NCBI RefSeq assembly: GCF_003665155.1
Contig: NZ_RCFQ01000032.1
Coordinates: forward strand, 1-34,686
Reading direction: 5' to 3'
DNA from: Mariprofundus sp. EBB-1
Lineage (GTDB): Bacteria > Pseudomonadota > Zetaproteobacteria > Mariprofundales > Mariprofundaceae
Length of the DNA stretch: 34,686 nucleotides
Of this stretch, positions 1 to 34,686 are shown piece by piece. A program made the position numbers and the translations under genes. The stretch's first letter is position 1. Every line of letters starts with the position of its first letter. The notes under the pieces were generated by a model. It was not told the DNA's origin and ran no database searches. It saw only the letters and a list, made by a program, of their open reading frames with translations.

Positions 1-27
1 CCCGATAATATTTCCAGGGGCTTCATC

Positions 28-1236
28 ATGATAGATAAAAATGTTCCAAAGCAAAATATTCAGATAGGTACTGCCTGTACATCTTCGGCAACACGGGTGA
101 TGTTGCTGGGCTCTGGGGAGCTAGGTAAAGAAGTTGCTATTGAGTTGCAACGGCTTGGTGTAGAAGTGATCGCGGTGGATAGTTACGCTAATGCTCCTGC
201 TATGCAGGTGGCGCATCGCTGCCATGTGGTGAATATGTTGGATGGGAATGCACTGCGTGAGCTGATTGAAGCAGAAAAACCATCATTGATCGTGCCTGAA
301 GTCGAAGCGATTGCGACCGACACATTGGCTGAATTGGAATCAGAAGGGTTTCAGGTGATTCCTACTGCGCGTGCTACGCAGTTGACTATGAACAGAGAGG
401 GCATTCGTCGCCTGGCGGCTGAAACATTGGGCTTGAAAACATCGAACTTTCAATTTGCCGCGACACTGGTTGAATTTGAAGCAGCAGTGAATGCCATCGG
501 CATGCCATGCGTGGTAAAACCGATTATGAGTTCATCCGGTAAGGGGCAGTCTGTAATTCGTGATGCAGATTCTATTGAGGCTGCCTGGGGTTATGCGCAG
601 GAAGGTGGCCGGGCAGGCAAGGGGAAAGTGATTGTCGAAGGTTTTATCGATTTCGATTATGAAATTACCCTGCTTACTATTCGTCATCGTGATGGAACAT
701 CTTTCTGTCTGCCGATCGGGCATCTACAGGTGGATGGTGATTATCGTGAATCATGGCAGCCGCAGCAGATGTCTGATGCGGCCCTTGCTGCTTCGCAACA
801 TATTGCCGAGCAGGTCACCACAGCACTGGGTGGTTATGGACTGTTTGGTGTGGAACTATTTATCAAGGGGGATGAGGCAATATTCAGCGAAGTGTCACCG
901 CGCCCGCATGATACGGGCCTTGTGACTTTGATATCTCAGGATCTGTCCGAGTTTGCGCTGCATGCACGTGCAATTCTTGGTTTGCCAATTCCAAATATTC
1001 ACCAGCATGGTCCGGCAGCATCCTGTCCATTGGTGGTGGAGGGAGACTCCAATCAAGTCCGTTTTGGCAACCTTGAACAAGCGCTGTCTGAACCCGATAC
1101 GCAGGTTCGACTTTTTGGCAAACCCGAAGTGCATGGTAAACGCCGTATGGCGGTAGCACTAGCACGAGGCGTGGATTTGGAAGAAGCACGCAAAAAAGCA
1201 AATAACACTGAGCAACAGATCAAGGTTACCCTGTAA
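28..1236 (+). CDS. purT: Formate-dependent phosphoribosylglycinamide formyltransferase 2
   Basis: PurT makes formyl-GAR from GAR, formate and ATP, the third step of purine synthesis, in the cytoplasm. The 402-aa protein is close to the usual 392 aa and is collinear with the E. coli protein as I remember it. Near residue 27 is an N-terminal dinucleotide-like loop ([11 protein letters not shown]). The ATP-grasp region follows, with SSSGKGQ near residue 170 and the conserved blocks [25 protein letters not shown] and LFGKPE. The ATG at 28 is preceded by AGGGG at 8 nt spacing. The gene ends just before a strong hairpin and belongs to the chromosome outside the island. Nothing looks damaged. The identification is secure. 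Confidence 0.97.
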
Positions 1237-1241
1237 CTTAC

Positions 1242-1282
1242 ATAGCTCTTGCAGTAGTGCTTAGAAGCACTGCAAGAGCTAT
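1242..1282. terminator. Long hairpin between convergent genes, probable bidirectional terminator
   Basis: A perfect 14-bp inverted repeat (1242-1255 with 1269-1282, left arm ATAGCTCTTGCAGT) encloses a 13-nt loop. It lies 5 nt after the purT stop and 6 nt from the end of the reverse-strand small gene. There is no long T-tract, so function as a terminator is inferred from position and stem strength. Confidence 0.75.
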
Positions 1283-1288
1283 GATCTA

Positions 1289-1450
1289 TTACTCCTCGTC
1301 ATCAACACCCCATTCATCATCATCCATGCCGAATGGCGGGATGCCAATCAGAAACTCGACTTCTGATGTAGGTATATGGGAATGTCGCCCACTAATCCAT
1401 TTTATCATATCATTACGGTCACTATCTATATCGTGATTCATGGTTGCCAT
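1289..1450 (-). CDS. Small acidic hypothetical protein, 53 aa
   Basis: I do not recognise this protein. The reading frame is open to 1546, but the ATG at 1450 is preceded by GGAGG with a 5-nt spacer on the reverse strand, which argues for a 53-aa product. It is rich in Asp and Glu and ends in an acidic tail (DDDEWGVDDEE). No membrane segment, signal peptide or known motif is visible. It converges on purT across a shared hairpin and is divergent from the lipoprotein gene. The strong ribosome-binding site is the main support for its being real. Confidence 0.5.
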   Translation of the reverse strand: MATMNHDIDSDRNDMIKWISGRHSHIPTSEVEFLIGIPPFGMDDDEWGVDDEE

Positions 1451-1656
1451 ATAATCCTCCGTTGCAGCTCTTTTATCTGAGCTGTTGATGGAAGCATTTA
1501 ATAGTCGAAAGAAGTCAGGAAAATGACAAACATGTGACGACTGCATGACAGCACTATTGGCATAGAAGATGCTCTCTATCTAGATATACAAGGTTTATGG
1601 CCAGATGTATGAACAGAGATTGGTTCATTAAGGTTTTTTTTATCAACGGAGGGTTT

Positions 1657-2655
1657 ATGACAACAAGGTTTCCAATCATCGCTTTGATAACACTCCTGGC
1701 AGCTGCTCTGTTGCTGACGGCTTGCGATAATAATAAAAGTAAGGAAGTTGCTGTTCAAAACAAACTTGAAGTGAAAATTGGCCGGTTAATTTGCGGTGGT
1801 CATCTATCCTTAGCTGTTGTGGAGAATTTGTATCAGGATGATTTATCTTCCTTTCGTTTGAAAACCATTCAGAATCATGACTGGAAAGATGTAATCAATG
1901 ATATGAAGAGCGGCAAGCTTGCTGGTACATTTGTGTTGTCACCACTGGCGATGAATATGATCCGTGAAGGATTACCTGCAAAAATTATTATGATGGCTGA
2001 TCGCAATGGTAATGGTTTTGTGTTGTCTAAAAAATATAAAAGTATTGCTGAATTAAAAGCGCATAAGGCTGTGTTGGCAGTACCGCATATCTATTCCCAG
2101 CATCATGTGCTGCTCTACCTGGCACTGAAACAACATGGCGTAGCTTACGACGATGTGACAGTCGTGGGTATGCCGCCGCGTGATATGATCACTTCACTCA
2201 AACGCGGTGAGATTGATGGTTTTATGGTCGGAGAGCCTGAAGGTAACAAATCAATCTCGCTCGGTATTGGCTGGATGGCATCCATTTCTCCAAAAATCTG
2301 GAAGGATCATATGGATCATGTGTTTCTTGCCTCAAACGCTTTTATCGAACAACAGCCAGAACAGGTGCAGGAGTTGATTCATGCCTTGAAGAAAGGTGGT
2401 ATGTATATTGAAAATAACCCGCATGAAGCTGCTGTGATGGGGGAAGATTATACCGGTTCCAGTGCTGCCGTATTTGAGAAAGTGTTGACCGATCCACCTG
2501 ACTGGATTGATTACAGAGATATGGTTCCATCTGATGAACGTGTGCGTGCTATGGCCGATGTAATGATTGAAATGGGACTATGGAAAGATATGCCTGATAA
2601 CTTATCTGATTACACCGATCAGTCATTTATACTTAATGCGTCGGGCGTGAGGTAA
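1657..2655 (+). CDS. ABC-type substrate-binding lipoprotein, NrtA/TauA/NMT1-like
   Basis: This looks like a periplasmic solute-binding protein anchored as a lipoprotein. The ATG at 1657 has GGAGG just upstream, so the open frame starting at 1597 is over-long. The 332-aa product begins with a signal peptide and a lipobox (LLTAC, Cys23). The body has the two-lobe binding-protein pattern of the nitrate/sulfonate/thiamine-precursor family, including a KLAGTFVLSPLA segment and the GEIDGFMVGEP motif that closes on ligand. No permease or ATPase gene is adjacent. The next gene, 12 bp downstream, is a membrane sensor kinase. I infer that the lipoprotein fed ligand information to that kinase rather than to a transporter. 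With the kinase broken, it may now be an orphan. The ligand cannot be predicted. Confidence 0.85.
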   Translation: MTTRFPIIALITLLAAALLLTACDNNKSKEVAVQNKLEVKIGRLICGGHLSLAVVENLYQDDLSSFRLKTIQNHDWKDVINDMKSGKLAGTFVLSPLAMNMIREGLPAKIIMMADRNGNGFVLSKKYKSIAELKAHKAVLAVPHIYSQHHVLLYLALKQHGVAYDDVTVVGMPPRDMITSLKRGEIDGFMVGEPEGNKSISLGIGWMASISPKIWKDHMDHVFLASNAFIEQQPEQVQELIHALKKGGMYIENNPHEAAVMGEDYTGSSAAVFEKVLTDPPDWIDYRDMVPSDERVRAMADVMIEMGLWKDMPDNLSDYTDQSFILNASGVR

Positions 2656-2667
2656 GCAGGTTTTCAG

Positions 2668-4110
2668 ATGAAGTTCTTTAAGAAGATGCCACTGCGAAGA
2701 GCCTGGTACGGGCTGATCATTATCGCCTCATTGTTGCCCGCTATTGCGCTTTCCCCCTGGCTTTCCCAACAAGCCCACAACTTGTTACTTGATCGAGCAC
2801 TTTTGAAAGAGGAGGTGTTTCATAAAGAGGTTGAAATATTTTTGCATCTTGAAACGAATCGTTTGGTTTCCGTGTTGCAAAACAAGTCTGATCCCATAGC
2901 TCACTTTTTAACGGAAGATAAAAATTCCAAGGCTATCGGGAAGTTGGTCGAAAGAATTGCTCAGCGAGAATCAATGGTGAATACAACGAGCGTCTATGAT
3001 GAGCATACAAATCTAATTTTTCGATCTGTTGTGCATGGGCATCAACCGGCTGTGATTGATATGAATAGTCCTGCAATTGTTATCCCGATGCACAATCGCA
3101 TCTTTATTGGTTCGCCACAAAGGCTCTCTGATCAACATTACGAATTTATTATCTCTGTTCCTGTTGTGCATGAAGGCACTGTTGTTGGCGTGATTGTGAG
3201 TACCATTAATATTGACGAATACTGGAAAAATGTCAGAACGCAAATTCCAGAGCACAATTCAAAGGTTTATCTTATTGATGGACGCGGTTCTTTGCTTGTT
3301 CATCAGAATGAGACAAACCTGAAGCAGGGTGATTTGCTGTCAGATAAAAAGATTGTACGTAGCATTCTGGCGGGGAAAGACTGGCATGAAACCAGCGAAT
3401 ATGAGGGTTTTGAAGGCAATCAGGTCTTTGGTATCGCGACGCTTGTTCGTGGACTGCAATGGGGGCTTATCTCAGAAGTTGAAGCGAAGGAGATCACTTC
3501 AGCCATTGTATCTAAACTGACGCTGTTAATTATTATCGTTGTTTTTCTGCATGTCGTGTTTGGTTTGATCAGTTTGATTTTTACCGGCCGTCTGCTGGGG
3601 CCGATTTTTGATTTGGGTAAGGTGATGAAGCGCGCCACAGAAGGTGATTATAGCAATCAAGCCAGCGCATCGCCGTATGTGGAAATTGATGATTTAAGCC
3701 GATCATTTAATATGATGATTCAAGAGATTGAAGTCCGTGAACTTTCACTGAAAAAATTATCGCAAGCGATAGAGCAGGGTGGTGAATCAGTCATCATGAC
3801 CGATAAACACGGGGTGATCGAGTATGTAAATCCGGCCTTTACAGAGATAACCGGTTTTAGTTTTGATGACGTTGTTGGTAAAAAACCAAATATACTCAAA
3901 AGTGGTGTTCAATCTGCTGAGTACTATAAAAAAATGTGGCTCACCATTTCCAGGGGCGAGGTGTGGCATGCCTCTATTGTTGATCAGCGCAAAGATGGTT
4001 CTACATATCCTGCGCTGATGACGGTTTCTCCAATTATGGATGCGAAAGATAATATCACTCACTATGTGGGCATTCAGCAGGATATGAGTGCGCATGAAAT
4101 GCTTGAGATT
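2668..4110 (+). pseudogene. N-terminal fragment of a hybrid sensor histidine kinase (Cache-HAMP-PAS)
   Basis: This is the sensory part of a kinase whose gene is interrupted downstream. Visible domains are a transmembrane helix (residues about 14-32), a periplasmic double-Cache-like sensor (about 40-275), a second membrane helix (about 282-306), HAMP (about 305-360) and a PAS domain (about 365-475, with VNPAFTEITGF and GIQQDMS). The natural frame stops making sense at about codon 481 (E, 4105-4107). After that it reads into IS200-type DNA and stops at 4182. The sequence continues in frame at 4671 (KFRQAQKMEALG, H-box) and then at 31172 (NNMLAGMTGN). The intact protein would have been roughly 860 aa. 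It sits 12 bp after the lipoprotein gene, probably one operon. The fragment could still make a membrane sensor stub, but it cannot signal as a kinase. Confidence 0.9.
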
Positions 4111-4117
4111 CAACCAC

Positions 4118-4135
4118 TGTGCGCTGAAGCGCACA
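4118..4135. repeat. Subterminal hairpin, right end of the IS200-type element
   Basis: A perfect 8-bp stem (TGTGCGCT with AGCGCACA) closes on a GA loop. It lies about 10 bp inside the element end distal to the transposase start. Such hairpins are recognised by TnpA. Confidence 0.8.
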
Positions 4136-4164
4136 GAATGTGTATAACGACTAGAAGTCGTCCA

Positions 4165-4602
4165 TTACTCGATCCTAAATAGGTCTCCGCCCTGATCTTC
4201 CTCTTCAAAATGATGAGCTATATACTCCTCTATCATCTTTGATGAGACATTTCCCGTGCTCACTGCAAAATACCCTCTGGCCCATAGGTGCTGACCCCAG
4301 TAACGCTTCTTTAAGTGTGGAAAATCTTGCTGCAGTTTCCGCGAACTCTTTCCCTTCAAATACTGTACCAGCTTGGATATGGAAGTCGATGGATCTATTG
4401 ATACAAGTATGTGGACATGATCATCACTAACAACTCCTGAGAGTATTTCAGCATTTTCTTCAGTGCATATTCTCCGGATCATATCTCGTGTTCGGATCGC
4501 AACGTCACCCTTCAGTACTTTGTATCGATATTTCGTAATCCAAACTATATGTACTTCTATGCTGAAAACACTGTGGCTCGATTTCCTATAATGCTTGCCC
4601 AT
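4165..4602 (-). CDS. tnpA: IS200-like Y1 (HUH) transposase TnpA
   Basis: This is a 145-aa single-strand transposase, the usual size for the family. The HUH metal-binding motif is DHVHI (His62, His64). The presumed catalytic tyrosine is Tyr127 in KMIEEYIAHH. The N-terminal block HIVWITKYRYKVL and the central LVQYLKGKSSRKL are family hallmarks. The protein would nick and rejoin the hairpin-marked ends without duplicating target DNA. No truncation is visible, so the element may still be active. Its insertion in the kinase is independent of the island junction about 70 bp to the right. Confidence 0.93.
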   Translation of the reverse strand: MGKHYRKSSHSVFSIEVHIVWITKYRYKVLKGDVAIRTRDMIRRICTEENAEILSGVVSDDHVHILVSIDPSTSISKLVQYLKGKSSRKLQQDFPHLKKRYWGQHLWARGYFAVSTGNVSSKMIEEYIAHHFEEEDQGGDLFRIE

Positions 4603-4628
4603 AAGTCAATCATATCATGCTGAAGCCT

Positions 4629-4642
4629 TCGCCTGAAGGCGA
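4629..4642. repeat. Subterminal hairpin, left end of the IS200-type element
   Basis: A perfect 6-bp stem (TCGCCT with AGGCGA) closes on a GA loop, just upstream of the transposase start. It shares the CTGAAG loop context with the hairpin at the other end. Confidence 0.8.
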
Positions 4643-4670
4643 GGGTTTTAACCCAACCCGGACGTGTGAC

Positions 4671-4741
4671 AATAAATTTCGACAGGCACAGAAGATGGAG
4701 GCGCTTGGAACGCTGGTGGGTGGCATTGCCCATGATTTTAA
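4671..4741 (+). pseudogene. H-box fragment of the split histidine kinase
   Basis: This 71-bp remnant encodes NKFRQAQKMEALGTLVGGIA followed by HDF. It is the start of the dimerisation/phosphoacceptor helix and contains the phospho-accepting His (codon 4731-4733). It is in frame with the PAS fragment on the left once the IS is removed. It is also in frame with the ATPase fragment at 31172 once the island is removed. It is too small to function and has no start of its own. It acts as the marker of the island's left junction. Confidence 0.9.
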
Positions 4742-4759
4742 ACAATTCGGCTACATTAG
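4722..4759 (+). other. attL, left attachment junction of the island
   Basis: The kinase-derived half is 4722-4739, the core is AA at 4740-4741, and the island half is 4742-4759, ending in TACATTAG. The island half is an imperfect inverted repeat of the island half at attR, at identical distance from the core (see attR). Core position is inferred from the only bases common to both junctions. Confidence 0.8.
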
Positions 4760-4810
4760 AGAGCTTGCCTGCCGATAGATAAGTAGGCTTGCCAACAAGG
4801 AGCCTATGAT

Positions 4811-6430
4811 ATGCAAAAGAAAGCCTATTCCTACATTCGATTTTCCACGCCACAACAACTGAAGGGTGACAGCCTGCGCCGTCAGCTTGAGACCAGTCGT
4901 GCCTATGCCGAAGCGCATAATATGATTCTGGATGATTCCCTGCGTGATATTGGCATCAGCGCATTCAAGGGGAAGAACGCAACCGAAGGCGCATTAAAGA
5001 AGTTTATTGAACTGGTTGAAGCCGGTCGCATTGAAAAAGGTTCAGTGTTGATTCTGGAGAGCTTGGACAGATTATCCCGCCAGCAGGTGTTTTCAGCCTT
5101 GGGGTTATTTTCCTCTATTTTGTCTGCCGGTGTCGAGATCGTAACGCTGGCAGATAACCAGCACTATACAGCCGAAAGCATCAACGATGTTGGCCAGCTT
5201 ATGTTCAGCCTTATTTCCATGAGCCGTAGCCATGAAGAATCAGCGGTAAAATCGAAACGCCTTGCCGCCAGTTGGGAAAACCGGCGTAGGCTGGCTGTTG
5301 AAGGTAGACGCCCCATGACAGGCCAGTGCCCCAAGTGGTTGCGATTGTTCGATGATAAAACCCATTTTGAAGTCATCGAGGAACGTGCGGACATTGTGCG
5401 TAAAATTTTTGAACAAAGCGTTGCTGGAACAGGCCAAAGGAAGATAGCGGCCAAGCTGAATGAAGCAGGTGTGCCCACCTTCAGTCGCGGCGACATGTGG
5501 CATTCATCGTACATTGCCAAGATTGTTCGCAGCAAGTCCGTGATTGGTGAATACCAGCCAAAGCAAAAAGGTGAGCCTGTCGGTGAACCGATAGCAAACT
5601 ATTATCCGGTCATTGTCAGTGAGGATATGTTCTGCAAAGCGCAATCAGCGCGGGTAAGCAGGATGAATCCATCATCGGCAGGTCGAAAAGGCTTGAAATT
5701 TTCCAATCTGTTTTCGGGTCTGTGTAAATGTCTGGAGTGCGGTGCTACCTATCGCCTGATCAAGAATGGGCGCTCACATATGTTTCGCTGCAACGACAAC
5801 TATATGTCTAATGGCTGCGAGTGCGATAAACGCTGGCGTTATCATGACGTTGAAAATGCCGCGCTGCTCATGCTCAGTGAGAAGATCGACTGGTTCAGTG
5901 CCCTTGGCGGTCAAACCAACAGCAAACAACGTCTGGAATTGGATATAGCATCATTACGGGTGAAGCTGGCAGATACGGAGAAACAGGTTAGCCGTTTTGC
6001 AGAACTATTCAGCATGGCAGATGGAGCCATGATGACCGATGCCAGAACCCGATACATGAAAGCGATGCAGGTGGCTGATGATCTCCGGCATGATATTGAA
6101 CTGAAAGAGGCAGAGCTTCGCACCTTTACGCCGGTGCAGCATAACGTGGATAGGTTGAACCGGATTATCTTTGAACTTGGTTCAGAGACAGATGTGCACA
6201 AGTTGTATGAGTTGCGTGCGCAGATTAACGGCATATTCCGTGATGCCGGATTGCTGCTCTATTTCAATCGGCACGGCGTTTACTACTACGTCAAAACAAC
6301 AGGTCAGAAGGATATTCTTTTGACCGATGAGCATCAGGATATGCTATCGATGGCCGCCGAACTAGATATGCTCAACCACGCTATGGAAGGCATGGATGCA
6401 TACATCGAAGAGGTGAAGGGTCTGGAATAA
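4811..6430 (+). CDS. Large serine recombinase (island integrase)
   Basis: This 539-aa site-specific recombinase is likely responsible for inserting the island. The N-terminal resolvase domain (residues 1-150) carries YIRFS with catalytic Ser12 and the conserved ESLDRLSRQ active-site helix (about 83-91). A recombinase domain follows (about 160-280). A zinc ribbon has Cys305, Cys307, Cys310, Cys327, Cys336 and Cys338. A coiled-coil region (about 360-450) is like the one that controls integration versus excision in this family. The ATG at 4811 follows AAGGAG with an 8-nt spacer. The gene starts 70 bp from the left junction and reads into the island. The next small gene (6521) could be its directionality partner. 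All key residues are present, so the enzyme is probably functional. Confidence 0.93.
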   Translation: MQKKAYSYIRFSTPQQLKGDSLRRQLETSRAYAEAHNMILDDSLRDIGISAFKGKNATEGALKKFIELVEAGRIEKGSVLILESLDRLSRQQVFSALGLFSSILSAGVEIVTLADNQHYTAESINDVGQLMFSLISMSRSHEESAVKSKRLAASWENRRRLAVEGRRPMTGQCPKWLRLFDDKTHFEVIEERADIVRKIFEQSVAGTGQRKIAAKLNEAGVPTFSRGDMWHSSYIAKIVRSKSVIGEYQPKQKGEPVGEPIANYYPVIVSEDMFCKAQSARVSRMNPSSAGRKGLKFSNLFSGLCKCLECGATYRLIKNGRSHMFRCNDNYMSNGCECDKRWRYHDVENAALLMLSEKIDWFSALGGQTNSKQRLELDIASLRVKLADTEKQVSRFAELFSMADGAMMTDARTRYMKAMQVADDLRHDIELKEAELRTFTPVQHNVDRLNRIIFELGSETDVHKLYELRAQINGIFRDAGLLLYFNRHGVYYYVKTTGQKDILLTDEHQDMLSMAAELDMLNHAMEGMDAYIEEVKGLE

Positions 6431-6520
6431 TTTTTCCATAATGCACAAGGCGTGCACGAGGAATAGCTCAAGTTATTTCACATGTCGCCGATATGCTGGT
6501 GCAAACGATAGGAGAAACTT

Positions 6521-6808
6521 ATGGCCAAATCAGCAACAAAATCATCAGGCATCAGGATGCCCGTTAAAATCTATAGCTGGATAGATCGTCTGGCCGCACG
6601 CGAGGATATTACCCGCAGTGAGTGCGTTTGCAGATTGGTGCAAGTAGCAGTAAGGAAGCTTGCTTCCAAACCAAAATCCAGTCCAAAACCAAGGCCAAAG
6701 CCCAAACAGCCGTGGACGGTGAATGTTGCATGGGCAGGCTATTCCTGTTCAACCCTAGTGGTCGTGTCATCCATTGCAGGATTGATTCAGCAAATTATGA
6801 AGGTATAG
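6521..6808 (+). CDS. Small ribbon-helix-helix-like protein with hydrophobic tail
   Basis: This is a 95-aa basic protein, not recognised at family level. AGGAG lies 7 nt before the ATG. Residues about 10-47 (IRMPVKIYSWIDRLA, then TRSECVCRLVQVAVRKL) have the pattern of an Arc/CopG-like ribbon-helix-helix DNA-binding fold. A Lys/Pro-rich linker (about 50-65) follows. The last 25 residues (AWAGYSCSTLVVVSSIAGLI) are hydrophobic enough to be a membrane helix. It lies 90 bp after the recombinase on the same strand. Possible roles are recombination directionality factor or repressor of the integrase. Neither is shown by the sequence. The membrane tail would be unusual for a directionality factor. Confidence 0.6.
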   Translation: MAKSATKSSGIRMPVKIYSWIDRLAAREDITRSECVCRLVQVAVRKLASKPKSSPKPRPKPKQPWTVNVAWAGYSCSTLVVVSSIAGLIQQIMKV

Positions 6809-6963
6809 CGCACGCGCCAAATCATTCCTCTCAGACCACACAGACTTTACAGAAAAGCTGAATCAACTATCGCATAAAACAATATGGGGTCATCGTATTA
6901 CTCAAGGTTCATAATGCTTCGCGGCTTGATTCAGTGAGATATGGGGTCACTTTTGCGAACAGC

Positions 6964-6981
6964 AAACAGTAGGGTGTGATA
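6964..6981. repeat. Left copy of an 18-bp perfect inverted repeat
   Basis: AAACAGTAGGGTGTGATA is the exact reverse complement of 7447-7464. The pair brackets 465 bp. Confidence 0.85.
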
Positions 6982-7446
6982 AAATATTCCCTCGCTGCAC
7001 TTGGTCATTTTTTATCGGGTGATCAGATTGAAAAAAGCATGCGTGAAAAAGAAATCGCTAAGGCGTTTCTTTTGGCGCACGCACCTTTGTTATTCGCCAC
7101 CCGTGCGGCGAATGTATGTTGGTATTCCGGGATGCATCCGTGACAATCACTTTTCAATCTGTGTGAAAGCGCGTTTTTTAAGAAACGAGCAAGCGACCTT
7201 ACAAGTGGCGGCTTACCCCTTGCCAGAGCCGCTCACTTCAAACCATTAAGGATTTTTACAATCAAAACCATCAAGAATGCAAAACCTGTGGTGAACCATT
7301 GGGCATGCGCTCGGGCGCATGCATATCACGGCGCTTTGTTCTTTTACGCGGCCTGTTCAATGGGGCGCGACGTTAGAAATGCCGACCGGCATTTATGGGC
7401 GTTGCAGCCGGTGATTCCGGTACGAAAAGCGCAATAGCGGTTTTTG

Positions 7447-7464
7447 TATCACACCCTACTGTTT
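7447..7464. repeat. Right copy of an 18-bp perfect inverted repeat
   Basis: TATCACACCCTACTGTTT is the exact reverse complement of 6964-6981. The match ends abruptly on both sides, as for element termini. Confidence 0.85.
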
Positions 7465-7635
7465 CATTTTACGAAAAGTTGTATCACTTTTGCCCCGAAC
7501 AGGCCGAAAAGCGTTGGGGGACAAGGGGAATAAAGTTGTGTCATTTATTCGAGATGGAGGTGTTGGGCTGGTGGTTGAAGGCGATGTTTTACCGGTATCA
7601 GGTAAGCATGATCAGAACCGGTTGAATTGGTTTTG

Positions 7636-7715
7636 AGAGGGCTTGCCCTTCACGCGTCGTTTCCACACCGTGGAAACGCCTAAGCGCGCTCTTAGCAGAG
7701 GGCGATAGGTAATCC
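7636..7715. other. Cluster of adjacent hairpins, possible structured RNA
   Basis: Several stems follow one another: AGGGC/GCCCT near 7638-7649; a perfect 9-bp stem CGTTTCCAC/GTGGAAACG with an ACC loop at 7658-7678; and CTAAG/CTTAG near 7680-7695. It lies about 260 bp upstream of the response regulator gene. No known RNA family is recognised. Confidence 0.35.
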
Positions 7716-7970
7716 TTCTATCCGATGCACTAATATTTATCGGTAATATGATTTAAAACTTGAGGGCTTCTGAAGCTATACTCAAGGAAAACAAAAAATA
7801 GGGAGGTTGACCAGATTATATAATTTGACCATCAACAAATGAATTTGCAGAGTAACGCTAGCATGGCAGAGGGCTTGCACTCTCAGGATTGTATAGGTGG
7901 TCGAGTGCATCCGAATACGCACCACCACTAGGGAGAATTCTACTTCATATGTTATTGATATGGTTATTAG

Positions 7971-8630
7971 ATGGGGGATGATTGTGGGGTGTATTCGGTT
8001 CTTATTGTGGAAGATGAGCCAGCAACCAATGCGGTACTGACTCAGATTGTGTGCAACCAGAAGAATCTTCGCCATATAGCATCTCCAACTTCGATTAAAG
8101 AGGCTCTGCCTTACCTTAAATCGCCAGCTAAAATTATACTGATAGATATCGGCTTGCCTGATGGCAGTGGAATTGAACTTATTGGCTTGGCGAAAGCGAA
8201 TAATCCAGATGCTGAAATTTTGGTGATTACAACTTTTGGCGATGAGAAAAATGTACTGATGGCCATTCAGGCCGGAGCCACAGGATATTTACTTAAAGAC
8301 CAATCTTTTGATGATATTGAACTACATATTCAGCAAGTGATTCTTGGCGAATCTCCACTTAGTCCGGCTGTCGCTAGATTTGTATTGCAGAGTGTTAGTG
8401 CCATAAAGCCACAACAGAACGCACCTGATTTAAAAGAACATGGCCTCACATCCAGAGAAATTATGGTACTTGATGTGCTGGCCAGAGGCTGTAGCCGTTT
8501 AGAGACAGCAGAGGCATTGGGTTTAAGTCCACATACCATTACAAGCCACACTAAAAATATTTATAAAAAACTATCTGTAACATCCAGAACAGAGGCTATT
8601 TTTGAGGCCAGTCAACTGGGGCTGATTTAA
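7971..8630 (+). CDS. NarL/FixJ-family response regulator with LuxR-type HTH
   Basis: This is a DNA-binding response regulator of 219 aa (213 if it starts at the GTG at 7989). The GTG is better placed relative to a G-rich Shine-Dalgarno-like run at 7972-7978, and VYSVLIVEDE is the usual family start. The receiver domain is intact: acidic pair Glu14-Asp15, phospho-acceptor Asp59 in LIDIGLPDG, Thr87 and Lys109 in YLLKD. The LuxR-type HTH occupies about residues 150-215 (LTSREIMVLDVLARG, then LSPHTITSHTKNIYKKL). It converges on the hybrid kinase at 8669 and they are likely partners. Its output helix closely resembles that of the regulator at 10656, so both may bind the repeated operator found before four island operons. 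I do not see that operator before this gene itself. Confidence 0.92.
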   Translation: MGDDCGVYSVLIVEDEPATNAVLTQIVCNQKNLRHIASPTSIKEALPYLKSPAKIILIDIGLPDGSGIELIGLAKANNPDAEILVITTFGDEKNVLMAIQAGATGYLLKDQSFDDIELHIQQVILGESPLSPAVARFVLQSVSAIKPQQNAPDLKEHGLTSREIMVLDVLARGCSRLETAEALGLSPHTITSHTKNIYKKLSVTSRTEAIFEASQLGLI

Positions 8631-8668
8631 ATTTACCAATAGTCTTATGTCTTGTGCCCATGGGTTGT

Positions 8669-10351
8669 TTATCTGATTAACTCCTGAATTAGTGTTTGTA
8701 ATCTGGCTGGATCAACCGGCTTAGTGATATAAGACGAAACACCAAGTGCAAGCAGTTGATCCTGAATGGATTGTCCCTGTTTATCTGCTGATATGGGAAC
8801 ATGGCCTACTGCTGAGGCAACGATAACAGGTATATTTTTGAGATTGTCATTCATTTTTATCTTTTTAATAAGTTCAAGCCCATCCATTTGATCCATTTGA
8901 ATGTCTGTAATTATCAATGCAGGCTTGGTCTTTGACATGGCATTGAGTGCTTCAATGCCATGCTCAGCCTCAATAATATCGACATCCACGATGGTTTGGA
9001 TGTTTTTCTTGATAATAGAGCGTTGCACCTCTTGATCATCAACCAGAAGGATACTGTTGACTATCTCGGGTAATGTAATGCTGAAAATAGTGCCCTTGTT
9101 TTCAACAGACTGAACCTCAATCGTGCCGTGATGGGCTTCAATAATATCAAAACAATAGGGTAATCCGAGTCCTGTTCCCGCTTCGCTAGAGGTGCCTAAT
9201 GAGGTTGTTTTAACCTTGTCATCGAAGATGTGGTTGATATAGCCGGACTCCATGCCAACACCTGTGTCTTCGACATAAATCACCCGGTAATTTTCAGAGC
9301 TGGAATAAATGCTAACAACACCTCCCTCTTCAGTGAATTTGATCGCATTAGAGATTAGATTAGACAGTGCCTCTGCAAGCAAGCCTGCATCGGCAAAGAT
9401 CAAAGCCTGCGGTGAGAGTTTATTGATCAGAGTGATCTCTTTTTTATCGGCCTTAAATGCAAAGCTGTCACAGACCTGTGATGCCAGCTCAGCAAGATTG
9501 ATCAGCCTTTTACTGATCTCTAACTGTCCACTCTTTAGTATACTGATATCAAGTAGTTTTTCGGTGAGTAGCAGTAGCCCTTTGGTGGTCTTTTCTGTTG
9601 TCGAAATAAGCTCATTTCGCTGCTCGGAGGTGAACGTGTATTGACTCTCAGGTGCCAGCATTTTCAGGCAGTTGTGAACCCCCATCAGTGGTGATCTGAT
9701 ATCGTGCGAGACCAGTGCAACAAATTTATCTCTTAAAAGGGTGGCATCTTCGGCCTGCCCTTTGGCTGATTGCAGATCAAATTGTAACTGATAAGTATGT
9801 TTGAGCATTTTACTGGTTGCTATGGCAACGCCTACCACACCCACATAAAAAATAAAGAATAGTGCTGCAATAATCAAATCATCCACATGGAAAAAAACTA
9901 AGGCTCCGATGACCTGCAGAATAATGGGAATCACCAGCGTGAGATAAATAGGAAGAATGGCGGAGAGATTCATGGCTGCAGCAGAAATGCCCAGAATGGG
10001 CAGCAGGATAATAAACGAGTAAATATTCCACTCACTCGGCAAAAACCAGGCCAGTGTGCCCCACAAGATGCCATTGCATAAAATAGCAATAAACAGATGC
10101 TTCTTTAAACGCTGTAAATTTTTCCGATCTAAATCTTTGGCTGAATAACTGCGGCAAATAAGAAAGCGGTATAAAATCGTAGTGTGAATGGCTGCCAGCC
10201 AGAGTAGTAACAGTTCATGTGAATATGCAGGCCACAATCCGGTGACTACGATAAGCTGGGCAATGCTTATTGAGATATATGCTATTCTGGCATGCTCAAG
10301 AATATTTAACATCTGAGCTTGCAGCATTCTGGTTTCTACTGGCTGTAGCAC
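8669..10351 (-). CDS. Membrane hybrid sensor histidine kinase with C-terminal receiver
   Basis: This 560-aa inner-membrane kinase starts at GTG 10351, with GAGG about 9 nt upstream. About six hydrophobic helices (residues about 22-180) form the sensor module and there is no large periplasmic domain. HisKA follows, with VSHDIRSPL and phospho-His216. The ATPase domain shows NLISNAIKF, DTGVGM and GTGLGLP. A receiver (about 434-560) has LLVDDQ, LIITDIQMDQMDG and the ITKPVD lysine. It is convergent with the response regulator at 7971 (38-bp gap) and divergent from the regulator at 10656. I infer that these form one island-encoded signalling pathway controlling polysaccharide genes. The signal is unknown. 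No frameshift or missing catalytic residue is seen. Confidence 0.93.
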   Translation of the reverse strand: MLQPVETRMLQAQMLNILEHARIAYISISIAQLIVVTGLWPAYSHELLLLWLAAIHTTILYRFLICRSYSAKDLDRKNLQRLKKHLFIAILCNGILWGTLAWFLPSEWNIYSFIILLPILGISAAAMNLSAILPIYLTLVIPIILQVIGALVFFHVDDLIIAALFFIFYVGVVGVAIATSKMLKHTYQLQFDLQSAKGQAEDATLLRDKFVALVSHDIRSPLMGVHNCLKMLAPESQYTFTSEQRNELISTTEKTTKGLLLLTEKLLDISILKSGQLEISKRLINLAELASQVCDSFAFKADKKEITLINKLSPQALIFADAGLLAEALSNLISNAIKFTEEGGVVSIYSSSENYRVIYVEDTGVGMESGYINHIFDDKVKTTSLGTSSEAGTGLGLPYCFDIIEAHHGTIEVQSVENKGTIFSITLPEIVNSILLVDDQEVQRSIIKKNIQTIVDVDIIEAEHGIEALNAMSKTKPALIITDIQMDQMDGLELIKKIKMNDNLKNIPVIVASAVGHVPISADKQGQSIQDQLLALGVSSYITKPVDPARLQTLIQELIR

Positions 10352-10553
10352 TTTACCATCCTCGATGGACTCTCACTTAAGCCCAATCAATCACGCTATA
10401 CTATAGGGTTCAGCATAAAACATGAACTCTCCGCGCCAAGGCAAGGGGGCAGATTCCTAATTTGGATTTTTTCAATCGGGTCGTTATTTGCTGAATTTAA
10501 TCTACTTCATTATCGCTTGAAATTGAGACCAACGGTTAGAGTTATTTTTTGAC

Positions 10554-10571
10554 ACACCCTTTTCGCGGTAT
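10554..10571 (+). promoter_or_regulatory. Island operator copy 1 (inverted ACACC/GGTAT, CTTTTCGC centre)
   Basis: ACACC, then CTTTTCGC, then GGTAT. One of four near-identical 18-bp sites in the island. It overlaps the expected -35 position relative to the TATAAT at 10584, the geometry of an activator site. It lies 84 bp before the regulator gene at 10656, suggesting autoregulation. Confidence 0.75.
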
Positions 10572-10583
10572 ATACGTGTTTAG

Positions 10584-10589
10584 TATAAT
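10584..10589 (+). promoter_or_regulatory. Candidate -10 box TATAAT for the regulator gene at 10656
   Basis: A consensus -10 hexamer with no good -35 hexamer 17 bp upstream. The operator copy 1 occupies that place. Promoter use is inferred. Confidence 0.5.
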
Positions 10590-10655
10590 CATATCTGATT
10601 CCCGTATCTGAACTTATATAATCCGATTATATATCGGTTACCTGTTGAGGGATAA

Positions 10656-11330
10656 ATGGAAAAAAACTGCTTTATGATTTTTGGGTTTGAATCGATTTCG
10701 CGCAAATCATTGGAACAACGTATTTTACGCATCCATGAAATTGAAGATGTCGTTGTTGTTGCAAACATAAGACAGGCAGGTGTTCTTTTAAAAGAGCATC
10801 GTATTGATGTGCTTATCATTATGCCAGAATGTATAAATTATTTTAATATAATACAGCAAGCAAAGACATGCAGTCCTAAGATCAAAATTATGGTGTTGTC
10901 TTCAGCTATGCAGGCAGAGGATATTGTAAATATTATCCGGTTGGGAATCAGTGCTTTCCTTTCATTGGAAGATGCTTTAGATAATATCCGTACTCACCTA
11001 GATGCGATGTTGTGCGGTGATTTCCCTATCAGCCCATCAATTGCAAAATATGCTTTAACAACAGAACGAAGAGCTTCTCTTGAAACCACCAGGGAGCCAT
11101 CGGTGTTGAGCTTGCGGGAGCAGGATGTACTAGAACTGATGGCTATTGGGCATAGCCGAAACGATATTGCCAAATCACTCCAGTTAAGTCCCCACACGGT
11201 AACGACGCACATTAAACATCTCTATAAAAAGCTGGGTGTCCACAGTCGCACCGAAGCCGTGTTTGTTGCACAACAAGAAAAAATTCTTTGCCTCGATCAT
11301 GTAACTATAAACTCAGACAATATTGCATAA
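10656..11330 (+). CDS. LuxR-type transcription regulator with degenerate receiver
   Basis: A 224-aa regulator with GAGG 5 nt before the ATG. The C-terminal half (about 148-212) is a typical LuxR HTH (LSLREQDVLELMAIGHSRNDI, then LSPHTVTTHIKHLYKKL). The N-terminal half has the receiver fold pattern but lacks its chemistry. The acidic pair is replaced near FGFES, the phospho-acceptor position in DVLIIMPE is Met56, and the conserved lysine position in AFLSLED is not Lys. It is therefore unlikely to be controlled by phosphorylation. Degenerate receivers of this type in biofilm regulators such as VpsT and CsgD respond to other inputs, but I do not see the VpsT c-di-GMP motif. Operator copy 1 lies before it and copy 2 begins 10 bp after its stop, before the WcaJ-like gene. 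Confidence 0.9.
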   Translation: MEKNCFMIFGFESISRKSLEQRILRIHEIEDVVVVANIRQAGVLLKEHRIDVLIIMPECINYFNIIQQAKTCSPKIKIMVLSSAMQAEDIVNIIRLGISAFLSLEDALDNIRTHLDAMLCGDFPISPSIAKYALTTERRASLETTREPSVLSLREQDVLELMAIGHSRNDIAKSLQLSPHTVTTHIKHLYKKLGVHSRTEAVFVAQQEKILCLDHVTINSDNIA

Positions 11331-11339
11331 TCGTCCTCC

Positions 11340-11357
11340 ATACCCTTTTCGTGGTAT
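11340..11357 (+). promoter_or_regulatory. Island operator copy 2 (ATACC-CTTTTCGT-GGTAT)
   Basis: A perfect inverted repeat ATACC/GGTAT around the CTTTTCGT centre. It is followed by an extended -10 candidate (TGCTAAAAT, 11359-11367). It lies 64 bp before the sugar transferase gene. Confidence 0.8.
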
Positions 11358-11420
11358 ATGCTAAAATGCTGTTCACATATCTAATTCGCATATGCAAATC
11401 ATCATAATGAGTATTATTCA

Positions 11421-12824
11421 GTGAGCTCTTACTCAAAGGGTTACATACATCGTTTTCACACTTGGCTTTCTGTATTTCAGAAGGGGATGGATACCATTAT
11501 GGTGTTTGCGACCTTAATGGTGAGTTGTGTTCTGTATGACTTACCTTTTTCATCTTTTTATCAGGTTACAGCCATTCTGGCTGCTTTGCTTACGCTGTTA
11601 TTTATGCACATGGTTGGAGTATACCAGCCTCGCCGAATTGCCTTTGTATGGAATGAAGCTCATTTGATATTATTGGCGTGGGGATTGGTGATCGGAAGTT
11701 TACTGACTATTGCCTGGGCAACTCAAAACACAAATAATCTCTCCCAATCTGCGATATCCGCTTATTTTGTTGCGACACCCCTGATACTGATTCTTACCCA
11801 CATTATGGGGCAAATTCTATTGCGAATGATCAGAAAGAAAGGTTTAAATCAAAAGAAGGTTGCTATTGTTGGTAGCGGCCCTCTTGCTATTGGGCTGGCC
11901 GAAACCATTCAGGAGCTGGAGTGGTCAGGCATGCAAATAATAGGCTTTTTTGACGACAATGAAAATTCGTCTTCCCAATCGAAGCAGAATATAACCATGC
12001 TAGGGAAAATCGATGATATCTTTCACATGGTCGGCAAGGAGGAAATAGACACTATCTACATCGCTCTTCCTATGCATGCTGAAAAGTCGATATTGAAAAT
12101 ATATTCTACCCTGCAAAATACGACGGTTTCCATTTTTTTAATTCCGGATCTATTTTCCTTTCATTTGATGGGAGCTCGCCAGTGTTTCGTTGGCAGTATG
12201 CCTGCATTTCAATTGTGTGAAACCCCCTTACTCGGAGTCTCTAGTGTGTTCAAGCGAATAGAAGATATTTTGATTAGTAGTATCGCGTTATTGCTGATGC
12301 TGCCGCTCATGAGTCTGATTGCTCTTGTCATTCAAATAACTTCACCCGGGCCAGTGTTTTTTAAACAGCACCGCTATGGCTTCCAGGGCAAAAAAATAAG
12401 AGTTTACAAATTTCGAAGCATGAGTGTCTGCGAGGATGGCTATCATATTTCGCTGGCCGAAAAAGACGATTCAAGAGTCACTCCTTTCGGCGCTTTTTTG
12501 CGTAGAACATCATTGGATGAGCTGCCGCAGCTATGGAATGTATTACAGGGCAATATGAGCATTGTTGGGCCGCGTCCTCTTGCTGTCATGGTTAATGAAG
12601 AATATAGGCAACAGATACAGGGTTATATGTGGCGGCATAAGATAAAGCCAGGCATTACAGGGCTGGCTCAGATAAGCGGGTGGAGAGGGGGAGATACTCT
12701 TCACCGTATGGGAAAACGGGTAGAGTGTGATCTGGAGTATATTCGTAACTGGTCAATTCGGCTGGATATGAAGATTTTGTTCAGGACGGTGCATTATCTA
12801 CTCACCAGTAAGGATGCTTATTAG
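11421..12824 (+). CDS. Undecaprenyl-phosphate sugar phosphotransferase, WcaJ-like
   Basis: This membrane enzyme starts repeat-unit assembly by moving a hexose-1-phosphate, probably glucose, from a UDP-sugar to undecaprenyl phosphate. The 467 aa match the polyprenyl glycosylphosphotransferase family. They comprise four N-terminal membrane helices (about 20-140), a nucleotide-fold domain ([17 protein letters not shown], about 145-255), one more membrane helix (about 285-308), and the catalytic bacterial sugar transferase domain. That domain contains [46 protein letters not shown] and [14 protein letters not shown]. The start is a GTG at 11421 with a poor Shine-Dalgarno, so the exact start is uncertain. 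The gene is transcribed alone between two operator copies. Confidence 0.93.
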
Positions 12825-12866
12825 TTGCTGCAATCTATGTCGATTGATATTCCTCCATCGCAAAGA

Positions 12867-12884
12867 GTACCCTTTTCACGGTAT
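12867..12884 (+). promoter_or_regulatory. Island operator copy 3 (GTACC-CTTTTCAC-GGTAT)
   Basis: The same 18-bp layout with small changes in the left arm and centre. It lies 45 bp upstream of the first gene of the main polysaccharide operon. Confidence 0.75.
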
Positions 12885-12929
12885 GCCATGTTAACCATTC
12901 CTTTCCTAGACTAGCGCTGATTTAAAATT

Positions 12930-13721
12930 ATGAGGAGATTATTTGTTTTGAAAAACAATATACGTTTACTGTGTTGCATTAGCCTGTTGTGTGTGCTGTT
13001 ACCATCAACCGCTTCTGCGGCTAAGTTGGAGTTTTTTGGAGATAAACCTGTGATTGGCCCAGGTTCTTCTTTAGGCACGCCTATTGCCTACGGCGCGAGT
13101 TGGGGGCAATACTTTGTCGGTATCGGGCTTACCGATAAGAGACGCAAGCAGTCTTCAGCGGATGGTTCTGCTGTGTTTGGTTTTGGCCTTGGTGACCCGG
13201 AAAAGTATATAGGCCTGGAAACCGATGTGTCTATTATTAGTTTAACTTCGCGCAATGGTGATAGAGCTGGAGACAGTGGTTCTGTCTCCCTCAAACTACA
13301 CCGCTGGTTACCCTACCACATGGGCATTGCTGTTGGGGTGGAAAATGCCGCAACATGGGGCATTGCCAAACGAGCCGGCGTGAAAACTAATGGCTTTGCT
13401 GTCATTACTAAGATATTGCCACTGAATAGCTCTTATTCGAAGTTTCTCACCGTGTCTGCTGGTGTTGGTAATGGCCGTTTTGGGCCGATCCCACTCACCC
13501 CCAATGCACTGACACAAAAAAAGATAGGTATCTTTGGTAGCATGGGTTTTCAGTTTCACCCAAGTACTGCGCTTGTGAGCAGTTGGACAGGTAGAGATTT
13601 AAATCTTGGTTTTTCGTTTGTGCCCTTATCCACCATCCCCATGACAATCAATGTAGGTCGAGTGAATGTATTGCATCGGGAATCTCTATCAGCCTGGGTT
13701 ATTTCAGTCGGTTTCTTATAA
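12930..13721 (+). CDS. Secreted outer-membrane beta-barrel-like protein
   Basis: The function is unknown. The 263-aa product has a signal peptide (hydrophobic stretch to about residue 30, TASAA cleavage). A Gly/Ser-rich body of alternating hydrophobic strands follows, ending in SAWVISVGFL, which resembles an outer-membrane barrel C-terminus. It is first in the operon and probably helps secretion or surface anchoring of the polymer. The start is odd. The ATG at 12930 has no ribosome-binding site upstream, and the best Shine-Dalgarno (GAGGAG, 12931-12936) lies inside the first codons. That would place initiation at TTG 12948 (six residues shorter), leaving the signal peptide intact. Confidence 0.75.
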   Translation: MRRLFVLKNNIRLLCCISLLCVLLPSTASAAKLEFFGDKPVIGPGSSLGTPIAYGASWGQYFVGIGLTDKRRKQSSADGSAVFGFGLGDPEKYIGLETDVSIISLTSRNGDRAGDSGSVSLKLHRWLPYHMGIAVGVENAATWGIAKRAGVKTNGFAVITKILPLNSSYSKFLTVSAGVGNGRFGPIPLTPNALTQKKIGIFGSMGFQFHPSTALVSSWTGRDLNLGFSFVPLSTIPMTINVGRVNVLHRESLSAWVISVGFL

Positions 13722-13740
13722 CAAGCATCAACAGGAGAAG

Positions 13741-14019
13741 ATGATGAAAACAATCGTTTTATTTATTTTATTTATGGTCTGTGCGCCACTGGCATACGCT
13801 GGCGCATTGCCGGTAGGTGGTGTTGGGCTTGGCTCTGGTTTTGTTGGCGGTGGCTTTACGCCTATGCCTGCTGCACCTGCTGCGTTATTCAACGGCGGTG
13901 ATTCCAGCGGTGGTGATTCCAGCGGTGGTGATTCCAGCGGTGGTGATTCCAACGGTGGTGATTCCAACGGCGGTGACTCCAGCGGAGGCGATTCCAACGG
14001 CGGTGGGGATGATCGTTAA
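13741..14019 (+). CDS. Small secreted protein with GGDSS pentapeptide repeats
   Basis: I do not recognise a family. The 92-aa product starts at ATG 13741 (a second ATG follows at 13744) after AGGAG. A signal peptide (FILFMVCAPLAYA) is followed by a short Gly/Pro-rich segment. Seven tandem pentapeptides GGDS(S/N) then run to a GGGDDR end. The mature protein would be small, flexible, acidic and exported. Asp/Ser-rich repeats could bind cations or stay disordered near the polysaccharide. This is inference. It is 20 bp after the barrel-like gene and 17 bp before the phosphatase gene, so it is in the operon. Repeat number is likely to vary between strains. Confidence 0.75.
   Translation: MMKTIVLFILFMVCAPLAYAGALPVGGVGLGSGFVGGGFTPMPAAPAALFNGGDSSGGDSSGGDSSGGDSNGGDSNGGDSSGGDSNGGGDDR
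13894..13998 (+). repeat. Seven 15-bp tandem repeats coding GGDS(S/N)
   Basis: The repeat unit is GGTGGTGATTCCAGC with a few third-base and AGC/AAC changes. It is in phase with the reading frame, so slippage would change copy number without a frameshift. Confidence 0.9.
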
Positions 14020-14036
14020 GCGATGAAAGCTTCGGA

Positions 14037-14498
14037 GTGAGATTGTTTCAGGATATTCTTTTTGTATGTGTCGGCAATATTTGTAGAAGCCCAATGGCCG
14101 AAGCTCTATTGAAACAGCACCTTGCTTCTGCGCATGTTCATATCAACTCCGCCGGCATCGCGGCGCTTGTCGGGCAAGCTGTTTACCCGGAAATCCAGGG
14201 TATAATGGATCGTGATGGCATCGCAACCGGGCAGCATCAAGCCCGGCAACTAACAGCGCAGATGGTGAGGCAGGCTGATCTTATTCTGGTCATGCAGTCC
14301 AGCCAACAGTCTTATATCCATAACATGGAATCTACGGCGCGAGGCAAAGTGCATCTGCTTGGTAAATGGCAGGAGATAGAGATTCCAGACCCTTATCAAA
14401 AGTCAGAAGAATATGTTGAATATGTATACAAACTGATCAACACATCAGTTAAAGATTGGAGTAGCAGATTATGGCTACAAGAGGGAAAAGATAAATGA
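14037..14498 (+). CDS. wzb: Low-molecular-weight protein tyrosine phosphatase, Wzb-like
   Basis: This cytoplasmic phosphatase would remove phosphate from the Wzc tyrosine cluster and so keep polymer assembly cycling. The 153-aa protein has the P-loop CVGNICRS (Cys11, Arg17; CX5R) at its N-terminus and the general-acid loop IPDPY near residue 117. Its length is normal for the family. The start is taken as GTG 14037, close behind GGAG. The position just before wza and wzc is the standard arrangement in Wzy-dependent capsule and exopolysaccharide loci. The stop overlaps the wza start by 4 bp (ATGA), implying translational coupling. Confidence 0.93.
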   Translation: MRLFQDILFVCVGNICRSPMAEALLKQHLASAHVHINSAGIAALVGQAVYPEIQGIMDRDGIATGQHQARQLTAQMVRQADLILVMQSSQQSYIHNMESTARGKVHLLGKWQEIEIPDPYQKSEEYVEYVYKLINTSVKDWSSRLWLQEGKDK

Positions 14499-15655
14499 AT
14501 CGCATTGTTATATTGCTATTAACCATGTTGTTATTCAATGCCTGCGCTATGGCTCCGGGTATGCGAATTGATGAATCTAGATTGCATGCAAGTGCTGAAC
14601 CTGAAACACAGAAGCTCGATATTAAACTATTGCCTATCACTGGGGCTGCTCTGCAACAGATCCGACAGGCGCAGCAAGCACAGGAGTCAGATCATGCCTT
14701 TCAGCCTAGAGCTTTACAGGCTGAAAGTGGTGCTTACCAATACCATGTCATGCCCCGCGATGTCTTACAGATTACGGTTTGGGATCACCCTGAATTAACC
14801 TTGCCCGAGGGGCAGTTTCGCTCTGCTGCAGAGAGTGGATCTATTGTGCATAGCGATGGCAGTATCTTTTACCCCTACGTTGGTAATATTGCTGTTTCGG
14901 GCAAGAGCATTGAACAAATCAGGGGAGAATTAACACACAAGCTTTCCAAGTTCATGCCCAAACCCCAAGTTGATGTACGTGTATCTTCGTATCGCAGCCA
15001 GCATGTATATGTGACCGGTGAAGTCACCAAACCTGGCGCTTATGCAATTAGTGATATGCCAATGCACGTGTTGGATGCGTTGAACTTCGCAGGTGGAGCA
15101 CGAACACGGACACTGAGCAACCAAATCAATGAAGCTGATCTGGAGCGTGTCCAACTGACCCGTTCAGGAAAACGATACAATATTGATATGCACAAGTTGC
15201 TTAGCGATGGTGATTTGTTGCACAATTATTTGTTGCAAGATGGTGATTTACTGCATGTGCCGGATAATATGAACAATAAGGTATTTGTGCTTGGAGAGGT
15301 GAAAGCAGCGGGATCGTTCCTGATACACAATGGTTTCATGAGTCTGGCCGATGCGTTGGCGAACAGTGGCGGCTTTGATATGAGCAGTGCCAACACCGGC
15401 CGAATTTATGTGATTCGCAGTGGTTTACAATTTCATCATCATACTCGAAACGCAGCCGACCATGCAGGAAAACCAGTCATTTACCGGCTTAATGGAAGCT
15501 CTCCCGATGCCCTTATTCTCGCCGATCAATTTCAATTGCAGGCGCGAGATGTGGTGTTTGTATCTACCGCTGATGTCGTCGCCTGGGGGCGTGTGCTGGG
15601 TCAATTATCCTCAACCATTCAGGCTATTGGTATTGGCCGGGCGCTGACACGATGA
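14495..15655 (+). CDS. wza: Polysaccharide export outer-membrane lipoprotein, Wza-like
   Basis: This forms the outer-membrane export channel. It is a 386-aa lipoprotein with signal peptide and lipobox LFNAC (Cys17). The poly-export domain begins near residue 85 (YHVMPRDVLQITVWDHPELT), followed by two SLBB-like domains (around VYVTGEVTKPGAY and VFVLGEVKAAGSF). The C-terminus (about 355-386) would be the amphipathic helix that crosses the outer membrane in Wza octamers. Length and domain order are normal. It overlaps the phosphatase gene by 4 bp. Its stop overlaps the start of a 59-codon ORF in the same ATGA fashion. Confidence 0.94.
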   Translation: MNRIVILLLTMLLFNACAMAPGMRIDESRLHASAEPETQKLDIKLLPITGAALQQIRQAQQAQESDHAFQPRALQAESGAYQYHVMPRDVLQITVWDHPELTLPEGQFRSAAESGSIVHSDGSIFYPYVGNIAVSGKSIEQIRGELTHKLSKFMPKPQVDVRVSSYRSQHVYVTGEVTKPGAYAISDMPMHVLDALNFAGGARTRTLSNQINEADLERVQLTRSGKRYNIDMHKLLSDGDLLHNYLLQDGDLLHVPDNMNNKVFVLGEVKAAGSFLIHNGFMSLADALANSGGFDMSSANTGRIYVIRSGLQFHHHTRNAADHAGKPVIYRLNGSSPDALILADQFQLQARDVVFVSTADVVAWGRVLGQLSSTIQAIGIGRALTR

Positions 15656-15831
15656 ATCAATTTGTTGAATATGGAAATTTATGCAATAACGAGCATGAAG
15701 AATTGGCAGATAAATGGGGCGTTTCGAGGACTCTTGGCGGTTTAAAGGCGATACTGAAAAAACAAAAGGACAAAATAATAATGAATCTGAAATGCGTTGA
15801 AGTCTCAGGCATGGATGTGTTCAATGCCTGA
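15652..15831 (+). CDS. Small coupled ORF between wza and wzc, 59 aa
   Basis: The frame starts at ATG 15652, overlapping the wza stop by 4 bp (ATGA). It ends at TGA 15829-15831, overlapping the likely wzc start (ATG 15824) by 8 bp. It fills the only gap in an otherwise gapless operon, which supports its being translated. The product is charged, with a helical Lys-rich middle (LGGLKAILKKQKDK) and no membrane segment or signal peptide. No family is recognised. If real, it may be a small partner of Wzc, or simply a leader that carries ribosomes to wzc. It could instead be an untranslated spacer. Confidence 0.5.
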   Translation: MNQFVEYGNLCNNEHEELADKWGVSRTLGGLKAILKKQKDKIIMNLKCVEVSGMDVFNA

Positions 15832-18043
15832 TTCTCAGTCCTTAGCTCTTAATTCTCAAGCATCCTCAACACCTTTTGATATAAAAGACGAAATCGATCT
15901 AGCTGAATGTATCGGTATCATTACTGATAACTATCGTAAGATTATTGCTATTACTGCTCTATTCTTTATGGCTGCCACTTCCTACGCATTTATGTCAACG
16001 CCTATTTATGAGGTCGATGCTTTGCTGCAGGTCGAGGATAAAAATTCAGGTTTGGGGGATATGGTAGATTTGGGCGCATTTTTCGCTGGTGATGCACCCG
16101 TAAATGCAGAAATTGAGATTCTCCGTTCTCGTTTGGTGCTTGGTAGGGTGGTGAATGACCTAAGTTTAAATATTTCAGCATCTCCGCATTACTTTCCATT
16201 TATTGGCGAATGGATGGCACGAACTTATGAGCAAAGCAATGTGCCTGCCAGTGTACCGCTTGGTTTGACATCTTTTGCATGGGGCGGTGAGGAAATTCAG
16301 TTGAATGAACTGGATGTACCTCCTGACTACGAGGGTAAAGAACTTACACTGGTTGCTGGTCAACGTAAGCATTACCGCTTGTTCGATGAGGATAACACCC
16401 TGCTTTTGGAGGGTGATGTTGGTCGCAAGGTGGAGGAGCATGGTATTTCGATTCGGGTAGGAGCACTGGAGGCTAGGCCAGGCGTTAGTTTTAATATTGT
16501 GAAGGAGAGCTGGTTGTACCAAGTACAGCAGTTGCAGGATTTTATTGATATTTCGGAAAAAGGGAAAAAAACGGGTATGTTACAGATAACCTTGGAAAAC
16601 CCCGACCCGTCCCTTGCTGTATCTATATTGAATGCACTGGCTAATATCTATTTAGATCAGAATGTTGGACGTAAATCAGAGGAAGCCAATAATGCGCTGG
16701 TTTTTTTAAAAAGGCAGTTGCCCATTATTAAAGAAGATTTGAGTGATGCTGAAACAAAAATGAATAATTACCGGGTAATGCGCGGCTCGCTAGATGTTGG
16801 GCTTGAAACTAAAACCGTATTAGACCAGCTCGTAGAAATAGAACGTCAAATTTCCGAAGTTCAATTACAAAAGACTGAGATGTATCAGCGCTTTACTGCG
16901 AGGCATCCGGTTATTCAGTCAATCAATGCAAAACTCGCTATTTTGAATCAGGGCAAGAAACAGCTTACTGACAAGGTTAATAAGTTACCTGCAACAGAGC
17001 AGGAAGTACTCAGGCTGATGCGAGATGTGAAAGTTCAAACAGAGTTATATACATTGCTTCTAAACAAAGTACAGGAGCTGAATGTAACCAAAGCTGCCAC
17101 TATTGGTAATGTACGTATTCTTGATTATGCAGTATTACCGGATGAACCAATCAAGCCTGTTAAGGCGCTAATTGTGGCGCTTGGGTTTGTAGTGGGCCTA
17201 TTTGTTAGCTTGATACTCGTTTTTGGTCGCAGGCTTATGCAAAAAGGCATAGAAACCCCTGAAATGGTCGAGCAGAAACTTGGTCTTTCTGTTTATGCTA
17301 CGGTGCCGCATTCCCTTACTCAACTAGAACTGTATGCTCAGATGCGAAAACATAAGGGCAAGAGAGGCTGCTTCCTGCTTGCCTCAGTGAATGAGTCGGA
17401 TTTAGCTATTGAGAGCTTGCGTAGCTTACGTACCAATTTGCATTTTGGTCTAATGGATGCAAAGAACAATATTATTATGATGTCAGGTTCAGCCCCCGAC
17501 GTAGGAAAATCATTTGTCTCATCTAATTTAGCACATGTGTTAAGCATGGCGAATAAGCGAGTGTTACTGATTGATGCAGACTTACGCAAAGGGCACTTGA
17601 ATGAGTATTTTGGGTTGGATAGAGAGAATGGATTATCCGAATGTATTCTGGGTGATTTGTCTCTCAAACAAGCCGTGAATCAAACTTCATATGAAAAATT
17701 AGATGTACTGACAACGGGTAAAATACCGCCAAGCCCATCTGAACTTCTAATGAGCGAACATTTCGAAACCATGCTGGCTGAAGCTTCAAAATTCTACGAT
17801 CTAGTGCTGATTGATACACCTCCAGTTCTAGCCGTTACCGATGCTGTAGTGATCGGTAAATTGGTAGGTACTGCGTTCCTGTTACTACGTGCTGGTCGAC
17901 ACCCAGTTCAAGAAATCCAACAGGCCGTCAGACGCTTTGAGCATGGTGGCGTTAAGCTTCAGGGTGCTATTTTTAATGACATCAAACGGACACGCTCAAG
18001 ATATGACTATGGTGGCTATCAATATAAGTATAAGGAAGAATGA
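15824..18043 (+). CDS. wzc: Tyrosine autokinase and chain-length regulator, Wzc-like
   Basis: This inner-membrane co-polymerase controls chain length and links Wzy synthesis to Wza export. It has an N-terminal Wzz domain, a membrane helix at about residues 40-60, and a long periplasmic coiled-coil region (about 255-420). A Pro-rich second membrane segment follows (PDEPIKPVKALIVALGFVVG, about 440-470). The cytoplasmic BY-kinase has Walker A SAPDVGKS (about 556), Walker A' LLIDADLRKG and Walker B LVLIDTPPV. The C-terminus has a tyrosine cluster (RYDYGGYQYKYKEE), the target of the Wzb phosphatase. The frame is open from TTG 15797. I prefer ATG 15824, coupled to the preceding small ORF, giving 739 aa. 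Its stop overlaps the flippase start by 4 bp. Confidence 0.95.
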   Translation: MPDSQSLALNSQASSTPFDIKDEIDLAECIGIITDNYRKIIAITALFFMAATSYAFMSTPIYEVDALLQVEDKNSGLGDMVDLGAFFAGDAPVNAEIEILRSRLVLGRVVNDLSLNISASPHYFPFIGEWMARTYEQSNVPASVPLGLTSFAWGGEEIQLNELDVPPDYEGKELTLVAGQRKHYRLFDEDNTLLLEGDVGRKVEEHGISIRVGALEARPGVSFNIVKESWLYQVQQLQDFIDISEKGKKTGMLQITLENPDPSLAVSILNALANIYLDQNVGRKSEEANNALVFLKRQLPIIKEDLSDAETKMNNYRVMRGSLDVGLETKTVLDQLVEIERQISEVQLQKTEMYQRFTARHPVIQSINAKLAILNQGKKQLTDKVNKLPATEQEVLRLMRDVKVQTELYTLLLNKVQELNVTKAATIGNVRILDYAVLPDEPIKPVKALIVALGFVVGLFVSLILVFGRRLMQKGIETPEMVEQKLGLSVYATVPHSLTQLELYAQMRKHKGKRGCFLLASVNESDLAIESLRSLRTNLHFGLMDAKNNIIMMSGSAPDVGKSFVSSNLAHVLSMANKRVLLIDADLRKGHLNEYFGLDRENGLSECILGDLSLKQAVNQTSYEKLDVLTTGKIPPSPSELLMSEHFETMLAEASKFYDLVLIDTPPVLAVTDAVVIGKLVGTAFLLLRAGRHPVQEIQQAVRRFEHGGVKLQGAIFNDIKRTRSRYDYGGYQYKYKEE

Positions 18044-19419
18044 GTTTGAAAAAAACTCAAGGCTCTTTAGTCAACAAACATTTTCTATCTGGAAGTATAT
18101 GGGCTCTTTCTGGAAAGATATTCACCACCATTGCCCAATTGCTCATCAATGCTTTGCTTGCACATTTATTAGCACCTGAAGAATTGGGAGTCTATTTTCT
18201 TATATTTAGTGTTGTGAATTTAGCAGCACTATTGATTCAACTTGGCATGCCGCAGGTGGCTGTGAGATATATTTCGGCATCATTGGCAAAACAGACCCAA
18301 ATTAATCAGCTTATAAAATATTTATTTTCATTCTGTTTTATCAGTGCATGTATCGTTTCTTTGATATTTATCTTTTTTGCAGGTGATTATCTTGCCGTAA
18401 ATACGTTTCATTCTGAAACGATGCTTGATGTCATGCAACTTGCTGTCTTGTGGGCTGTGGTTCTGGCATTTCAAGCGCTATCAGCTGAAATATTCAGAGG
18501 GTTTAATGATATTCGATTTGCCACTGTTTTTGGAGGGTTAATTAACAGCATTATTATTTCTATTTTGTTTGCATCTCTTTGGGTAGACCAGGGACATACT
18601 GATGTGTCGCAGGTGATTATATTATCAATTGCCAGTGGCTTTGGCTGTGTGATTACTGCTTGTTTTTTAATAGGGCGTAAGGCGAATAGTATTAAGGATT
18701 TGACAGACCATGATAACGATTGGAAAACGCTGTGGGTTGTCGGTTGGCCGATTTTACTGACGAATATAATATTCTTTGCGCTTCTACAATCAGATATTTG
18801 GATACTGGGAATTTATGCTAGTAAAGAAGAAGTCGGTATTTATGCTTCAATTGCGCGTTTGGCGATGATTATTTCAGTATCATTGATGATTATTAATGCG
18901 GTTGTGTCGCCATTAATAGCTGAGTTTCATGCCAAAGAAAAACTTCATGAGTTAGAACTTACTTTAAGGCCTATTACATCGCTGGCATTTCTGTGTTCTT
19001 TTTTTGGAATGAGCTTTTTCATTGTATTTGGCGCTGATACTTTGGCTTTGTTGTTTGGTGAGAAATTCAGCGAGGGGTGGATGATCCTTGTTTTATTGTC
19101 AGTGGCGAACCTGGTGAAAGTGTTTGGCGGTTCGTGTGGAGTAAACCTTTTGATGACCGGACATCAAATGGCATTGTTAATGATTACTGTGATTTCAAGT
19201 ATTATGACAATAGGACTTAGTCTAATTTTAGTTGAGACTTATAGAGGCGAAGGTATTGCCTCAGCCTTGATCGTTGGTTTTTTTATACAAAACTTGATAA
19301 GTGTGCTATATACAAAAAAAGTTAATGGCATCTGGACTCATGCAGATATTGGTTTCATCATCAACGTGCTAAGTGGAAAGTGGCATTTAAGCGCAATGGG
19401 AATGAATAAATTCAAATGA
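18040..19419 (+). CDS. Wzx-type polysaccharide flippase
   Basis: A 459-aa polytopic membrane protein of the MATE/Wzx (MOP) superfamily, with about 12-14 hydrophobic segments. The N-terminus is characteristic (SGSIWALSGKIFTTIAQLLI, then LLAPEELGVYFLIFSVVNLA). It would turn the undecaprenyl-linked repeat unit to the periplasmic face for polymerisation. Overlap with wzc (ATGA) and with the following sulfotransferase gene (ATGA) places it in the operon. The coding sequence is much richer in AT codons than wza or wzb, as is common for Wzx and Wzy genes. I am sure of the class but not of the substrate. Confidence 0.9.
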   Translation: MSLKKTQGSLVNKHFLSGSIWALSGKIFTTIAQLLINALLAHLLAPEELGVYFLIFSVVNLAALLIQLGMPQVAVRYISASLAKQTQINQLIKYLFSFCFISACIVSLIFIFFAGDYLAVNTFHSETMLDVMQLAVLWAVVLAFQALSAEIFRGFNDIRFATVFGGLINSIIISILFASLWVDQGHTDVSQVIILSIASGFGCVITACFLIGRKANSIKDLTDHDNDWKTLWVVGWPILLTNIIFFALLQSDIWILGIYASKEEVGIYASIARLAMIISVSLMIINAVVSPLIAEFHAKEKLHELELTLRPITSLAFLCSFFGMSFFIVFGADTLALLFGEKFSEGWMILVLLSVANLVKVFGGSCGVNLLMTGHQMALLMITVISSIMTIGLSLILVETYRGEGIASALIVGFFIQNLISVLYTKKVNGIWTHADIGFIINVLSGKWHLSAMGMNKFK

Positions 19420-20120
19420 TTATATCCCATAAGTATAAATTTATTTTTATAAAAACCACCAAAACAGCAGGCACAAGTATTGAAGTTTATTTATCCTCCT
19501 TATGTGATAAAGATGATGTTGTAACGCCTATATTTCCTCATGTTGAACCACATATATCTAGAAATTATAAAGGGCTATATAACCCTCTGAATGAAATTTT
19601 GGATGCAAAAGGGAAGGGACTAGCCCGAAGCCTTAGGGACTTTTCTATTAGGCATAAATATTATAATCACATGCCAGCTTACAGAGTACGTGCTCGTGTG
19701 CGAGTAGATGTATGGGATAGATACTTTAAATTTTGCGTGGAGCGTAATCCATGGGATAGAACGATGTCGCACTTTTCCATGCTTCAACAACGAAAAAATA
19801 AGAACTTAACGCTCAAACAGTATTTCGACAGGGAAATGTACGCAACGAATTATCCAATTTATTCGGATTGGACAACACATAAAGTGATTGTGGATAAGGT
19901 TCTTCGCTATGAGTCTTTGAATCAAGAGTTGGGAGGTGTATTCAAGTATTTAGGCGTTCCATTTTCTGGCGAGCTTAATGTGCATGCGAAACTTGGGGAT
20001 AAGTCAGCTCTAATAAATCGGGATGTATTTAGTGAAGAGCAAATTCAGATTATTGGGAGCACATGTGCTAATGAAATTGATCTGCTCGGTTATACAAAAC
20101 AGTCCGGAGCTATAGATTAA
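19416..20120 (+). CDS. Sulfotransferase family protein (first of three)
   Basis: This likely transfers sulfate from PAPS to a sugar hydroxyl. The 234-aa protein has a 5'-phosphosulfate loop near the N-terminus (FIKTTKTAGTSIEVYL, residues about 10-25) and a 3'-phosphate-binding segment (FKFCVERNPWDRTMSHF, about 107-123). These are the two hallmarks of the P-loop sulfotransferase family. There is no signal peptide, so it would act in the cytoplasm on lipid-linked sugar. It overlaps the flippase gene by 4 bp, and the second sulfotransferase starts 2 bp after it. Acceptor specificity is unknown. PAPS synthesis genes are not in the window. Confidence 0.85.
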   Translation: MIISHKYKFIFIKTTKTAGTSIEVYLSSLCDKDDVVTPIFPHVEPHISRNYKGLYNPLNEILDAKGKGLARSLRDFSIRHKYYNHMPAYRVRARVRVDVWDRYFKFCVERNPWDRTMSHFSMLQQRKNKNLTLKQYFDREMYATNYPIYSDWTTHKVIVDKVLRYESLNQELGGVFKYLGVPFSGELNVHAKLGDKSALINRDVFSEEQIQIIGSTCANEIDLLGYTKQSGAID

Positions 20121-20122
20121 TC

Positions 20123-21094
20123 ATGGAACCCCTTTTTATCTTTTCTCTCCCTCGTTCCGGGTCTACTTTACTGCAAAGGGTGTTAGGAGTAACACCTGAA
20201 GTTTCTACAGTATCAGAGCCGTGGGTACTTCTTCCGTTATATTATTCTTTAAAGAAAGATGGCGTTTACGCAGAATATGGACATGATTGTCTTGTTGACG
20301 CAATAGAAGATGTATGTCAGGTACTTCCGAATAAAGCTCAGGATTATCATGAAGCTGTTGCTGAATTTGCGTTGTCTCTCTATCGGAAACTATCCGACCC
20401 AAATGCGAAATATTTTTTAGATAAAACCCCACGCTATCATCTCATTGTGGAGGAAATTATCGCTACCTTTCCAAATGCCAAAATCATATTCCTTTGGAGA
20501 AACCCCCTTGCGATTGTGTCATCTGTAATCAATACATGGGGAAAGAAGGGGCAGTGGAATCTTCATGCATCAAAGATTGATTTGTTTGATGGGTTGGAAA
20601 ATTTAACGCGTTCATATGTAAAGCATGAGAATAGATCTTATGCGGTTCGTTATGAAGATTTAGTTTGTGGCTCAAGAGATTCTTGGGAGAGCCTTTTTCA
20701 CTATCTGGGGGTTCCTTATAAGGAAGAATATATTGAAAAATTTACTGCTTTAAAACTGCAAGGAAGGCTTGGTGATCCAACTGGAGTAAAGAATTACTCA
20801 ACGCTATCTAATGAAACAACTGAACAATGGAAAAAAGAAATGACGAACCCGATTCGTAAGTTATGGTGCAGGCGGTATCTTGATTTTATTGGTCGTGACA
20901 GGTTGTTGGTGATGGGCTTTGATATTGACCACCTAAAGGAAGAACTTCAATCTGTAAGGTCTGATATGAAATATATGTTTTCTGATTGTGTTGGGCTTGT
21001 TTATGGCATGATATATTCTTATATGGAGCCTGAAATATTCAAGAAAAAGTATAACGAACTATGTCAGAAAAGAAAAATTTATGGCCATCATTAG
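20123..21094 (+). CDS. Sulfotransferase family protein (second of three)
   Basis: A 323-aa P-loop sulfotransferase of the larger Sulfotransfer_3 type. Its first residues carry the phosphosulfate loop FSLPRSGSTLLQRVLG (about 6-21). The 3'-phosphate site is IIFLWRNPLAIVSSVI (about 120-135). A later RYEDLV block (near 175) is also typical. It is cytoplasmic by sequence. It follows the first sulfotransferase by 2 bp and overlaps the polymerase gene by 14 bp, so it is clearly part of the polysaccharide operon. It is not similar enough to its neighbour to be a recent duplicate, which suggests separate acceptor positions. This last point is inference. Confidence 0.87.
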   Translation: MEPLFIFSLPRSGSTLLQRVLGVTPEVSTVSEPWVLLPLYYSLKKDGVYAEYGHDCLVDAIEDVCQVLPNKAQDYHEAVAEFALSLYRKLSDPNAKYFLDKTPRYHLIVEEIIATFPNAKIIFLWRNPLAIVSSVINTWGKKGQWNLHASKIDLFDGLENLTRSYVKHENRSYAVRYEDLVCGSRDSWESLFHYLGVPYKEEYIEKFTALKLQGRLGDPTGVKNYSTLSNETTEQWKKEMTNPIRKLWCRRYLDFIGRDRLLVMGFDIDHLKEELQSVRSDMKYMFSDCVGLVYGMIYSYMEPEIFKKKYNELCQKRKIYGHH

Positions 21095-22340
21095 AAATAT
21101 TATTGTCGGAATAAATGATGCCCCTTTAACGACAATGGTCAGCGTACTATGGCCGGTGAGCATTGTTTGTATGCATTTTGTGATTGTGGAACCTATTATC
21201 CTCCCTGTTTTAACGTTTCCGTTGATAGCAATATGGCTGATATTTAATGCAAAGTTCGACATATATGTATTACTGTGTGCGTTTACTTGCATAGTTTATG
21301 CTGCTCTGTTGGGGGGCTATTCAAATGATGCTATAGAATTTATAAAATCGTTTGTGCTCTTTTTTGTATTTATTAGTATGCTTTTGTTGGTATCAAAAAC
21401 AAAAGCAATTAACCCTATGTTTTTTGAAGTTTCTGTAAAAATATTCATATGGCTTGCAGTTTTGGTCGCACTTCTAACGCTGACTCAATCAATTGCTTTA
21501 AATGTATTTACTAATTATTCGTTTATGAATCCGTTTGGCGATTTTGGTCGCGTTGGACCTGGCGGGCAAGTTTATACTCCTCATCCTGAGGCTCTATTGA
21601 AAAAATCAAATGCAGTTTTTTCGGAGCCTTCAGTCTGTGGTTGGTTTTTGGTATTGGCTGCTGCGATTGTAATTGCATGGAATAGACACAGGAAATCTTT
21701 TCATGCTGCAATACCATTTGTTCTATTGTTAGGGGCAGTGCTGACAGGAGCATTATCTGGTTTATTCAACGCAATATTATTACTGTTATGCTGGGCTTAT
21801 CTAACGCCAAATGGATTCAAAGGTGTTTTGACTAAAACTCTATTGTATTTTCTGGTTATTAGCACTGTTGTAGGGTTGCTGTCATTTGAACCCATTGCAC
21901 ATCGTTTTGGTGATATTGATCTCGAAGGTTCATCAGTCTATTATAGAGTTGTTGCTCCACTCATGCTGTTAAGAGACTCTTTGCCTGAATATCCCTTCGG
22001 CCATGCGCTTGGACAGACCGATTACATTGCTTCTAAGGCTTACATGGTTAATTGGGAGGGGGGAAAGCAGTTTGGTATCCATAATAGTTTTTTTCTTATC
22101 AGTTATTACTTTGGCATCGTAGGCGTAATTATATCTTGTTTATGTATGTACATTGTCTTCAGGTCTATTCTTAAGAAAAAATGCATATCTCTAATATTGT
22201 TAGCTTTGATGTTAGTGTTATTAGAAACAGGTGGGTTATGGAGCCCTGAGATTAGTTTATTGCTGGTCTATTGCACCTTGTTAATGAAGTACTTTAATCA
22301 GTTAGATCAACCAACCTGTTTTCAGCAGGAAAAGCCATGA
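21081..22340 (+). CDS. Wzy-like polysaccharide polymerase
   Basis: A 419-aa membrane protein with about ten hydrophobic helices and little soluble sequence. It has the O-antigen ligase/polymerase pattern: a longer loop with FGRVGPGG and SEPSVCGWFLVLAAAIVIAW in the middle, and a second with FGIHNSFFLISYYFGIVGV. It would join repeat units on the periplasmic side. It overlaps the preceding gene by 14 bp and the following glycosyltransferase by 4 bp. Wzy proteins diverge widely, so the call rests on topology, these loops and context between flippase and transferase genes. Confidence 0.85.
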   Translation: MAIIRNIIVGINDAPLTTMVSVLWPVSIVCMHFVIVEPIILPVLTFPLIAIWLIFNAKFDIYVLLCAFTCIVYAALLGGYSNDAIEFIKSFVLFFVFISMLLLVSKTKAINPMFFEVSVKIFIWLAVLVALLTLTQSIALNVFTNYSFMNPFGDFGRVGPGGQVYTPHPEALLKKSNAVFSEPSVCGWFLVLAAAIVIAWNRHRKSFHAAIPFVLLLGAVLTGALSGLFNAILLLLCWAYLTPNGFKGVLTKTLLYFLVISTVVGLLSFEPIAHRFGDIDLEGSSVYYRVVAPLMLLRDSLPEYPFGHALGQTDYIASKAYMVNWEGGKQFGIHNSFFLISYYFGIVGVIISCLCMYIVFRSILKKKCISLILLALMLVLLETGGLWSPEISLLLVYCTLLMKYFNQLDQPTCFQQEKP

Positions 22341-23104
22341 AGGAAGTGTTTTTTTCAATCATTACAGTTGTATATAATGATAAAGAAGGTTTTTGTAATA
22401 CAAAAAAAAATATTAGTGAGCAAATCTATAAAGATTTTGAATGGATAATCATTGATGGAGCATCAACTGATGGCACTGCTGAGGTAGTTGCAGAGCTCAT
22501 TCAGGACCCTTCATTGAAGTGGACTTCTGAGCAGGATAATGGTATATATGATGCTATGAATAAAGGCCTCAGTATTGCCTCTGGTGAGTTCGTGGTTTTT
22601 ATGAATGCGGGGGATGTTTTTAGTTCGAAGGAGACACTTCAAATTGTTGCTGAGAAAATATCGAAGCAGGAAAATGCTATCAGTATTCTTTTTGGAGGAG
22701 CAAATTTAGTCTTTTTGAATGGTAAATCAAAATATAGACGTCCTAGAAAGTCATGTAATACTATATGGCATGGACTTCCTGCTACACATCAAGCAACCTA
22801 TTATAAAACTGATTTAATCAAGAACGACCCTTATGACTTAAAATATGAAATGTGTGGGGATTACTACTTGACTGCTTCAGTAGTAATTCAGGAGGTTTCA
22901 GAGGCATATATTGATGAACCATTGGTTGATTTTAGGATAGGTGATTTTTCATTTAAAAATCCCATATTGGCCTTAACGGAAGCGTACTCCATACAGAAGA
23001 ATTTGTTACATAGTTCCCTGCCTTTTAGAGTCGCTAGCTTTAGTCGACGCCTAGTTGCCATCTGTGTCGTATTTTTTTTATGTCAAATAAGTAGATTTCG
23101 TTAA
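22337..23104 (+). CDS. Family 2 glycosyltransferase
   Basis: A 255-aa cytoplasmic GT-A transferase. The N-terminus FFSIITVVYNDKEGF leads into IIDGASTDGTAEVV (nucleotide-sugar binding). DNGIYDAMNKG and FMNAGD (about residues 94-99) stand at the metal-binding position. A C-terminal hydrophobic stretch may bring it to the membrane. It resembles WcaA/WcaE-type transferases and would add one sugar to the lipid-linked unit. It is the last gene of the first operon. Past its end is a 73-bp gap without an obvious terminator, and the acetyltransferase gene converges on it. Confidence 0.9.
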   Translation: MKEVFFSIITVVYNDKEGFCNTKKNISEQIYKDFEWIIIDGASTDGTAEVVAELIQDPSLKWTSEQDNGIYDAMNKGLSIASGEFVVFMNAGDVFSSKETLQIVAEKISKQENAISILFGGANLVFLNGKSKYRRPRKSCNTIWHGLPATHQATYYKTDLIKNDPYDLKYEMCGDYYLTASVVIQEVSEAYIDEPLVDFRIGDFSFKNPILALTEAYSIQKNLLHSSLPFRVASFSRRLVAICVVFFLCQISRFR

Positions 23105-23177
23105 TATGGCACATATTCTGGCAGCCTTTTTGGAAGGTAATGCTATAGTGATCACAAATGTACATTACATGGTAATC

Positions 23178-23726
23178 TTATCTTGGCTTCACTGCCTTTG
23201 CAGGAGAACCAACACAAATCATCCCTTCAGGCATATCAACAAACACGCTGCTTCGCGCCCCAATCAATGCACCTCTTCCAATCGTCACACCTGGTGCAAC
23301 AAACACATCCGTGGCAATCCAGACCTGATCTTCAATGGTTATTTTGTTATCAATCATATCGAATGATGATTTAGTATAATCATGGGTTGCCGCACACAAA
23401 TATGAATTCTGGCTAATCACCACATCATCCCCAATGTCTATTTCCCCCAAGCTATAAAGTTCGGCATGATCACCAATCCGAACGTGGTTGCCAATGCTTA
23501 CCTTCCATGGATAAGTCACACGCACGGAAGGGCGAACAATCACCCCTTCCCCAATCCTTGCGCCAAATAAGCGTAATAAAAACATCCGCCAGCCATACGT
23601 AAACTGCGGTGACATAGCGAACAAAGTTGATTGCACCAGCCACCAAAGCTGAACATACCAGCCAGACCGACCTCGGAAACCTTGAGGAAGTCGAAACTGT
23701 TCTAATTTTTGATAATCTTTAGACAT
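23178..23726 (-). CDS. WcaF-like hexapeptide-repeat acetyltransferase
   Basis: A left-handed beta-helix O-acetyltransferase that probably decorates the polysaccharide from acetyl-CoA. The start is taken at ATG 23726 (MSKDYQKLEQF), the family's usual N-terminus. The frame is open to a TTG at 23762. The 182-aa protein has the FRGRSGWYVQLWWLVQ block of WcaF proteins, then hexapeptide repeats (IGNHVRIGDHAEL, DDVVISQNSYLC, APGVTIGRGALIGARSSV) and a His in THDY that is likely catalytic. It is transcribed against the operon. Operator copy 4 lies in the upstream intergenic region, so it might share control with the 23989 operon. Confidence 0.9.
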   Translation of the reverse strand: MSKDYQKLEQFRLPQGFRGRSGWYVQLWWLVQSTLFAMSPQFTYGWRMFLLRLFGARIGEGVIVRPSVRVTYPWKVSIGNHVRIGDHAELYSLGEIDIGDDVVISQNSYLCAATHDYTKSSFDMIDNKITIEDQVWIATDVFVAPGVTIGRGALIGARSSVFVDMPEGMICVGSPAKAVKPR

Positions 23727-23918
23727 TAGGTAATTCTTTTGAAGGTATATTGTGATAACCAATCATATCTCACCGTTCGATTATAGCTTTCAACACAAGC
23801 ATTTTATTGGACTCCCGCATTTTAGTAGACGTTCTATTGTTTGTAGATAGTGGCTGCCTTTATTTAGCGCAATTACATTTGTTCAGCCCAATAATTGGCA
23901 GTCGCGTTTGAGTTGGGA

Positions 23919-23936
23919 ATACCTTATTCGTGGTAT
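23919..23936 (+). promoter_or_regulatory. Island operator copy 4 (ATACC-TTATTCGT-GGTAT)
   Basis: A perfect ATACC/GGTAT inverted repeat with a centre slightly changed from the other copies. It lies 52 bp before the gene at 23989, in the divergent gap (23763-23988) also upstream of the acetyltransferase. The rest of that gap shows no repeat or small gene. Confidence 0.75.
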
Positions 23937-23988
23937 ATGAACGGTATCTGATGAGCTTTAAGATTCCTGATTAAAAAGGAGGGGATTT

Positions 23989-24651
23989 ATGCCAAGGAAC
24001 CGTTTATTTAATAGGAAGAAGTTAATTTCTAAAGGAAGGAGTGATGCAATTAGTGGTGAGATAAAAGAACCGAAGGTTCGCTTAGAGTTGCTTAAGCTAA
24101 AACTTAACCGAAAATGGAATAAATCATGGAATCTATATTTTGTGTTAACGGTAGAAGACCCGCTTAATTCAAGCCTTATGTACATTGCTGAATATCCTGA
24201 TGCTAACGCTCCTTATCCTGATTTTGATTTAACTAAAAGATCGAACAACACAATTCCTTTTGCTCCATCCGGTTCTGAGGCAGATGGTCTCCAAGTGTTT
24301 GAGAGCCGAATGCCAAAAGATAGACAAATTTCTGTTAGGTTGAATTTAGTCCGTTCAAAAGGAAAAACTCGAAAAAGAAGCGCTGTAATTGAGAGAGGAG
24401 CAATATTTATGGATGATATTGCTGAGGTATTGAAGTTAGAGAAAATCCCAAATTTTTGGGTGAAAGCGGGTGTTCTTTCTAATAAAGCGGTGGGAAAAGT
24501 TAGTCATATGATTGCAGAGACTAAAGATAAGGACCTTGGTTTCGTAAGTCTAGATGAACGATTTGAGGAAAATTGTCCGAAGATACTTTGTAGGGATAAT
24601 CAACTAATAAGCGGAGAAGCCACCTTATATTGGCGCTGGATAATTGAGTGA
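23989..24651 (+). CDS. Unknown protein encoded before the patatin-like lipase, 220 aa
   Basis: I do not recognise this protein. A very strong ribosome-binding site (AAGGAGGGG) lies 4 nt before the ATG. The product is basic at its N-terminus (RNRLFNRKKLISKGR) and has no signal peptide or membrane helix. The middle (about 45-130) looks like alternating beta strands (WNLYFVLTVEDPLNSSLMYI, RQISVRLNLVRSKG), as in a beta-sandwich. It is first in the second island operon, directly behind operator copy 4. The lipase gene follows after 100 bp, suggesting that they work together. Nothing points to a catalytic site. Possible roles are lipid- or polymer-binding partner, but this is guesswork. Confidence 0.7.
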   Translation: MPRNRLFNRKKLISKGRSDAISGEIKEPKVRLELLKLKLNRKWNKSWNLYFVLTVEDPLNSSLMYIAEYPDANAPYPDFDLTKRSNNTIPFAPSGSEADGLQVFESRMPKDRQISVRLNLVRSKGKTRKRSAVIERGAIFMDDIAEVLKLEKIPNFWVKAGVLSNKAVGKVSHMIAETKDKDLGFVSLDERFEENCPKILCRDNQLISGEATLYWRWIIE

Positions 24652-24750
24652 GGCTGACTGTTAAATTTTATGACAGAAGATTAAAACTACCTCACACGAA
24701 TGACGGCTATTTTGTAATAAACCTGTGTAAAGTAGATAGGGAGTGATTTT

Positions 24751-27129
24751 ATGGCAATTAATAGAAAGAAAAATAAGGCCGCTCGCAAAGACCGGAAGGC
24801 TGAAAGAAAAGAGTTAAAACAAGAAAACCGTAATGAAAGAAAAAGTCAAAGACAGGAAAACAGGGGTGAACGAAAAGAATTAAGACAAGAAAATCGCAAT
24901 GAAAGAAAAGCGAATAGACCTGAATCAATTAAAGATCGAGTTGATCAGTTTAAAGAAAACAGATCAAAGCGAAAAGACCTGCGACAGGAAAATAGAGCTG
25001 ACAGAAAAGAGCTACGGCAAGAGAATAAAGCTGAGCGAAAGGAATTAAAACAAGAACAACGACGAGAGCGTAAGGATCAGGTATATGCAAAAGTATGGCG
25101 ATCAACCGATCCCAACTATGTGTTTCCAGAGAAAAAACTTTTAGATAAAAACAGTAAGAAAAAAGATGTTGCTATTTGTTTTTCTGGTGGGGGAACTAGG
25201 TCTGCATCTGCATCGGTAGGTCAAATGCGAGCATTGCATCGGCTTAAATTGAATGAACAGGTGCGCTATATCTCATGCATTTCAGGTGGCGCATGGTTTG
25301 CGATTCCATACACTTTTTTGCCAACAGGTATAAGTGATGATCACTTTCTAGGTCACTATTTTCCACCTGAAGAATGTACCATTGAAAACTTCAATCAGGA
25401 AAGCATACCCAGTATTTTCACCAAACAGTGTATAGCTGAGTCAGAAGTCCTTACTGCAGAAACATTTGAGCTTATCTATGGAAGAACAGGAAAAACTCCT
25501 GAGAAAGATGAAACGTATGGAAAAATGATTAGGGAGGCAATGCTTGAGCCAGTGGGTTTGGGGCATGAAATACAGCGTTTTGTGACTTTAAGTGATGAAA
25601 CCCGTGATGCGATTTTAAATAATAATGATAACTTAACAGTTAACGATTTTGATGTTGTACGAAATGAAGATCGCCCTTTTTTAATTGCGGGTAGTTGCTT
25701 GATGAACAAAAAACATATGAATCCTTGGCGCTCGCTAGGTCACAATATGTTTAACAATGAAAAACTCGCGACTCCTTTTTTAACAAAGTTCAATAATGAG
25801 GGTGTGGAAGACTTTACCAGCTTTCCATTTTACCTGTTTGAGTTTACGCCAATGTACGTTGGCAGTTACCGTCATTATGTTGGAGATGAAACGAACGGGG
25901 GGATCAGTATAGGTGGGGGGTATATTGAGCCTGTCGGTTTTGATGCTGAACCCAAAGGTCCGATTGATGCAAATAACATGATCACCGTAAAGCATAAAGA
26001 TGAATATAATCGTCTGAGCCTACAGGATTATATGGCAAGCAGTGGTGCAGCACCTGCATATCATGCACTGTTTATAACGCTTATGTTGAATAGGCTTTTA
26101 ATCTTTAAAAGGGCAGCCAGCCTCCTGCGTAAATTATTCCCTCAAAAAACACTCCCTATAAAACCCCTCAACCCAAGTAAAGGTTCAGGCAAGATGCTTC
26201 TAACCTTAATGACTCGTGGACTACCTGAATGGTCAGGGAACATTTCACGAGTTATTTTAAAGGATTTAAAAATATCATCGGACACCAGCCATCACCTTTT
26301 AAAAATGGCCATAAAGATGATCAAGCCAATGCTTGCTGTTTTTCCAAGGTATCAACACTGGTCATTTGAGCATGTAAAAAAGCCAGCTTCAACCGAACAG
26401 TCTTTTGGTGATGGCGGATACTTGGATAATTATGGAATTATTCCGGTAGTCAGAAGAAAAGTAAAAAACCTGGTCATATTCATGAATACAAACGTCCCTC
26501 TATATGTTGATAAAGTAAAGGAAGAGAACATTTATAAAAACATATTGGAGATTGATGCTGGTATTCGCATGTTATTCGGAGAAGAAAAGGGACGAATAAA
26601 GTTAGATGATTCTGGGAGAAGAGTTTGGGAAATGAATGATGTAGATCAGATTCCATCATTATGGGCACAAGGGAAAAATCATATTTTTGATAATACAACT
26701 GAAGATAATGATGAATACTGTAACTTTTCGGATACAGTGAATGGTTTGTTAGAAGCGCAAGCAACAGGAGGCGCTGTAACATTTGAAGGAAAATACCGTG
26801 TGATTGATAATGAGTTCCATGGAATCAAAGGCGGTTGGGATGTCAACATTCTATGGATTTATAACTCTATGTGTAATAAATGGAGAGAAAGGCTTCCTGT
26901 GGAAACAAAGGCTCTACTGGATTACAGGTCTGATATGCGCAACTTTCCTCATTTTAGCACAGGCATGCCATCAGGTAGCAGCAATATGGATGCAGGAAAG
27001 GGTGAAGGGGGAATCGTGAGATTTGAACCTATCGACCTGTCATTATTTCAGTCTGAGATGTTAGCCAACTTATCAGCATGGAGTGTGTTGGAAGTCGAAG
27101 ATAAGTTGAAACGCTTTTTTAATTCATAA
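24751..27129 (+). CDS. Patatin/cPLA2-like lipase with charged 11-residue repeat N-terminus
   Basis: A large (792 aa) predicted lipid acyl hydrolase. Residues 1-110 are almost entirely Arg, Lys, Glu, Gln and Asn in an 11-residue repeat (ERKELRQENRN type), expected to form a long charged helix. The catalytic part begins with the oxyanion-hole glycines FSGGGTRS (145-151). The nucleophile is Ser178 in SCISGGAW, closer to the cytosolic phospholipase A2 form than to the GxSxG of plant patatins. The catalytic Asp554 is in FGDGGYLDNYG. There is no signal peptide. It shares an operon with methyltransferase, glycosyltransferase, sulfotransferase and galE genes (1-bp overlap with the next gene). A role in processing or anchoring the polymer on lipid is possible. 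No CBASS cyclase is present, so a CapV-like defence role is not supported. Confidence 0.85.
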   Translation: MAINRKKNKAARKDRKAERKELKQENRNERKSQRQENRGERKELRQENRNERKANRPESIKDRVDQFKENRSKRKDLRQENRADRKELRQENKAERKELKQEQRRERKDQVYAKVWRSTDPNYVFPEKKLLDKNSKKKDVAICFSGGGTRSASASVGQMRALHRLKLNEQVRYISCISGGAWFAIPYTFLPTGISDDHFLGHYFPPEECTIENFNQESIPSIFTKQCIAESEVLTAETFELIYGRTGKTPEKDETYGKMIREAMLEPVGLGHEIQRFVTLSDETRDAILNNNDNLTVNDFDVVRNEDRPFLIAGSCLMNKKHMNPWRSLGHNMFNNEKLATPFLTKFNNEGVEDFTSFPFYLFEFTPMYVGSYRHYVGDETNGGISIGGGYIEPVGFDAEPKGPIDANNMITVKHKDEYNRLSLQDYMASSGAAPAYHALFITLMLNRLLIFKRAASLLRKLFPQKTLPIKPLNPSKGSGKMLLTLMTRGLPEWSGNISRVILKDLKISSDTSHHLLKMAIKMIKPMLAVFPRYQHWSFEHVKKPASTEQSFGDGGYLDNYGIIPVVRRKVKNLVIFMNTNVPLYVDKVKEENIYKNILEIDAGIRMLFGEEKGRIKLDDSGRRVWEMNDVDQIPSLWAQGKNHIFDNTTEDNDEYCNFSDTVNGLLEAQATGGAVTFEGKYRVIDNEFHGIKGGWDVNILWIYNSMCNKWRERLPVETKALLDYRSDMRNFPHFSTGMPSGSSNMDAGKGEGGIVRFEPIDLSLFQSEMLANLSAWSVLEVEDKLKRFFNS
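24802..25080 (+). repeat. 33-bp/11-residue repeat region of the lipase gene
   Basis: Copies begin at residues 18, 29, 40, 51 (broken after a few residues), 73, 84 and 95, each starting (E/D/K)RK and most ending QENR or similar. The pattern is clear in protein and looser in DNA, so the repeat is old or under selection. Confidence 0.8.
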
Positions 27130-27932
27130 TGGCTAATTATAATCGTAATGTCTCCGAACGAGTCAACCGAGAGCGAGAAGCGCATGATGAGCATGATGTG
27201 TTGGGTGAAAATATTCGTGTAAAGCAACGTTTTCCTCATGTCTCCTCATCGCCAACTATTATGCGAATGGAAAAAGATATTCTGGCATTTACGGATAACC
27301 TTAAGGGGTTACGTATCCTTGATTTAGGCTGTGGTCATGGCGAACAGAGTTTGCGTTTTTTGCAAAATGGTGCGGCTTTTGTTGCGGGTATTGATATCAG
27401 TATGAACTACATTGATAGCGCCAGACAATCCATCAGCGAAGCAGGTTTTCCTGAAAATACATTTCATTGCTGTGTGATGGATGCGCATCAAATGGATTTT
27501 GAAGATCATTCCTTCGATATGGTGATTGGCAGGGGGATTCTGCATCATTTGGATTTGGCCGTATCTCTGGCTGAAATACAGCGTGTACTTAAAGTGGGTG
27601 GAAGAGCTGTTTTTATGGAGCCATTGGCTGCCAACCCGCTATTAAAGGTGTTTCGTTATCTCACACCCAAAGCCAGAAGCATGGATGAAAAGCCATTAAG
27701 CATACAAGATTTGGCTATGATCGATAGCCATTGGCAAGTGAATAATACGTATTATGGCCTGGTTTCTGCGCCACTGGCGATGTGTACTTCACTGCTGATG
27801 CCTGAAAACACCACCAATGCCATATTGCGCTTTGCCGATTGGTTGGAGCAAAAGTTCAATCATATTAAGATTTTACAGCCTCTGAATCAATATGTTGTGT
27901 TGAACCTGATGCGACCAAAGGATGCGTTATAA
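27129..27932 (+). CDS. SAM-dependent methyltransferase, class I
   Basis: A 267-aa cytoplasmic methyltransferase. The SAM-binding loop is RILDLGCGHGEQSLRFL (about 58-74), with an acidic end of strand 2 (VAGIDIS) and the family's IGRGILHHLDLAVSLAEIQRVLKVGGR block (about 135-162). The substrate is not evident. In this operon it could O-methylate a sugar, but quinone- or lipid-type substrates use the same fold. It starts 1 bp inside the lipase stop, and the WcaI-like gene follows after 5 bp, so translation is coupled. Confidence 0.88.
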   Translation: MANYNRNVSERVNREREAHDEHDVLGENIRVKQRFPHVSSSPTIMRMEKDILAFTDNLKGLRILDLGCGHGEQSLRFLQNGAAFVAGIDISMNYIDSARQSISEAGFPENTFHCCVMDAHQMDFEDHSFDMVIGRGILHHLDLAVSLAEIQRVLKVGGRAVFMEPLAANPLLKVFRYLTPKARSMDEKPLSIQDLAMIDSHWQVNNTYYGLVSAPLAMCTSLLMPENTTNAILRFADWLEQKFNHIKILQPLNQYVVLNLMRPKDAL

Positions 27933-27937
27933 AGTAG

Positions 27938-29194
27938 ATGCGAATCCTGATTTATAGCACCAGCTATGCACCGGAAATGATATCTGTAGGCAAATATAAT
28001 GCGGAAATGGCCGAGTGGCTGGTTGAGCAAGGGCATAAAGTTCGCGTTGTGACTGCTCCTCCTTATTTTCCTGCATGGAGTATCTCTGCTGGCTATTCAA
28101 ACAGATGGTATTCGCAGGAAACATTGCACGGCGCGCAGGTATGGCGCTGCCCACTATTTGTGCCTGCAAAACCTTCCGGGCGAACAAGACTTTTGCATTT
28201 GATCAGTTTTGCCCTGAGCAGTTTTCCGGTCATGTTGCGGCAAGTTTTCTGGAAACCCGATATCGTGATGGTTACCGAGCCCGCTCTCTCTTGTGTGCCG
28301 GCAGCATGGCTGGCAGCACGCTTATCGGGTGCAAGGAGCTGGCTGCATATTCAGGATTTTGAAGTTGATGCTGCGTTTAAACTGGGCATGATTTCAAATG
28401 CGTGGGGTCGGAACCTACTCTTATCGATGGAGCGTTGGCTGATGCATCGCTTTGATTTGGTTTCAACCATCTCATCCTCAATGCAATCACGTTTACGAAT
28501 CAAAGGTATTGAAAAGCCATTTCTGTTTCCAAACTGGTCTGACCTGTCCCGGATACAATTTGATTTATCTGGTCGCCAACGCATCAGGCATGAATTGGAC
28601 TTGGATGATCAACGCTGTTTGTGCCTGTATTCTGGCAATATCGCTGAAAAACAGGGTTTAGAGATTATTCTTGATGTGGCGAAGAAACTTCCTGAATGCC
28701 TGTTTGTGATATGTGGGGATGGCGCAACCAAACCACAATTAAAGATGATCGCGCGCAAGTCAGGAGCAACGAATATACTGTTTATACCGCTGAAACCACT
28801 TGAAGAATTGCCTGCGTTGCTCAGTGCTGCAGATATTCACCTGGTGATTCAAAAACGCGCTGCCGCTGATCTGCTGATGCCATCAAAACTGACCAATATT
28901 CTTGGCATTGGTGGGGCAGCTATTGTCACTGCGGATAAAGACACTGAACTGGGGCGACTGGCGGAGGGTGATAGCCCTGCAGTATTTCGTTGTGCGCCGG
29001 AATCGGCTAAAGCATTGCAACAAGCTATTGAGTTTTTAAAAAATCAGCCTGAGCTAAGAAGTAACATAGGAGGCAATGCCAAAAAGTATGCGAAACAGCA
29101 TATTGAAAAAGAGCAGGTCTTGAGCAACATGATGAAACAAATAAATACAATCAACATAAATAAACCTATGACGTTAAACTCAAATAAGAGTTGA
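27938..29194 (+). CDS. Glycosyltransferase family 4, WcaI-like
   Basis: A 418-aa GT-B transferase resembling WcaI of colanic acid synthesis. The N-terminal acceptor domain starts MRILIYSTSYAPEMISVGKY and contains VVTAPPYFPAW and LHIQDFEVDAAFKLG. The C-terminal donor domain has LYSGNIAEKQGLE, FVICGDG and the ADLLMPSKLTNILGIGGAAI segment holding the nucleotide-sugar contact. It is a soluble or membrane-associated cytoplasmic enzyme that would add a sugar to the lipid-linked unit. It is 5 bp after the methyltransferase and 3 bp before the third sulfotransferase. Confidence 0.92.
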   Translation: MRILIYSTSYAPEMISVGKYNAEMAEWLVEQGHKVRVVTAPPYFPAWSISAGYSNRWYSQETLHGAQVWRCPLFVPAKPSGRTRLLHLISFALSSFPVMLRQVFWKPDIVMVTEPALSCVPAAWLAARLSGARSWLHIQDFEVDAAFKLGMISNAWGRNLLLSMERWLMHRFDLVSTISSSMQSRLRIKGIEKPFLFPNWSDLSRIQFDLSGRQRIRHELDLDDQRCLCLYSGNIAEKQGLEIILDVAKKLPECLFVICGDGATKPQLKMIARKSGATNILFIPLKPLEELPALLSAADIHLVIQKRAAADLLMPSKLTNILGIGGAAIVTADKDTELGRLAEGDSPAVFRCAPESAKALQQAIEFLKNQPELRSNIGGNAKKYAKQHIEKEQVLSNMMKQINTININKPMTLNSNKS

Positions 29195-29197
29195 GCT

Positions 29198-30163
29198 ATG
29201 TTACAATATAAAGACATTGATTTGATAGTTATTGTGGGAGCCCAAAAATCGGGTACAAGTAGCCTATTTAGCTATTTATCGGAACATTATCAGGTTGCAG
29301 AAAGCATCACGAAGCAATCCTGTTATTTTATGTCTGAAGGTTATTACGCATTAAATAAATCAGATGTTCCAAGACAATATTCAAAAAAACTTGAGGATTT
29401 CTTGAGCTTATTTCCTTCTGTTCAGCCACATACAAAAGCACTAGTCGAAGCTACTCCTGACTATTTACATACCCCTGGTGTGTTGGTTCGAATTAAAGCT
29501 ATGGAATGTTATTTTCGTTCGGTTCAAGTGGTGGCAGTTTTAAGGCACCCGGTAGATCGTTTTGTTTCCTGGTATCGTTTCTCTATCCAACTAAATAAAA
29601 TTGATTCTCATACATCATTAAAAGATTATTATGATATGAATGGTCACATACTTACAGCATTCAAAGAGAGCGATGGTTGCTTCTTTGCAAAAGAGTCGGG
29701 GCAATATGAGCAGTTTCTTCCTCAAGCCTTGGATCTCTTTGGAGATAACTTACATGTCTTAAGTTTTGACCAGTTAAAAAATTCCCCCAGGGAGTTGCTT
29801 ACCTCCTTATGTAACCATATTGGTTTGGATTCTAATTATTATAATCAATATGAATTTGGAGTGGTAAACAAAACGGTCTCTATTCGTTCTCCGGCTTTAG
29901 CCAAAACATATTTAGGATTACGCAGGGTATATATATTCATTATGAATTCCCCCCTTCGGAAAGCTGCTAAGCCGATCAGAAACATCATCAGTACAGCGTA
30001 TCATCGAATCAATGATACCGCGTATGCTCCAATAAACGGTGCTCATCAGGAAGCATCTTACAATGAATTATATGAATATTATAAAAAAACCATTCTTTTT
30101 TGTAATAAGCATTATAATTTCAAATGGAAACAAAAACACAATGGTTCTGAAAAAAATGATTGA
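29198..30163 (+). CDS. Sulfotransferase family protein (third of three)
   Basis: A 321-aa P-loop sulfotransferase of the Sulfotransfer_1 / heparan-sulfotransferase-like type. The phosphosulfate loop is VGAQKSGTSSLFSYL (about residues 12-26). The 3'-phosphate site is VVAVLRHPVDRFVSWYRFS (about 109-127), and a later LSFDQLKNSPRELL (about 188-201) is typical of the group. There is no signal peptide. It lies 3 bp behind the WcaI-like gene and overlaps the longest galE frame. Together with the two at 19.4-21.1 kb it argues for a sulfated polymer. The three proteins belong to different subtypes, so they probably act on different positions. Confidence 0.88.
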   Translation: MLQYKDIDLIVIVGAQKSGTSSLFSYLSEHYQVAESITKQSCYFMSEGYYALNKSDVPRQYSKKLEDFLSLFPSVQPHTKALVEATPDYLHTPGVLVRIKAMECYFRSVQVVAVLRHPVDRFVSWYRFSIQLNKIDSHTSLKDYYDMNGHILTAFKESDGCFFAKESGQYEQFLPQALDLFGDNLHVLSFDQLKNSPRELLTSLCNHIGLDSNYYNQYEFGVVNKTVSIRSPALAKTYLGLRRVYIFIMNSPLRKAAKPIRNIISTAYHRINDTAYAPINGAHQEASYNELYEYYKKTILFCNKHYNFKWKQKHNGSEKND

Positions 30164-30164
30164 A

Positions 30165-31145
30165 ATGAAAATCCTGGTGGTGGGCGGTGCCGGGTATATC
30201 GGTTCGCACATGGTGAAGTTTTTGATGCAGCAAGCATGCAATATCACGGTGCTGGATAATTTGAGTACAGGCCATGCCGATGCAGTGCCTGCTGCGCTGT
30301 TGCATAAAGGTGATCTGGCAGATGTTGATTCCCTGGATGCGCTGTTTACGCAACATCAGTTTGATGCGGTGATGCACTTTGCTTCTTTTTCATTGGTCGG
30401 CGAATCCATTACAGACCCTGCAAGATATTACCGGAATAATGTCAGCAATACCCAGAACCTTCTGGATACCATGATCAATCATGGCGTGTATCAATTCATT
30501 TTTTCATCCAGCGCTGCCATTTTCGGAGAGCCTGAATATCTTCCTATTGATGAAGAACACCCCAAAAATCCGCTCAACCCTTATGGTCGCAGTAAGTGGA
30601 TGGTAGAGCAGATGCTGGAAGATTATGATCGAGCTTATGGTTTAAAGTCTATCTCCCTGCGCTATTTCAATGCTGCCGGTGCCGATTCAGATGGCAGTTT
30701 GGGCGAAAGGCACAACCCTGAAACACATTTAATCCCGTTACTTTTACAAGTTGCAGCGGGGCAGCGTGATAATGTAACGATATTTGGGCATGATTATCAG
30801 ACTGTCGATGGTACCTGTATCCGTGATTACATTCATGTGCATGATCTCTGTGTAGCGCACTGGCGGGCACTGAACTTTTTACAGATGCATAAACAAAGCG
30901 AACAATTCAACCTGGGCAATGGAAGCGGTTTCTCTGTTCAGCAGGTTGTTGATGCCTGCCGCACTATTAGCGGCATAGAAATTTCAACGACCTATGGCAA
31001 CAAACGTGTTGGCGACCCAATTTCATTGATTGCTGATTCAAAAAAAGCAAAACGTTTACTCACCTGGCAGCCCAAATATACAAGTTTGCATGAAATTATA
31101 GCTCACGCCTGGTGTTGGCACCAACAACAATTAGAACACAAATAG
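30165..31145 (+). CDS. galE: UDP-glucose 4-epimerase
   Basis: GalE interconverts UDP-glucose and UDP-galactose with bound NAD and so supplies a precursor for the polymer. The family start MKILVVGGAGYIGSH (ATG 30165, 326 aa) is used. The frame is open upstream to 30039 but runs through the preceding gene, and ATG 30156 is an alternative. The Rossmann loop GGAGYIGSH is followed by FSSSAAIFGEP (active-site Ser) and the catalytic NPYGRSKWMVEQ (YxxxK). RYFNAAGAD and CIRDYIHVHDL are also conserved. It is the last gene of the island: its stop is 27 bp from the attR core. An epimerase acting on other UDP-hexoses is possible. Confidence 0.93.
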   Translation: MKILVVGGAGYIGSHMVKFLMQQACNITVLDNLSTGHADAVPAALLHKGDLADVDSLDALFTQHQFDAVMHFASFSLVGESITDPARYYRNNVSNTQNLLDTMINHGVYQFIFSSSAAIFGEPEYLPIDEEHPKNPLNPYGRSKWMVEQMLEDYDRAYGLKSISLRYFNAAGADSDGSLGERHNPETHLIPLLLQVAAGQRDNVTIFGHDYQTVDGTCIRDYIHVHDLCVAHWRALNFLQMHKQSEQFNLGNGSGFSVQQVVDACRTISGIEISTTYGNKRVGDPISLIADSKKAKRLLTWQPKYTSLHEIIAHAWCWHQQQLEHK

Positions 31146-31153
31146 AGTATTGC

Positions 31154-31191
31154 CTAATGTATCATAATATGAATAATATGTTGGCCGGTAT
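31154..31191 (+). other. attR, right attachment junction of the island
   Basis: The island half is 31154-31171, the core is AA at 31172-31173, and the kinase half is 31174-31191. The island half starts CTAATGTA; the attL island half ends TACATTAG, its exact complement. Both lie 10 bp from the AA core. Over the full 18-bp arms, 12 positions are symmetric. Such dyads are expected for a recombinase dimer site. Confidence 0.8.
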
Positions 31192-32248
31192 GACAGGGAA
31201 TTTGTATCTGGCTAAGAAAAAGTCAAACGACGTAGATGTTGAGAAAAAGTTGGCTACAGTTGAAGCATTAAGCTTTCGCGCCTCTGATATGATTCAGCAG
31301 CTATTGGTGTTTGCCCGTAAAGGACGCGTTGAATTGAAAATATTTGATTTAGTGCCCTTTATCAAAGACGTAATGAAGATGTTTGAAGTGGTAGTGCCTG
31401 AAAATATTTTTGTCAGGAAAGAGCTTTGCCAGGACAACCTGTTCATCAATGGGGATGCGACCCAGCTTCAGCAGGTGCTGATGAATCTGGTGAACAATGC
31501 CAGAGATGCGTTAATCGGTGTGGATAATCCTTCTATTGTTATCAAGCTTGAGAAAGTCGATGCGGATGAATCGTTTAAGAGAAAATATACCGATCTTACT
31601 GCTTCCATATTTGCCAGAATCACTGTCCAGGATAACGGTTGTGGTGTTAATGAAGATGATTTGGAGCATGTGTTTGAACCGTTCTTTACCACAAAAGAAA
31701 CGGGCTCAGGCACAGGGCTTGGTTTGGCGATGTCCTATGGCGCAATTCATAATCACGGCGGCATAATTGAAGTAAGCTCTGCTCCTGATCAAGGTACTAC
31801 TTTTGAGGTGTATCTCCCCTTAAGCGATGCGTTGAATGTGAGTGCTGATGAGCAAATGTCGGATGATGTCGTGCAGGGACATGGCGAAACCATTCTGCTT
31901 GTTGATGATGATCCTGATATGCGTTCTGCCAGCAGGGATGTGTTGGAGAGTCTTCATTACTGCGTTATAGAGGCTGAAGATGGTGTCATGGCCATTGAGA
32001 TGTTTCTTGAATATCAAGTTGAGATTGCACTGGTGATCATGGATGTTGTCATGCCCCGTATGGGAGGAGTTGAAGCTATACGGAGAATATCCGAGTTTAG
32101 TGATGATGTGAAAGTGATCTACTGTACAGGTTATGACAGAGGTGAAATTTTAAACAACTCAGCACTTTCAGGTACAGAATGTATTGTTTCTAAACCTTAT
32201 CAGGTACACACGTTTAGTAAGGTCGTTAGAGAGAAGCTGGATTCATAA
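31157..32248 (+). pseudogene. C-terminal fragment of the split hybrid kinase (ATPase and receiver)
   Basis: From 31172 this is the continuation of the kinase fragment ending at 4741, in the same frame. It holds the remainder of the dimerisation helices (NNMLAGMTGNLYLAKKK), then the ATPase boxes NLVNNARDAL, DNGCGV, FFTTK and GTGLGLA. A receiver follows with LLVDDDPDM, MDVVMPRMGG, CTGY and VSKPY. The phospho-accepting His is left behind at 4731. The island arm supplies an in-frame ATG at 31157, 11 nt after the galE stop. A 363-aa ATPase-receiver protein could therefore be made from the island operon, though without a clear ribosome-binding site. It is listed as a pseudogene because the parent kinase is broken. 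Confidence 0.88.
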
Positions 32249-32287
32249 AACGCTTTACTTTGAAGTGTTTGGAGACGCTCTCAAAAC

Positions 32288-32309
32288 TATGCATACGGGC
32301 TTATGCATA
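32288..32309. terminator. Weak AT-rich hairpin between convergent genes
   Basis: An 8-bp stem (TATGCATA on both sides) with a CGGGCT loop lies between the kinase fragment and the reverse-strand cupin gene. There is no T-tract, and its function as a terminator is only suggested by position. Confidence 0.35.
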
Positions 32310-32332
32310 TCTTATGGTGAAGTCGTTAGGTT

Positions 32333-33241
32333 TTAGCGTACAAACTGAATATCGAGTGTGCGCAGATAGGTGTGAAGGCCAGCATCCTGAACCGGGAATA
32401 CATAGGCATTCTCATCGGATTCATTATGGTGTGAATGCCACCATCCCGGAGGTGTAACAAATACTGTATTGGTCTCCCACATGGCTTTGACAGGATTAAT
32501 GATGTCACCATGTTCATCCACTTTTTTGCCGATCAATGTATAAGTATCTGGTCCTGAATACACCGCCAGATCGAGGGCGACGGATTGATGTCTGTGAGCA
32601 CGTTGAACTGCACCTTTAGGTAACAGGTTAAACAACGACCACATGGTATGCGTGATGGTTTTGGTTTTGGCACTATCGGTATTGCCTAAAATAATACCGA
32701 CACGATTACGGTTTTCACGGATGGCAACCTCACGGATGCGCTCCACTTCTTCATTCATATATTCCCTGCTGTAAAAAGCCGGTTTAAAACGAGGGGCATT
32801 TGGTACAACGCCTAAATAGTCCAGCAGAGGTGCATCATGGGTCCAGTATAGTGCGCTATCTTCGTCAGCGAAGTGGGTGACACCCTGATTCGTTGGAAGC
32901 GTGAATGCATCCCCCTGTTTCCAATCGATGGTACCACTCTCTGTTTCCGTGTGCCCTGCGCCACGCATGACAAAAAACACTTCCGAAGTTGAGTTTACCT
33001 TGGTGGATATCTGCTCATTGGTGCAGATGCGAACATAGTTTGCCAACAGGCCGGGAGATGTTGCCAAATAAGGCGTTTCCAGGATATCGGAAAGATCGAG
33101 TGCAATCACGCGTGTTTCGCCCTGCTCATGCAAAGAAGCGGGGAAGGGTTGAACGGGGACTTCGTTTAAATCCGGCGTTGCGGCAGCACTATATTCCCAA
33201 CTGACTACTTGCTGTGCTAATGTGTGATTGAGGCTGTCCAT
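32333..33241 (-). CDS. Bicupin protein, gentisate-dioxygenase-like
   Basis: A 302-aa protein with two cupin barrels. The first (about 80-155) contains STSEVFFVMRGAGHTETESG and GDAFTLP. The second (about 205-295) contains AHRHQSVALDLAVYSG and PPGWWHSHHN, whose histidines would bind a metal such as Fe(II). The arrangement resembles the gentisate 1,2-dioxygenase group, though it is shorter than those enzymes and no aromatic-degradation genes are adjacent, so the substrate is open. The ATG at 33241 has AGGA about 11 nt upstream. It lies 34 bp after the SPOR protein gene on the same strand and may be co-transcribed. It is chromosomal, outside the island. Confidence 0.75.
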   Translation of the reverse strand: MDSLNHTLAQQVVSWEYSAAATPDLNEVPVQPFPASLHEQGETRVIALDLSDILETPYLATSPGLLANYVRICTNEQISTKVNSTSEVFFVMRGAGHTETESGTIDWKQGDAFTLPTNQGVTHFADEDSALYWTHDAPLLDYLGVVPNAPRFKPAFYSREYMNEEVERIREVAIRENRNRVGIILGNTDSAKTKTITHTMWSLFNLLPKGAVQRAHRHQSVALDLAVYSGPDTYTLIGKKVDEHGDIINPVKAMWETNTVFVTPPGWWHSHHNESDENAYVFPVQDAGLHTYLRTLDIQFVR

Positions 33242-33275
33242 GGTGTCATCGATCCTATATAAAAATTATTAGTGC

Positions 33276-34686
33276 TTATTTGATGCTGAAACGATAATTG
33301 CGTAATACTTTTTTACCAGTACCAAGGCTACCGTTTTTGGCAATGACGTTGCCATCTACAGTGATACTGAGGCCAGGAGCGTTCCCGGCCGTGATCCACA
33401 GTGATTCAGAGGCGGCTTGAATAGTAATGTGATGGCCTACTTTGAGTAGTACCTCTTTTAACTTGTCTCCCTTTGTTGTCGCATCCTGGCCCGGTGCAAA
33501 TATCTGTAACCAGACTTCTGAATCGACCGCGTCAAAGCGATAGGAGTGACTAGCGTTATCGGTGAGCGGTTTACTGACTGGAGCTTGCGCTTTTTCTTTG
33601 TGCTGAACCGCTTTAGTTACAGGCGTTGCCGCATGAGGAGAGCTGATCTTATTGGCGCTTTTGTTATAATAGGAATCAACTCCATGATACTCTTTCATGA
33701 ATTTTTTGAAGGCTGCTGCTTTTCGTTCATCCTCAAAACCACTGACCAGCACATGGTACCAGACCTTACCTTTGGAGATGGTGCGCAGGTATTTGGCATC
33801 GATTTTTTTGTTGCGAAACTGACGCGTTTCACGCTCTGCCGATTTTTGAGACATGGTGGAGAATAGGTAAACAACCCAGCCCTGGACGGATGCAGGAGCT
33901 GTTGCATATTCAGATGCAATGATGGGTTTGGCGGAAGTATTCTCCTGCTTCACGCTGATTACGGGGTGGCTCTTCGCAGCTACAGGCGCAGGTGATATTT
34001 TTTTCGCGGATGTTTGAACTCTAGGCTCAGATACCACAGGTTTTTCGGTGGATTTTTTAAGGGTCGGTGAGCTGACGGATGCAGGTTCAGCACTGTTTGG
34101 TTTTCCTTCTACTGCTGTATTATCAATTGCTCCCCGCCACTGCTCAGATTGTTTGTTTGAGATGACATTGGTCAGTATCTTCAATTGTTGTTGCTGGTTT
34201 TCAATCTGTTGTTGCAATAGCAGTATCTGTTTTTGTTGATGTTCATTCATTTGATCCATTTGCTTTTGTAGTTTGACCGGTTCCTGAGCCAGATTGGCAG
34301 CTTGTTGCGATGCATCGAGACTCATCCAAATGGCTAATGCAGCGATGAGCATGGAAATTAATGTAGCAGTGAGCATGAGCCTGCTGCCTAAACCTGATTT
34401 TTTATTTTCTGTCATGGGCTCATCCTTAGTGTTGTCTGTAGCTGAAGCTATTTCTTTCTCGGGAGTAATGGCTGCTTCAGGGGTGCTCTCTTCAGGCTCT
34501 TGCAAGTGAGCTGTCTCATTAACTTCTGCAGTAGTCGTTTCAATTTCAGGGTCCTGATTCTTAAGCTCAGGGTCAACCCAGTCCGTAAGCTCACCGAGTT
34601 CTTTTTCCAGTGACGATAATGTGTCCAAGCTATCATCCTGCGAAGGCGTTTCATCTTCATCCAGATTGAGACTTAAAAACTCATCT
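33276..34686 (-). CDS. SPOR-domain membrane protein with RodZ-C-like tail, 5' end outside window
   Basis: The reading frame is open to the window edge (34686) with no stop, so the true start lies outside. The TTG at 34628 is just an internal codon. Visible parts are a very acidic N-terminal cytoplasmic region, one membrane helix (LMLTATLISMLIAALAIWMS), a periplasmic Gln-rich coiled coil, a Pro/Lys/Ser linker and a SPOR domain. The SPOR domain (VQGWVVYLFSTMSQKSAERE to GVDSYYNK) binds denuded septal peptidoglycan in known proteins. The final about 85 residues (VDSEVWLQIFAPG to the end) resemble the RodZ C-terminal domain. A role in the cell envelope or at the division site is likely. At least 470 residues are seen. 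Confidence 0.85.
   Translation of the reverse strand, partial: DEFLSLNLDEDETPSQDDSLDTLSSLEKELGELTDWVDPELKNQDPEIETTTAEVNETAHLQEPEESTPEAAITPEKEIASATDNTKDEPMTENKKSGLGSRLMLTATLISMLIAALAIWMSLDASQQAANLAQEPVKLQKQMDQMNEHQQKQILLLQQQIENQQQQLKILTNVISNKQSEQWRGAIDNTAVEGKPNSAEPASVSSPTLKKSTEKPVVSEPRVQTSAKKISPAPVAAKSHPVISVKQENTSAKPIIASEYATAPASVQGWVVYLFSTMSQKSAERETRQFRNKKIDAKYLRTISKGKVWYHVLVSGFEDERKAAAFKKFMKEYHGVDSYYNKSANKISSPHAATPVTKAVQHKEKAQAPVSKPLTDNASHSYRFDAVDSEVWLQIFAPGQDATTKGDKLKEVLLKVGHHITIQAASESLWITAGNAPGLSITVDGNVIAKNGSLGTGKKVLRNYRFSIK

Follow-up and report, generated by a model that had tools for sequence, protein, structure and literature searches.

An 18-bp element that occurs four times in a polysaccharide gene island of Mariprofundus sp. 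EBB-1 is probably the operator of a NarL/FixJ-family dimer, used as a class II activator site through which two response regulators, RR1 and RR2, would exert feed-forward control of the island (probability of about 0.72). The window, that is, the whole stretch of DNA analyzed, comprises 34,686 nucleotides of contig NZ_RCFQ01000032.1. We infer that the dimer sits next to RNA polymerase, with its center near −43.5, and that the promoters concerned possess a −10 element and lack a −35 element. The neighboring hybrid kinase would probably phosphorylate RR1, RR1 would turn on RR2 via copy 1, and RR1 together with RR2, as homodimers or a heterodimer, would activate the wcaJ-like gene (copy 2), the main EPS operon (copy 3), and the patatin operon (copy 4). 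The outcome would be a self-amplifying switch for one polysaccharide.

Four operator copies in the island

The four copies lie on the forward strand at 10554 to 10571 (ACACCCTTTTCGCGGTAT), preceding the RR2 gene; 11340 to 11357 (ATACCCTTTTCGTGGTAT), preceding the wcaJ-like gene; 12867 to 12884 (GTACCCTTTTCACGGTAT), preceding the main EPS operon; and 23919 to 23936 (ATACCTTATTCGTGGTAT), preceding the patatin operon. Their coordinates had been predicted correctly, each is on the strand of its downstream gene, and the predicted distances of 45 to 84 bp to the annotated starts were reproduced. With up to three mismatches allowed, the window holds exactly these four matches (shuffle mean, 0.04; no shuffle contained four), which bears out the original prediction that the flanks contain no copy. 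The predicted length of 18 bp also held, while the gapped way of writing the site, in which each arm is flanked by an additional base, gave zero matches. The element has the character of an operator, as had been proposed: its arms, ATACC and GGTAT, form an inverted repeat, and its center is conserved and directional. Similarity among the four sites spans only ∼18 to 21 bp (family D9), and their flanks are unrelated. Judged from their sequence, the four sites represent a genuine and clearly defined operator of a type already known (NarL/FixJ family, class II), with predicted binders.

Distribution in the genome and the phylum

The remainder of the assembly (2,877,040 bases, or 2.88 Mb, in 63 contigs) was searched with a pattern that covers all four sites; the genome-wide counts come from such pattern searches, not from a matrix scan. 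There were no further matches beyond the island at zero or one mismatch in the 2.88 Mb. When two and three mismatches were included, 68 matches were found in all, versus 69 for a reversed-pattern control. Four of the two-mismatch sites were inspected; three are within long reading frames (on either strand) and one is within the end of a frame, and they do not look like promoter sites. Many copies in non-promoter positions had been named as the outcome that would refute the proposal, and the genome-wide search found weaker matches at the control level only. The original prediction had also called the regulon private. Within its own genome the operator is indeed restricted to the island, but a sister genus, g14, has the same operator before quite different genes.

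In a sample of 398 genomes from the phylum, the operator pattern matches exactly four times in the genome of the window, five times in G073, and twice each in G070, G071, and G072, the last four being species of g14, another genus of the same family. Matches in the rest of this sample, including the other genera of the family, are scattered and close to the control level. No operator was found near the response regulator homologs of genera g4, g6, and g8 and of other g1 species, nor beside more distant RR1 homologs (46% identity or less). The operator thus has an unusually clear two-genus footprint, as far as the sequence searches go.

The four g14 species have RR1 orthologs at 50 to 51% identity, compared with 46% or less for the other homologs in the family, and in 4/4 species the operator directly follows the RR1 ortholog. 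It reads ATACCCTTTTTGCGGGAT in G073, ATCCCCCTTTTGCGGGAT in G071 and G072, and ATCCCCCTTTCGCGGGAT in G070, and the pattern for the three species G070 to G072 is ATCCCCCTTT[TC]GCGGGAT. The arms are altered on both sides (ATCCC/GGGAT versus ATACC/GGTAT), G073 being mixed, and the T-rich asymmetric center is retained. Every inspected g14 operator is oriented toward its downstream gene.

The operator after the RR1 ortholog is followed by intergenic DNA in which a stem is conserved (CCTAGC..GCTAGG; G072 has a paired change) and a terminator precedes secA. This stretch is a candidate small RNA of ∼90 to 110 nt (L051:8930-9062; L049:3372-3512; L050:4870-5001, minus strand; L053:6-148, minus strand). 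It had no match to an Rfam family, strong matches to a model of it are limited to g14, and it was not found in the genome of the window. Several GGA motifs occur in it, as in CsrA-binding RNAs. The second operator sites of G070 to G072 precede response-regulator-like genes, and those of G073 precede genes for large secreted SpvB/RHS-repeat proteins. The two SpvB/RHS-repeat genes of G073 are each behind an operator, and their upstream regions are very similar (paralogous). These proteins (L067:1092-7352 and L068:4332-10226) have weak TcdB matches in their middle regions and belong to a relative of iron oxidizers.

Candidate regulators

The most likely binders of the operator are two LuxR/NarL-type regulators encoded in the window. 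RR1 (7971 to 8630, forward strand) is a NarL/FixJ-type response regulator that scores above the Pfam cut-offs for both Response_reg and GerE, and a receiver alignment indicated that its receiver is intact, with the phospho-acceptor Asp and the conserved Lys present. RR2 (10656 to 11330, forward strand) is a LuxR/NarL-type regulator whose GerE domain scores above the Pfam cut-off and whose receiver scores below it; in the receiver alignment, the receiver is degenerate, having lost both residues. Because the phospho-acceptor Asp and the Lys are missing, RR2 appears to be an atypical member of the NarL/FixJ (LuxR-type HTH) response regulators. Its closest solved structure is NarL. Between the two genes lies a hybrid histidine kinase gene (8669 to 10351, reverse strand) with Pfam HisKA, HATPase_c, and receiver domains. 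On the basis of gene adjacency, this kinase is the candidate partner of RR1; no counterpart was found at an E value of ≤1e−60 in the 73 other genomes of the family.

Phylogeny and the recognition helix point to different regulators. In a tree, path length places RR1 closest to the g14 regulators, but this grouping is unsupported, and the branch leading to RR2 is very long. RR2 and the four g14 regulators share the recognition helix HTVTTHIKH, which is absent from the other 26 of the 31 aligned rows, including RR1, whose helix is HTITSHTKN. Given this different helix, RR1 might bind another site. Phylogeny thus favors RR1 and the helix favors RR2; the operator may serve both. The only relative of RR2 among GTDB contigs was a weak match in Acidobacteriota, and no RR2 counterpart was found in g14, where its best match is the RR1-type gene.

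It is possible, though doubtful, that RR2 alone binds the island operators independently of phosphorylation, much like VpsT or CsgD, and that RR1 controls only RR2 or something else. Besides the shared recognition helix, the position of RR2 inside the regulon and its degenerate receiver agree with this idea, but the g14 operator is adjoined only by an RR1-type regulator with an intact receiver, which is the very gene that RR2 matches best there.

The asymmetric center of the operator is more than a plain homodimer requires and counts against the preferred reading. It is no sign of a heterodimer, because g14 has the asymmetric center without RR2. We consider it unlikely that a heterodimer of RR1 and the degenerate RR2 reads the directional center as a two-protein checkpoint and that, within one family, an ancestral operator was rewired, via an acquired, diverged regulator with a matching recognition helix, between two target sets: in one, a small RNA and large secreted proteins; in the other, a polysaccharide island gained horizontally.

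Promoter geometry

Hexamers of the −10 type were scored at every distance from the site with weights based on E. coli promoters. A −10-like hexamer starts exactly 40 bp after the start of the site in 4/4 window sites: TCTGAT at 10594 to 10599 for copy 1, TCTAAT at 11380 to 11385 for copy 2, TAGACT at 12907 to 12912 for copy 3, and TAAGAT at 23959 to 23964 for copy 4, all on the forward strand and all predicted. Averaged over the four sites, the −10 score is 3.7 at offset 40, and the runner-up offset reaches −0.4 (P = 0.002 when all offsets are considered). When dinucleotide shuffles were used and a shift of one base was permitted, the four window sites by themselves fell short of significance across the full range of offsets (P = 0.096). 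Nine nonredundant g14 sites peak independently at 40 ± 1 bp (P = 0.001), and when all thirteen sites are pooled (four from the window and nine from g14), none of 2,000 shuffles reached the observed value. Some g14 sites, including the small RNA sites of G070 to G072, have poor −10 hexamers at this distance. An offset of ∼26, suspected by eye, is weak in the score profile.

The original prediction held that copy 1 replaces the −35 element of a TATAAT promoter. This was not supported: the TATAAT hexamer, at 10584, is at offset 30, which is not common to the four sites, and it was ruled out as their shared −10 element. No sigma70 promoters with −35 and −10 elements were found at the window sites, where no good −35 hexamer is present. 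Because the shared −10 hexamer starts at +40 from the site start, the center of the operator is near −43.5; with the hexamer placed at −12 to −7, the operator extends from −52 to −35 and its 3′ edge is at the −35 region. The features of a class II activator-dependent promoter, namely, a site beside or overlapping the −35 region, a poor −35 hexamer, and a fixed distance to the −10 element, are all found here, with offset 40 in 4/4 sites. Activation of the E. coli ogt1052 promoter needs no more than one NarL 7-2-7 site, located at −44.5 and 32 bp upstream of the −10 element (PMC9314961); the corresponding distance in the window is 31 bp. The placement of the operator would match that of a class II activator site, such as the one in the NarL-driven ogt promoter. 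The role of an activator, which the original prediction had suggested, is likely in view of the center near −43.5, the missing −35 element, and the fixed −10 spacing.

The same geometry bears on whether the sites are instead repressor operators, with a regulator that keeps the promoters shut until it is released by a signal. A protein bound to the operator could indeed obstruct RNA polymerase, as the site extends to the −35 region. Against this, the window promoters are without a −35 element and would therefore have little basal activity to repress, class II activator sites are classically centered at approximately −43.5 (compare PMC9314961), and the −10 spacing is constant in both genera, a constraint that repression would not impose. 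We consider repression quite improbable.

Still less credible is that the motif is not an operator but the core promoter of an alternative sigma factor. Such a promoter would be directional, always point toward a gene, and have an asymmetric center, as the motif does, but both inverted-repeat arms have been altered (ATACC/GGTAT became ATCCC/GGGAT), a separate −10 hexamer follows at a fixed distance, and the element is too short for a −35/−10 pair. Finally, that the sites are promoter copies from a recent duplication within the island, without regulatory meaning, can be dismissed almost entirely: all four are in one island and two of the G073 sites are in paralogous upstream regions, but likeness confined to ∼18 to 21 bp amid unrelated flanks already contradicts it, yet the −10 spacing is kept, and the same element stands beside RR1 orthologs in another genus.

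Comparison with known regulatory systems

NarL heptamers have the consensus TACYYMT. The island operator can be read as two inverted heptamers with a 2-bp gap and TAC outer ends (TACCCTT-TT-CGTGGTA), the arrangement of a NarL-type 7-2-7 site. The inner bases depart from the consensus at position 6 in the left half and at positions 5 and 7 in the right half, and the g14 sites read TCCCC against the heptamer. Like the 7-2-7 site of E. coli ogt1052 (PMC9314961), the operator is a 16-bp inverted repeat with the core geometry TACC-N8-GGTA, it is associated with NarL/FixJ regulators, and its center is near −44 before a −10 element. It differs from NarL sites in the inner heptamer bases, the asymmetric center, and the ATCCC half-site variant of g14, and its targets in the island and in g14 are EPS and secreted-protein genes with no known link to nitrate. 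RR1 and RR2 are not NarL itself, as the two regulators score 97 and 78 bits against the NCBIfam NarL model, for which the cut-off is 250 bits.

In design, the proposed circuit is like the control of colanic acid genes by RcsB and RcsA, in which rcsA is autoregulated and RcsB also drives a small RNA (PMC5651002). The window likewise combines a response regulator (RR1), an auxiliary LuxR-type protein within the regulon (RR2), and a hybrid kinase. Its operator stands before the auxiliary regulator (copy 1) and before EPS genes of the wza-wzb-wzc/wcaJ type (copies 2 and 3), and the g14 operator seems to drive a small RNA, as RcsB does. Membership in the Rcs system itself was rejected on protein models: the best-scoring models for RR1 and RR2 are MadR and NarL, not RcsB or RcsA, RR2 scores 25.7 bits against the RcsB model (cut-off, 235), and RcsB is outside the best 25 models for RR1. 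The Rcs box is also unrelated in sequence to the island operator, and neither RcsD nor RcsF nor IgaA was noticed in the window.

BldM and WhiI of Streptomyces, in which a 16-bp palindrome serves one regulator and mixed half sites serve the heterodimer (PMC4125116), are likewise a pair of atypical LuxR-type regulators. They differ in the BldM consensus (TCACcCgnncGgGTGA) and in being orphan regulators of sporulation. VpsT and CsgD resemble RR2 in having a LuxR-type HTH behind a degenerate receiver and in controlling matrix production; both are among the matches of RR2, the match being partial, and the operator sequence differs. What is new here is the member and its targets; the principle is known from class II activation in the NarL/FixJ family.

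The island and its genes

Zetaproteobacteria make iron-laden polysaccharide structures. To our knowledge, little is known of how their polysaccharide genes are switched on, and the group has barely been studied. The defined operator, fixed promoter geometry, two candidate regulators, and kinase make this a directly testable polysaccharide cluster, and the different targets in g14 illustrate cleanly how a regulon can turn over while its operator is conserved. “Zetaproteobacteria sp. EBB1” is listed as a twisted-stalk former (Table 1 of PMC8250860). Compared by description only, the window proteins include no lookalike of the sfz stalk genes (PMC8250860), and the island would therefore be a second polysaccharide system beside the sfz stalk, separately controlled.

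The island has a G+C content of ∼41%, versus 45 to 46% in the flanks. Upstream of it, at 4165 to 6430, are an IS200-like transposase reading frame and a serine recombinase, consistent with horizontal gain of the island.

Copy 2 precedes a gene for a WcaJ-type undecaprenyl-phosphate glucose phosphotransferase (11421 to 12824, forward strand; above the cut-off of NCBIfam TIGR03023). A five-codon frame at 11407 to 11424 (ATG AGT ATT ATT CAG TGA) ends on the GTG start of this gene, making translational coupling possible.

The main EPS operon (12930 to 23104, forward strand) encodes a signal-peptide protein, a Wzb-like phosphatase, Wza-like and Wzc-like proteins, a flippase, sulfotransferase-like proteins, a WcaD-like polymerase, and a glycosyltransferase, some of these roles having been read from the sequence only. 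Its first start is probably the in-frame TTG at 12948 rather than the ATG at 12930, because the TTG is preceded by AGGAG and begins a clean signal peptide; the ATG overlaps an AGGAG. Seven 15-bp repeats at 13875 to 14020 encode the GGDSS/GGDSN tail of a small secreted protein beside the EPS genes.

The patatin-type operon (23989 to 31145, forward strand), whose extent is a prediction and whose gene roles past 27129 were assigned from the sequence, contains genes for a 220-amino-acid protein and a patatin-like protein (24751 to 27129, just under the Pfam cut-off) and methyltransferase-, glycosyltransferase-, sulfotransferase-, and galE-like genes. Repeats of 33 bp at 24798 to 25089 give the patatin-like protein an N-terminal region that is repetitive and highly charged.
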